Source: Bacteroidota bacterium
Lineage (GTDB): Bacteria > Bacteroidota > Bacteroidia > B-17B0 > Aurantibacillaceae
NCBI GenBank assembly: GCA_013816615.1
Contig: JACDED010000014.1
Coordinates: 11,967 to 55,639 of the forward strand
Direction of reading: 5' to 3'
Length of the DNA stretch: 43,673 nt
Notes under the pieces: model-generated
What the model was told of the DNA's origin: nothing
Databases searched by the model: none
The model's input: the letters and a program-made list of their open reading frames with translations, nothing else
Position numbers and translations under genes: made by a program
Shown here: positions 1 through 43,673 of the stretch, one piece after another
How the letters are laid out: each line of letters begins with the position of its first letter
How positions within the stretch are numbered: the stretch's first letter is position 1

Positions 1-1
1 G

Positions 2-1237
2 TGTATGGGTGAAGATATTTTAATGTCTTTAATTCACAAAGAACTGATAGTAAGTCCGAAGATAGGATCTGTACCTGTTGAATCTCCAAAGCCCCCTTTA
101 CAGGTTGATATTGAAAAAATTCAGAAACAATTACGCTTGCCTTTAACCGAAGAGGAAAAAGAAATTATACTTGACCTAAGGGAAGAGCGCGATATGCAAA
201 AAAGTATTTTTCTTCATCGCTTGTCGTTGCTTGGTATTAAGTGGGGTATAAAACGATCGGTTTCAGGTAAAGGTACTTTTAAAGAAGCGTGGATATTACA
301 TTGGGATCCTGCATTCTCAATAGATATAATTGATAAAGGTGTTTGGGGAAATTCAGTTGAAGAGGCGGCAAATAATTTTTTGGTATCGCGTGCTTCGCAG
401 GAAAATTCTTTAAGTGTAATTACTTCTATTTTAGAAGACTCTTTATTATCCGATCTGCCAATTGCAACACAGGCATTATTAAAAAGGATCGATTCCCTTG
501 CCGCAGCCTCATCTGATGTTATGCAATTAATGGCGGCATTACCTTCTTTGGTAAATGCATTGCGTTATGGCAACGTTCGTAAAATAGATACTGAAATTCT
601 TTCCGTTATAGTAGATAGTATCATTGCAAGGATCTTTATTAGCTTGCCTTCCGCTTGTTTTTCGGTTGATGAAGATGCAGCACAACAATTACTTGATCTT
701 TTCTTTTCTCTTAACGATTCCGTTTCACTTTTACAAAAAGAAACGCAATTAAATAATTGGTATAAAACTTTATTTGCGATCTCTGAAAATAAAAATTCGT
801 CTTCATTAATTGCGGGTTATGCTACAAGATTAATTTACGACTATAAATTATTGGATAGTGAAAAATTAGCATCAGCATTTGGATTAGCCCTATCACCTGC
901 TGTAGAATATTCGCATGCTGGTTCCTGGCTGGAAGGTTTTTTAAGAGGAAGCGGAACTATTTTATTAATTGATAATGCATTGTGGGGACTAATAAATAAT
1001 TGGGTAAATACTTTACAGGATGATCATTTCATACAAGTACTTCCGTTATTGCGAAGAACGTTTTCGCAATACAGTAATCCTGAAAGAAGAAAGCTGGGTG
1101 AAAAAGCTAAAGGCTCAGGTGTAACAACTACTTCTGCAATTTTATCATCATCAAATTTTGATCATGATAATGGAATGCTTGCTGTACCGGTTATTTTAGA
1201 ATTATTAGGAATTAAAACCGAAACAAATTTATCATGA
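2..1237 (+). CDS. DUF5682-type protein, C-terminal part (5' end outside window)
   Basis: The reading frame is open from the first bases, so the 411 visible residues are the C-terminal part of a longer protein. The visible part is a mostly helical, soluble region with no membrane segment and no catalytic motif I can name. It begins with a Pro-rich linker, then a helical block containing LRLPLTEEEKEI and IKWGIKR. I recognise it as the C-terminal half of the DUF5682 family, which in many bacteria lies beside a MoxR-type AAA+ ATPase and a CoxE-like VWA protein. The stop codon overlaps the start of the next gene by four bases (ATGA), so the two are translationally coupled. Function is unknown; a role in a chaperone-like AAA/VWA complex is inferred from context only. 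The family name rests on memory of the sequence pattern. Confidence 0.7.
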   Translation, partial: CMGEDILMSLIHKELIVSPKIGSVPVESPKPPLQVDIEKIQKQLRLPLTEEEKEIILDLREERDMQKSIFLHRLSLLGIKWGIKRSVSGKGTFKEAWILHWDPAFSIDIIDKGVWGNSVEEAANNFLVSRASQENSLSVITSILEDSLLSDLPIATQALLKRIDSLAAASSDVMQLMAALPSLVNALRYGNVRKIDTEILSVIVDSIIARIFISLPSACFSVDEDAAQQLLDLFFSLNDSVSLLQKETQLNNWYKTLFAISENKNSSSLIAGYATRLIYDYKLLDSEKLASAFGLALSPAVEYSHAGSWLEGFLRGSGTILLIDNALWGLINNWVNTLQDDHFIQVLPLLRRTFSQYSNPERRKLGEKAKGSGVTTTSAILSSSNFDHDNGMLAVPVILELLGIKTETNLS

Positions 1238-2376
1238 GCGAAAAAGAAGAATTGCTAAAACGTTGGCGATTGATATTAGGAGGAGGCCAGAATGATGGCA
1301 CTGGAATGAGCCTTGATACTAACGGGATCGAGATCGATAATGCACTTTCTGCCTTGTATGACTCTGAACGTGGCGGCGGACTGGGAAGCTCATCACCAAA
1401 TGTAAATCGCTGGTTGGGCGATATTCGTTCGTTCTTCCCTTCATCGGTTGTTAAGGTTATGCAACAGGATGCTTTAAAGCGTTTAAATTTAACAAGCATG
1501 TTAACCGAAAAAGAAATGCTTGAAAATGTTGAACCCGATATACATTTGGTAGCAACACTCATGACGCTCAGCCGCGTAATTCCTGCTAAAACAAAAGATA
1601 CCGCAAGGCAGGTAGTAAGAAAAGTTGTTGATCAATTATTAAAAAAGTTAACGCAGCCAACACAGCAAGCAATTGCCGGAAGCCTCAACAGATCGGTTAA
1701 AAACAGGAGGCCGAGACATAATGAAATAAACTGGCATTCTACAATTATAAAAAATCTTAAACATTACCAGCCCGAATACAAAACCATTATTCCTGAAATA
1801 AAAATTGGTTACGGAAAAAAAAGACATTCATTAAAAGATGTTATTCTTTGTTTGGATCAAAGTGGCTCAATGGGAACATCCGTAATTTATTCAGGCATTT
1901 TTGGATCGGTGATGGCTTCACTTCCTGCTATTCAAACAAAGATGGTAGTGTTTGATACCAGCGTTGTTGATCTTACAGAAGATCTTCAAGACCCTGTTGA
2001 ATTATTATTTGGTGTGCAGCTGGGTGGCGGGACAGATATTAACCGAGCTTTAACTTACTGCCAGCAACTTGTAAAAAAACCAAATGATACGGTGATGGTT
2101 TTGATCACCGATCTTTATGAAGGAGGTAACCAGGAAGAAATGTTGAAACGCGCATCAGAATTAGTTGCGTTGGGTGTGCAGCTAATTGTATTGCTTGCAT
2201 TAAACGATGAAGGTGCTCCATCTTACGATCATCAAAATGCAAAATACCTTGCTTCACTTGGTGTTCCTGTATTTGCCTGCTCGCCGGATAAATTCCCCGA
2301 TCTTATGGCAGCCGCATTAAGTAAACAGGATATTACCATGTGGGCCGCTAAAGAAGATCTTGTCTTAAAAAAATAA
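1234..2376 (+). CDS. VWA domain-containing protein (CoxE-like)
   Basis: This 380-residue soluble protein has an N-terminal helical region (about 1-190) and a C-terminal von Willebrand A domain (about 200-360). The MIDAS metal site is visible as DQSGSM near residue 209, followed by the conserved GGTDI loop and the ITDLYEGG strand-loop. These match the CoxE/VWA proteins that partner MoxR AAA+ ATPases. It overlaps the DUF5682-type gene by four bases, which supports one operon and probably one complex. The AAA+ partner would lie upstream, outside the window. A weak hairpin follows the stop codon and the next gene is convergent. The substrate of the complex is unknown. Confidence 0.85.
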   Translation: MSEKEELLKRWRLILGGGQNDGTGMSLDTNGIEIDNALSALYDSERGGGLGSSSPNVNRWLGDIRSFFPSSVVKVMQQDALKRLNLTSMLTEKEMLENVEPDIHLVATLMTLSRVIPAKTKDTARQVVRKVVDQLLKKLTQPTQQAIAGSLNRSVKNRRPRHNEINWHSTIIKNLKHYQPEYKTIIPEIKIGYGKKRHSLKDVILCLDQSGSMGTSVIYSGIFGSVMASLPAIQTKMVVFDTSVVDLTEDLQDPVELLFGVQLGGGTDINRALTYCQQLVKKPNDTVMVLITDLYEGGNQEEMLKRASELVALGVQLIVLLALNDEGAPSYDHQNAKYLASLGVPVFACSPDKFPDLMAAALSKQDITMWAAKEDLVLKK

Positions 2377-2412
2377 AAAGACCCGGCTTCAAAAAATTGA
2401 AACAAGGCCTTT
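2377..2412. terminator. weak bidirectional terminator between convergent genes
   Basis: Two 16-nt arms (2377-2392 and 2397-2412) can form an imperfect hairpin with 12 of 16 pairs. It starts with AAAG and ends with CTTT, so each strand has a short U run. It lies exactly in the 38-nt gap between two convergent genes. Confidence 0.45.
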
Positions 2413-2414
2413 AA

Positions 2415-4646
2415 TTAATCTACAAGTAATTTAGTAACCGCAGCTGTGTTTCTTGCCCACTCACGTGTATAGTTCTCATCTGCATTTTCGGTTTCTACAA
2501 TTTTTAAATCTTGTGCTTCAGCTTTTAGCGTAAGCAAATTACCGATACTCAATTTGCTATTTAGTTTTTGCAATAACAATTCTATATTTCTAATATCAAG
2601 GTTATTTACTAATTGTCCGCCAAAAGGAAGTTCTAACCAGATCACTTCAGAGCGTTCTACATCCAGTACACCAAACACCAAACCTTTTGTAAGCGTACTT
2701 ACAATGCGTACCTGGTGTTGTACACATGATGGATCGTAAGCCACACCGGTTCTTTCAGAGATCTTCATTGGGTGTTTACTGTTCATCCATCCAACAACCA
2801 TGTTAGGTGAAATACTTCCGTTGCTATAAGCATTACTTGTAAACGTAACATATTTAGCTCCGGCGTTTTTTAATTCGCTCACCGTGATCTCAATATATTC
2901 TGCAGTTCCAATTTTTTCAGGAATACTTCTTATATCGCCACTGTGTTTACAACCTGTTGTTACAAGATTATAGTACGAACAGAATTCTGTCTTCGTATCA
3001 TAAGCAATATGACAGCTCAAGTCCATATCCATATGCTGTGCAGGTAAACCATTACCCCATTGCATAAATAAACGAACAGCATCTCCTTCCACTTCAAAAC
3101 GTGTTCCCATTAAAGCAGATGGAAGGTCTTGCACACTTTCACTTCTATCGCCAATTGAAAGCGGGATCTTAAACAACATCGGGTCAATAAAAATAGTTTT
3201 ATTTTTATTTTCGATCGTTGCAAATCTTTTTTTCATAGCAAGAAGTGTAAGGTCTTCGATCGCTTCTTTCATGGCACTTATTTGTGCATCGTCATACAAT
3301 CGCAATAAACTATTTGCAGGAATATTTTTTGCAACTCCACCCAATGGTTTTACCATACGGCGGTTTTGTTTATTAAAATAATTATCGGCATACATGTTTA
3401 ATGTAAACACTAAACGTGCAGGTACCTTATCAACTACTTCTGCAAACGCAGCAATAGTATCTTCAGATCCAAACCATAACATGTTGGCGAATAAAGAGCG
3501 CGCAAACATACCCGGACGTTGTTTTAATAAATTAAAAGTATTTTCTGCCTCCGCACGTAAACGGTATTGGTTTACATGACCTTGCCAAACTGTATAATCT
3601 TCATTATAAAATTTATCCAACAACTCTTTTAATTTTTCAAACCCTTCGCGTTTTGCATATTCAGGCAAACGTAAGGCACGTATAAAACGCACCCACATCT
3701 GGCGTTTAGGATGCATCACCTCGCACATTTTTTCAACGTCCATAGTAAGACCGTTTAACCATGTAGCAACACGCATACTTTCTTTACGTCCGTATTTTAG
3801 TTTTAGCTCATCGCTTGCCCCCAATTTTTCTACCGCGCTTTTATCCAAAGGCTTTGCAATGTGTGCTGCATTTTTAGCTTTACGTTTTACAATGGTTTTT
3901 GGTTCAAGGATCTGTAAAAATCCTGTATGTTTAAACCACAGGTGCCGTAAAATATCTGTTGGCGAACCAAATAACGACTGTGCTTTTTGCGGTTCATTGT
4001 TTTCTGCAAAAATATCTATTACCAACATTAGTGTTTCCTTCATAGCAATTTTTACATCCGGAATTTCTAATTCCTTTAAAAGCAATTTTAAACTATCGGC
4101 TTGTGTTGCATCTAAAGCAGTTTTTGACATCAAAAGATCTTTCAAAAATTCATTTGCTTCTTTTTCTGTCCATAATTCAAGAATTTTAAATTTATTTCCC
4201 TGGTTATAGTTTTCAATTTTTCCGAATTCAAAAGGTGTACCACAAAACGGGCAACCGTTATAACGCTCTAAAGGAAAAGTACCTGCAGGAATAATATGTC
4301 CGCATTGCAGTTTTGTACCTTTTGCCTGGAAAGCATTGGCGAAAAAAGTCATGATATGATCAACAAACGATTCGCCTGTTGGTGTATCCCAACCTTTTAC
4401 CAAGGGTGTCCAGTTTTTATTTACGCCAACAATTGTTTTTGCGGTTTCAAGAACAGTTAATTGATAAACCGGCATAACATTATTTAATGCCACTAAAAGA
4501 TCTTCAGAAACACCAAAACCCAGTTTTGATAAATTAGCAATTAATACTGCAGTAGTTTCTGCAATATTTTTTCTTTCTGCTTTCATTGCTTTTGTAGGAA
4601 TGAAAATGGCTTGCTGACGGAAGCCTACGTTTAATAGATTATTCAT
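2415..4646 (-). CDS. MXAN_6230/SCO0854-type protein: N-terminal RING-like zinc finger, C-terminal TerD-like domain
   Basis: This is a 743-residue soluble protein. Around residues 115-140 it has a treble-clef or RING-like zinc site (CGHIIPAGTF...NGCPFCGTPF). The middle is a long helical region. The last third (about 540-690) has the TerD-like pattern DMDLSCHIAY, a stretch with HSGD, then EYIEITVSEL and KYVTFTSNAY, as in tellurium-resistance TerD folds that bind calcium. The combination matches what I recall of the MXAN_6230/SCO0854 RING family; the exact role of that family is not known. It is convergent with the VWA gene, whose AAA/VWA/DUF5682 partners often occur near such proteins, so a shared stress-response locus is plausible. 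The promoter lies in the 117-nt gap to the end of the tRNA array; read-through from the array is possible. Confidence 0.65.
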   Translation of the reverse strand: MNNLLNVGFRQQAIFIPTKAMKAERKNIAETTAVLIANLSKLGFGVSEDLLVALNNVMPVYQLTVLETAKTIVGVNKNWTPLVKGWDTPTGESFVDHIMTFFANAFQAKGTKLQCGHIIPAGTFPLERYNGCPFCGTPFEFGKIENYNQGNKFKILELWTEKEANEFLKDLLMSKTALDATQADSLKLLLKELEIPDVKIAMKETLMLVIDIFAENNEPQKAQSLFGSPTDILRHLWFKHTGFLQILEPKTIVKRKAKNAAHIAKPLDKSAVEKLGASDELKLKYGRKESMRVATWLNGLTMDVEKMCEVMHPKRQMWVRFIRALRLPEYAKREGFEKLKELLDKFYNEDYTVWQGHVNQYRLRAEAENTFNLLKQRPGMFARSLFANMLWFGSEDTIAAFAEVVDKVPARLVFTLNMYADNYFNKQNRRMVKPLGGVAKNIPANSLLRLYDDAQISAMKEAIEDLTLLAMKKRFATIENKNKTIFIDPMLFKIPLSIGDRSESVQDLPSALMGTRFEVEGDAVRLFMQWGNGLPAQHMDMDLSCHIAYDTKTEFCSYYNLVTTGCKHSGDIRSIPEKIGTAEYIEITVSELKNAGAKYVTFTSNAYSNGSISPNMVVGWMNSKHPMKISERTGVAYDPSCVQHQVRIVSTLTKGLVFGVLDVERSEVIWLELPFGGQLVNNLDIRNIELLLQKLNSKLSIGNLLTLKAEAQDLKIVETENADENYTREWARNTAAVTKLLVD

Positions 4647-4763
4647 TTTGTTTTTGTTTTTGTTTTAATAGGTAATTCTGTTACTTTTTTTTATCAGAAA
4701 ATAGAAGTAAGTAATAGTTGACCTGATTTTTAATTATGTAATTATAATATTTTTATTTGGAAG

Positions 4764-4952
4764 TGGAGCGGGTGGGATTCGAACCCACAACCTACGGCGT
4801 GGAAAGCGTAGGAGTAAGTTTTAATTGAACGGGTAATCTGTAAACAGTTTTGGACTCGAACCAAATCCCCGAAGGGATTTCCAGTTGAAGTATGTTTGCA
4901 TTGACCGGTTAATTTTAAAGCTTTCGTCGCTCTACCATTGAGCTACCGCCCC
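4764..4952 (-). tRNA. interrupted tRNA, acceptor/D arm and T arm normal, insert of about 110 nt; possibly Gly(UCC)
   Basis: Acceptor strands GGGGCGG (4946-4952) and CCGCTCC (4765-4771) pair fully with one G-T wobble. The D arm (GCTC/GAGC) and T arm (GTGGG TTCGAAT CCCAC) are canonical. Between the D arm and a stem CCTACG/CGTAGG (4791-4812) lies an extra stretch of about 110 nt that contains a second tRNA-like fold (separate entry). The anticodon arm is irregular: a bulge is needed to present UCC. It is the last gene of the array. Whether a mature tRNA can be made is open. Confidence 0.5.
4832..4912 (-). other. tRNA-like element nested inside the interrupted tRNA, with a UUCG tetraloop instead of an anticodon loop
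   Basis: Inside the insert the minus strand reads as a small tRNA-like fold. An extended acceptor-like stem (GCAAACA against TGTTTAC, six of seven pairs, continued by AACCGGT against ACCCGTT with one mismatch) encloses a short D-like arm (TTC/GAA), a perfect hairpin ATCCC TTCG GGGAT, and a T arm TTTGG TTCGAGT CCAAA. The hairpin sits where the anticodon arm should be and has no anticodon loop. Confidence 0.45.
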
Positions 4953-4986
4953 ATGTTATTTAAAAAGGCAATTGGTTAAGTTATGT

Positions 4987-5056
4987 TGAGCGGAAAGGGG
5001 ATCGAACCCTCATCTCCGGAGCAAGCTCCGACGTCCTTCCGTTAGACGACCCGTTC
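4987..5056 (-). tRNA. tRNA-like gene with palindromic anticodon arm (undetermined identity)
   Basis: Acceptor GAACGGG/TCCGCTC pairs with one mismatch and one wobble. D arm (GTC/GAC) and T arm (GAGGG TTCGATC CCCTT) are normal. The anticodon arm is the palindrome CGGAG CTTG CTCCG. It leaves a 4-nt loop, or a 6-nt loop (GCTTGC) if five standard pairs are drawn, instead of 7 nt. No anticodon can be assigned with confidence. Confidence 0.5.
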
Positions 5057-5320
5057 CTGAGTTAGAAGTAACGCAACCTTGGCCTGTTTATTTATTATAA
5101 GTGTTATTCGTTCGTTGCTATACATACATTTCTTTATTTTAGTAAAGTAAATTTCTATATCATATATAGCACAAACGAAATATTTTCAAAGAACATTACT
5201 ATTTATTTTAATAACACAACAAAGGTTTAACCTTACTGCGCAATCAAACTGCGTAGAAATAAAATTTATTTGTTTTTTTGTTTAAGTACCTGGAACAGAG
5301 TACAAATAATTTATTTTCCT
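5057..5320. other. 264-nt spacer in the tRNA array
   Basis: It holds a WYL-type dyad (5236-5256), a small perfect palindrome CTATAT CAT ATATAG (5155-5169), and on the minus strand a promoter-like TTAAACCTTTG just after the dyad. I see no gene in it; ORFs reading across it are shadows of tRNA genes. Confidence 0.6.
5236..5256. promoter_or_regulatory. putative WYL-regulator operator 1
   Basis: Dyad CTGCGCA-N7-TGCGTAG, one of three copies in the array. It overlaps the -33 region of a minus-strand promoter-like sequence (TTAAACCTTTG) that would drive the last two, anomalous tRNA genes. The same extended context (ACAAAGGTTTA next to the dyad) recurs at operator 2. Confidence 0.55.
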
Positions 5321-5393
5321 GTTCTCTTAATTGGAGTCGAACCAGTATCTTATCCTTAGAAGGGATGTGTTTTTCCGTTAAACTATAAGAGAA
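5321..5393 (-). tRNA. tRNA-Arg(UCU)
   Basis: Acceptor TTCTCTT/AAGAGAA is a perfect seven-pair stem. The anticodon loop is CTTCTAA, giving UCU. D arm GTTT/AAAC and T loop TTCGACT are normal. No CCA is encoded. Confidence 0.85.
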
Positions 5394-5402
5394 TATTAAT
5401 TG

Positions 5403-5473
5403 TTCTCCCGACAAGAATCGAACTTGTGTTTCGCGGTTAAAAGCCGCGAGCTCTACCATTGAGCTACGAGAGA
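5403..5473 (-). tRNA. tRNA-Lys(UUU), copy 1
   Basis: Acceptor TCTCTCG/CGGGAGA, D arm GCTC/GAGC, anticodon arm CGCGG CTTTTAA CCGCG, T loop TTCGATT. All arms are well formed. Confidence 0.88.
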
Positions 5474-5485
5474 TTTTTATTTTTG

Positions 5486-5556
5486 TAGCCCCTGACCGAA
5501 TCGAACGATCACTTAATGGATGTAAGCCATTTATTCTACCTTTAAATTAAGGAGCT
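5486..5556 (-). tRNA. tRNA-Val(UAC)
   Basis: Acceptor AGCTCCT/AGGGGCT with one wobble, anticodon arm AATGG CTTACAT CCATT, T loop TTCGATT. The D stem is short (ATT/AAT). Confidence 0.85.
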
Positions 5557-5596
5557 TTGTTTTTTTATTTCTTACCCTTTGTTTCATTTTATAAAG

Positions 5597-5670
5597 TGGA
5601 GCGGATGAGAATCGAACTCACCACAATCTGCTTGCAAAGCAAACTCGCCGGCCTTGGTAGATGACACCCC
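5597..5670 (-). tRNA. tRNA-Ala(UGC), unusual D arm
   Basis: Acceptor GGGGTGT/CCGCTCC gives six of seven pairs. The anticodon arm TTTGC TTTGCAA GCAGA presents UGC. The D arm cannot be drawn in standard form; it contains GGCCGGC, a GC-rich stretch unlike the neighbours. Identity follows from the anticodon only. Confidence 0.65.
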
Positions 5671-5675
5671 TTTTG

Positions 5676-5747
5676 TTGCTTTAGCAGGAATTGAACCTGC
5701 AGCCTCCGACTTATGAGATCGTTGCTCCACCATTGAGCTATAAAGCA
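5676..5747 (-). tRNA. tRNA with CAU anticodon (Met, or Ile2)
   Basis: Acceptor TGCTTTA/TAAAGCA is perfect. D arm GCTC/GAGC. Anticodon loop CTCATAA presents CAU. Whether it is elongator Met or lysidine-modified Ile cannot be told from the gene alone; it lacks initiator features. Confidence 0.8.
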
Positions 5748-5758
5748 GTTTTATTTTG

Positions 5759-5831
5759 TTGTCTTAGCAGGACTTGAACCTACAACCTTCGACGTATCAG
5801 ATCGCTGCTCCACCAATTGAGCTATAAGACA
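5759..5831 (-). tRNA. tRNA-Ile(GAU)
   Basis: Acceptor TGTCTTA/TAAGACA, D arm GCTC/GAGC, anticodon loop CTGATAC giving GAU, T loop TTCAAGT. It is similar in sequence to the preceding CAU tRNA, which suggests local duplication. Confidence 0.85.
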
Positions 5832-5839
5832 TTATTATG

Positions 5840-5915
5840 AGGACAGAAACAGAATCGAACTGTTATTAAATTAGTTTTGCAGACTAATACCGAAACCAAT
5901 ATTGGTTACCTGTCC
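5840..5915 (-). tRNA. tRNA-Cys(GCA) with palindromic D loop
   Basis: Acceptor GGACAGG/TCTGTCC with a terminal wobble, anticodon arm TTAGT CTGCAAA ACTAA giving GCA, T arm AACAG TTCGATT CTGTT. The D region is dominated by the perfect 14-nt palindrome AACCAATATTGGTT (5894-5907). Confidence 0.75.
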
Positions 5916-5924
5916 TTTTTATTT

Positions 5925-5955
5925 CTGAAAAGAAAAATAAAAAAATTCTTTTCAG
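5925..5955. repeat. inverted repeat in spacer
   Basis: Perfect 8-bp arms CTGAAAAG and CTTTTCAG around a 15-nt A-rich loop, between the Cys and the next tRNA-like gene. Confidence 0.6.
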
Positions 5956-5960
5956 CCTTG

Positions 5961-6032
5961 AGCGAAATATCAGGATCGAACTGCATCCTCCCGACTGAAG
6001 TCGGGATGCTTTACCATTAAGCTATATTTCGC
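5961..6032 (-). tRNA. tRNA-like gene with palindromic anticodon arm (undetermined identity)
   Basis: Acceptor GCGAAAT/ATTTCGC is perfect, D arm GCTT/AAGC and T loop TTCGATC are normal. The anticodon arm is the 16-nt palindrome CCCGACTTCAGTCGGG, one base short of a normal arm: five pairs leave a 6-nt loop CTTCAG. The nearly identical arm at 7401-7417 has 17 nt and a normal loop. Confidence 0.55.
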
Positions 6033-6036
6033 ATAG

Positions 6037-6108
6037 TATTCCCAGCGGGATTTGAACCCGCGTCTGGTCATTGAAAGTGACCGATCCTAACCACTAGAAG
6101 ATGAGAAC
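6037..6108 (-). tRNA. tRNA-Glu(UUC)
   Basis: Acceptor GTTCTCA/TGGGAAT pairs with two G-T wobbles. D loop TAGTGGTTA is Glu-like. Anticodon arm GGTCA CTTTCAA TGACC, T arm GCGGG TTCAAAT CCCGC. Confidence 0.88.
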
Positions 6109-6258
6109 ATATATTCCTCCTCTTCAATTTCATTTTTGGCATTCATCATTTCTCTTTTTTAAAAATTATTTTTTCTTTTTTAATTTCAGAGTAACAGTTG
6201 GGGAATTTCCTACATTTTTAAATAAGGCTTTGCCCACTATTTACTATTACTCTATTCG

Positions 6259-6327
6259 CACATCCACAAAGAATCGAACTCTGTCCCGTCGTTTTGGAGA
6301 CGACCCGGCTACCTTAGCCCTAGATGT
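6259..6327 (-). tRNA. tRNA-Trp(CCA)
   Basis: Acceptor ACATCTA/TGGATGT with one wobble, anticodon arm GTCGT CTCCAAA ACGAC, T arm CAGAG TTCGATT CTTTG. The D arm is short (GCT AAGGT AGC). Confidence 0.82.
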
Positions 6328-6333
6328 ATTTTG

Positions 6334-6441
6334 CGGTTTATAAGGGAATCGAACCCTTATCTTCCGATAGACAGTCGGAGATAATTGCCTACCCAATGGC
6401 CCGCTCAAAAGCTCACCGGGCTTTTGCCGTACCAATAAACC
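6334..6441 (-). tRNA. tRNA-Asp(GUC) with hairpin inserted between acceptor and D arm
   Basis: Acceptor GGTTTAT (6435-6441) pairs perfectly with ATAAACC. Anticodon arm TCCGA CTGTCTA TCGGA gives GUC and T arm AAGGG TTCGATT CCCTT is normal. Between acceptor and D arm (ATTG/CAAT) are 37 nt instead of 2. They fold into a hairpin (CAAAAG/CTTTTG inside TGG/CCA) that contains one copy of a 31-nt repeat found again at 6547. Confidence 0.6.
6402..6432. repeat. 31-nt hairpin repeat, copy 1 (inside tRNA-Asp)
   Basis: The two copies are identical except for four central bases (CGGG here, AGAA in copy 2). Core: GCTCAAAAGCTCAC, 4 variable bases, CTTTTGCCGTAC. The arms CAAAAG and CTTTTG form a stem-loop. 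Confidence 0.65.
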
Positions 6442-6546
6442 AATTCTTTGGTAGATGCTTGTGTTTTGCAAAAGGCTTTTTCAAACTTTGCTCTCATTGT
6501 CATCGAGCCACGGCCTCTAACCGCTCCTTTTACCTTCGCTCATGCT

Positions 6547-6577
6547 CGCTCAAAAGCTCACAGAACTTTTGCCGTAC
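6547..6577. repeat. 31-nt hairpin repeat, copy 2
   Basis: Second copy of the element inserted in tRNA-Asp, here in spacer DNA. Differences are restricted to the loop-proximal four bases. Confidence 0.65.
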
Positions 6578-6721
6578 TTCGACAAAAACACAGCAACACT
6601 TTTTTGCATCTACCCGGTGTACCTTTAATGGCTTACCGATTTTTTCAGGGCTAACTCGCTTCGCTCGTTGATCCTTTAAGTTCCAAAGTCATAATACAAA
6701 AAGTGATCCTTCGGATCCGCG

Positions 6722-6776
6722 TTTTAATTTTCTTACACTTATGAAAGCAAGCTTTCAATGTTGTAGAAAATTAAAA
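6722..6776. repeat. long nested hairpin
   Basis: Perfect 12-bp outer arms TTTTAATTTTCT and AGAAAATTAAAA enclose a second perfect palindrome TGAAAGC AA GCTTTCA (6742-6757). Confidence 0.65.
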
Positions 6777-6805
6777 TCCTTGCGAATACTTTTTGTATTC
6801 ATTTG

Positions 6806-6878
6806 CGGAAAAGGCAGGGTTCGAACCTGCTACCCTCTGATTAACAATCAGTCGCTCATCCATATGAGCCTCTCGTCC
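6806..6878 (-). tRNA. tRNA-Asn(GUU)
   Basis: Acceptor GGACGAG/CTTTTCC has one mismatch. D arm GCTC/GAGC, anticodon loop TTGTTAA giving GUU, T arm GCAGG TTCGAAC CCTGC. Confidence 0.85.
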
Positions 6879-6888
6879 ATTTTTATTG

Positions 6889-6961
6889 TCGGCCTGCCGG
6901 GACTCGAACCCGGGGCTCCCGTCTTAAAAGGACGGTACTCTACCAACTGAGTTACAAACCG
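6889..6961 (-). tRNA. tRNA-Lys(UUU), copy 2
   Basis: The most canonical tRNA of the array: acceptor CGGTTTG/CAGGCCG, D arm ACTC/GAGT, anticodon arm CCGTC CTTTTAA GACGG, T arm CCGGG TTCGAGT CCCGG. Confidence 0.92.
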
Positions 6962-7009
6962 AATTACAAATTTCACTTACATGAAATTTTATTTTTATTA
7001 CTTACTATT

Positions 7010-7327
7010 TTAAAGTGTTTTTACAAAACCTTTGCATTCACACTCAATTGCTTTACCAAAAATGGTCCAGGTCCATCCATTCTCGTAACCATGATTATTG
7101 GCAATTAAAAAACCTTTGTTCGCATCGGTTTTAATAATTTTATGCGCATCAATAAACCGGCCTCTTACTTTACAAAACACAATGTCTTTTATTTTGTACT
7201 CTTCTTCTTTTTTAAACGTGAGTGTTGAACCGCTTTTTAATATTGGTAACATTGAGTTTCCGAAACATTTCATTCTTCCAATACCGGTTGTTTCGAGTTC
7301 CAGTTTGAGTCTTTCATATTTATTCAT
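7010..7327 (-). CDS. S24/S26-like peptidase domain protein
   Basis: This 105-residue protein is little more than a LexA/signal-peptidase fold. It has GNSMLPIL with the candidate nucleophile Ser near residue 25, and DAHKII with a candidate general-base Lys near residue 62, in the spacing seen in S24/S26 peptidases. There is no DNA-binding domain and no membrane segment, so it is neither a complete LexA-type repressor nor a normal signal peptidase. Such stand-alone domains occur in phages and mobile regions. It lies between tRNA-Lys copies 2 and 3 on the same strand and could be co-transcribed with the array. Substrate unknown; it might process a regulator (inference). Start ATG preceded by A-rich sequence. 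Confidence 0.65.
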   Translation of the reverse strand: MNKYERLKLELETTGIGRMKCFGNSMLPILKSGSTLTFKKEEEYKIKDIVFCKVRGRFIDAHKIIKTDANKGFLIANNHGYENGWTWTIFGKAIECECKGFVKTL

Positions 7328-7368
7328 TTTTTATTATAGTAGGACTTTAACGTAAAGTCTTTTTTCTG

Positions 7369-7444
7369 AGCCGACAGCAAGAGTTGAACTTGCTTACCCT
7401 CCCGACTAAAAGTCGGGACGCTCTGGCCTCTGAGCTATGCCGGC
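7369..7444 (-). tRNA. tRNA with UUU anticodon (Lys copy 3), palindromic anticodon arm
   Basis: Acceptor GCCGGCA/TGTCGGC with one wobble, D arm GCTC/GAGC, T arm GCAAG TTCAACT CTTGC. The anticodon arm CCCGACTTTTAGTCGGG (7401-7417) is a perfect palindrome that still keeps five pairs and a 7-nt loop CTTTTAG. Given the related 16-nt arm at 5990-6005, the UUU may be a by-product of palindrome replacement and not a true Lys identity. Confidence 0.65.
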
Positions 7445-7455
7445 ATTTATTTTTT

Positions 7456-7486
7456 GTGACCTTAATGAGATTAACGCGTTGATCTC
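7456..7486 (-). pseudogene. 3' fragment of the interrupted tRNA at 7604, ending in a palindrome
   Basis: GTGACCTTAATGAGATT (7456-7472) repeats exactly the 3' end of the tRNA at 7604. It then runs into a 20-nt near-perfect palindrome centred on AACGCGTT (7467-7486) instead of a T loop. It is a partial duplication. Confidence 0.6.
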
Positions 7487-7503
7487 GTTTGGCAGTTCTG
7501 CAA

Positions 7504-7597
7504 AACAATCCTAAAATGTTTACATTTTATTTTGCTTGTTCATAGATCCAAAAACAAGCTTTTGATCTATTCACTCCGCAAAACATTTGGATTGTTT
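7504..7597. repeat. long nested hairpin in spacer
   Basis: Outer arms begin AACAATCC (7504) and end GGATTGTT, about 16 pairs with one bulge. Inside is a second hairpin with ATAGATC and GATCTAT arms around CAAAA/TTTTG. It lies between the 3' fragment and the interrupted tRNA. Confidence 0.6.
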
Positions 7598-7603
7598 TTT
7601 TCG

Positions 7604-7796
7604 TGACCTTAATGAGATTCGAACTCATATTTTCTTTCGAACAGTATGGTTGTAAATACGCTTCCCTACTTTAGTATATCCATTTCGGTGCAACTGTAAA
7701 TTATACTCACTACAACGCGTGGTCGTAGCCAGATCCCATACACTCCGTGGTTAAGCCTAAATTTTACCACAGCTTTTCCTTTTAAGCTACAAGGTC
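7604..7796 (-). tRNA. interrupted tRNA, insert of about 130 nt, identity unknown
   Basis: Acceptor GACCTTG (7790-7796)/TAAGGTC pairs with one wobble. The D arm GCTT/AAGC and T arm ATGAG TTCGAAT CTCAT are normal. Where a 17-nt anticodon arm and variable loop belong there are about 140 nt with several hairpins (GTGGT/ACCAC; CTACGAC CACGC GTTGTAG; distant GTATGG/CCATAC). No anticodon arm can be assigned. It is too short for a known self-splicing intron. Confidence 0.5.
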
Positions 7797-7811
7797 TTAT
7801 TTCAATGAACG

Positions 7812-8363
7812 TTATTTATATTTCCACTTATCAATGTGTTGTATAAATATTTTAGCAATATTTCTGGCATCATCTATTCCCCGGTGATGCGTTCCATCTA
7901 TTTGCAGCTTTTCAATTTTTAATGCACCTGCCATTCCAATTGGCCTTTGCAATTTTTTTATCTCTGCATATTGGTGCTTTAAACTAATGTGATGGTTTAA
8001 CCAATTTGTTCCGAGCTTATGTAATTCGCAATCACTTTTAAATTGAGATTTGTCATAAAATCCCCAACTGCAAAGCATATAATCTTCATTTACATTTATC
8101 CAGTTCTTAAACCTTTCAATAACTTCTTTAAAAGATTCTGCCGCATCTATATCGTTTTGTTTAATAGTTGTAAGCTTTTTACAAAACTCTGATAACACAG
8201 GGTTTATTAATGGCTTTACAAATTCACTAAACTCGCTTTGAATTTCACCTTCTGTATTTATGCACACTGCACCGATCTCGATTATTTCATTTTTCTTTTG
8301 TAGGTCTTTATTCTCCCAACACGTTGCTTCTAAGTCAACAATTATATATTTCATTTTTTTCAT
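7812..8363 (-). CDS. DEDDh 3'-5' exonuclease, ERI-1/RNase T-like
   Basis: This 183-residue protein is a single exonuclease domain. The first acidic motif is IVDLEATCWE (Asp and Glu near residues 10-12). The second Asp lies in the middle block near CSWGFYDKSQF. The last motif HHRGIDDARNIA supplies the general-base His and final Asp, so all DEDDh residues are present. The ATCWE variant is typical of ERI-1/KapD-type enzymes that trim RNA 3' ends. Its place inside a tRNA array, 16 nt upstream of an interrupted tRNA on the same strand, suggests tRNA 3' trimming or turnover (inference). A WYL-type dyad with a promoter-like sequence lies 28-48 nt upstream. Translation could also start at the second Met, three codons in. 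Confidence 0.82.
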   Translation of the reverse strand: MKKMKYIIVDLEATCWENKDLQKKNEIIEIGAVCINTEGEIQSEFSEFVKPLINPVLSEFCKKLTTIKQNDIDAAESFKEVIERFKNWINVNEDYMLCSWGFYDKSQFKSDCELHKLGTNWLNHHISLKHQYAEIKKLQRPIGMAGALKIEKLQIDGTHHRGIDDARNIAKIFIQHIDKWKYK

Positions 8364-8390
8364 TTTTATTAAAACAAAGGTTTATACTCA

Positions 8391-8411
8391 CTGCGTAATC
8401 AAATTGCGCAG
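8391..8411. promoter_or_regulatory. putative WYL-regulator operator 2
   Basis: Dyad CTGCGTA-N7-TGCGCAG with one mismatch between arms. On the minus strand it overlaps the -33 side of a promoter-like sequence (TATAAACCTTTG) just upstream of the exonuclease gene. Confidence 0.6.
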
Positions 8412-8491
8412 CAAATCATTTTGTCCTCTTTTTTATTAAGTTATTGATGCTGAACTATAATAAATTAGAAACGGTTACTTTTTTCGGCCAT

Positions 8492-8512
8492 CTGCGTAAA
8501 TACATTGCGTAG
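8492..8512. promoter_or_regulatory. putative WYL-regulator operator 3 (autoregulatory)
   Basis: Dyad CTGCGTA-N7-TGCGTAG, 42 nt upstream of the WYL start codon and 15 nt upstream of a -7 element TATCTTTA (8527-8534). Confidence 0.6.
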
Positions 8513-8526
8513 TGTTTTTAATTTTT

Positions 8527-8534
8527 TATCTTTA
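8527..8534 (+). promoter_or_regulatory. -7 promoter element of the WYL gene
   Basis: TATCTTTA fits the Bacteroidota TAnnTTTG element with one change. It lies 20 nt upstream of the start codon and follows operator 3. Confidence 0.5.
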
Positions 8535-8554
8535 ACTGCTCAAATTTTTATCTT

Positions 8555-9574
8555 ATGCCAATAAATAAACTAGCGCTGGTGCGTTACAAAACAATTGATA
8601 ACTGTTTACAGAACCGTTTTCGTAAATGGACCCTGGAAGACCTTGTGGAAGCTTGCTCTGACGCCATTTATGAATACGAAGGCATTACAAAAGGTGTTAG
8701 CGTTCGTACCATTCAACTCGATCTTCAAAACATGCGTAGCGAAAAACTGGGTTATAACGCGCCGATCATTGTAAACGATAAAAAGTTTTATTGTTACGAA
8801 GACAAAAATTACAGCATTACCAATATTCCCTTAACCTCTCAGGACCTTGGCACATTAAACGAAGTAGTAGAAGTTTTAAAACAATTTAAAGGTTTCTCTT
8901 ACTTTGAAGAACTAACCGGCATGGTAACAAAGCTTGAAGACAAACTCTACAAACAACAAAACAAAGGCCGTTCGTATATTGAATTTGAAAAGAACGAATT
9001 ATTAAAAGGCTTACAATTTATTGACCCTTTATTAAAATCCATAATCAACAAAAAAACTTTATTGATACATTACAAATCTTTTAAAGCCCGTCAACCAATT
9101 GAAATAATATTCTTTCCTTATTTACTTAAAGAATACCGCAACCGTTGGTTCATCTTAGGCAAAGCAAAAAAAGGCGATGCTATTATGAATTTAGCGCTTG
9201 ACAGGATAGAACTTATTGCAGACGCTGAAAAAGAAAAATACCAAAAAGCAGAGTTTGATGTTTTAACTTATTATCAGCATGCAATTGGTGTAAGTATTAT
9301 GCCAAATCAAAAAACAGATCTCATCGTTCTTAAAATATTAAAAGAACATGCGCCTTATATTTTAACCAAACCAATTCATTCAAGCCAAACAATTCTTAAA
9401 GAAGAAACAGACGGAACTATTTTTTCGATAGAAGTTATTTGGAATTTTGAATTAGAACGCGAGCTTTTAGGCTTCGGTGAACAACTCACAATACTTTCAC
9501 CACAACGACTTTCAAGAAAGATCCAATCGCGTTTAAAAAATACACTTTCAAAATATCAAAGAACAGATAACTAA
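8555..9574 (+). CDS. WYL-domain transcriptional regulator
   Basis: This 339-residue protein has an N-terminal winged-helix region (about 1-85, with SVRTIQLDLQNM as recognition-helix pattern), a linker, a WYL domain (about 145-235, with LLIHYKSF, EIIFFPYLLKEYRNRWFILGKAK and LALDRIEL) and a C-terminal WCX-like extension. Such proteins bind palindromic DNA and sense nucleic acids or nucleotides; relatives (BrxR, CapW) control phage-defence islands. It is the only plus-strand gene in the tRNA array and ends 3 nt from the 3' end of tRNA-Tyr, so it is embedded, not a neighbour. A dyad upstream recurs in front of the exonuclease gene and the last two tRNAs, which makes it the likely regulator of this locus (inference). 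Confidence 0.85.
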   Translation: MPINKLALVRYKTIDNCLQNRFRKWTLEDLVEACSDAIYEYEGITKGVSVRTIQLDLQNMRSEKLGYNAPIIVNDKKFYCYEDKNYSITNIPLTSQDLGTLNEVVEVLKQFKGFSYFEELTGMVTKLEDKLYKQQNKGRSYIEFEKNELLKGLQFIDPLLKSIINKKTLLIHYKSFKARQPIEIIFFPYLLKEYRNRWFILGKAKKGDAIMNLALDRIELIADAEKEKYQKAEFDVLTYYQHAIGVSIMPNQKTDLIVLKILKEHAPYILTKPIHSSQTILKEETDGTIFSIEVIWNFELERELLGFGEQLTILSPQRLSRKIQSRLKNTLSKYQRTDN

Positions 9575-9577
9575 CAG

Positions 9578-9659
9578 TGGGAATGATAGGATTCGAACCT
9601 ATTAAGCCGAAGCACCGGTTTTACAGACCGGCCTGACTCTCCAACGTCAGCGCATTCCC
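9578..9659 (-). tRNA. tRNA-Tyr(GUA)
   Basis: Type II tRNA: acceptor GGGAATG/CATTCCC, anticodon arm CCGGT CTGTAAA ACCGG, long variable arm with TGCTTCGGCT, T arm ATAGG TTCGAAT CCTAT. Confidence 0.92.
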
Positions 9660-9662
9660 AAG

Positions 9663-9735
9663 GGTGAGATAGGAGAATCGAACTCGTATCTTTGGCTTCA
9701 CAAACCAGTGTGTTAACCTTTACACTAATCTCACC
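9663..9735 (-). tRNA. tRNA-His(GUG)
   Basis: Acceptor GTGAGAT/ATCTCAC plus an extra G at -1 (9735) opposite C73, the His identity pair. D arm GTGT/ACAC, anticodon loop TTGTGAA. The presence of G-1:C73 argues that the gene is functional. Confidence 0.9.
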
Positions 9736-9747
9736 ATATATGTTTTG

Positions 9748-9820
9748 TCGAGTGCGCAGGAATCGAACCTACTAACTGATGCTTCCAATGCACCCGTGCT
9801 TAAACCTTAGTCACCACTCG
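9748..9820 (-). tRNA. tRNA-Pro(UGG), copy 1
   Basis: Acceptor CGAGTGG/GCACTCG with one G-G mismatch. Anticodon loop ATTGGAA presents UGG but has A37 instead of the usual G37. T arm GTAGG TTCGATT CCTGC. Confidence 0.78.
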
Positions 9821-9823
9821 TTG

Positions 9824-9896
9824 TCGGGAAGGCAGGACTCGAACCTACAGCCAAATGCTCCCAAAGCACTCCATCTACCAATTGAAATACTTCCCG
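9824..9896 (-). tRNA. tRNA-Pro(UGG), copy 2
   Basis: Acceptor CGGGAAG/CTTCCCG is perfect, anticodon loop TTTGGGA has the Pro-typical G37, T arm GTAGG TTCGAGT CCTGC. Confidence 0.85.
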
Positions 9897-9907
9897 ATAT
9901 TTTTTTG

Positions 9908-9981
9908 ACGATCTGTAAGGACTCGAACCTTAAACCTCCTGATTCGTATTCAGGCGCTCCTCCGAATTGAGCTACAGATCG
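9908..9981 (-). tRNA. tRNA-Arg(ACG)
   Basis: Acceptor CGATCTG/CAGATCG, D arm GCTC/GAGC, anticodon arm CCTGA ATACGAA TCAGG. A34 would be edited to inosine. Confidence 0.9.
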
Positions 9982-9996
9982 TTTTTATTTTTATTG

Positions 9997-10069
9997 TGGA
10001 CAAGAGTGAAATCGAATCACTTTCTTTCCGTCTTCAGCGGAACGCATACACCGCGTCTGCCACTTGTCC
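9997..10069 (-). tRNA. tRNA-Phe(GAA)
   Basis: Acceptor GGACAAG/CTTGTCC, anticodon arm TTCCG CTGAAGA CGGAA, T arm AGTGA TTCGATT TCACT. The D arm resembles that of Leu tRNAs (GGCAGACGC), unusual for Phe. Confidence 0.82.
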
Positions 10070-10143
10070 GTTTGATAGAGATGAAATTATTTTGGTTCAT
10101 CTCTATCTAATAATTAATTATTTACATTCAAACAATTATTCGT

Positions 10144-10470
10144 TTAATTTATATCAGGATACTGCGCATCCAGTTTATCTATTACACTAAAAGGAGAACC
10201 ACCTATACCCGAATATGTAATTTCAGGAAAACCATTTTCTTTTGTGATCAAAGAATCTTTTTCATCAATTGCACCACGGTATTTATCAAACCCTTTCTTG
10301 TTTTCTATCTTACCTGTTGAAGGATTATAACTTCCCCAATCAGCTGCTCTATCCGGACCAATAGGTTCAATAAAATAAGTTTTGCCTGTTCGGTAGGATA
10401 CAACAATAAATCTTCCAGAATCATCCTTGTTTGTCAAAAATTGTTTTCTAAATTCTACTGTCGTTTTCAT
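10144..10470 (-). CDS. unrecognised 108-residue soluble protein
   Basis: I do not recognise this protein. It is soluble, rich in Lys, Asp and Gly, with no signal peptide, membrane segment or metal-binding motif. A central stretch (IVVSYRTGKTYFIEPIGPDRAADWGSYNP, given here only as the region around residues 22-50) looks like beta strands with a conserved-looking GPDRAADWG turn. It sits on the array strand between tRNA-Phe and tRNA-Ile(UAU), with 74 nt on each side, and can be co-transcribed with the tRNAs. It may belong with the WYL regulator, exonuclease and S24-like protein as cargo of the array. The start ATG at 10470 is preceded by an A-rich region (AAAAAATAAGGT). Confidence 0.6.
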   Translation of the reverse strand: MKTTVEFRKQFLTNKDDSGRFIVVSYRTGKTYFIEPIGPDRAADWGSYNPSTGKIENKKGFDKYRGAIDEKDSLITKENGFPEITYSGIGGSPFSVIDKLDAQYPDIN

Positions 10471-10541
10471 ACCTTATTTTTTATTTTCTTACTATCTCTT
10501 TTTTAGCCGGATAGTTTTTGCTTTGTTATGTTTTTATTTTG

Positions 10542-10614
10542 TTGAGATAACAGGATTTGAACCTATAACCTTGTGCGTATAAGGCACCCGCTCTTACCAT
10601 TGAGCTATATCCCA
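10542..10614 (-). tRNA. tRNA-Ile(UAU)
   Basis: Acceptor TGGGATA/TATCTCA with one wobble, D arm GCTC/GAGC, anticodon loop CTTATAC giving UAU. UAU-Ile is rare in bacteria, where AUA is usually read by lysidine-modified CAU tRNA. Confidence 0.8.
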
Positions 10615-10619
10615 TTTTG

Positions 10620-10702
10620 CGGAAGGTATAGGAATCGAACCCTGGCATTGTTGCCCGCTCAAGATTTCAAGTCTTGTTGTGTACCACTACACGCTACCTT
10701 CC
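10620..10702 (-). tRNA. tRNA-Ser(UGA)
   Basis: Type II tRNA: acceptor GGAAGGT/ACCTTCC, anticodon arm CAAGA CTTGAAA TCTTG, long variable arm, T loop TTCGATT. Confidence 0.9.
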
Positions 10703-10706
10703 ATTG

Positions 10707-10789
10707 CGGAGAAATGAGTTACCGACACCCATACATTGCTGTACGCTTTGCTTAGCAAGCAAGCCTGAGCCCCGCCCAGTTATTTCTCC
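10707..10789 (-). tRNA. tRNA-Ser(GCU) with degenerate T loop
   Basis: Type II tRNA: acceptor GGAGAAA/TTTCTCC, anticodon arm CTTGC TTGCTAA GCAAA, long variable arm. The T stem TGGGT/ACTCA forms, but the loop is GTCGGTA in place of TTCRANN, losing T54 and A58. Confidence 0.72.
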
Positions 10790-10804
10790 TTTTTTATTTT
10801 TATG

Positions 10805-10878
10805 TATACCCGGTGAAACTCGAACCCACAATTGTACAGGGTTTAAACCTGTTGCGATTGCCGTTACGCCACGGATAT
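10805..10878 (-). tRNA. tRNA with UAA anticodon (Leu), short variable loop
   Basis: Acceptor ATATCCG/CGGGTAT with a wobble, D arm GCG/CGC, anticodon arm ACAGG TTTAAAC CCTGT. The variable region is only about 6 nt, whereas bacterial Leu tRNAs have a long variable arm. Confidence 0.75.
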
Positions 10879-10926
10879 ATTTATTTTTACATAACGGTTT
10901 ACACCTTTACGCTTTCTACATCATTG

Positions 10927-11001
10927 TACCCTCTATGGGACTCGAACCCACACTCTACGGTTTCTAAAACCGTTGCCTCTGCCGAATTGGGCTAAGAGGG
11001 T
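10927..11001 (-). tRNA. tRNA with UAG anticodon (Leu), short variable loop
   Basis: Acceptor ACCCTCT/AGAGGGT is perfect, anticodon arm ACGGT TTTAGAA ACCGT, T arm GTGGG TTCGAGT CCCAT. The variable loop is about 5 nt, again short for a Leu tRNA. Confidence 0.78.
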
Positions 11002-11055
11002 CTTATATGGGTTAACTCCGTTGATCCACAGTAGAGTTAATGCTCAACAAAATAT

Positions 11056-11148
11056 CAAGCTTCGCTTGCTCGTAGAATAGTTGCCAATTCATATTCAAAC
11101 ACGTTTGATATTCATTACCAACTATTCTACAAAACGACGAGTCGTTTT
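11056..11148. repeat. cluster of three palindromes in spacer
   Basis: CAAGC TTC GCTTG (11056-11068); a long hairpin with perfect 12-bp arms GTAGAATAGTTG (11072-11083) and CAACTATTCTAC (11119-11130) enclosing CAAAC/GTTTG; and AAAACGAC GA GTCGTTTT (11131-11148). Confidence 0.65.
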
Positions 11149-11157
11149 ATTTTGTTG

Positions 11158-11230
11158 TTGTCGGAAATGGATTCGAACCACTATCTTCAGATTCAAACTC
11201 TGATGTCGCTACCAGTTAGACGATCCGACA
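11158..11230 (-). tRNA. tRNA-Gln(UUG), first gene of the array
   Basis: Acceptor TGTCGGA/TCCGACA is perfect, D arm GTC/GAC, anticodon arm TCAGA GTTTGAA TCTGA, T arm AGTGG TTCGAAT CCATT. Confidence 0.9.
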
Positions 11231-11363
11231 AAATATTTTTAAAACAAAAAGCCCGATCACTTATGCAGAGACCGGGCCTATTAAAAAATAGAGCATACGA
11301 TTCCCTGTCAAAATAATTTGTTTGAAAAAACCTAACTGTTGGCATACTGATACTATGCTTCAT
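11193..11363 (-). CDS. putative leader ORF 2 upstream of the tRNA array
   Basis: ATG at 11361-11363 opens a 56-codon frame that runs through a terminator hairpin and ends inside tRNA-Gln, so only its first part can be a leader. The 29 codons before the hairpin use 17 different amino acids, including His. A run of six T just before the hairpin would, on a -1 slip, give an immediate TAA stop ahead of the stem (inference). It has no resemblance to a protein family I know. Alternative: a chance ORF in a transcribed spacer. It lies between terminator 1 and terminator 2. Confidence 0.35.
   Translation of the reverse strand: MKHSISMPTVRFFQTNYFDRESYALFFNRPGLCISDRAFCFKNILSDRLTGSDIRV
11246..11277 (-). 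terminator. intrinsic terminator/attenuator 2 before tRNA-Gln
   Basis: Minus-strand stem GCCCGGTC/GATCGGGC (eight pairs, one wobble) with an 11-nt loop, followed by TTTTTGTTTT. It stands 16 nt upstream of the first tRNA. Confidence 0.75.
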
Positions 11364-11383
11364 TTTGTTTTTATTTAAAATAA

Positions 11384-11409
11384 AAAACCCCGGCGTTTTG
11401 CCTCGGGGT
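11384..11409 (-). terminator. intrinsic terminator/attenuator 1 after leader ORF 1
   Basis: Minus-strand stem AACCCC/GGGGTT plus inner GGC/GCC around AAAAC, followed by a U run (TTTTTTATTTT). It begins about 30 nt after the leader ORF 1 stop. Confidence 0.8.
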
Positions 11410-11439
11410 TTAAATAAATATTTAATTCTATTAAATTCT

Positions 11440-11520
11440 TTACATAAACCCACGATCACACTCTAGCGGCGAAACCCCTATCTGGCGAGCAATTTGACTA
11501 TATGTAAATAAATTCTTCAT
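11440..11520 (-). CDS. putative leader peptide 1 (26 residues) upstream of the tRNA array
   Basis: A 26-codon ORF with ATG at 11518-11520, about 15 nt after the predicted transcription start and followed by a strong terminator. It begins MKNLFTYSQIARQ and ends CDRGFM. It uses 18 different amino acids in 26 residues, missing only His and Trp, with no run of any one residue. This differs from classical attenuators, which repeat the regulatory amino acid. A ribosome would need almost every charged tRNA to finish it, which suits a sensor of general tRNA shortage (inference). Alternative: the segment SQIARQIGVS looks like a helix-turn-helix scrap, so it might be a remnant of another gene. Confidence 0.5.
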   Translation of the reverse strand: MKNLFTYSQIARQIGVSPLECDRGFM

Positions 11521-11824
11521 GTTTTTTTATAATTCTATGATACAAATGTAAATCAAATTTTTCGAACCAAAAAAATTATTTTTTATAAAAAGGGTGAATG
11601 ATACTTTTTAGAATAATAGTTTAGAGGCCAAACGTCCAGTAAAATCAATAGTTACAGGCCAAAATAAAAAAATAAATTTATTTTTAAAATATTATTTTTT
11701 ACTGAGTGAAATTAGTTTTTCATTTAGGGAGTTGAATTTGAATCTTTCTTAAAGCTTAAAAAAAGAATTTATTGCATTTAAAAGTCATTTCTCGCTTTCA
11801 ATACCTCTTAAACGTAAATATGTT
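11521..11824. other. 304-nt intergenic region before the array leader
   Basis: Very AT-rich. Apart from the array promoter (11543-11550) I see no gene, repeat or convincing terminator between the end of the macro-domain gene and the leader. Confidence 0.6.
11543..11550 (-). promoter_or_regulatory. -7 promoter element of the tRNA-array leader
   Basis: TACATTTG on the minus strand is an exact TAnnTTTG. Transcription would start near 11535, about 15 nt before leader ORF 1. A TTTG-containing stretch lies upstream as a possible -33 element. Confidence 0.6.
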
Positions 11825-12298
11825 TTAAAAATCATAAACAGTTACAGGATTTTCTTTTTCCAAAAGTGTTCTCTTGATTATCGGTTCCATTTTATCCCAT
11901 TTGCCGCCTGCAAGACCACAACCGATTCTCGGCATATGAATACTGGCATTTATCGATTTGGCAAAATCAGAAACCTTATTTAAACCATTTTCAATTGCAT
12001 CATATCTTATTGGAGGATCATTGTTTTCATCCTCGTTTATTTTATGCTGCCCGATAAGATTAGCGATCCAAAGATCAGTCTCAACTTTTACGAATTGGAC
12101 TTCCCCCAACTGAAAATTATCTTTCTTTGAAAACCATTCGCGATAAGCTTTCTCGGGTTCTTTCCACTTCTTAGAAATAGCCATAACAAAACCTTTTCCC
12201 CATCCGCCAATATCATTGCAAACATGCACAATAATTTTATTTCCAGTGTCAGAAGGAGATGTTGCATCACCTTTTAAATATTTGATCTCAAAATTCAT
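11825..12298 (-). CDS. macro-domain protein (ADP-ribose-1''-phosphate phosphatase / ADP-ribose hydrolase type)
   Basis: This 157-residue protein is one macro domain. Visible motifs are the N-terminal YLKGDAT strand-loop, VHVCNDIGGWGKGF (adenine/ribose pocket with catalytic-type Asn-Asp and Gly-rich loop) and MPRIGCGLAGGKW (second phosphate-binding loop). The IGGWGKG form is typical of the Poa1p/ALC1-like branch that removes ADP-ribose phosphate or deacylates ADP-ribosyl groups. It is the last gene of the NAD salvage operon, one base after the NAMPT gene. It probably recycles or repairs ADP-ribose derivatives produced when NAD is consumed. The exact substrate cannot be told from sequence. Confidence 0.82.
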   Translation of the reverse strand: MNFEIKYLKGDATSPSDTGNKIIVHVCNDIGGWGKGFVMAISKKWKEPEKAYREWFSKKDNFQLGEVQFVKVETDLWIANLIGQHKINEDENNDPPIRYDAIENGLNKVSDFAKSINASIHMPRIGCGLAGGKWDKMEPIIKRTLLEKENPVTVYDF

Positions 12299-12299
12299 G

Positions 12300-13799
12300 T
12301 TATACGTTTAAAACAGTAGCGTGTTTTTCTAAAGCACTATTTATTCTTTTTCTGATGTCAGAAAGCGATTGCTCATTCATTCCCTTTCCATTCTCAAAAA
12401 CAGTTTGTAACAAGCCTTGTTTTTCTTCTTCCCATGTACACTGGTCTTTCATTTTTAATTCCCCGTCTACTTCCGTAACCTGCATTAAACCTTTTGCTGA
12501 GCGTTTAGTACCATCATCTGTTTTTGGATCTTTAAAAATATTTCTAGGTTCGCCATTTACTTCACCATAAGTTGCTTTCATGGCAAAACCATAAGTATCG
12601 CGGGTAACATATTCGTATGTATAAGAACCAATGCCCAATACAACATTAAAGGAAGCAAATCCTTTTTCTTTTAAGCCTTCTAAAATTGCTTTCTGACGTT
12701 GAAGTGTAATGCTATCACCATAAATTAATCCAATGTGCGAATCCAATAATTTAAATCCTTTATCAGTGATCGTTCCACCAAAAGTTTCCCACATACACTC
12801 AATAGCGCCTTTAAATTCAGGGCTTCCCGGAGTAGCATCTTTGTCCCCAATAATAATCTTCACAGGATCGCCGCTATCAGGACGAATAACCACTTTACCA
12901 TCACGTGCTAAAATCTTTGATTTCAACTCCGGTAAAAATTCAGTGATCACTTTCCAGAAATCCCAGGTATCCGAAACGATCGAAACAATTCCGTTCGGAT
13001 ATAAATGAGAGATCAATCTTTCAAACGTTCCGATCTCGTCATCTTTTGTACCCATACACATTACCGAATGCTCTGTTGCAGGAACACTACCGCCAATTAA
13101 TTCTTTATCAGAATTTGCATTGTAATACAATTCATGAAAATCAATTGCAGGCACTGTATCTGTTCCATAAAATGAAAGTAAATGCCCCGCAGCGCTCATA
13201 CAGGCATCTTCAATTCCACTCATTCCGCGAAAACTAAAATCATGTCCTTGCCAGTAAACAAAATCAATATTATTATCGCTTACAGTTGAGCGTGCATATT
13301 CATTAAATGTTTTACGGTATTGAAAAGCTGTAGTAGCGCTTGTTGCGGGCTTCCATAAAATGGCAGACATTAACAACTCAAGATAATTAGTCAACCAGAA
13401 AAATTTTGGTTGTGTATTGTAAACAGTAACTACCGGAATTTTTGGCGATACAATTGAACCTTCGGGTAACCCTTTTACAATTAAAGGTAAGTAACCAAGA
13501 TCGTGCAACTCTGCAATATGTTCAACAGGAATACTATCTTTTCCCAAAGCATTATCCATTCGGCGTTTATAATCGGCCATCACTATTTCTTTTGGCAAAT
13601 TAAAAAAGCCTTCATTCCATTGTTTAATCAAATATTCCTTTACTAAATATTGTAATCCGAAAAACACCAATTTATCGTTATCAGCTTGTCGCGATTTGCG
13701 TGGCGTAAAATTAGAATAAACCATTTCTGTTCCTTCAGGGTATTGTCTACGATGATCTGCTTTATAAAAGTCGATCAACATTAAGGGATTAATTTTCAT
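12300..13799 (-). CDS. nadV: nicotinamide phosphoribosyltransferase (NAMPT/NadV)
   Basis: This 499-residue protein matches NAMPT over its full length: N-terminal INPLMLIDFYKADH, NFTPRKSR, then GGSVPATEHSVM with the active-site His, SDTWDFWKV and RPDSGDPV in the phosphoribosyl-binding region, and KGLMQV near the end. It converts nicotinamide and PRPP to nicotinamide mononucleotide, a one-step entry into NAD salvage in the cytoplasm. A PRPP synthetase gene lies upstream in the same operon to supply the co-substrate, and NrtR controls both. It overlaps the preceding gene by 11 bases. The combination NAMPT plus PRPP synthetase also occurs on phages as an NAD-rebuilding pathway, but here the whole operon looks chromosomal. 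Confidence 0.93.
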   Translation of the reverse strand: MKINPLMLIDFYKADHRRQYPEGTEMVYSNFTPRKSRQADNDKLVFFGLQYLVKEYLIKQWNEGFFNLPKEIVMADYKRRMDNALGKDSIPVEHIAELHDLGYLPLIVKGLPEGSIVSPKIPVVTVYNTQPKFFWLTNYLELLMSAILWKPATSATTAFQYRKTFNEYARSTVSDNNIDFVYWQGHDFSFRGMSGIEDACMSAAGHLLSFYGTDTVPAIDFHELYYNANSDKELIGGSVPATEHSVMCMGTKDDEIGTFERLISHLYPNGIVSIVSDTWDFWKVITEFLPELKSKILARDGKVVIRPDSGDPVKIIIGDKDATPGSPEFKGAIECMWETFGGTITDKGFKLLDSHIGLIYGDSITLQRQKAILEGLKEKGFASFNVVLGIGSYTYEYVTRDTYGFAMKATYGEVNGEPRNIFKDPKTDDGTKRSAKGLMQVTEVDGELKMKDQCTWEEEKQGLLQTVFENGKGMNEQSLSDIRKRINSALEKHATVLNV

Positions 13800-14256
13800 A
13801 ATTTTTGTTTTTTATTTTTGTAATTATTTCTTCTAAATTGTTTACCTGTTCGATATTATATTTTTTGCACACAACGTCAATATTTCCTTTTCTCCAAAAA
13901 CCATCGGGACAACACACTATTATTTTTCCGGTTCTTGCAAAAAGGCCCAGCTCCAGCATACTTACCGGTGATTTAGTTTCAGGTGAAAAATAAAACACGA
14001 TCATGTTTGCTTTTTCAAGCCCTTCCAATTCCCAAGTCACCTGTTCGTTAAACTGTTTGTTTTCTATGGATTGTTTCCATGATGAATCCCAATCGTCACG
14101 ACGAGGGTTCAAGATACAAATATGTTCTGTTTCTTCAAGAGCTTGTTCAATTTTTTGTTGCCAGTTCTGGGCAATGCCCATTTCTATAGAACCTGCTAAG
14201 AAAACGGAAAATTTATCCTGAATTGCATTTAAATTATGTGGAGGTTTTATGATCAT
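13789..14256 (-). CDS. nucleoside 2-deoxyribosyltransferase-like protein
   Basis: This 155-residue protein has the fold pattern of the nucleoside 2-deoxyribosyltransferase/DUF4406 superfamily: VFLAGSIEMG at the N-terminus, NPRRDDWD, then WELEGLEKANMIVFYFSP, and SMLELGLFA with the conserved Glu. These enzymes break N-glycosidic bonds of nucleosides or nucleotides. In this operon it could act on nicotinamide riboside or a damaged NAD precursor, or hydrolyse deoxynucleotides; this is inference. It overlaps both neighbours (4 bases with the HAD gene, 11 with nadV), so co-translation is likely. Confidence 0.75.
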   Translation of the reverse strand: MIIKPPHNLNAIQDKFSVFLAGSIEMGIAQNWQQKIEQALEETEHICILNPRRDDWDSSWKQSIENKQFNEQVTWELEGLEKANMIVFYFSPETKSPVSMLELGLFARTGKIIVCCPDGFWRKGNIDVVCKKYNIEQVNNLEEIITKIKNKNYEN

Positions 14257-14675
14257 TTTACTGTTTCGGTATTTTTAATTTCATGAATTAGTTTTTGCAA
14301 TAAATCCACCGAAGCATATAAACTTGCGCGATCATCAAGGTAAATATTTGCGTATACTTTTCCGTTGGTAACCAATCCTGGGATTTCAGGGGGAGATTGA
14401 TTAAAATAATGGTAAGGAAGGTTTATCTTTTTTAGTTTTTCTTTAATTCCATCCCAGCGCCTCTCTTCTGCTGCGGTAAATACGATCAATGTACAATTCA
14501 AATCGTTTAACTCATGTATCAGGTTATGAATAACTTTATAATCATCTTCTGATTCATGATCATGAAAAGGTAATACTGTACTATCCACATCATAAGCCAC
14601 AATTATCTTTCCGTATTTTAACCATTCTTCTTTTAAACGGTTAAAAGTTATTTCGTAACTTAAATAGCGGCTCAT
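14253..14675 (-). CDS. HAD-superfamily phosphatase
   Basis: This 140-residue protein is a small HAD hydrolase without a cap. Motif I is AYDVDSTVLPF (nucleophile Asp near residue 28), motif II LIVFTAAEER (Thr), and the C-terminal acidic motif is NIYLDDRA (Asp-Asp). All catalytic positions are present. It overlaps the PRPP synthetase gene by four bases (ATGA) and the next gene by four. A role as a nucleotide or sugar-phosphate phosphatase that clears a by-product of the pathway is plausible but unproven. Similar short HAD proteins are common in phage genomes. Confidence 0.8.
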   Translation of the reverse strand: MSRYLSYEITFNRLKEEWLKYGKIIVAYDVDSTVLPFHDHESEDDYKVIHNLIHELNDLNCTLIVFTAAEERRWDGIKEKLKKINLPYHYFNQSPPEIPGLVTNGKVYANIYLDDRASLYASVDLLQKLIHEIKNTETVK

Positions 14676-15499
14676 GATTGAAATAAATTATACTGTTTAT
14701 AAAATTCGTTCTCTTCAATGTTAGAAATTGAATTAGAACTTCCAACATTTTTGTATCCTGCTTCTTTTAATCTGTCTAAAGCGTTATGGCTAAAAATACC
14801 GTGCGAGGCAATAAAATAAAGGTCACCTGCATTTTTTACTTTTAAGGCTGTTGCTAATTCAATAAAGGTTCTGCCGCCATCACAAATATCATCTACTATA
14901 ATGCAGGCTTTTCCATTTAAACTATCCGTATTCACATCACTTTTTACAATTTGCCCTGTTGCAAGATCTCTTACTTTTATTCCAGTAGCAATATTGCCTT
15001 TGTAATTTATTTTTTGTGCCAGCTTATCTACCTTTTTATAAGCACCAAGATCGGGAGACACTAAAACGTAATCTGTTAATTTTACTTTTTTTAGAAAGTC
15101 ATTTACCATATCGTAATTAGCAGTATTCTGACAATTATTTATTAATGCTGTAGAAACTTCGCTATGTGCATCAAACACAATAACCTTATTTAGATTTAAA
15201 CTATTAAGGATGTTTGCAAATACCTTTATAGATAATGGCTCACCGGGAACCATAACCCTGTCTTGCCTTGCATAAGGAATGTAAGGAATAAACACTTCTA
15301 TATAATTTACATACATATTACGAAGCGCATTAACAGCCAGGCATAAATTCATAACATCGTCTGAAGAATTAAGACGGGTATTAATTCTTACTTTATCATT
15401 TTCAGAAAATGTGATTAAAAATTTAACGTGACATTCGCCGCCTGCAAATTTTTTTAATTCTACTGTTTCGTTTGTTTCAAATAAGTGTATTGTTTTCAT
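14672..15499 (-). CDS. prs: ribose-phosphate pyrophosphokinase (PRPP synthetase)
   Basis: This 275-residue protein is shorter than housekeeping PRPP synthetases (about 310). It keeps VFIPYIPYARQDR, the flexible ATP loop region, VVSPDLGA-like LVSPDLGAYKKV, and the PRPP-binding loop CIIVDDICDGGRT. It makes PRPP from ribose 5-phosphate and ATP for the NAMPT reaction encoded downstream. Gene order NrtR, prs, HAD, deoxyribosyltransferase-like, nadV, macro gives one minus-strand operon. It is probably a dedicated, divergent copy and not the housekeeping enzyme; that second copy is not visible here. Start ATG lies 13 nt after the nrtR stop. Confidence 0.9.
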   Translation of the reverse strand: MKTIHLFETNETVELKKFAGGECHVKFLITFSENDKVRINTRLNSSDDVMNLCLAVNALRNMYVNYIEVFIPYIPYARQDRVMVPGEPLSIKVFANILNSLNLNKVIVFDAHSEVSTALINNCQNTANYDMVNDFLKKVKLTDYVLVSPDLGAYKKVDKLAQKINYKGNIATGIKVRDLATGQIVKSDVNTDSLNGKACIIVDDICDGGRTFIELATALKVKNAGDLYFIASHGIFSHNALDRLKEAGYKNVGSSNSISNIEENEFYKQYNLFQS

Positions 15500-15511
15500 A
15501 TCGTTTGTTTT

Positions 15512-16213
15512 TTAAAGTTCAAAGTGAATTCCTTTTTGTGTTAATTCTTTATACGCTTTTTTATCGAAGCTATAAAAGCGTGCGGCTTTGTGCGCTACGT
15601 TTTTTTCCTTTTCTTCCAGCGCTTTCAAAAATCCCATGCCTAATATTTTTTTTCGAAAATTTCGTTTATCAATTGGTTCTTCTAAAATTGCTTCGTACAA
15701 AGCCTGTAATTGTGTTAGTGTAAATTTTTCGTTCAGTAGTTCAAAACCAATTGGTTGATATGAAACTTTTCCTTTTAAACGTTGAATGGCTGTTTTTACA
15801 ATTTTGCTATGGTCAAAAGCAAGTTTTGGTACTTTAGAAAGCTCAAACCACTCTGCCTTTAATGTATCACGACCGGCAATTACTTCGTATTGTTGCGTGT
15901 TTACCAAAGCAAAATATGCAACTGAAATAATCCTTTCACGTGGATCGCGTTCTATCTCACTAAAAGTATAAAGCTGTTCAATAAAAACATTTTTGATTCC
16001 GGCTTTTTCTAAAAGAATTCGTTTGGCGCATTCTTCGGTTGTTTCCTGCATAAAAACAAAACCTCCGGGTAAGGACCATTTGTTTTTGAATGGTTCTTTT
16101 TCACGCTCGATCAATAATAATTTTAATTCGCCGCCATCAAAACCAAACATCACACAATCACTTGCAAGTGCGGGGCGTTCATATTCGTATTTATATTTTG
16201 AGTTTTGTTTCAT
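15512..16213 (-). CDS. nrtR: NrtR-type NAD-metabolism repressor (Nudix-related)
   Basis: This 233-residue protein has an N-terminal Nudix domain (about 15-140) and a C-terminal winged helix (about 150-225, with LLNEKFTLTQLQALYEAI and KRNFRKKILGMGFL). The Nudix box after GGFVFMQETTEECAKRILLEKAGI-type sequence (residues about 50-73) lacks two of the catalytic acidic residues of RExxEE, as expected for a ligand-sensing regulator. NrtR proteins bind ADP-ribose and repress NAD genes. It is the first gene of the NAD salvage operon, and two 21-nt dyads lie just upstream, so autorepression is well supported. Confidence 0.88.
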   Translation of the reverse strand: MKQNSKYKYEYERPALASDCVMFGFDGGELKLLLIEREKEPFKNKWSLPGGFVFMQETTEECAKRILLEKAGIKNVFIEQLYTFSEIERDPRERIISVAYFALVNTQQYEVIAGRDTLKAEWFELSKVPKLAFDHSKIVKTAIQRLKGKVSYQPIGFELLNEKFTLTQLQALYEAILEEPIDKRNFRKKILGMGFLKALEEKEKNVAHKAARFYSFDKKAYKELTQKGIHFEL

Positions 16214-16215
16214 CT

Positions 16216-16236
16216 TTAGTGTAATTTCTACACAAA
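16216..16236. promoter_or_regulatory. NrtR operator A
   Basis: Imperfect dyad TTAGTGTA-N5-TACACAAA overlapping the -7 element and start of the nrtR transcript; the same half-site forms a perfect palindrome at 16268. Confidence 0.7.
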
Positions 16237-16240
16237 GATA
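16233..16240 (-). promoter_or_regulatory. -7 promoter element of the NAD salvage operon
   Basis: Minus-strand TATCTTTG fits TAnnTTTG exactly and lies 20 nt before the nrtR start codon. Confidence 0.65.
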
Positions 16241-16267
16241 ATTGCTTTATTCATAGTATTTATATCC

Positions 16268-16288
16268 TTAGTGTAAAATTTACACTAA
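16268..16288. promoter_or_regulatory. NrtR operator B (perfect palindrome)
   Basis: Perfect 21-nt palindrome TTAGTGTA-N5-TACACTAA about 50 nt upstream of the predicted transcription start. Confidence 0.75.
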
Positions 16289-16407
16289 TATCAAGTAAAA
16301 GGCTGATTATCAACAAGAAAATTAATTTTTAAAGTATTTTGAAAAGCATGTGAACCAATACTACTAAAGTATTTTGTGAATTCACCTTTAATGACGCGCA
16401 TTTTTGC

Positions 16408-16415
16408 TATTTTTG
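16408..16415 (+). promoter_or_regulatory. -7 promoter element of tRNA-Arg(CCU)
   Basis: TATTTTTG is an exact TAnnTTTG, ending 20 nt before the tRNA. Confidence 0.55.
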
Positions 16416-16434
16416 CACCTTGGTTTTAGCCACA

Positions 16435-16506
16435 GGCACCGTAGTTCAATGGATAGAATAGAAGTTTCCTAAACTTTAGATCTCAGTTCGATTCTGAGCG
16501 GAGCCA
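16435..16506 (+). tRNA. tRNA-Arg(CCU), intact copy
   Basis: Acceptor GGCACCG/CGGAGCC has one A-A mismatch. D arm GTTC/GAAT, anticodon arm GAAGT TTCCTAA ACTTT giving CCU, T arm CTCAG TTCGATT CTGAG. No encoded CCA. A near-identical but interrupted copy follows at 16755. Confidence 0.9.
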
Positions 16507-16525
16507 CTACTTTTAAATTTTTACG

Positions 16526-16764
16526 ATGTTTTACACATATGTTTTGCAAAGCATAAAAGATCCAACTTATCATTATAAAGGGCATTGCGAAAATCTCACC
16601 AAAAGATTAGAGCAACATAATTCCGGAATGACGAAATCTATAAAAAAAATAAAATACCTTTCGAATTAGTTTATTTTGAAGAATTAGAAGATGCCGTTAA
16701 GCGCGAGAAATACTTTAAGACGGCAACTGGCAGAAGATTTTTAAAATTAAAGCTGGCACCGTAG
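16526..16764 (+). pseudogene. GIY-YIG endonuclease-like gene, frameshifted
   Basis: ATG at 16526 opens a frame with the family start MFYTYVLQSIKDPTYHYKG, then KRLEQHNSGMTKS, and stops early at 16669. Another frame continues the family sequence (FELVYFEELEDAVKREKYF, then GRRFLKLKL) to a TAG at 16762-16764. One extra A in the run of eight A at about 16642 would rejoin the two parts into a normal protein of about 79 residues. It is either a pseudogene, a sequencing error, or a slippage-controlled gene. The 3' end overlaps the 5' end of the second tRNA-Arg copy by 10 bases. Placement between two copies of a tRNA resembles a mobile-intron or homing arrangement. Confidence 0.8.
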
Positions 16765-16882
16765 TTCAATGCCCGCCCGAACGACCAGGTCGGTTGCACC
16801 ATTCCGGCAAGCTTGCAGTCGGGCGGGGATAGAATAGAAGTTTCCTAAACTTTAGATCTCAGTTCGATTCTGAACGGAGCCA
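16755..16882 (+). tRNA. tRNA-Arg(CCU), second copy interrupted in the D loop
   Basis: It is nearly identical to 16435-16506, but a 56-nt GC-rich element (16771-16826) lies in the D loop. One T-stem pair is also lost (CTGAA in place of CTGAG). Without excision of the insert the D arm would carry a large hairpin, so the gene may be a pseudogene or may tolerate the insert. Confidence 0.75.
16771..16826. mobile_element. 56-nt palindromic insertion element in tRNA D loop
   Basis: The insert is far more GC-rich than its surroundings. Ends CCGCCCGA and TCGGGCGG form an 8-bp stem, and inside are GACC A GGTC and the palindrome GCAAGCTTGC, so it folds into a multi-branched hairpin. Comparison with the intact copy defines both borders within two G residues. 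It looks like a non-autonomous palindromic element, in the style of REP or RPE sequences. Confidence 0.75.
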
Positions 16883-16887
16883 CTAGA

Positions 16888-16918
16888 GCAACCTTAGTTA
16901 AGGTTGCTTTTTCTTTTT
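16888..16918 (+). terminator. intrinsic terminator after the tRNA-Arg pair
   Basis: Perfect stem GCAACCTTA GT TAAGGTTGC followed by TTTTTCTTTTT, six nt after the interrupted tRNA. Confidence 0.88.
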
Positions 16919-16951
16919 AAGAAAATTATATTATAAGAGAAGTGAAAATTA

Positions 16952-17845
16952 TTATCCGTTTGAACCAGCCAAAGAAACCGGATCGTAAACTCCCAACTCA
17001 ACAAACTGAATACTTAGTATAGGAACATTTGAATGGTTGATAATTTTATTAGCGAACATACCAAGAAGACTTCCTTTATATTGAGATTCATGATCAGTAA
17101 GAACAGAAATAAGATCGGCTTTAACTTTTCTTGCATAACGCAAAGTATCCAAACCAAGATCATTACTTTCTATTATTTTAGTAGTAAAATTAATGCCGGC
17201 CTTTTTAGCAGCTTTTTCAACAGAATCTAGTTTTATTTTGAATTTTTCGAGGCTGTTATTTGAACTACCCTCTTCCATAATACCAAGAATGTGTATTTTA
17301 GCAGCATAAGTCTTTGCAAAAGCAATTGTGAAATCTACTTTTTGTCGTGATTCAAAACAATCATCAATGGGAAGTACAATGTTTGTGAATCCGACTTTCT
17401 TTATATTTGTTTGAACTGTTATTACCGGGCAAGAACACATATTAACAGTTTTATACGCATTACTGCCAACAAAGAACTCTTTAAAACCATGCGCTCCATG
17501 AGTTCCCATAATCACAAGGTCTATCGAATTATCCTTTACTGCATTTGCAATTTCTGCAGTTACGCTGCCAGTTATACACTCAGCTATTACATTAATAGAA
17601 TATTCCTTCCCTAATTTTTCAGCGATCCCGTCAAGATTTTCTAAGACTGCTTTTTGTATGGCACTGGTATCTTTTGGAATTATCCCTGTGTTATAAATAT
17701 CAAAAGCTGAATCATGGATCTCTACAACATGTAATAAGTAAAGATCTGCTTTAAACAATTTAGCCATGAAGGCAGCATGCTCTAATACTAGTGATGCTGT
17801 TTTTGAAAAATCGGTAGGGACAAGAATATTTCTAATTGCGTTCAT
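16952..17845 (-). CDS. universal stress protein, tandem UspA domains
   Basis: This 297-residue soluble protein contains two UspA domains (about 1-145 and 150-285). Domain 1 starts NILVPTDFSKTASLVLEHA and ends with the nucleotide-binding pattern VIMGTHGAHGFKEFFVGSNAYKTV. Domain 2 starts NIVLPIDDCFESRQKV and lacks the full G-2X-G-9X-G(S/T) motif, so ATP binding is expected only in the first half. Double Usp proteins are common in Bacteroidota near cbb3 oxidase and Fnr-type genes. It follows the TerB-like gene by 5 nt and is in the same operon. Confidence 0.85.
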   Translation of the reverse strand: MNAIRNILVPTDFSKTASLVLEHAAFMAKLFKADLYLLHVVEIHDSAFDIYNTGIIPKDTSAIQKAVLENLDGIAEKLGKEYSINVIAECITGSVTAEIANAVKDNSIDLVIMGTHGAHGFKEFFVGSNAYKTVNMCSCPVITVQTNIKKVGFTNIVLPIDDCFESRQKVDFTIAFAKTYAAKIHILGIMEEGSSNNSLEKFKIKLDSVEKAAKKAGINFTTKIIESNDLGLDTLRYARKVKADLISVLTDHESQYKGSLLGMFANKIINHSNVPILSIQFVELGVYDPVSLAGSNG

Positions 17846-17850
17846 TTTGA

Positions 17851-18255
17851 TTAAGATTTATTTTTATAATATATAGGATCCCCGTTAATAGACTTAAATT
17901 CCTCTCTGAATTTTTTTAAAAGATCTATTTCTCTGATGGCTACAGGAGGAAAAGCCCTGGCAACACTTTCAATTACCATTATAAACGTTTCCTTTAATTC
18001 AGGACTAAGATAATTGCTGTTTACACGAATTTGGTGAATAGCTGAATTATACGCTTCTTCAATAGATCCGCTATCCTTTTCAAGAATTTGAAATATAATG
18101 TCAGATATGTTAAAATCGTAGTCCTTATTTCGTAACTCTTCTTTAACAATATCATGAAATTTTTGTCGTTCTTCTTTTTGAATTTTTCCGTCTGCACAAG
18201 CGATAGCATAAGCCATCTCGCCAATTGCATAATGTAAGTTTTCTAATTGTCTCAT
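17851..18255 (-). CDS. TerB-family-like protein
   Basis: This 134-residue, all-helical protein has the TerB pattern: AYAIACADGKIQKEER near residues 17-32 (the conserved D-G-x-I/K-x-x-E acidic site) and a C-terminal helical repeat ending FREEF. TerB-like proteins bind metal and are linked to stress and tellurite resistance; the true ligand is unknown. It is the first gene of a two-gene operon with the double UspA protein. A Crp/Fnr-like dyad ATGAT-N4-GTCAT lies 70 nt upstream. Confidence 0.65.
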   Translation of the reverse strand: MRQLENLHYAIGEMAYAIACADGKIQKEERQKFHDIVKEELRNKDYDFNISDIIFQILEKDSGSIEEAYNSAIHQIRVNSNYLSPELKETFIMVIESVARAFPPVAIREIDLLKKFREEFKSINGDPIYYKNKS

Positions 18256-18300
18256 GAATTTTTAATTTTGATTAAAGGTCATGTTTACAAAAGAGTATTT

Positions 18301-18338
18301 AAATGAGTTGACTCATTTTATTTCATGATATTAGTCAT
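18301..18338. promoter_or_regulatory. palindrome and Fnr-like dyad upstream of the TerB/UspA operon
   Basis: AAATGAGT TG ACTCATTT (18301-18318) is a perfect palindrome, and ATGAT-ATTA-GTCAT (18325-18338) is a near-perfect Crp/Fnr-type site. A well-spaced TAnnTTTG is not obvious, so the call is tentative. The palindrome could also end the pdxH transcript. Confidence 0.4.
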
Positions 18339-18342
18339 ATTA

Positions 18343-18990
18343 TCATGGAGCAATCCTGTTAATGATCCATTTATCATTTTCAGGATCTAAAATATATTTT
18401 ACACGATCGTGTAAACGATTTGGCTGACCTTGCCAAAATTCATATTTATTTGGTTTCAGACAATAACCTCCCCAAAAAGGAGGGTAAGGAATTTGTTTAT
18501 CGATACAAACCGCCTGATAATCTTTATATCTTGTTTCGAGCGTTTTTTTATTATCAATGACGGCGCTTTGTGGTGAGATCCAGGCAGAAATTTGACTTTC
18601 AAAAGGCCGTTCATAAAAATATTTCTCAGAGATAGCGGGATCTATTTGTTCAATTGTACCTTCAATTCGAATTTGCCTATGTAGCTGGGGCCAAAAAAAT
18701 AAAATAGCAGCGTTAGGATTTTCATTTATCTCTTTGCCTTTTTGGCTATTATAATTAGTATAAAAAGTAAAACCTCTTTCATCGAAATCTTTTAGAAGTA
18801 CAATTCTAACCGACGGAATGCCTTCTTTACTTGCGGTAGCTAATGTCATTGCGTTTGGCTCCGAAATCTTACTTATAAGCGCTTCATTAAACCAAACTTT
18901 AAATTGTTCCGCAGGATGACGAAAAACATTCTTTTCATCTAACAATTCGCCTTGGTATTGTGTTCTTAATTTACTTATCTGATCTTTCAT
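18343..18990 (-). CDS. pdxH: pyridoxamine 5'-phosphate oxidase
   Basis: This 215-residue protein has normal length for PdxH. It shows the N-terminal LRTQYQGELLDE, the FMN-binding SVRIVLLKDFDERGFTFYTNY and KGKEINENPNAAILFFW, and the C-terminal substrate motif PPFWGGYCLKPNKYEFWQG with NRLHDR. It oxidises pyridoxamine or pyridoxine 5'-phosphate to pyridoxal 5'-phosphate with FMN and oxygen, in the cytoplasm. It starts 21 nt after the desaturase stop and may share its transcript. The product, PLP, is the cofactor of the decarboxylase encoded at 20636 and of KamA-type enzymes further on. Confidence 0.93.
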   Translation of the reverse strand: MKDQISKLRTQYQGELLDEKNVFRHPAEQFKVWFNEALISKISEPNAMTLATASKEGIPSVRIVLLKDFDERGFTFYTNYNSQKGKEINENPNAAILFFWPQLHRQIRIEGTIEQIDPAISEKYFYERPFESQISAWISPQSAVIDNKKTLETRYKDYQAVCIDKQIPYPPFWGGYCLKPNKYEFWQGQPNRLHDRVKYILDPENDKWIINRIAP

Positions 18991-19011
18991 AATGGATTTG
19001 TTAAATTTATT

Positions 19012-20088
19012 TTAAGCTTTACCTAATTCTTTAAGACGATAAATATGTGATAGCAGTGCGTTTCTAAATGTTGGTTTAATATTGTATTGTAAACCAAATT
19101 CTTTAGCAGTTTCTTCAACAATTGGCGCGATCTTTTTATAATGTATATGACAAATATTTGGAAACAAATGATGTTCGATTTGAAAATTTAAACCACCAAC
19201 ATACCAACTTAATAGTTTGTTATTTCGTGCAAAATCGGCAGTAGTATTTAATTGGTGCACACTCCATTCAACATGCATATTAGGTTCCGGTAAAGGTTGT
19301 GTAGCCCCTTCAACTACATGAGCCATTTGGAAAACAAAACTTAAAATAATACTTGCTGTCCAGTGCATGATAAAAAACCCAAGTAAAATTTGCCAGATAT
19401 AATAATCAGTGAGCCAAAGCGGCAAACCAATTATTATTGTTAAGTAAATGAGCTTTCTTAACAGCATTTTACTAAATTCTTTTGAGATCTTTTTATTCTG
19501 ACTTCTTAAAAGCCCTTCTTTATGGTATTTATATAACCTTGTAAAATCATTTGTAAGCATCGTTATAGTCATTAAGCCATAAAAAAGAAAAGCATAAATG
19601 ACCTGATACTTGTGATACCATTTTAATGGTTTGTTTTCAGACAACCGTATTGGCCCTTTATCATCAATGTCTTCATCAAACCCTGAAATATTAGTATAAG
19701 TATGGTGAAGAACGTTGTGTTGAATTTTCCAGTTTAAAACATTACTGCCTAATAAATACAAACTCCCGCCAAGCAAACTATTAACCCAATGTTTTTTTGA
19801 ATACGCACCATGACAGGCATCATGCATAACACCCATTCCAATCCCTGCAATACCTATTCCCATTAATACGGTAAGGCCTGTTGAAACAATTACAGGCATT
19901 TTTAATAATAATAGAATTATAAACGGTACTAAATAGGAACATAACAAAATAATCGTCTTTATGATCATTTTATAATTTGCTTTTGGCGAAATATTATTTT
20001 GCTTAAAATAATTATTTACCTTTTTTCTAAGTTCTAAAACAAATTGATGTTCTTTAGGAATGATACTTGAAAATTTTATTATTTGCAT
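19012..20088 (-). CDS. membrane fatty-acid desaturase (acyl-lipid / linoleoyl-CoA type)
   Basis: This 358-residue membrane protein has the three histidine boxes of di-iron desaturases: HDACHGAYS, HNVLHHTYTN and NFQIEHHLFPNICH. Hydrophobic segments lie at about 45-90, 165-185 and 215-255. There is no N-terminal cytochrome b5 domain, so electrons come from a separate ferredoxin or reductase. It introduces double bonds into acyl chains using oxygen, adjusting membrane fluidity. The QxxHH form of the third box is typical of front-end and omega-3 type enzymes. It lies 6 nt after a small membrane protein gene and upstream of pdxH. Confidence 0.88.
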   Translation of the reverse strand: MQIIKFSSIIPKEHQFVLELRKKVNNYFKQNNISPKANYKMIIKTIILLCSYLVPFIILLLLKMPVIVSTGLTVLMGIGIAGIGMGVMHDACHGAYSKKHWVNSLLGGSLYLLGSNVLNWKIQHNVLHHTYTNISGFDEDIDDKGPIRLSENKPLKWYHKYQVIYAFLFYGLMTITMLTNDFTRLYKYHKEGLLRSQNKKISKEFSKMLLRKLIYLTIIIGLPLWLTDYYIWQILLGFFIMHWTASIILSFVFQMAHVVEGATQPLPEPNMHVEWSVHQLNTTADFARNNKLLSWYVGGLNFQIEHHLFPNICHIHYKKIAPIVEETAKEFGLQYNIKPTFRNALLSHIYRLKELGKA

Positions 20089-20094
20089 AAATTT

Positions 20095-20526
20095 TTATTT
20101 AAAAGAGGTTATACCGAAAAATAGGAGGTTAAAAATTTTTATAAATTCAATTACAACATAAATTAAATGTAAATTGGAAGGGTCGACATTCCATCCCCGA
20201 ATATGCATTTCGGTTCTTGCATCTAGTTCAGGCAAAAGATACAAGGATTGAATGATCAGAATAATAATTGGTATTAGAGCGAAAATATTTTGCCAGTTAA
20301 TGAATTTTGTTTGCGTAAATGCAATAGTCACAATAATAATTAAAGCAAATACCCATTCAACTTTATTCATTGCATTAAAAACCAAGCGACCAATTCCCAA
20401 TCCAAGTGGCAGAGTAATACCAGGAGCTTTAAACTTAAGCCATGCTTCCATAAAACTAATAGCGCTTACAAAACCGATCCACAAAAAGGTAATAACTATA
20501 AGTATTGCTGAATTAAATTTAACCAT
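20095..20526 (-). CDS. unrecognised four-helix membrane protein
   Basis: This 143-residue protein has four hydrophobic segments (about 8-27, 58-75, 80-100 and 118-138) and little soluble sequence. Between the third and fourth helices is ELDARTEMHIRGWNVDPSNLH, a polar loop that may be conserved. I cannot assign a family with confidence. It lies between a hemN remnant and the desaturase gene and is probably co-transcribed with the latter (6-nt gap). Confidence 0.6.
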   Translation of the reverse strand: MVKFNSAILIVITFLWIGFVSAISFMEAWLKFKAPGITLPLGLGIGRLVFNAMNKVEWVFALIIIVTIAFTQTKFINWQNIFALIPIIILIIQSLYLLPELDARTEMHIRGWNVDPSNLHLIYVVIEFIKIFNLLFFGITSFK

Positions 20527-20536
20527 GATCTTATTA

Positions 20537-20635
20537 TTATGCTGTTGTACTGAATATATTTTTATCCCAATAAGGAACAGTTGGATAGCTCGTATAACGA
20601 GGCGCAGGAATATTATATTTTGAAACCAGGTCCAT
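20537..20635 (-). pseudogene. hemN: N-terminal remnant of hemN (oxygen-independent coproporphyrinogen III oxidase)
   Basis: The 32 codons starting directly after the decarboxylase stop encode KYNIPAPRYTSYPTVPYWD, the signature N-terminus of HemN, and then run into a stop. The radical SAM core (CxxxCxxC) is absent, so nothing functional can remain. In many Bacteroidota an intact hemN sits next to the cbb3 assembly genes, which is exactly this position. It therefore looks like a decayed or deleted gene, perhaps displaced when the decarboxylase gene arrived. Confidence 0.75.
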
Positions 20636-21883
20636 TTATTTTTTAATTTGTTTTTGCTCGTTTTTTAATTCGATCAAAAAATCATCTATAATACCTTGTC
20701 TTACATGTGGCATTACTACAATTTTAAACCACTCAGGATTATGATGGCTGTCTGGCACTAAGTGATATTTTTTTGCTAACGAAGAACTAATAAACTCAGA
20801 GCTGATTGTTACAATGTTTAGATCAGGGTTTCTAAAATAATATATTCCCCACTCATCTAATTTGTCACAAATAAATGTTGTTCTATCAATTAAACCGTGC
20901 ATCTTAACTCTCCACCCTTCAGACCCATGAATGCGGAGAATCATCCATACGCAAACAGCATTTGCGCCAGACCGACTACCGCATAAAGTAAAATCTTTTC
21001 CCTTTACATATCCTGCTTCATTGGTGCATACATATTTTAAATAATTTTTACGGATCAGGAAAATACCAGTTCCATATGGAGCTTGTAACATTTTATGTCC
21101 ATCAATTGAAAATGACGATATGTTTTTGTTTTTAAAAGTAAAAGAATTTTTAGCACAACAAGTAAAAGGATAAATAAACCCGCCGTATGCACCGTCTACA
21201 TGCAACTTATAATTAATATGGAGTAAATTCAAAAACGAAGTTATGGTATCAATATCATCCACTGAACCAAACATCGTTGTAGACATATTTATATTAATAA
21301 TAAAATATTTATACCGTTCGTTTAAAGCCCTTTCAACTTTTTGTTCAAAGTCTTTAATGATAATTTTCCTTGTAATTTGATCAACATTTAATTCTATACC
21401 ATTAATGTTTAGAAGGTCTAATGCCTTGGGTATAGAGTAATGTGTATCTCCGGAATATACCACAGCTATTTCGTTTTGTTTTGCTTTAAACTCGTTTATA
21501 AAATAATTTCTGTAGATCCATAGCGCTTCAATATTTGCTTCTGTTCCACCACTTGCAACATAGCCATCATACGAATCAGGCTCTGCCGCAAAGATCTCCT
21601 CTGCACAAATTTTTATTAGTTCTTTTTCCAGTTGTTGTGTTCCTTTAAAAAAATCTTCGTGTTCATCACCAAAAGTATGTACGCCAATATGATTAGGATT
21701 GGCAATTAGCGTTGATAAAAAAGGAGCGTCTTTAAGAAATGCTGCATCGTCGTAAAAAATATCTGCATCTAAAAATGTGCCCGGTATTCCTAAAATGTTT
21801 TCTGTACGATAATTTGTATTAAGGCTTAGAGCTTCAAATACCTTGCTCTTTATTTTAGAATATGAATATTTCTCCCAGTACAT
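20636..21883 (-). CDS. PLP-dependent group II decarboxylase (histidine/tyrosine/aspartate type)
   Basis: This 415-residue protein is a fold-type I PLP enzyme. It has GYVASGGTEANIEALW (phosphate-binding loop), KLHVDGAYGGFIYPF (Asp that holds the pyridine nitrogen) and SFSIDGHKMLQAPYGTG (Lys forming the Schiff base). The pattern is closest to histidine decarboxylase and archaeal-type tyrosine/aspartate decarboxylases. Amino-acid specificity is not readable. It starts 4 nt after the SafE-like gene and ends directly at a hemN remnant, so it appears inserted at the end of the cbb3 assembly operon. Amino-acid decarboxylation would consume protons and could aid pH or redox balance. Confidence 0.82.
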   Translation of the reverse strand: MYWEKYSYSKIKSKVFEALSLNTNYRTENILGIPGTFLDADIFYDDAAFLKDAPFLSTLIANPNHIGVHTFGDEHEDFFKGTQQLEKELIKICAEEIFAAEPDSYDGYVASGGTEANIEALWIYRNYFINEFKAKQNEIAVVYSGDTHYSIPKALDLLNINGIELNVDQITRKIIIKDFEQKVERALNERYKYFIININMSTTMFGSVDDIDTITSFLNLLHINYKLHVDGAYGGFIYPFTCCAKNSFTFKNKNISSFSIDGHKMLQAPYGTGIFLIRKNYLKYVCTNEAGYVKGKDFTLCGSRSGANAVCVWMILRIHGSEGWRVKMHGLIDRTTFICDKLDEWGIYYFRNPDLNIVTISSEFISSSLAKKYHLVPDSHHNPEWFKIVVMPHVRQGIIDDFLIELKNEQKQIKK

Positions 21884-21886
21884 AAC

Positions 21887-22618
21887 TTATTTTTTATGAC
21901 AACAATTTATTTGTTTATTACAGGTAGCGCTAACTGTTTCCTCCTCGGCTAAGGCCGGGCTTATATATTTTATGTTAAGATTTAAACCTCTTAATACTAA
22001 TAGAATTGCCATTAAACCAATCATAAGCGGCATGGCTTTTCTTATTTTTGTTCTTGTATTTAAAGTAATAAGATGACTTGTATGGCTGATAGCAAACATA
22101 AACGGCAAAGTTCCCATACCAAACACCATCATAAATATTGCTCCTTTAAAAATACTTCCGGTTGAAACTGCACCTGCAATTCCCAAATAAACCAGTCCGC
22201 AGGGCAACAGGCCATTTAAAAGTCCGATACTAAAAAAAGAGCGCATAGTTTTCTTTTGAAACTGTGCGGATATTTTACTTTTTACTTTATTAAGCAGCGT
22301 ATATATTTTATGTGTAAATAAATATTTATTAATACTTCTTTGTGAAAATATTAAGCCCAATAAAATTATTACCCCAAGTGCGATAGAAAGTTTTTGCTGA
22401 AACCCAAAAAAGAAAAAACTTTGGCCTATAAATCCAAAAAATGCTCCTAATAAAGTGTAAGTAATAATTCTGCCTGAATTATATGAAAGAATTGAAAAAA
22501 ATCTTTTGCGAAGCGGCATTGCGTGAACCGGTAAAGCCATAGCTATAGGACCACACATACCTATGCAATGAAAGCTGCCTAAAAAACCTAATGATATGGC
22601 TGCAATTAAAAATGTCAT
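21887..22618 (-). CDS. SafE/TauE-like membrane protein of the cbb3 operon
   Basis: This 243-residue protein has about six membrane helices. It begins with AISLGFLGSFHCIGMCGPIAMALP and has a second motif NGLLPCGLVYLGIAGAVSTGS; both Cys-containing motifs are characteristic of the sulfite-exporter-like proteins linked to cbb3 oxidase assembly and copper handling. The C-terminus ends with a Cys-rich tail (TCNKQINCCHKK), a possible metal site. The start overlaps the ccoH stop by one base. A role in copper delivery to CcoN is inferred. Confidence 0.82.
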   Translation of the reverse strand: MTFLIAAISLGFLGSFHCIGMCGPIAMALPVHAMPLRKRFFSILSYNSGRIITYTLLGAFFGFIGQSFFFFGFQQKLSIALGVIILLGLIFSQRSINKYLFTHKIYTLLNKVKSKISAQFQKKTMRSFFSIGLLNGLLPCGLVYLGIAGAVSTGSIFKGAIFMMVFGMGTLPFMFAISHTSHLITLNTRTKIRKAMPLMIGLMAILLVLRGLNLNIKYISPALAEEETVSATCNKQINCCHKK

Positions 22619-23052
22619 TACATATTAATTATTTGTTCTTTATAAAACGTTTTATCGTTACTCTTCCAGGTGATGCACATTTTATAAATTCCTTTTATAA
22701 ATTTTGACTTTTTAATAACCTGTTTGCCGTCTATATCAAAATTTAAGTTAAGCTTTAGATCTTTTGAAGCGTCGGATGGACGAAAGAAGAGAACTTCACC
22801 GTTAAACGTTTTATTGATTTCTGTTTGAGGGTAAGTTAAAATAATTTGATCCTCTTCAATCGCATATTCGATAGTTAGGTTTAATTTTTTTTCATTCTCA
22901 ATCGCGTCAATACGATCCTGATATTTTAATTCCTGCGAATAATAGTCTTTAGTAACCAGTTCACTCTTATTAGTAGCACTAATAAATACGAGGCTTGATA
23001 TCAGGATGACAAAACCCGTGTAAACTATTGTAATTCTAATTCCCCAATTCAT
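22618..23052 (-). CDS. ccoH: CcoH/FixH, cbb3 oxidase assembly protein
   Basis: This 144-residue protein has one N-terminal membrane helix (about 5-25: ITIVYTGFVILISSLVF) and a periplasmic beta-rich domain. KDYYSQELKYQDRIDA near residues 35-50 is the FixH family signature. It helps mature the cbb3 oxidase. It lies 17 nt after ccoG and overlaps the next gene by one base, within the assembly operon. Confidence 0.85.
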   Translation of the reverse strand: MNWGIRITIVYTGFVILISSLVFISATNKSELVTKDYYSQELKYQDRIDAIENEKKLNLTIEYAIEEDQIILTYPQTEINKTFNGEVLFFRPSDASKDLKLNLNFDIDGKQVIKKSKFIKGIYKMCITWKSNDKTFYKEQIINM

Positions 23053-23069
23053 AATAATTGTTTTATAAT

Positions 23070-24470
23070 TTATATTGTTACCGGTCCATGAAAGTTTGTT
23101 TTAACCGTTTTTATTAATTTGCCATTACTATAAATACCTACTTTTAATTCTGTTTTTCTTTTTTTGATATCGGCTTTATTTAAAAGGATAAAAAAACTAC
23201 CCTGTGTCATATCTTCTTTTTTTACAGATAGAGCTTTACCAATAACCTCTATAGCAGCATGCGGAAATTCTTCAACTTTTATTTCAACAGGCAGATCTTT
23301 TCGGGTTTTATTTACAAGTTTAATGGTAAACAAGTTGCTTACCTGCTCGTTAGGTTGTTCCTGGTACAACATACCTTTTGCGCGAATTATAGTTGCATCA
23401 TAATCCGAGCGGCTTATCAATAAAAAACTCTCGATGCCTATCAATAACATTAAGACTGCGGAATAAGCTTTCATTCTCCCCGTAAAAGCAAGTTTTACTT
23501 TATTTTTAATTCCGTTCTCGGAGTCGAATCGTATTAAACCTTTTTCCAATCCAACACCTTCCATTATATTGTCACACGCATCAATGCATGCTGTGCAATT
23601 AATACACTCAAGTTGTGTTCCGTTTCTTATATCAATACCTGTAGGACAAACCTTCACACATAAATTACAATCTATACAATCGCCCCCTGTACGAACTTCA
23701 TTCTTTTTAAATTTATGCCTATCTTCGCCTCTTACATAATCGTATGCAACAACTACGGAATCTTTATCCAGCAAAACACCCTGCATTCTTCCGTAGGGGC
23801 AAACGATGATGCAAACCTGTTCTCTAAACCATGAATAAATAAAAAAGAAAACACCTGTGAAAATTATGATAGATGTGAAACCACCAATATGGACAGATAA
23901 AGGTTCTTTAATTATTTTAAACAATTCCTCAATACCGATTATATAGGAAAAAAATGTATTTGCAATTATAAAGGAGAGAATAAAAAATAAAACATATTTA
24001 GATACACGTTTAAATAATTTATTTGCATCCCATGGTGCTTTTTTTAGAGCATTTTGATGTGGAGCATCTCCATCTATCCAATACTCAATGCGCCTGAAGA
24101 GCATTTCCATAAAAATAGTTTGTGGACAAGCCCATCCGCAAAATACACGACCAAAAATAACTGTGAACAAAGCGATAAAAACAATAAATGTAAGTAAGCC
24201 AATACCAAAAATAAAAAAGTCCTGCGGCCAAAAGATCATTCCAAACAGAATGAATTTTCTTTCTAAAATATTTATTAAAAATAAGGGCTCACCGTGAACT
24301 TTAATAAAAGGTAATCCAAAAAAAACAATAAGGTATAAATAGCTTAAATACTTGCGATAATTAAATAGTTTACCTTTTGGTTTATGCGGATTCAGCCATT
24401 TACGTTTTCCATTTTCGTCAATAGTGCCAATATGATCCCTGAACCCTTCAATATTTTCTGCAAGTGCCAT
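23070..24470 (-). CDS. ccoG: CcoG/FixG, polyferredoxin-type cbb3 assembly protein
   Basis: This 466-residue protein has several membrane helices (about 40-60, 80-105, 155-180, 195-215, 340-358), the motifs CGWACPQTIFMEM and CIIVCPYGRMQ, and two 4Fe-4S ferredoxin clusters: CIDCNLCVKVCPTGIDIRNG and CINCTACIDACD. The C-terminus (about 370-466) is an immunoglobulin-like domain. CcoG reduces Cu(II) for copper insertion into cbb3 oxidase. It starts 13 nt after the ccoP stop. Confidence 0.93.
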   Translation of the reverse strand: MALAENIEGFRDHIGTIDENGKRKWLNPHKPKGKLFNYRKYLSYLYLIVFFGLPFIKVHGEPLFLINILERKFILFGMIFWPQDFFIFGIGLLTFIVFIALFTVIFGRVFCGWACPQTIFMEMLFRRIEYWIDGDAPHQNALKKAPWDANKLFKRVSKYVLFFILSFIIANTFFSYIIGIEELFKIIKEPLSVHIGGFTSIIIFTGVFFFIYSWFREQVCIIVCPYGRMQGVLLDKDSVVVAYDYVRGEDRHKFKKNEVRTGGDCIDCNLCVKVCPTGIDIRNGTQLECINCTACIDACDNIMEGVGLEKGLIRFDSENGIKNKVKLAFTGRMKAYSAVLMLLIGIESFLLISRSDYDATIIRAKGMLYQEQPNEQVSNLFTIKLVNKTRKDLPVEIKVEEFPHAAIEVIGKALSVKKEDMTQGSFFILLNKADIKKRKTELKVGIYSNGKLIKTVKTNFHGPVTI

Positions 24471-24483
24471 TAATTATTAAATT

Positions 24484-25656
24484 CTAATGTATTGTGTCTT
24501 TTAAAATATTGAGCGAGTCTCCATTTGTTATTAAAGTATCTAAAACACTACTTTTTTCTTCTTTGTATAAATCTCCTTGTGCAACTTTTGCTCCCGCAGG
24601 ATTAGTTCCGTTTAATGTTCTGATAAAACTTGAGATCTGCGCAATTTGGATAGATGAAAAATCTTCTTTCCAGGATTTCATTCCCTTATCAACCCAACCG
24701 TACTTAACTGTTTTAAAAATGTCCGATAGTCCTCCGCCATGAAGCCAGTAAGCATCGGTTAAATTTGGTCCAACAGTACCTTCGCCTAATTTTCCGTGGC
24801 ATGTTGCACAATTAGCAATAAAAAGCTCTTTACCTGCTTCAAGATCTGCGCCTTCTAATTGTTTTACAGTAGTTTCATCTACATTATTGGCGGATGTTCT
24901 CATGTACTCCTCAACTTCTGCCTTAGCGGCTACCAAAGATTTTTCATATTCTACAATTTGTAAGTCACCTGTGTCCGCCACATGGTAATGGATCAAATAA
25001 ACTACGCTAACCACTACTGTTAGATAAAAGCCGTACTTCCACCATGGCGGCAGATCGTTGTCTAATTCAACAATACCATCGTAATTATGATCCAGCGTTA
25101 TATCAGCTTCTTTTTCAATATCCACAGAAGCGTTTAATTTCTCCAGAATTGTTTTGGTTTTTTGTTTTACAACAGGAATAATTATTTTGTCTGTTTTTAA
25201 TGCTCCCATTATAAGATTGTAAAGCACTAATATTAAAACAAATTCTAAAAAAATCACTGCAAGCATGAAGTAAAACGTAAACGTATCCAAGCCTCCAATT
25301 AACCAATTTTTTTTAGCAGATACGAAAGTTGTCTGTGCCACAGAAGCATAGCTTAAAAATAAAAAAGCCAATACCGATAAACTTTTTGTAATTGTGGAAT
25401 TATCTTTTGTTTCGTCTTTCTTTTTAAATTTATTTTGTACATACTCGCTTTGCGCAATGTTTTTTAACGCCCCGCTAAGGCCAAGGATTACAAGCAACAG
25501 AATAATAATTATAATAAGTAAGGTGTTGAATAGCGCATTTGAAAAATAGGTTTTAGCAGCTAAATTTTCGCTTTGCGCGAAATTTGCCAATGGCATTAAA
25601 AATAAGCAGGCGAACCAAATTCTGTTTCTATTTAACTTCTTCATAAGTTTGATCAT
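24484..25656 (-). CDS. ccoP: CcoP, mono-haem cytochrome c subunit of cbb3 oxidase
   Basis: This 390-residue protein has an N-terminal signal-like helix ending FAQS, further membrane helices (about 40-60, 92-110, 126-148 and 209-223), the CcoP N-terminal pattern LDHNYDGIVELDNDLPPWWKYGFY, and one cytochrome c domain with a single haem site CATCHGKLGEG. Classical CcoP carries two haems; the single-haem form is common in Bacteroidota. The long N-terminal extension is also a feature of this group. It passes electrons to the CcoN-CcoO fusion. The start overlaps ccoQ by 29 bases; a second Met four codons in would shorten the overlap. Confidence 0.9.
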   Translation of the reverse strand: MIKLMKKLNRNRIWFACLFLMPLANFAQSENLAAKTYFSNALFNTLLIIIIILLLVILGLSGALKNIAQSEYVQNKFKKKDETKDNSTITKSLSVLAFLFLSYASVAQTTFVSAKKNWLIGGLDTFTFYFMLAVIFLEFVLILVLYNLIMGALKTDKIIIPVVKQKTKTILEKLNASVDIEKEADITLDHNYDGIVELDNDLPPWWKYGFYLTVVVSVVYLIHYHVADTGDLQIVEYEKSLVAAKAEVEEYMRTSANNVDETTVKQLEGADLEAGKELFIANCATCHGKLGEGTVGPNLTDAYWLHGGGLSDIFKTVKYGWVDKGMKSWKEDFSSIQIAQISSFIRTLNGTNPAGAKVAQGDLYKEEKSSVLDTLITNGDSLNILKDTIH

Positions 25657-25837
25657 TTGAGGTTAAAGCAGAATTATCTGTATTTAATGGCAGTTGCGAT
25701 AGTGTATTGAAATATTCTTTACTTCCATTTATAATAAATATGGTGACGCCAATAAAAAAAACAAAGAAGATCATTAGCGAGGCCAAAGGGTAAAATCCTA
25801 TTCCGGATATGTTTTCTAAATAATTTATAAATTTCAT
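25628..25837 (-). CDS. ccoQ: CcoQ-like small subunit
   Basis: This 69-residue protein has one central membrane helix (about 17-37: LASLMIFFVFFIGVTIFII) and a polar tail. Size and position between ccoNO and ccoP identify it as CcoQ, which stabilises the cbb3 complex. Sequence similarity alone would not prove it. Confidence 0.75.
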   Translation of the reverse strand: MKFINYLENISGIGFYPLASLMIFFVFFIGVTIFIINGSKEYFNTLSQLPLNTDNSALTSNDQTYEEVK

Positions 25838-25855
25838 AGCGTTAGTTTTAAAGGA

Positions 25856-27985
25856 TTATTTATTTACAGTTTCTTTAGGCTGATTTTTAATGTCAGTACC
25901 CATCCTTTGCAAGTAAGCAATGAGTGCGATGATCTCACGGTCTGCTAAAACCTGCACACCATCTTTTTTCAAATTTTCAGCAATTGTTTTTGCCTGTTTC
26001 TCCATATCTTTTGCCGCAATATTTTCATATCCTTTAGGATAAGGCACACCTAATCTTTGCATAGCTTTTATTTTTGCAACTGTAGAAGAAACATCTATCT
26101 GATCGTCAAACAACCATGGATATGGCGGCATGACAGAACCAGGAGACATTGAAGTTGGATCGAGCATATGATTGTAATGCCAGCTATCAGGGTATTTGCC
26201 ACCAACCCTTGCAAGATCAGGACCGGTACGTTTACTTCCCCATTGAAATGGATGATCATATACAAATTCGCCAGCTTTTGAATATTCACCATAACGTGCC
26301 GTTTCACTTCTAAATGGACGGATCATTTGTGAGTGACATGTATAACAACCCTCTCTCACATAAATATCTCTTCCTTCTAATTCCAGAGGAGTATAAGGTT
26401 TAACACTTGCAATTGTAGGAATGTTTGACTTCACTAAAAACGTTGGGATAATTTCAATAATGCCACCTATGATCACAACCACTAAACTTAGTATCATTAA
26501 TTGAATAGGTTTGCGTTCAATCCATCGATGCCAATGTTCCTTCCCGTGTTTAGAATAATTTCTTTCAAGAGCGGGAGCCTCAGCATCTTCATTTGCAAGG
26601 AACGAACCCGCCTTAACTGTTTTTACAAGATTGTAAACCATTAATATGGCGCCAATTAAATATAGCGAGCCACCAATTGCTCTGGTAGCATAAAAGGGGA
26701 TCATTTTTGTTACAGTATCCATGAATTGCCATTTCAACTGCCCCTCAGGAGTAAACTCTTTCCACATTAAACTTTGCATGATACCACTTACATACATTGG
26801 TACAGCATATAAAACAATACCAAGCGTGCCTATCCAAAAATGTGCATTCGCTAATTTTTTTGAATACAATTCTATCCTGAACATTTTTGGAATTAACCAA
26901 TACAAAATACCGAAAGTTAAAAAACCATTCCAACCGAGAGCTCCAACATGTACATGCGCTACGATCCAATCTGTGTAATGCGCAATCGCACTTACATTTT
27001 TAAGTGATAACATAGGACCTTCAAAAGTTGCCATACCATAAGCGGTAACAGCAACTACCATGAATTTTAAAACTACTTCTTCCCTTACTTTATCCCATGC
27101 GCCACGAAGTGTTAATAAACCATTTATCATTCCTCCCCATGATGGCGCAATAAGCATTATCGAAAACACAACCCCTAATGATTGTGCCCAATCAGGAACG
27201 GCAGTATACAACAAATGATGTGGACCAGCCCAGATGTAAATAAAAATTAAGGACCAAAAGTGAATAATAGATAAACGATAAGAATATACCGGACGGTTTG
27301 CAGCTTTTGGCAAAAAATAATACATCAATCCTAAATAGGGTGTAGTTAAAAAAAATGCAACCGCATTGTGTCCATACCACCATTGCACTAACGCATCCTG
27401 TACACCCGCATACCAGGAATATGATTTCCAAAACGAAACAGGTATCTCAATAGAGTTAACAATGTGAAGCATAGCGACTGTTACCACCGTTGCTATGTAA
27501 AACCAAATGGCAACGTAAAGATGTCTTTCTCTTCGGCGAATAATTGTACCAAACATATTCCATCCAAAAACAACCCAAACAATTGTAATTAAAATATCTA
27601 TTGGCCATTCTAGTTCAGCATACTCTTTACCTGTAGTTTTCCCTAACGCTAAAGAAATTGCCGCGAGTACAATGATCAACTGCCAGCCATAAAAATGAAT
27701 TTTGCTTAAAAAATCGCTAAACATACGTGTTTTAAGCAAACGCTGTAATGAATAATAAACTCCCATAAAAATACCGTTACCTACAAAAGCAAATATTACT
27801 GCATTTGTATGTACTGGTCTTACTCGTCCAAATGTTGTGTATGGTAAGTTCATGTTTAGTGCAGGGATAAATAGTTGTAAAGCAGCCAAAAGACCTGCAA
27901 GCATACCAACTATTCCCCAAAACATGGTTGCGTAAGCAAACCATTTCACAATTTTGTTATCATATTGAAATTTTTGTAACTCCAT
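25856..27985 (-). CDS. ccoN: CcoN-CcoO fusion, catalytic and cytochrome c subunits of cbb3 oxidase
   Basis: This 709-residue protein joins CcoN (about 1-470, twelve membrane helices) to CcoO (about 495-709). CcoN shows FGRVRPVHTNAVIF with a haem-ligand His, WWYGHNAVAFFLTTPYLG with the Cu(B)/active-site His and Tyr region, HHLLYTAVPDWAQ, and HYTDWIVAHVHVGALGWNG. CcoO has a membrane anchor (QLMILSLVVVIIGGIIEI) and one haem c site GCYTCHSQMIRPF. The fusion is characteristic of Bacteroidota. It reduces oxygen to water with high affinity and pumps protons. It lies between ccoS and ccoQ. Confidence 0.95.
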   Translation of the reverse strand: MELQKFQYDNKIVKWFAYATMFWGIVGMLAGLLAALQLFIPALNMNLPYTTFGRVRPVHTNAVIFAFVGNGIFMGVYYSLQRLLKTRMFSDFLSKIHFYGWQLIIVLAAISLALGKTTGKEYAELEWPIDILITIVWVVFGWNMFGTIIRRRERHLYVAIWFYIATVVTVAMLHIVNSIEIPVSFWKSYSWYAGVQDALVQWWYGHNAVAFFLTTPYLGLMYYFLPKAANRPVYSYRLSIIHFWSLIFIYIWAGPHHLLYTAVPDWAQSLGVVFSIMLIAPSWGGMINGLLTLRGAWDKVREEVVLKFMVVAVTAYGMATFEGPMLSLKNVSAIAHYTDWIVAHVHVGALGWNGFLTFGILYWLIPKMFRIELYSKKLANAHFWIGTLGIVLYAVPMYVSGIMQSLMWKEFTPEGQLKWQFMDTVTKMIPFYATRAIGGSLYLIGAILMVYNLVKTVKAGSFLANEDAEAPALERNYSKHGKEHWHRWIERKPIQLMILSLVVVIIGGIIEIIPTFLVKSNIPTIASVKPYTPLELEGRDIYVREGCYTCHSQMIRPFRSETARYGEYSKAGEFVYDHPFQWGSKRTGPDLARVGGKYPDSWHYNHMLDPTSMSPGSVMPPYPWLFDDQIDVSSTVAKIKAMQRLGVPYPKGYENIAAKDMEKQAKTIAENLKKDGVQVLADREIIALIAYLQRMGTDIKNQPKETVNK

Positions 27986-27991
27986 AATTTT

Positions 27992-28183
27992 TTAATTTTC
28001 CGGTTTATGATCTTTAGTGTTTTTTTGTTTTACATCGTTATCAAAAAGCATTCGAACCGATGGCGTATAATCATCTTCAAACTGATTGGTTTTTACCGAC
28101 CATACAAAGGCAATTAAAAATCCTATTGCAATTAAAAGACTGGCTCCGACTAGAATAAAAATGACACTCATATAGTGGCACAA
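27992..28183 (-). CDS. ccoS: CcoS, cbb3 oxidase maturation protein
   Basis: This 63-residue protein has one N-terminal membrane helix (about 4-27: SVIFILVGASLLIAIGFLIAF) followed by WSVKTNQFEDDYTPSVRMLFD, the CcoS signature. It is needed for haem and copper insertion. It sits 6 nt before ccoN and 37 nt after the fixI stop. Confidence 0.92.
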   Translation of the reverse strand: MCHYMSVIFILVGASLLIAIGFLIAFVWSVKTNQFEDDYTPSVRMLFDNDVKQKNTKDHKPEN

Positions 28184-28220
28184 AGGTATTTTTAGAGCCG
28201 TTTTTATGGAATGAGGAAGT

Positions 28221-30665
28221 TCAGTAACCGATATGATTTATATCAGTATTTGGATTTCCTGAAGATTTTAAAGAATTAATTCTAAGTTTATAAGATACTA
28301 TTGAACTTAAACCTGTAGTTAACAAAACAATACTGATGGAACTTACAGGCATTAAAATAGCGGCTATAACAGGTTGTAGCTGACCTTGCACCGCAAAATA
28401 TAAACCAATAATATTGTAAAGAATGGAGAGAACAAAACTAATGTTAATGATGATCTTGGTTTTTTTACTGTAATCCAGTAACAACACAAAATTATAAAAA
28501 CTTTTCCCTTCCATAATTACGTCACACGCTGGCGAAAAATTATTAATATTATCGGTAATAGCAATTCCAACATTACTTTGTTTTAATGAGCCGGCATCGT
28601 TTAAACCATCGCCAACCATTATTACCTTTTTACCTTGTTGCTGCAATTTTTGTACGTGATTTAATTTTTGTTGTGGGGTTTGATCAAATAATAGATCGCC
28701 ATTAAATAAGACCGCAAGATTTTTACGTTCCGAATCATTATCACCTGACAGTAACGAGAGCCTGTATTTTTTTTGCAACTGTGATAACACTGTTTTTAAG
28801 CCTGGTCGGTACTGACTTTGGATTTTAAAACAACCCATTATTTCATCATTTACTTTTACATACACCCTGCTTCCATATATGGTATCAGAACATAAGTGAT
28901 TTACAAATGCATTTGATCCCAGGCTTATATCTTTATTATCTATTACACCTCGAATACCAAAACCTTTAAGCTCATTAAAATATTTAACGCTTAATATTTT
29001 GCGCTCCGGCAGGTAATTTGTTATTGCTTTGCTTAACGGATGGCTGGATTGATTTACCAAAGATCTTATATATTGTTCTGTCGAAGGATCAAGCGGCTTA
29101 CCTTCATAAAAAACAAAGGCTTCTTGTTGTTGTGTAATTGTACCCGTTTTATCAAATATTATTTCATTAGCATTTGACAGCTGTTCTATAACCTCCGCAT
29201 TGCGTGCGTAAAATCCAAATTTTTGTAAAATCCTCAGCATATTACCATTTGTAAAAGTGGCAGAAAGTAAAAGTGCGCAAGGACATGCTACTATCAGGAT
29301 AGAAGTTACGGCATTCCACAAATGCCTGGTGTCATTAAAATACCAATACGTTGCCGTAATGGTGGCAATAGTAAAAAGTATTAATGTAAAATATTTACTT
29401 AACGTATGTATGTAAGAAGTGTTTTTTTCTTCATCTTTAGTAAATGCTTCATCGTTCCATAGTTGAGTTAAATAGCTTTGTGATACTTCTTTAATTACTT
29501 CTAGTTCAAGTGAGCCGCCTGTTTGTTTGCCTCCAGCATAGACGATCTCTCCAATTCTTTTTTCAACAGGTAACGCTTCGCCTGAAACAAAACTATAGTC
29601 GATTTTTGCTTTACCTAAAAATAATATACAATCTGCCGGAATAATTTCTTCGTGATGGATCTTAATGCGATGGCCCATTTTCAGATCAGAAACCGATATT
29701 TGTTTTTCAATAGCATTTTCAGTAATGATAGTTACCCCTAATGGAAAATAGGACGTATAATCCCTATTAAAAGTTAATGTATTATATGTTTTATTTTGGA
29801 AAAAACGGCCAATCAACATAAAAAACACAATACCGGACATAGAATCCAGATAGCCCGCACCGTTTCCTGAAATTATCTCATAAACACTTCTTACAAAAGT
29901 TATAACAATAGCAAGAGCAATGGGAGTATCAATATTTAAAAAGTGTTGTTTTATGCTTTTCCATGCAGATATAAAAAATTCGGAAGCGCCATAAAAAAAA
30001 ACAGGTAGTGATAAGCCTAAACATAAATAAGAAAATAGTTGTTGCAGTCCACTTTCTTCAATATTGCCTAATGAAAAATAATCAGGAAAGCTTAACATCA
30101 TAATATTGGCAAAACAAAATCCTGTAATACCAATCTTATAAATCCTGCTTTTATCATATGTGTTTACTTTTTTTTCTGAAATCGAATTTAAACTAAAATG
30201 CGGTTCATATCCAATATCTGTAAGCAATTCGGTTATTTTTCTTAATGAAATATATTTATGGTCGTATATAACGCTAACTTCTTTCTTTAAAAAATTTACC
30301 TGAGAACGCACTATTCTGTTATTAAGTTTACCTAAATTTTCAAGTAGCCAAATACAAGAACTACAATGCATTTGTGGTAGATAGAAAGTGATATGGCTTT
30401 GGTTCTCATCTTTAAAATGAATTAATTTTTCCTGTACTTTTTCATCATCAAGAAAAGCGAATTTTTCCGGACGAATTTTTGTTTTTTGATTTATTCCCGG
30501 ATTTTCATTGATGTTATAATACTCACATAGCTCCACTTTATTTATTATTTCATATACGGTTTTACATCCCTGGCAGCAAAACACCTTTTCCCTAATATGT
30601 ATATTTTCAGTTTCACTCGTTTCACCGCAATGATAACAAACAGTTATTTTCACATCTTTGATCAT
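28221..30665 (-). CDS. ccoI: FixI/CcoI, copper-transporting P1B-type ATPase for cbb3 oxidase
   Basis: This 814-residue protein has an N-terminal Cys-rich region (CYHCGETS, then CCQGCKTVYEI), a heavy-metal domain with the MHCSSCIWLL site, eight membrane helices, the ion site CPCALLL, the phosphorylation motif DKTGTIT, and the hinge GDGLNDAGSLK. The extra zinc-finger-like N-terminus is typical of FixI. It moves copper out of the cytoplasm to supply the oxidase copper centre. It is the first gene of the cbb3 cluster. A TAATTTTG promoter element lies about 80 nt upstream (near 30748-30755). Confidence 0.94.
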   Translation of the reverse strand: MIKDVKITVCYHCGETSETENIHIREKVFCCQGCKTVYEIINKVELCEYYNINENPGINQKTKIRPEKFAFLDDEKVQEKLIHFKDENQSHITFYLPQMHCSSCIWLLENLGKLNNRIVRSQVNFLKKEVSVIYDHKYISLRKITELLTDIGYEPHFSLNSISEKKVNTYDKSRIYKIGITGFCFANIMMLSFPDYFSLGNIEESGLQQLFSYLCLGLSLPVFFYGASEFFISAWKSIKQHFLNIDTPIALAIVITFVRSVYEIISGNGAGYLDSMSGIVFFMLIGRFFQNKTYNTLTFNRDYTSYFPLGVTIITENAIEKQISVSDLKMGHRIKIHHEEIIPADCILFLGKAKIDYSFVSGEALPVEKRIGEIVYAGGKQTGGSLELEVIKEVSQSYLTQLWNDEAFTKDEEKNTSYIHTLSKYFTLILFTIATITATYWYFNDTRHLWNAVTSILIVACPCALLLSATFTNGNMLRILQKFGFYARNAEVIEQLSNANEIIFDKTGTITQQQEAFVFYEGKPLDPSTEQYIRSLVNQSSHPLSKAITNYLPERKILSVKYFNELKGFGIRGVIDNKDISLGSNAFVNHLCSDTIYGSRVYVKVNDEIMGCFKIQSQYRPGLKTVLSQLQKKYRLSLLSGDNDSERKNLAVLFNGDLLFDQTPQQKLNHVQKLQQQGKKVIMVGDGLNDAGSLKQSNVGIAITDNINNFSPACDVIMEGKSFYNFVLLLDYSKKTKIIINISFVLSILYNIIGLYFAVQGQLQPVIAAILMPVSSISIVLLTTGLSSIVSYKLRINSLKSSGNPNTDINHIGY

Positions 30666-30747
30666 TTGAAATCCTTCGATTGTTAATGCATTCAGGTTTT
30701 ATCTTCTCATTTTACGCAGTTGTAGCATCATCTACTAAAACAAAATT

Positions 30748-30755
30748 ATATTAGC
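30748..30755 (-). promoter_or_regulatory. -7 promoter element of the cbb3 operon
   Basis: Minus-strand TAATTTTG fits TAnnTTTG and lies upstream of ccoI. No Fnr box at the spacing seen elsewhere in this region is visible. Confidence 0.45.
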
Positions 30756-30767
30756 ATCTTTTAAAAG

Positions 30768-31184
30768 CTATAAATAAAATTTTATCTGGTTTCTCAATAT
30801 ATGATTTTCAACAAGCCCAATATGTATCCATTCTCGACAGCCATTTTTGTAGATCATAAACACAGGTAAAACATTACCACCAAACTCTTTCGTTATTTCT
30901 CTATCTCTATCAGTGTTAATTCTAAGAACTTCCATTTTTTTAGTAGCGTAATCCCTCTCAATGCCTCGCAATATCGGCTTCATTTTAGCACATACCGTAC
31001 ACCAATCTGCAGAAAAATAAGCGAGAACAAGTGTGTTTTTTTTATTTACAAGCAGGTTAAATTCTTCCAGTGAAATCGCCTTTTCATCTTGCTTGGCAAT
31101 GCTTTTAATATTGAATGCAAGGTTTAGTAATCCACAAATAATTAAAATGCCAAAACTTATATCAGAAAATAAAGCTCTTTTCAT
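30768..31184 (-). CDS. thioredoxin-like membrane-anchored protein
   Basis: This 138-residue protein has an N-terminal membrane helix (about 9-28) and a thioredoxin fold with FSADWCTVCAKMKPIL, a CxxC active site (CTVC), and the cis-Pro region NVLPVFMIYKNG. It would act on the outer face of the membrane as a thiol-disulfide oxidoreductase, plausibly keeping cytochrome or copper-binding Cys reduced for the neighbouring oxidase. One base separates it from the upstream gene. Confidence 0.8.
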   Translation of the reverse strand: MKRALFSDISFGILIICGLLNLAFNIKSIAKQDEKAISLEEFNLLVNKKNTLVLAYFSADWCTVCAKMKPILRGIERDYATKKMEVLRINTDRDREITKEFGGNVLPVFMIYKNGCREWIHIGLVENHILRNQIKFYL

Positions 31185-31185
31185 T

Positions 31186-31566
31186 TTACAATCGCTTATT
31201 TAAAAACGTATTTAATTCAAGTTTAAGCGAGCTGAAATTTTTTTCAAAAGCAACCATGTTTTCTCTAGTTGTGTCATGGTCTTTAATGCTTCTGTGCTCA
31301 AGAGCAATTGCATTCTTTTTAATTTCTTTATCAATGGAATCGTTATCAAGGTTAATGGCGTGTTTTAAAGTATCAATCTGGCCCCTTTGAATCAATAATT
31401 GGTTTTGAAAGTGTTCTACTTGAGCAAGTCTGTCTTTGGAAGTGTTTTTTGAGGCAATTTCTGCTACACGACCCTTCATTATTTTTATTTCATCTCTATA
31501 AAATAAAAGGTTGTTCATCCATTCTTTATTTTCGTCATGCTGGGTGTAAATTTTTTCTGTTTTCAT
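31186..31566 (-). CDS. unrecognised coiled-coil protein
   Basis: This 126-residue protein is highly charged, predicted all-helical and probably coiled coil throughout, with no membrane segment and no Cys. I cannot assign a family. It starts divergently from the PAS histidine kinase gene and is followed by the thioredoxin-like gene after one base, so the two form an operon. The shared upstream region holds a Crp/Fnr-type dyad at 31636. Confidence 0.6.
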   Translation of the reverse strand: MKTEKIYTQHDENKEWMNNLLFYRDEIKIMKGRVAEIASKNTSKDRLAQVEHFQNQLLIQRGQIDTLKHAINLDNDSIDKEIKKNAIALEHRSIKDHDTTRENMVAFEKNFSSLKLELNTFLNKRL

Positions 31567-31635
31567 AATTATTATCTATCAGTCAAATTTCCTGTTAAAA
31601 AAAGTTACTACTTCTGAGGCGAATCACAACCTGAC

Positions 31636-31649
31636 ATGACTTTTGTCAT
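31636..31649. promoter_or_regulatory. Crp/Fnr-type box upstream of the PAS kinase
   Basis: Perfect dyad ATGAC-TTTT-GTCAT. Its centre lies 29.5 nt before TATCTTTA (31672-31679), the same spacing as three other boxes in this region, which supports activation from about -41.5. Confidence 0.65.
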
Positions 31650-31729
31650 ATTTAATAAAAGTGGGTCTTTTTATCTTTACAGGACTAAAAAATCCTAAAT
31701 TTACAGTGAACCCCCATAATATTAGATAC

Positions 31730-32908
31730 ATGGAAAGCAAAGAAGGTCTCGACGCCCTGTTTCTTTATGCCACTGAAGGAATACTTGTTACAAATGATAG
31801 GGGAGAAATTACCCGTATTAATCCGAGTGCTGAAAAACTTTTTGATTACCAAAAAGACGAATTACTTGGTAAAAAAATAGAAATCTTAATACCACAGCGT
31901 TTCTCTGCTCACATAAAACACAGGGAAGGGTATAACAAAAATCCAAACCCCCGATCGATGGGCGCAGGAATGGATCTTTTTGGTTTGCGGAAAGATGGTG
32001 TAGAGATTCCGGTAGAAATAAGCCTAAGCCCCTATAACAATGCGGAAGACAAATTTGTTATTGCTTTTATTGTAGACATAACCGTTCGTAAACAAGCAGA
32101 AGAAAGATTAAAAAATTATTCGGCAGATCTTGAAAATCAGGTAAAGAATCGCACATTGATCCTTGAAGAAGCAATTCAGGAATTAGAAAAAACAAAAAAA
32201 GATCTTTACAATGCATTAGACAAGGAAAAAGAGCTGAATGAACTTAAAAGTCGTTTTGTATCAATGGCTTCTCATGAATTTAGAACTCCGCTTACAACTA
32301 TGATGTCTTCGTTATCCTTAGTAACAAAATATGGAGAACAAAATGATAAGGAAAACCAGGTTAAGCATGTAAGTAAAATAAAAACATCTATTAATAACCT
32401 AACAGATATACTTAATGACTTTTTATCAGTAAGTAAATTAGAAGAAGGCAAAGTAGAAAACATGCCTGAAGAAATAAATCTTAAAACATTTATGCATGAA
32501 GTGATCACGGAAATGAGATCAATGGCCTTAAGTAATCAAATAATTATTCAGGAACACACAGGAAGTGAAAATGCTGCTTTTGATAAAAAAGTATTGAAAA
32601 ATATTTTATTCAATCTAATTTCTAATGCTATTAAATTTTCACCTGAAGGCGGATCGATTGAAGTTAAAACACAGGTTCTAAATTCTTCTGTAAAAATTTC
32701 TATTAAAGATAGCGGCATAGGTATTTCAAAAGATGACCAAAAACATTTATTTGAACGTTTCTTTAGAGCCCACAATGCTACTCATATTCAAGGGACAGGA
32801 TTAGGACTGAATATTGTTGCAAGATATGTTGATTTAATGGGTGGTACGATTGATTTTGAAAGTAAAGAAAATGAAGGCACAGTATTTACAATAGTAATCC
32901 CACAGTAA
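31730..32908 (+). CDS. PAS-domain sensor histidine kinase
   Basis: This 392-residue cytoplasmic kinase has a PAS domain (about 5-125), a coiled-coil linker, a dimerisation/phosphoacceptor domain with SHEFRTPLTTM, and an ATPase domain with NLISNAIKFS, DSGIGIS and GTGLGLNI. I start at ATG 31730 because an upstream in-frame start at 31643 lies inside the regulatory box. The PAS region has His residues (AHIKHREGY) near the place of the FixL haem ligand, but the spacing differs, so haem binding is uncertain. It is followed after 2 nt by its response regulator. The position beside the cbb3 operon suggests redox or oxygen control. Confidence 0.87.
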   Translation: MESKEGLDALFLYATEGILVTNDRGEITRINPSAEKLFDYQKDELLGKKIEILIPQRFSAHIKHREGYNKNPNPRSMGAGMDLFGLRKDGVEIPVEISLSPYNNAEDKFVIAFIVDITVRKQAEERLKNYSADLENQVKNRTLILEEAIQELEKTKKDLYNALDKEKELNELKSRFVSMASHEFRTPLTTMMSSLSLVTKYGEQNDKENQVKHVSKIKTSINNLTDILNDFLSVSKLEEGKVENMPEEINLKTFMHEVITEMRSMALSNQIIIQEHTGSENAAFDKKVLKNILFNLISNAIKFSPEGGSIEVKTQVLNSSVKISIKDSGIGISKDDQKHLFERFFRAHNATHIQGTGLGLNIVARYVDLMGGTIDFESKENEGTVFTIVIPQ

Positions 32909-32910
32909 AC

Positions 32911-33969
32911 ATGAAAAAAATTCTTTTGATCGAAGATAATAAAGATGTTCGTGAAAACACGGCAGAGATCCTAACTTTGGCGCAATACGATGTGATTACG
33001 GCCGAGAATGGTAAAATAGGTGTTGAAATTGCACAAAAGGAAAAACCAGACTTGATCATTTGCGATATTATGATGCCTGTTTTAGACGGTCATGGAGCAT
33101 TACACTTGTTATCAAAAAATGAAGAAACGGCAAGCATTCCTTTTATATTCTTAACTGCAAAGGCCGAAAGAAATGATTTTAGAAAGGGAATGGAAATGGG
33201 CGCTGATGATTATCTAACGAAACCGTTTGATGATGTTGAGTTGCTAAATGCTATCGAAAGTCGTCTTAAAAAAAATGAGATACTTAAAAAGGAATTTACA
33301 AAAAATCTTGCCGGCATAAATGATTTTATCAATGAAGCAAAAGGAATTGATTCTCTTAAAAAACTTTCGGAAGAATGTGATGTAAGACTTTATAAAAAGA
33401 AAAGTGAAGTATATAAGGAAGGGAATTTTCCAAAAGGCGTTTATTTTGTGAACAAGGGAAAAGTAAAAACATACCAAACAAGCGAATTGGGAAAAGAATT
33501 AATAACAGAGCTACATAAAGAGGGTGATTTTTTTGGCTACCTTTCTTTATTGCAGGAAGACAAGTATACGAGTTCTGCAACAACGTTAGAGGATTCCGAA
33601 ATTTACATGATCCCAAAAGAAGATTTCTTTTCTCTGATTTATAAAAATTCGGAAGTGTCTAGAAAATTTATTGAAATTCTTTCCAATAATCTAAAGGAAA
33701 AAGAAAAACAACTTGTTAAACTTGCTTATAATTCTGTAAGAAAAAGAGTTGCTGAAGCCTTAGTTAAATTATCTGATAAATATAAAAAAGAAGAAGATCA
33801 AAAATTCAGCATGAATGTATCGCGTGAAGACCTGGCTAATATAGTTGGCACAGCCACTGAAACGGTTATACGAACACTGAGCGATTTTAAAGAAGACAAA
33901 TTGATTGAAATATCCGGTGGTACAATTTCCATAATTAATTATGAAAAATTAGCCACAATGAAAAACTAG
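32911..33969 (+). CDS. response regulator: REC domain fused to a Crp/Fnr-type regulator
   Basis: This 352-residue protein combines a receiver domain (about 1-122; phospho-acceptor Asp in IICDIMMPVLDG, conserved Lys in DYLTKPFDD) with a cyclic-nucleotide-like beta barrel (about 150-260) and a winged helix (about 275-345) with recognition helix ANIVGTATETVIRTLSDF. There are no Cys in the barrel N-terminus to hold an Fe-S cluster, so the signal enters by phosphorylation from the adjacent kinase. The E-T-x-x-R pattern of the helix fits Fnr/Crp-type half-sites. It probably binds the TTGAT/ATGAC boxes nearby (inference). Confidence 0.87.
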   Translation: MKKILLIEDNKDVRENTAEILTLAQYDVITAENGKIGVEIAQKEKPDLIICDIMMPVLDGHGALHLLSKNEETASIPFIFLTAKAERNDFRKGMEMGADDYLTKPFDDVELLNAIESRLKKNEILKKEFTKNLAGINDFINEAKGIDSLKKLSEECDVRLYKKKSEVYKEGNFPKGVYFVNKGKVKTYQTSELGKELITELHKEGDFFGYLSLLQEDKYTSSATTLEDSEIYMIPKEDFFSLIYKNSEVSRKFIEILSNNLKEKEKQLVKLAYNSVRKRVAEALVKLSDKYKKEEDQKFSMNVSREDLANIVGTATETVIRTLSDFKEDKLIEISGGTISIINYEKLATMKN

Positions 33970-34092
33970 ATATCTCGATAGTTAGTAATAGTTCTGCTAT
34001 CCTAATAAATTTATAATATAAATAATCGCATTAGTGATAAAGGTCATATAATAAACTGACCATCCTCATTTATAACCTTCCTTTCTCTCCAT

Positions 34093-34100
34093 AATTTTGT
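34093..34100 (+). promoter_or_regulatory. -7 promoter element
   Basis: TAATTTTG fits TAnnTTTG, 23 nt upstream of the small ORF at 34124. A weak half-dyad GTGAT-N4-GTCAT (34034-34047) lies upstream but at a different spacing. Confidence 0.4.
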
Positions 34101-34123
34101 TTCATACTTATTGAAATAAATAA

Positions 34124-34273
34124 ATGGATTTTCTTAACCAATATCACAATGAGATCGCCACTTTAACCGCAAGGTTATTTCTTGGTGTTTTTCCTCGTCT
34201 TGTTTTAATACTATTACTACTCATTATACCACAAAACCGGAACACTTTTTCAATCGATCATTTAATTTTTTAA
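34124..34273 (+). CDS. small hydrophobic ORF, possible remnant
   Basis: A 49-codon ORF with ATG at 34124, 24 nt after a TAATTTTG element. It begins MDFLNQYHNEIATLTARLFLG and then becomes hydrophobic with an odd end. The start resembles the N-terminus of DoxX-type membrane proteins, so this may be the frameshifted remains of one. Function unknown. Confidence 0.4.
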   Translation: MDFLNQYHNEIATLTARLFLGVFPRLVLILLLLIIPQNRNTFSIDHLIF

Positions 34274-34291
34274 ACCTTAAAAACAATTAAC

Positions 34292-34603
34292 ATGGAAACA
34301 ACAATCAATTCAACACAAACAAAAGTTAGAACAATAACATCAAATAAAAGTTCCAATACGGAATTTTGGAATAAAGTTGAGTTTAGTCGGTATGGCATCA
34401 TATCTATGATTGTTCTCATAACAGGTTGTTTTGGTGGTATTGCTGCTTCTTTCGGCGCCCATGACAGCTCACTGGAACTCGCTTTGATAGCTTTCCCAAC
34501 TATTATATCATTAGCACTTGTTTTAGCCGTGGCTCCTATGAAAACGATAATCTATTTATCAAGCGTAGCAATAATTCTGGATCTGATAGTACTTATCTTC
34601 TAA
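34292..34603 (+). CDS. unrecognised small membrane protein
   Basis: This 103-residue protein has a polar Thr/Ser-rich N-terminus (1-35) and three hydrophobic segments (about 36-58, 62-80 and 85-102). I recognise no family. It follows the short ORF at 34124 by 18 nt and may share its promoter. The surrounding genes deal with redox sensing, so a stress-related membrane role is possible but unsupported. Confidence 0.55.
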   Translation: METTINSTQTKVRTITSNKSSNTEFWNKVEFSRYGIISMIVLITGCFGGIAASFGAHDSSLELALIAFPTIISLALVLAVAPMKTIIYLSSVAIILDLIVLIF

Positions 34604-34773
34604 CGGAAGTAAGGGATATGATCGTGATGATTCCAAGAGAACATTCAATGTTGAAAAACATTTTTCAGGAACCAAATATAAAACGCATGGCATTTCATAC
34701 ACATTTGCCATTACTGGCTTTACACGAATAACTTTTTCTTTATTAAAATAAGATAATTAAGTAATAAATAAAA

Positions 34774-35154
34774 ATGAAAATAAACATAAACGATCACAGA
34801 AAGATTTTTGCAATTCAGGAAGAGTTTAATACCCTATTTCCATATCTTAAAATTGAATTTTTCTCAAAACCTCATAAAGTGGCCGGTCCCTCAGCCAAAA
34901 CAATCATTAAGCACAACAACAAAACTTTGGGAGAATGTAGAACCATTCACAATAATGGTGAAATAACCATTACGCCAAATCTTACTGTTGCAGATCTGGA
35001 ACAAAGATTTCAAGACGTGTATGGTTTAAGTTTACAGATATTTAGAAAGTCTGGTAAAGTTTGGCTGGAAACAACCCTTACAGATGGTTGGTCACTTGAT
35101 GAACAGAACAAACAAGGCGAAGAATTGAGTAATGCATATAATAAACCTGACTAA
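34774..35154 (+). CDS. unrecognised 126-residue soluble protein
   Basis: It is soluble, with predicted alpha/beta content. Motifs that look conserved are QEEFNTLFPYLKIEFF near the start and VWLETTLTDGWSLDEQN near the end. There are no metal or catalytic motifs I can name. A short ORF of 20 codons (35133-35195) overlaps its 3' end in another frame. It stands alone, with no clear promoter box of the Fnr type upstream. Confidence 0.6.
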   Translation: MKININDHRKIFAIQEEFNTLFPYLKIEFFSKPHKVAGPSAKTIIKHNNKTLGECRTIHNNGEITITPNLTVADLEQRFQDVYGLSLQIFRKSGKVWLETTLTDGWSLDEQNKQGEELSNAYNKPD

Positions 35155-35217
35155 AGATGAGGCAATAAAATGGTTGCAAGCATTTATACAATAAAAAAAA
35201 TATAATTATCACTTGAT

Positions 35218-35247
35218 ATGTCCTTCACAATAAAAGTGGTTGGACAT
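35218..35247. repeat. inverted repeat after the 126-residue gene
   Basis: ATGTCC with inner CAC pairs with GTG and GGACAT. There is no U run, so it is not a clear terminator. Confidence 0.4.
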
Positions 35248-35320
35248 TAAGTTTAAATTTTCAGTTGATTAATTCGAGAGAAATGAATAGTAAAATCTAT
35301 AATAATAGTTACGTTGCCAT

Positions 35321-35725
35321 TTAAGACAATAACTCATTAAGCAATTTCAAATCATCCTTAGATGAATCACTTTTAAAATCCAAAGGTTTTAAAATATATC
35401 CGTGTACACCTAAATTTTCCATTGCCTGCTTATCATACTCTTCAGCCGAAGTAGTGATTACAAATGTTTTTATTTTTTTTAAACTATAATAGCTTTTGAT
35501 AATTCCTAAAAATTCGACTCCATTCATTTTTGGCATATTAATGTCGAGTAAAATAATATCCGGCAATACTTTTGGAACGCCGGCATTACCTGTAAGTATT
35601 GCCAATCCGTCAACACCATTATGTGCGACATGAAGCCTATGATCGACATTTAACTTTTTTAATGCTCTTTTTACACTTTCAACATCAAGATAATCATCTT
35701 CAATTAATAGTATTTCTTTCATCAT
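35321..35725 (-). CDS. single-domain response regulator (Rcp1-like)
   Basis: A CheY-like protein of 134 residues with no output domain. The acidic pair is IEDD, the phospho-acceptor Asp is in ILLDINMPKMNG, the Thr is in VITTSAEEYD and the Lys is in GYILKPLDF. The insert NAGVPKVLPD before the phospho-acceptor strand is typical of Rcp1-type regulators that work with kinases of the phytochrome or CHASE3 type. I start at ATG 35725, just after the kinase stop; an upstream ATG at 35743 overlaps the kinase by 16 bases. It probably receives phosphate from that kinase. Confidence 0.85.
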   Translation of the reverse strand: MMKEILLIEDDYLDVESVKRALKKLNVDHRLHVAHNGVDGLAILTGNAGVPKVLPDIILLDINMPKMNGVEFLGIIKSYYSLKKIKTFVITTSAEEYDKQAMENLGVHGYILKPLDFKSDSSKDDLKLLNELLS

Positions 35726-35727
35726 TT

Positions 35728-37185
35728 CTAAATTTTTGGCCATGTAAAAACAAATCGGGCTCCTTTACCTAATTCTGATTCAACGTTAATAGTGCCTTTA
35801 TTATCATCAATAATTTTTTTTATTATTGCTAATCCTACCCCTGTACTTTCGAATGCGTCGCGCTCTTGTAACGTCTGAAAAATCTCAAATATCTTTCCAA
35901 AATACTCTTTGTCAATGCCGGGTCCATTATCAAATACAGAAAATTGATGGTATTTTCCTTCGTCATTATAGTCAATAATTATTTCAGGGTGTTCGTTGTT
36001 ATTATATTTTACTGCATTGCTTATCAGGTTCGCGAAAACCTGTTCTATATGCAGTTTTTCTGCATGTATAATCGGTAACGGATTTTTTATGATTAACGAA
36101 AATTTAGAAGGAATAAGTAGTTCTTTCAGATCTTTTAACATAAGATCAGTATTAACCATTTCGATGCCTTTGCGCGTTTTTTCAATTCTTGCGTATTCCA
36201 ATAAACCATTAATCATATTTTCCAACCTCAATGTTCTTCCTTTTATGAGTATCAGATTTTGATTTATTTCGGGTGTTATATCTTTTTCATGATCTTCTTC
36301 CATCCAGGAGATAATATTCGATATCCCTCTTAATGGCGCTTTTAAATCGTGAGAAACCACATAGGCAAATTGATCTAACTCCTTGTTCTTCTTTTTGAGT
36401 TCATTAAAATTTTTATTTAATGTTTCAGACATTTGATTTAAAGAATTAACAAGTTTAGTAAATTCATCTCTTTTTTTGTCATTTATAGTTATAAAATTAC
36501 CCTGTGAAATCTTTTCTGCAAGATTTACCAGTTTGGCAATACGTATCGTAATAATTCTTATAAAATAAATACTTGAAATAAAACCGACTAAAACAGAAGC
36601 TATAAGTAATATTAATGATGTATTTCTATTGTTGTTAATGGATCTTTGCAAAGCAATCCTTCTTTCCTGCCTAATGGTATACTCATAATTATCAAGTGTA
36701 ATGAACATTGCACGAATTTTATCATTAAGCTTCTTTCCCACCTCCATTTTAAGCTTAGTATCGAATAATTTTTTATAACGAATACCTGCTTCCGGTAGAG
36801 TATCTTTTTTTGTAGAGATCAAAGAGTCAGAATATTCAACCCATGCCTGATGCAATCTATAAATAGAATCTAACTTTTGTTTTTGATGTTGTGTTGATAG
36901 TAAAGCTTGCTGTTCGTTCAATAATACCGGTACATTTTTTATTCCCTCATAATATGGCTCTAAAAAAACTTCCTGGTTCGTTAGCAAAAATCCCCGAAAA
37001 CCACTCTGCATTTCTATCATTTCTTTATGTAAGATGTTGGAGTTTTTTATAACGGCCTCAGAATTATTGAGGTAATTAGTATTTGTCAATACTTCCTGTG
37101 ATAAGCTTTGATTTGCAAAAAAAACCAACACAAACACAAAAATAAGTGTAAAAAAGCCAATAAGTAATTGTAATCTTATCGTCAT
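35728..37185 (-). CDS. CHASE3-HAMP sensor histidine kinase
   Basis: This 485-residue protein has a membrane helix at about 7-25, a periplasmic CHASE3 domain (about 30-180, with MIEMQSGFRGFLLTNQEVFLE), a second membrane helix (about 188-212), a H AMP domain, the phosphoacceptor motif YVVSHDLKAPLRGI, and an ATPase domain with NLISNAVKYN, DNGPGIDKEYFGKIFEIF and GVGLAIIKKI. It senses an unknown extracellular or membrane signal and very likely phosphorylates the response regulator encoded directly downstream. It starts 9 nt after the Crp/Fnr gene, so the three genes form one operon. Confidence 0.9.
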   Translation of the reverse strand: MTIRLQLLIGFFTLIFVFVLVFFANQSLSQEVLTNTNYLNNSEAVIKNSNILHKEMIEMQSGFRGFLLTNQEVFLEPYYEGIKNVPVLLNEQQALLSTQHQKQKLDSIYRLHQAWVEYSDSLISTKKDTLPEAGIRYKKLFDTKLKMEVGKKLNDKIRAMFITLDNYEYTIRQERRIALQRSINNNRNTSLILLIASVLVGFISSIYFIRIITIRIAKLVNLAEKISQGNFITINDKKRDEFTKLVNSLNQMSETLNKNFNELKKKNKELDQFAYVVSHDLKAPLRGISNIISWMEEDHEKDITPEINQNLILIKGRTLRLENMINGLLEYARIEKTRKGIEMVNTDLMLKDLKELLIPSKFSLIIKNPLPIIHAEKLHIEQVFANLISNAVKYNNNEHPEIIIDYNDEGKYHQFSVFDNGPGIDKEYFGKIFEIFQTLQERDAFESTGVGLAIIKKIIDDNKGTINVESELGKGARFVFTWPKI

Positions 37186-37194
37186 ATAAATTTA

Positions 37195-37875
37195 TTATAA
37201 AAGATACGCATGTAGTTGATCTGGTTTCATTACAACAATTTTAGTTCCTTGGGTGGAAATGATTTTCTCGTCCTTAAAATGTCTTAAATTCCTTACCAAG
37301 GACTCTTTTGCAGTACCAACAAAGCTAGCAAAATCATCTCTGTTAATTGAAATGATTACTTTTTTTTCTGCATTATTTTGATAGACCTTACTAAGAATTA
37401 ATAAACTTAAAGCGATACGCTCCTTAACTGAAAATTGAGTGAAAACTGTCATCTTATTTATCCATACAGAAAATTCCTGCGATAATGTAATAACTATTTT
37501 TTTTGCTAAAGTATCCGATCTATTAAATAAGGATAGGAAGGCTTCCTTGGGGAGATAACTTACAACTGTGTTATCTATTGCAGCAGCAGAAACCGGATTT
37601 GGATCCTCAGCTAATAGAGGTCTATAACCAAAGTAATCTCCTTTTTTATAAATGTAAACTATACTTTCTGCGCCATTTGGGTTAGATTTATATATTTTTA
37701 TTTTTCCTTTTCTTACAATATAAACTCCTTTAGAAAAAGAACCTTCTTTAAAAAGAATATGTTTCTTTTTAAATTCAATCCTTTCTGCTTTTTCTTTAAA
37801 ATAAGATAATTCTTTAGAACTAAGCGCATCACTAAAAGATGACGATTTAAGGTGATAATTTTCTAAATTGAACAT
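37195..37875 (-). CDS. Crp/Fnr-family transcription regulator without Fe-S cysteines
   Basis: A 226-residue protein with a cyclic-nucleotide-like barrel (about 20-140) and a winged helix (about 150-220) with recognition helix ASFVGTAKESLVRNLRHF. It has no Cys at all, so it is not an oxygen-sensing Fnr with an Fe-S cluster. I start at ATG 37875; a TTG 24 nt upstream would abut the 34-bp palindrome. It is a candidate to bind the TTGATAATTATCAA boxes in this region, one of which lies at the centre of the palindrome just upstream of its own gene. Confidence 0.85.
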   Translation of the reverse strand: MFNLENYHLKSSSFSDALSSKELSYFKEKAERIEFKKKHILFKEGSFSKGVYIVRKGKIKIYKSNPNGAESIVYIYKKGDYFGYRPLLAEDPNPVSAAAIDNTVVSYLPKEAFLSLFNRSDTLAKKIVITLSQEFSVWINKMTVFTQFSVKERIALSLLILSKVYQNNAEKKVIISINRDDFASFVGTAKESLVRNLRHFKDEKIISTQGTKIVVMKPDQLHAYLL

Positions 37876-37900
37876 ATTTTCAATATTAATTAAATTCAAT

Positions 37901-37934
37901 CTATCAAAAGTTGATAATTATCAACTTTTGATAG
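37901..37934. promoter_or_regulatory. 34-bp perfect palindrome centred on an Fnr box
   Basis: The centre is TTGATAATTATCAA (37911-37924) and it is extended on both sides by CTATCAAAAG and its complement. It ends 26 nt before the Crp/Fnr ATG. As RNA it would form a 16-bp hairpin. It may be an autoregulatory operator. Confidence 0.7.
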
Positions 37935-37967
37935 ATTCGTGCCATTATCACATAAATTAAAATAAAA

Positions 37968-37981
37968 TTGATAAGTATCAA
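37968..37981. promoter_or_regulatory. Fnr-type box upstream of ncRNA 1 and the ClC gene
   Basis: TTGATAAGTATCAA. Its centre is 29.5 nt upstream of TACATTTG (38004-38011), an exact TAnnTTTG. Confidence 0.75.
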
Positions 37982-38016
37982 TTAATAGTAAACAAGTTTC
38001 ATGTACATTTGTTCAC

Positions 38017-38074
38017 AATTTTATTCATTGTTGTTTTTGTTTAATGGAGCCGGTTTTATACCGGCTTTATTTTG
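38017..38074 (+). ncRNA. putative Fnr-driven small RNA or terminated leader 1
   Basis: It runs from the predicted start after TACATTTG to an intrinsic terminator with stem AGCCGG/CCGGCT. It has no ORF. The ClC start codon is 50 nt further on, so it could be an independent small RNA or an attenuated 5' leader. The start is estimated. Confidence 0.45.
38048..38074 (+). terminator. intrinsic terminator of ncRNA 1
   Basis: Stem AGCCGG/CCGGCT with loop TTTTATA, followed by TTATTTT. Confidence 0.7.
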
Positions 38075-38123
38075 AAAAATATACCTAATCCTATAAGCTT
38101 TAATCCAACTGACATAACAAAAA

Positions 38124-39899
38124 ATGAACTATCAAAAATTAAATGTAATAAATATAGTTATAAATAAAATTCATACTATTTTAACTGAAAAGCAATTCTT
38201 AATATTTTCAAGCATACTTGTAGGACTTAGTGCCGGCATTGCTGCTGTTGTTTTAAAATTATTCGTCCATGGTATCCGTCACCTTATTTTAGAAGGTTTT
38301 TTTGAAGGATCTTCAAAATACTTCTATTTATTGTTTCCTGTAATTGGCATTGGTATAACTGTTTTCTTGATAAAACCATTATTTAAAAATGATGTAAATG
38401 TTGGCAGCGTAAATATTTTACATAGCATTGCAAAAAAAGGAAGTTTTTTACCTTTCGAACAAATCTATTCACACATTATTACAAGCGGCCTTACTGTAGG
38501 ATTTGGTGGCTCAGCGGGATTGGAGTCACCAATAGTCAGCACAGGATCAGCTATCGGATCAAATTACTCAAGGGTAAATAAATTAAATTATAAAGAACGC
38601 ACTTTACTATTAGCTGCAGGTGCTGCCGGAGGTATATCTGGCGCCTTTAATGCACCAATTGCCGGTGTTTTATTTGCGCTTGAAGTAATATTAGTCGACA
38701 TTTCCATCACTGCGTTTATTCCCTTACTTATTGCCTCTGTATCAGGGGCACTAATATCAAGCATTCTTCTTAAAGAAGACATTCTTCTTAGTTTTCAAAA
38801 TTTGGCTCCCTTTAACTATCATAATGTACCGTTTTATATTTTATTGGCTATTATTGCAGGAATTACATCCATTTATTATGTAAACGTATTTCATTTTTTA
38901 GAAAGTTTTTATGAAAAGCTGAGATCAAAAATGCTTCGCTGGGTTTTAGGCGGTGTCTTTCTTATCATAATGGTATTTGTTTTTCCATCGCTATTTGGTG
39001 AAGGATATGAAAGTATTAAACTCCTCGCCACAAACTCGGCACCACAAATTTTTAAAAATAGCCCCCTGTATTTAGCAGCCTACGCTGACTGGGCACTTTT
39101 GATTTTATTGACAATTGTAATGCTTATTAAAGTATTTGCTGCTTCAGCTACGATCGGCTCTGGTGGCGTAGGTGGAAATTTTGCTCCGTCTTTATTTGTT
39201 GGCGCATATTTAGGTTATGTATTTTCCTTACTTTTTAAATTAATTGGTATTAATTTACCGATGAGTAATTTTACATTAGTGGCAATGGCTGGTATCTTAA
39301 GTGGCGTGTTTCATGCACCACTTACAAGTATATTTTTAATTGCTGAAATAAGCGGGGGTTATGCCTTAATTGTTCCTTTAATGATTGTTGCTTCTATAAG
39401 TTATGTAATAGTGAAATTTTTCCATCCTGAATCTATGGATATTCGAAAATTGAAATTAAGAGGAACAATAGTGTCGGAAAATAAAGATATAAGTATCTTG
39501 GGTCGTATTGAAGTTTTAGATCTAATTGAAAAAGATTTCTCAGTACTTCACCCCGAAGAAAGTTTAGGTAAAGTAATAGAGCACATAAAACATACGCGAA
39601 GAAATATATTTCCTGTTGTAAATAAAAAAAATAAACTACTTGGTATTGTTCAATTAGACAACATAAGGGAAGAAATGTTTGACACTAAATTATATGAAAA
39701 AATTACCGCGAAGGATATTATGGAAAAAGTATCGGCTAAAATATCATCAGATGAAAGTATTTTTTCGGCAATGAAAAAATTTGATGAAACCGGCCAGTGG
39801 AATTTGCCGGTTGTAAAAGATGGAATTTATCTGGGGTTTTTATCAAAATCTTCTGTTCTTTCGCGATACAGGCATGAATTAATTGACTCTTTCAACTAA
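38124..39899 (+). CDS. ClC-family chloride channel/antiporter with CBS domains
   Basis: This 591-residue membrane protein has a ClC core (about 30-440, many helices) and two CBS domains (about 465-585). Selectivity motifs are FGGSAGLESPIV (with the gating-type Glu), GAAGGISGAFNAPIAG and SGGVGGNFAPSLFVG. It carries chloride, or exchanges it for protons, across the inner membrane. The CBS pair can bind nucleotides and gate transport. An Fnr-type promoter and a short terminated transcript lie just upstream, which suggests induction at low oxygen. Confidence 0.9.
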   Translation: MNYQKLNVINIVINKIHTILTEKQFLIFSSILVGLSAGIAAVVLKLFVHGIRHLILEGFFEGSSKYFYLLFPVIGIGITVFLIKPLFKNDVNVGSVNILHSIAKKGSFLPFEQIYSHIITSGLTVGFGGSAGLESPIVSTGSAIGSNYSRVNKLNYKERTLLLAAGAAGGISGAFNAPIAGVLFALEVILVDISITAFIPLLIASVSGALISSILLKEDILLSFQNLAPFNYHNVPFYILLAIIAGITSIYYVNVFHFLESFYEKLRSKMLRWVLGGVFLIIMVFVFPSLFGEGYESIKLLATNSAPQIFKNSPLYLAAYADWALLILLTIVMLIKVFAASATIGSGGVGGNFAPSLFVGAYLGYVFSLLFKLIGINLPMSNFTLVAMAGILSGVFHAPLTSIFLIAEISGGYALIVPLMIVASISYVIVKFFHPESMDIRKLKLRGTIVSENKDISILGRIEVLDLIEKDFSVLHPEESLGKVIEHIKHTRRNIFPVVNKKNKLLGIVQLDNIREEMFDTKLYEKITAKDIMEKVSAKISSDESIFSAMKKFDETGQWNLPVVKDGIYLGFLSKSSVLSRYRHELIDSFN

Positions 39900-39901
39900 T
39901 A

Positions 39902-40087
39902 TTACCACATATATTCCCAGACATATTTCTGAAAACAATTAAAACAGTAATTAAGTTCTTCATCAACTTCGGGCATTGTAATCATATTTATTTTATATTT
40001 TTTCTTGCACTTCCTGCAAACTTTAGAATGCCAGTTTTTTGGATCGTTGTGCTGAATTCTTAAAGCAGTTAATCTTTCATCACTCAT
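39902..40087 (-). CDS. small zinc-ribbon-like protein
   Basis: This 61-residue protein has two CxxC pairs (CRKC and CFNC) about 20 residues apart, a likely zinc ribbon, in a basic, soluble chain. I do not recognise a family. It starts one base after the panD stop and is probably co-transcribed with it. It might bind nucleic acid or a protein partner. Confidence 0.6.
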   Translation of the reverse strand: MSDERLTALRIQHNDPKNWHSKVCRKCKKKYKINMITMPEVDEELNYCFNCFQKYVWEYMW

Positions 40088-40088
40088 C

Positions 40089-40433
40089 TTAAATAAAATT
40101 ATCCGGATTAGGAAAAATAATTTTGGCTTTAAAATTTTCTACATTTTCATCATCAATTCCTGCATAAGCGATAATAATAATTTTATCACCTTTACTAATT
40201 TTTAGTGCTGCAGGGCCGTTCATACAAATTTCGCCGCTTCCCCTCTTTCCTTTTATAGCATAAGTAATTAATCGTTCACCATTTCTATGATTGATCACAT
40301 GCACCTGCTCTTCTTCTCTAATATTAACGGCTTCCATAAGAGCCTCATCAATAGTTATACTTCCAATGTATTCTATGTTAGCTTCGGTAACAAAAGCATT
40401 ATGGATCTTAGATTTCAATACCTGTATCTGCAT
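40089..40433 (-). CDS. panD: aspartate 1-decarboxylase
   Basis: This 114-residue protein has the self-cleavage site YIGSITID, with Gly24-Ser25 where the pyruvoyl group forms. It also has VHVINHRNGERLITYAIKGKRGSGEICMNGPAA, split here only as positions about 45-76, containing the family core. It converts aspartate to beta-alanine for pantothenate and CoA. An Fnr-type box TTGATAATTATCAA lies 58 nt upstream. The remaining pantothenate genes are not nearby, so panD appears to be under redox control on its own. Confidence 0.93.
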   Translation of the reverse strand: MQIQVLKSKIHNAFVTEANIEYIGSITIDEALMEAVNIREEEQVHVINHRNGERLITYAIKGKRGSGEICMNGPAALKISKGDKIIIIAYAGIDDENVENFKAKIIFPNPDNFI

Positions 40434-40490
40434 TGTAAATTGTCATTATAAAATTGACCATAATTATATGTTTTTTATAATAAAAAAATA

Positions 40491-40504
40491 TTGATAATTA
40501 TCAA
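40491..40504. promoter_or_regulatory. Fnr-type box between panD and ncRNA 2
   Basis: TTGATAATTATCAA. On the plus strand its centre is 29.5 nt before TATTTTTA (40527-40534). It may act on panD in the other direction as well. Confidence 0.75.
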
Positions 40505-40540
40505 TAAAATGTAAAAAAAGAAGGTCTATTTTTACCTCGA

Positions 40541-40597
40541 TAAACTTTTCCATAATAACGCACCCGCTGAAGCACTTTTTTTCAGCGGGTTTTTTTT
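40541..40597 (+). ncRNA. putative Fnr-driven small RNA 2
   Basis: It runs from the predicted start to a strong terminator. It has no ORF. A second Fnr-type box and promoter lie after it, in front of the radical SAM gene, so it looks like an independent small RNA of about 57 nt. The start is estimated. Confidence 0.5.
40562..40597 (+). terminator. strong intrinsic terminator of ncRNA 2
   Basis: Perfect 10-bp stem ACCCGCTGAA/TTCAGCGGGT with a 9-nt loop and seven T. Confidence 0.9.
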
Positions 40598-40619
40598 GCC
40601 AAAAAAAATATTTTTCTGA

Positions 40620-40633
40620 TTGATAATTATCAA
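40620..40633. promoter_or_regulatory. Fnr-type box upstream of the KamA-like gene
   Basis: TTGATAATTATCAA, 53 nt before the start codon. A TACTTG element follows at about 30 nt from the centre. Confidence 0.75.
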
Positions 40634-40685
40634 TAGAAAAAAAATCATTTAGTTGTTACTTGCAGCAAGTTTAAAATCAGATATC

Positions 40686-42023
40686 ATGAAATTACAATCT
40701 TATTCACTTCACAACTATAAAAATCTTCCGCAAATTAGCAGGCTTTCATCTCTGCAACTAGAGGCCATTGAAGTAGTTGGTAATGTTTTGCCTTTTAAAA
40801 CAAATAATTATGTTGTTAACGAACTTATTGACTGGGATAATATACATGACGATCCAATGTTTAAATTAACTTTTCCGCAAAAAGGAATGTTAAGTAAAGA
40901 ACATTATGAAATGATGAGAATTACCCTACAACATACTAATAATAAAGATGAAATTAAAAATATTGCAAATATAATTCGTAAAGCGTTAAATCCCCATCCC
41001 GCCGGACAATTAGAGCATAATGTACCTGAATTAAACGGAGAAAAATTAATGGGCATGCAACATAAATACAAAGAAACTGTTCTGTTTTTTCCAAGCCAGG
41101 GGCAAACGTGTCATGCATATTGCACATTCTGTTTTCGCTGGCCGCAATTTGTAGGTATGGATGAAATGAAATTTGCAAACAAAGAAGCAAACCAATTACG
41201 AGATTATATTATAGAAAATCCACAGGTAACAGATATATTATTTACAGGTGGTGATCCAATGATCATGAAAGCAAAAATATTTGCTACTTATATAGAACCT
41301 CTTTTAGATGCAAATATTCCTAACTTACAAACGATCCGTATTGGCACCAAAGCCTTAGGTTATTGGCCATACAAATTTATAAGTGATGATGATGCTGACG
41401 AGATGTTAGATCTGTTTTATAAAGTTGTAAAAAAAGGCATTAACTTATCCTTCATGGCACATTTTTCGCACCCAGTTGAGTTAGATACTCCCGCTGTAAT
41501 AAATGCAATAAAAAAATTAAGAAATGTAGGTGTGCAAATACGAACGCAATCACCAATATTAAAACATATAAATGATTCACCAAATGTTTGGGCCGAAATG
41601 TGGCGTAAACAGGTTAACCTAAATTGTATTCCTTATTATATGTTTATTCCGCGTGATACCGGCGCACAGGATTATTTTGCCTTAAGTTTAGAAAATGCCT
41701 GGAAAATTTTTAGAACGGCTTATCAACAAGTCAGTGGTGTTTGCAGAACCGTTCGTGGTCCAAGCATGTCTTGCACGCCTGGCAAAGTCCAGGTTTTGGG
41801 CGTGTCCGAAATTAAAGGAGAAAAGATATTTGTTTTAAGAATGTTACAAGGAAGGAATCCTGATTGGGTAGCCCGCCCATTTTTCGCTAAATATGATGAG
41901 AAAGCTATTTGGATGGATGATTTGAAACCGGCATTTGGTGAAGAAAAATTCTTTTTTGAAGAAGAATTCGAATGGTTATTCAATCAAAAATTAACTGAAA
42001 TGGAAACTGAGAGCTTTGAATAA
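40686..42023 (+). CDS. KamA-family radical SAM protein (lysine 2,3-aminomutase-like)
   Basis: This 445-residue protein has the radical SAM cluster motif CHAYCTFCFRWP (CxxxCxxC), FTGGDPMIMKAK (S-adenosylmethionine site), and RIGTKALGYWPYKF. The KamA family isomerises amino acids by moving an amino group, using PLP and a 5'-deoxyadenosyl radical. I find no clear PLP Lys motif, so it may be a KamA relative with another substrate. I start at ATG 40686, not at an in-frame TTG at 40653, because the latter lies in the promoter. The enzyme is oxygen-sensitive, consistent with an Fnr-type promoter. Confidence 0.85.
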   Translation: MKLQSYSLHNYKNLPQISRLSSLQLEAIEVVGNVLPFKTNNYVVNELIDWDNIHDDPMFKLTFPQKGMLSKEHYEMMRITLQHTNNKDEIKNIANIIRKALNPHPAGQLEHNVPELNGEKLMGMQHKYKETVLFFPSQGQTCHAYCTFCFRWPQFVGMDEMKFANKEANQLRDYIIENPQVTDILFTGGDPMIMKAKIFATYIEPLLDANIPNLQTIRIGTKALGYWPYKFISDDDADEMLDLFYKVVKKGINLSFMAHFSHPVELDTPAVINAIKKLRNVGVQIRTQSPILKHINDSPNVWAEMWRKQVNLNCIPYYMFIPRDTGAQDYFALSLENAWKIFRTAYQQVSGVCRTVRGPSMSCTPGKVQVLGVSEIKGEKIFVLRMLQGRNPDWVARPFFAKYDEKAIWMDDLKPAFGEEKFFFEEEFEWLFNQKLTEMETESFE

Positions 42024-42024
42024 T

Positions 42025-42171
42025 ATGGACTTACTTGTTGTATTTGCCGTAGCTCTTTTTACAATGTGCGTCACCTGTATACTAATTATGGCCATTGTTA
42101 CTGCAATCGTGCGAATAAAATACAAGAAAAAGATGCTACTTTACAAAAAAAGGAATAAGCCTCAGACCTAA
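42025..42171 (+). CDS. small membrane protein, 48 residues
   Basis: ATG at 42025 follows the KamA-like stop by one base. The protein has a hydrophobic helix (about 3-32) and a Lys-rich tail (KYKKKMLLYKKRNK). It is a single-pass membrane protein with a positively charged cytoplasmic end. The function is unknown, but tight coupling to the radical SAM gene supports a real gene. Confidence 0.55.
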   Translation: MDLLVVFAVALFTMCVTCILIMAIVTAIVRIKYKKKMLLYKKRNKPQT

Positions 42172-42223
42172 TTTTTTAATGGTTACTTTTTTAAATTAAA
42201 ATATTTTATTAAAAACCTGATAA

Positions 42224-42237
42224 TTGATAATTATCAT
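42224..42237. promoter_or_regulatory. Fnr-type box upstream of ncRNA 3 and uspA
   Basis: TTGATAATTATCAT. Two candidate -7 elements follow: TATCTTTA (42254) and TAACTTTA (42260). The second has the same 29.5-nt spacing as the other boxes. Confidence 0.7.
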
Positions 42238-42273
42238 TTTTTCTTTAATTCGATATCTTTAACTTTAGTTAAA

Positions 42274-42338
42274 AGGCATAATTATAAATTCTTTTGGTTG
42301 ATCAAATCTGCTGGTTTTCCAATTCCGGCAGATTTTTT
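42274..42338 (+). ncRNA. putative Fnr-driven small RNA or terminated leader 3
   Basis: It runs from the predicted start to a strong terminator with no ORF. The UspA start codon is 67 nt further on. The start is estimated from promoter spacing. Confidence 0.45.
42304..42338 (+). terminator. strong intrinsic terminator of ncRNA 3
   Basis: 11-bp stem AAATCTGCTGG/CCGGCAGATTT (one G-T pair) with a 10-nt loop and six T. Confidence 0.85.
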
Positions 42339-42404
42339 CTTCTTAATGTTTTCAACATTTTTGTTTTTATAAGAATCTGCTGTTTATACTTAATAACTTT
42401 TACC

Positions 42405-43253
42405 ATGATCAATTACAAAATAAAAAAAATTCTTGTGCCATTTGATTTTAGCAACTCTTCGCTAAATGCTCTAAAGGTGGCCGACAAATTCGCTAATGAA
42501 TTTAATGCAAAAATTCATTTACTAAATATTATAGAACCATTTCTTTCTCAAGAACCTGCAAGATTCAATTCCGGGCAATTAGCTAATATGTATAAATACA
42601 AGATAGAATCTGCCGAAGCCGTTGAGGATTATATATTGAAGAATTTTATTAATCCCTCAGCTTACTCATACCAGACATGCTATGGCTTCTGTTCGAGCAC
42701 CATTATTGATTTTGCTAAAAATGGTGAATATGATTTAATAGTATTGCCCGACGATTCGAAAGGTTTTTTTAGCAGGGCAATATCAAAGTACCGCCCATTA
42801 AAGATTATGGAACAAACGAATATACCGGTAATTTGCGTTAATAAATTTTATCGAACAATCGATTTTAGAAATATTATTATTCCCATTAGAAATTTAGCTA
42901 ACTGGTATGAGAAAATACCTTTTATGGTGGCATTGGCTAAGCAAACAGGCGGTAAAATACATGCTATAGGCATGAATGAAAAAAATTCATCTTCCAATTC
43001 AGACTTCGACCTAATATTCGATAAAGCAATTTCAATTTTAGAAGAACAAAATGTTTTAAGTACTACAAAAAGGTTTGAAGGCGTAACCAGCTTAAAGGAG
43101 CTTATTGCTTACTCTGAAAAACAAAAAGCAGACCTTATTGCAATCACACCTTCAAAAAGCAAAACACTTTTAACATCTATTATTTACCCGTCTTTATATA
43201 GCAGGCTAATTTTTAACTCTCCGGCACCTGTTTTTGGAGTGCAGCTTACCTAA
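42405..43253 (+). CDS. universal stress protein, tandem UspA domains
   Basis: This 282-residue protein starts MINYKIKKILVPFDFSNSSLNAL and contains two UspA-like domains (about 1-145 and 150-282). Neither keeps the full G-2X-G-9X-G(S/T) nucleotide motif: the first has VLPDDSKGFFSRAISK in that place. I start at ATG 42405; an in-frame upstream start at 42294 would run through the terminator of ncRNA 3. An Fnr-type box lies 170 nt upstream. It is a second double UspA in this window and shares the arrangement of that at 16952. Confidence 0.8.
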   Translation: MINYKIKKILVPFDFSNSSLNALKVADKFANEFNAKIHLLNIIEPFLSQEPARFNSGQLANMYKYKIESAEAVEDYILKNFINPSAYSYQTCYGFCSSTIIDFAKNGEYDLIVLPDDSKGFFSRAISKYRPLKIMEQTNIPVICVNKFYRTIDFRNIIIPIRNLANWYEKIPFMVALAKQTGGKIHAIGMNEKNSSSNSDFDLIFDKAISILEEQNVLSTTKRFEGVTSLKELIAYSEKQKADLIAITPSKSKTLLTSIIYPSLYSRLIFNSPAPVFGVQLT

Positions 43254-43284
43254 GTGGGTTAAAAAAATTAATAAAAATTATTAT

Positions 43285-43560
43285 ATGGAAATAAAAACTG
43301 AAAAAATATTTAAAAAAATAAAATTACGGACAATTACAATTAAAGACTATGATGATGTTACCAAGCTACAATTAAAATGCTTTCCGGGTATGAAACCCTG
43401 GAGTGTAGAGCAATTTAAGAATATAATTAACACATTTGCTAAAGGCCAACAGTGTATTACATACGAAAAGAAAATTATTGCATCAAGCGGCTCGTTAATT
43501 ATTGATTTCAGTAAGTATAGTGAAACATCTTCGTGGAGTGAACTGACTGATACTAATTAG
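43285..43560 (+). pseudogene. N-terminal fragment of a GNAT acetyltransferase / carbon-nitrogen hydrolase fusion
   Basis: Starting at ATG 43285, the 91 codons encode the N-terminal half of a GNAT domain: KIKLRTITIKDYDDVTKLQ, CFPGMKPWSVEQFKN, IIASSGSLIIDFSKYSE. In Bacteroidota this sequence usually begins a GNAT fused to a carbon-nitrogen hydrolase of about 500 residues. Here it stops at TAG 43558, before the acetyl-CoA loop, and none of the three following frames continues the domain. It is a truncated remnant. It overlaps by three bases the end of a minus-strand ORF. Confidence 0.6.
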
Positions 43561-43673
43561 TGTTCTAAATTATACAATAAGTGATTGCGATTAGTTAATG
43601 ATGTTAAATATGCTTTATTTTTATTTAAACGTTTAATTCCTATAACTGCGCTATCCATTGCTTGGTCTATTGT
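43557..43673 (-). CDS. C-terminal end of an unidentified gene (runs off the window)
   Basis: A minus-strand frame is open from the right edge and ends at TAA 43557-43559. The 38 visible residues (starting TIDQAMDSAVIGIKRL and ending LLYNLEH) look like real coding sequence of a soluble helical protein. I recognise no family. It is convergent with the truncated GNAT gene and may mark the break point that removed the rest of it. Confidence 0.4.
   Translation of the reverse strand, partial: TIDQAMDSAVIGIKRLNKNKAYLTSLTNRNHLLYNLEH

Follow-up and report, generated by a model that had tools for sequence, protein, structure and literature searches.

Attenuators are taught as devices that sense a single amino acid or a few of them. 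In the scheme of the trp and phe type, region 1 of the leader can pair with region 2, region 2 with region 3, and region 3 with region 4.

Several described systems come close to the locus that we report here, and each is cited from the examined part of its paper. The upstream open reading frames (uORFs) of whiB7 and toiL sense several translation stresses, and whiB7 has been reported to respond to amino-acid starvation (PMC12121999, PMC13236596). In Anabaena, the repressor TrcR controls the trn operon, a long spare tRNA array that remains silent until translation is under stress (PMC10272220). Neither 'leader' nor 'attenuat' appears in the main text of that report. In Salmonella, the rsr-yrlBA-rtcBA repair operon is activated by RtcR, which binds cut tRNA (PMC7790460). 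In mgtCBR, two attenuators in tandem answer to different signals, ATP and proline, and their effects are additive (PMC3641672). Jumbo phages combine tRNAs, RNA ligases, TROVE and Thg1 (PMC7824862), and tRNA gene clusters have been catalogued (PMC6409571). Our literature search covered mostly papers outside subscription. Among the matches listed, there were no attenuators before tRNA arrays or RNA-repair genes, and no many-residue leaders.

Here, we analyse a window of 43,673 nucleotides from a member of the Aurantibacillaceae (Bacteroidota; contig JACDED010000014.1), in which a leader region with two short open reading frames (ORFs) precedes a long array of tRNA genes.

The leader region and the tRNA array

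The layout from 11571 to 11246 (minus strand) is that of a promoter-like box, followed by ORF1, a terminator, a second ORF and a second terminator. The features of the locus are, in window coordinates:

11543 to 11571, minus strand: promoter-like site TTTG-N17-TACATTTG of the Bacteroidota type, 22 nt 5' of ORF1
11440 to 11520, minus strand: leader ORF1, MKNLFTYSQIARQIGVSPLECDRGFM and stop, 26 codons, 18 kinds of amino acid, without His and Trp
11496 to 11508, minus strand: region 1 (TTTACATA...), which can pair with region 2
11438 to 11451, minus strand: region 2 (GGGTTTATGTAAAG), the last codons and stop of ORF1 and the 5' arm of the antiterminator
11385 to 11411, minus strand: terminator 1 hairpin, whose 5' arm is region 3; the T run extends to about 11382
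11308 to 11363, minus strand: leader ORF2 up to the relatives' stop, 18 codons in the two nearest relatives and out of frame by one base in the window
11293 to 11307, minus strand: post-stop antiterminator arm of leader 2 (CAGGGAATCGTATGC), whose 2:3 swap test was made on the relatives' second leaders
11250 to 11278, minus strand: terminator 2 hairpin, some 20 nt ahead of tRNA-Gln; the T run extends to about 11245
11157 to 11230, minus strand: tRNA-Gln(TTG), first gene of the array, after terminator 2
4987 to 11230, minus strand: tRNA array, with 22 (ARAGORN) or 23 (Rfam) tRNA genes on this strand

The first-pass annotation of this DNA had described ORF1 as 26 residues of 18 different kinds followed by a terminator, and the sequence bears this out, with both the stem and the T run of terminator 1 in place. 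It had also named a proteome-wide control. Here, 18 kinds in 26 residues are found in 0.47% of proteome windows and 0.75% of nucleotide shuffles, which makes ORF1 unusual and is not decisive alone. What counts is therefore the excess across many leaders.

The assignment of the promoter-like site follows what we take to be the Bacteroidota promoter consensus. TACATTTG is present upstream of 15 of the 30 first leaders considered below, and TANNTTTG upstream of 23 of the 30. Within the window, the full promoter pattern is not above chance (3 found, 4.0 expected). A simple terminator scan of the window listed neither of the two leader terminators, probably because of their bulge and long loops. 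The folding energy of the window leader is better than that of 100/100 shuffles (z -3.1).

The source genome contains at least 52 tRNA matches, a lower bound from 150 scored candidates out of 375, of which 20 are on the array contig and 32 elsewhere. When compared with the other tRNAs of the genome, the array tRNAs have 38-57 identical positions of 74-85 (18 same-anticodon comparisons). This low identity makes the array a divergent, largely second tRNA set. A search of the window's own genome for an RNA ligase, run without a positive control, found none.

Two other origins of the locus were considered and rejected. Rfam at gathering thresholds gave tRNA matches only, and no T-box, in the window and eight related loci; a T-box or another Rfam leader was discarded on this ground. 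A phage origin of the window is contradicted by a ccoNO-type cytochrome oxidase, a metal P-type ATPase, Usp and other cellular genes.

A group of NAD-related genes lies directly upstream of the leader promoter (window 11825-16213, minus strand). It comprises an NrtR-type NUDIX regulator, a PRPP-synthetase-like and a nucleoside deoxyribosyltransferase-like protein, NAMPT (12300-13799) and a small protein that matches PHROG 335 ('phosphatase'). The latter appears macro-domain-like by eye and has no Pfam match. Relatives of the NAMPT are found on 80 viral contigs, some of which carry tRNA arrays. Within the array itself (window 6960-9574), there are genes for a Peptidase_S24-like protein, an RNase_T exonuclease and a divergent WYL-domain regulator. 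The S24 and RNase_T genes also occur in the island of one relative (L163), and ORFs of the length of the WYL gene in several.

The second reading frame and its terminator

The second ATG lies at 11363. The first 29 codons of the window's ORF2 contain 17 kinds of amino acid, His included, and the union with ORF1 is 19 kinds, as the first-pass annotation had correctly counted. As a unit, the 29-codon frame is not conserved. In the two nearest relatives, ORF2 reads MKHSISMPTVSFFQTNYV and MKHSISMPTVKFFQTNYV, each ended by TGA after 18 codons. The window lacks one base just before the relatives' TGA, and its frame runs past this point into terminator 2. The frameshift is either an assembly error or a real change. 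A -1 slip on a T6 run had been put forward as a means to spare terminator 2 from the ribosome. The two nearest relatives, however, have an in-frame stop before that terminator. With the run-on being a one-base frameshift peculiar to the window copy, no programmed slip is needed.

In an alignment of nine terminator 2 sequences, 90/90 pair cells form, and three of the ten pairs have changed on both sides. A covariance model of the second leader's end (R1) is strong on its own training sites. Beyond these, it returned mostly apparent generic terminators among the roughly 20 weaker places that were fetched.

Related leaders and their neighbouring genes

We collected 31 similar first leaders of 25-34 codons from Chitinophagales and Cytophagales, most of which precede tRNA arrays, RNA ligase or Hen1/Pnkp genes. 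A query composed of the leader and tRNA-Gln matched 71 of 199 related genomes, mostly in the tRNA gene only and in few cases in leader and array. With R2, a covariance model trained on 12 first-leader sequences, the element was located in 16 of the 87 genomes of the window's family, at 17 places that include the 12 training sequences. Outside the family, R2 matched upstream of RNA ligase with E values of 3e-5 to 0.03 in Chitinophaga, [Flexibacter], Emticicia and Niastella loci and in MAGs.

A similar tRNA island recurs in relatives. It usually starts with tRNA-Gln and tRNA-Leu, and Gln is first in eight of the 12 loci L161-L172. An RNA ligase (PF09414 with a PHA02142 OB domain) separates the leader pair from the tRNAs in several genomes, and is itself followed there by a third leader with a terminator. 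TROVE/Ro60 was confirmed in five of the relatives' islands and Thg1 in two. One genome has the leader followed by two tRNAs and then by Hen1, ligase and Pnkp genes, and in another the leader is followed by a metallophosphoesterase gene.

Four genomes (G010, G022, G026 and G038; L163:3411-3424, L171:4277-4290, L169:9986-9999 and L172:3349-3362) share a conserved element resembling a tRNA D arm, GGTGNCTCAGTAYC, which lies past the second terminator and ahead of the RNA ligase gene. It could be a tRNA mimic or part of a Y-RNA-like molecule.

For named genomes that bear the ligase, the best 80 of 181 loci were searched on both strands with a leader finder that is independent of R2 and combines a short ORF, a terminator and antiterminator energy. 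In these best 80 of 181 loci, the finder returned 28 matches, 25 forward and 3 reverse. Among the forward matches, 23 of 25 are upstream of the ligase at a distance of up to 2 kb; these belong to 17 of the 80 loci. The other 63 have no leader by this finder within 2 kb, and 51 of the 63 had at least 2 kb of upstream sequence. Because the settings were chosen after the first examples, the sensitivity of the finder is not independent; the position of its matches is.

R2, a terminator scan and the finder place leaders ahead of the ligase gene in three Chitinophaga, among them Chitinophaga silvisoli, and in [Flexibacter] sp. ATCC 35208, Niastella and two Taibaiella (Chitinophagales). In Emticicia and Runella zeae (Cytophagales) and in several MAGs, leaders were located in this position as well. 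Four Chitinophaga-like ligase loci contain no tRNA gene within the fetched 15-21 kb. Taibaiella chishuiensis has another leader-like ORF (MQRNNFILTLAGNRYSPLGCAFGGMLYAVG), with a strong antiterminator, 7 kb past the ligase (L240:17149-17241).

Four other Bacteroidia loci with Hen1 or Thg1 served as an out-of-sample set, and none of the four has a leader in the approximately 1.5 kb of upstream sequence examined. This small test suggests that the leader is confined to some lineages and is no general mark of tRNA repair. At the locus L295 (minus strand), upstream of the Hen1 gene of another Bacteroidia genome, the palindrome CTGCGCAAAATAA(C/T)TGCGCA occurs twice, at about 355-375 and about 1440-1460, before a ligase-like gene and before Hen1. 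This suggests a repressor operator in place of a leader.

The neighbourhood of the leaders is partly a product of the search, since most of them were found by searching near a ligase or an array. R2 also identified leaders with other neighbours, one before an MFS gene and one before a gene without a Pfam match (L282). The first of these (L283) is a 24-aa leader with 13 kinds of amino acid and a terminator (MKNTCTYKQWRSVVKLSLSRACYV) ahead of the MFS transporter gene, and it might be an antibiotic-responsive attenuator. In addition, four genomes of another family of the class (L278-L281) have a Phe/Tyr-rich leader of 20 aa, for example MQNTNTYYFGYFYYFSESRG, with a terminator. In the one of the four in which the downstream gene was checked, this gene encodes prephenate dehydratase. 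The Phe/Tyr leader is a textbook attenuator and provides a contrast case found by the same model.

Alternative helices co-vary in first and second leaders

A terminator hairpin is present in 30/30 first leaders, and its 5' arm starts 21-32 nt past the stop codon. The check that had been suggested, namely whether homologous leaders keep their frame while their sequence drifts, came out in favour of the leader. Open frame, length and stop-to-terminator distance are kept, and the residues drift.

The alternative helices were examined by an alignment-free swap test, which compares a leader's own pairing energy with the energy after exchanging partners among leaders. With leaders treated as exchangeable and relatedness inside the groups kept in, helix 2:3 is better with its own than with swapped partners both in the window's family (n = 16, P 2e-5) and in the other leaders (n = 13, P 6e-5), the latter being a mixed group that includes pairs of close relatives. 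On the same terms, helix 1:2 gives P 8e-5 and P 1e-4, respectively. These 29 leaders do not include G019, a near-copy of the window, and the degenerate leader of L087 is excluded from alignment A1. The swapped segments were widened after the first result; in the first version, with 30 leaders pooled, 0/20,000 permutations reached the observed mean for either helix. Helix 2:3 of 19 second leaders likewise exceeds its swapped counterparts (P 2e-5; family subset n = 11, P 4e-5). The frameshifted ORF2 of the window is excluded from this test and from the diversity test of second leaders. Mutually exclusive antiterminator and terminator helices are thus kept by co-variation, and the antiterminator folds that the first-pass annotation had proposed to look for are among those that the leaders can form.

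To model the switch, a ribosome was walked along 30 leaders, with transcripts cut just before the 3' arm of the terminator. If no pairing across the ribosome is permitted, the terminator arm is predicted to be sequestered while the ribosome occupies codons 2-20 (means 0.72-0.82), and sequestration falls to 0.08-0.09 at the last three codons or the stop. If such pairing is allowed, the end positions give 0.49-0.58 and the stop 0.58, with a value of 0.84 for the window at the stop. The arm is also sequestered when the model contains no ribosome (mean 0.81). Given these last two outcomes, an off state requires assumptions of a steric and kinetic nature.

The simplest account of the locus would be ordinary terminators and chance ORFs, that is, end signals of upstream genes plus drifting DNA. 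The frameshift in the window's ORF2 would suit it, as would the fact that a single leader is only a 0.5% event. However, the conserved spacing, the open frames and the better-than-swapped antiterminators in 30 leaders largely contradict this account, and so does the position of all but two of the forward finder matches upstream of the ligase. We give it hardly any credence.

Amino-acid diversity of the leaders

The first leaders are richer in different residues than expected. On average, 30 first leaders contain 16.7 kinds of amino acid, compared with 14.3 in proteome windows and 14.8 in shuffles of their own nucleotides. When relatedness is handled by identity clustering alone, the excess of 31 first leaders amounts to 2.05 kinds in 13 clusters (P 5e-5) and 1.75 kinds in 7 clusters (P 6.5e-4). 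Means, spacing and folding refer to 30 leaders, while clusters, chance ORFs and the removal of region 2 refer to 31, with Runella added. The Phe/Tyr leaders and the MFS leader, which have other neighbours, are not part of the diversity set, and L282 is kept. Third leaders (five loci) stand outside all statistics because two of their anchors did not begin at a start codon.

The excess is not a product of the region-2 codons, as it persists in codons 2 to n-9 (+1.92 kinds; z 4.7 against the proteome, 4.25 against nucleotide shuffles). In the stretch between regions 1 and 2 alone, a weak excess is seen (z ~2). At least 18 kinds are found in 8 of 31 leaders versus 12 of 935 chance ORFs of 25-34 aa from the same loci. 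Taken singly, 20 of the 31 leaders do not exceed chance ORFs at the level of P 0.05. The full set of 20 amino acids is reached within 31 residues in two related leaders of Chitinophagaceae MAGs, the Niastella leader has 19 kinds in 30 and that of Emticicia 19 in 31. The least diverse first leaders are those of G052 (12 kinds) and of Runella and G077 (14 each).

As a group, the leaders have a diversity beyond chance; many single leaders are no more diverse than chance. For single leaders, the word 'universal' is too strong. Trp is present in 12 of the 30 first leaders, Glu in 16, Asp in 17 and His in 18, so that each of these is often missing. Acidic residues are under-represented overall, and Cys is over-represented, partly as a by-product of region 2.

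For second leaders, the excess has a P of 5e-5 when 12 clusters are used and of 0.10 when all are merged into one. The short second leaders of the window's family are of ordinary diversity. Long second leaders (48-59 codons) have 19 or 20 kinds, little above chance at such a length.

Tyr and Gly occur in 30/30 first leaders, and Gln, Ser and Leu in 29/30. Such constancy speaks for an attenuator specific for one residue, e.g. Gln, Tyr or Ser, as does tRNA-Gln being first after the leader in the window and in most of the loci L161-L172. Yet the leaders are not rich in the codons of a regulated amino acid, and have as a group an excess of different residues instead. In 25/31 first leaders, no residue occurs more than four times (the exceptions are CF118, with 7 Leu in 32, and five leaders with one residue five times), whereas the Phe/Tyr leader repeats Tyr 4-5 times and Phe 3-4 times in 20 aa. 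Furthermore, the conserved Thr-Tyr (ACATAT) sits in the helix-forming region 1, and leaders before Pro-first or Phe-first arrays or before the ligase look alike. Residue specificity is thus highly improbable, and we discarded it on the lack of dominant repeats in most leaders.

A broader signal has to be weighed as well. In a general translation-stress attenuator, antibiotics or any elongation block would be sensed, residue identity would be irrelevant and diversity would reflect a lack of bias. The examined text of PMC12121999 offers precedents in the broad uORF sensing of whiB7 (antibiotics, amino-acid starvation) and toiL, and that of PMC10272220 describes induction of the Anabaena spare tRNA operon by translation antibiotics. 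The match of R2 to a leader before an MFS transporter gene points the same way. Against it stands a diversity above neutral expectation, also without the region-2 codons. Most of the leaders found moreover precede genes for tRNA backup or repair, although the majority came from searches of just such neighbourhoods. On balance, we regard a general translation-stress attenuator as rather unlikely.

A proposed mechanism

We propose that the locus probably contains tandem ribosome-controlled attenuators, which are tuned to stalls at almost any codon and hold the spare tRNA set off until tRNAs run short. Transcription would start near 11540. When tRNAs are plentiful, the ribosome would reach the end of the leader ORF and cover region 2, the terminator (3:4) would form and transcription would stop. 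From the folding model we infer that a stall within roughly the first 20 codons would leave region 2 free, allow 2:3 pairing and let the polymerase continue into the tRNA array. In relatives, read-through would reach RNA ligase, Thg1, Hen1/Pnkp or metallophosphoesterase genes. Helix 1:2, between the start and the end of the ORF, may limit read-through of an untranslated leader.

The leader peptide would sample many residues, as a rule with none dominant, and for this reason the loss of many different tRNAs could trigger the switch. Since the switch arm is located at the very end of the ORF, most stalls would be equivalent, and a many-residue leader would then read the general state of the tRNA pool. 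The neighbours of the leader, spare tRNAs and tRNA-repair enzymes, fit tRNA loss as the natural signal, for instance by anticodon nucleases.

With a pair of leaders in series, interruption of both may be needed, which would shape a response to broad tRNA loss, such as that caused by an anticodon nuclease, and not to the lack of a single amino acid. The first-pass annotation had added up the residues of the two leaders and treated the 19 kinds as the sensed set. This sum is not what should matter. As the polymerase must pass both terminators, it is the shared residues that should count, and these number 11 kinds for the window's ORF1 and the relatives' 18-codon ORF2, or 16 with the window's own 29 codons. 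Shared-residue sensing would make the leader pair a possible coincidence detector for broad damage. A strict AND logic is weakened by the precedent of mgtCBR, whose tandem attenuators act additively in the examined text of PMC3641672.

Taken together, the earlier reading of the leader as a tRNA-shortage sensor gains from its conservation, the co-varying helices, the excess diversity and the tRNA and repair neighbours, and loses the summed residues and the claim of universality. A bolder form of the proposal is more tentative, and we give it not quite an even chance. Here, the leaders would have been selected for maximal residue variety (up to 20 kinds in 31 residues) and would act as an integrity sensor for all tRNAs. 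Two, sometimes three, of them in series would form an AND gate for broad tRNA destruction, and they would drive several unrelated backup and repair systems in Chitinophagales and Cytophagales.

If true, this would be an attenuator that reads the whole tRNA pool, and an RNA-only alarm for tRNA-cutting toxins that is tied to spare tRNAs and repair enzymes. It would offer a testable answer to the question of how silent chromosomal tRNA arrays are switched on. The leader would then be a natural reporter that responds broadly to damaged tRNAs, and searches with it could point to new genes for tRNA repair or defence.

Comparison with known systems

Like the trp and phe attenuators, the leader has a short ORF upstream of an intrinsic terminator and alternative helices, and a stalled ribosome is the proposed switch. 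Unlike these attenuators, it usually has no repeated regulatory codon, and the leaders described here sample 12-20 kinds of amino acid. The switch arm is at the very end of the ORF, where stalls in most codons would count, and the neighbouring genes are tRNAs and tRNA repair genes instead of genes for amino-acid synthesis.

The use of one uORF for several translation stresses provides an analogy with whiB7 and toiL. These belong to other phyla and have other targets, and toiL acts on translation, and indirectly on Rho termination, with antibiotic-dependent stall sites (PMC13236596, examined part). The examined text of PMC12121999 and PMC13236596 describes no sampling of amino acids by either uORF.

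The Anabaena trn operon is likewise a long spare tRNA array that is silent until stress, and the RNA ligase RtcB is part of the Anabaena regulon; in contrast to our locus, a DNA-binding repressor controls the operon (PMC10272220, examined part). With rsr-yrlBA-rtcBA, the islands share a Ro60/TROVE protein and an RNA ligase, and the Salmonella operon is induced by tRNA damage. There, however, a CARF-domain activator reads tRNA fragments, whereas the ligase found here is of the PF09414/PHA02142 type (PMC7790460, examined part). The mgtCBR leader resembles ours in having two short ORFs within one leader mRNA (PMC3641672, examined part). Judged from its sequence, the leader is best read as a variant of ribosome-mediated attenuation, one that would work like an attenuator and would not be specific for an amino acid.
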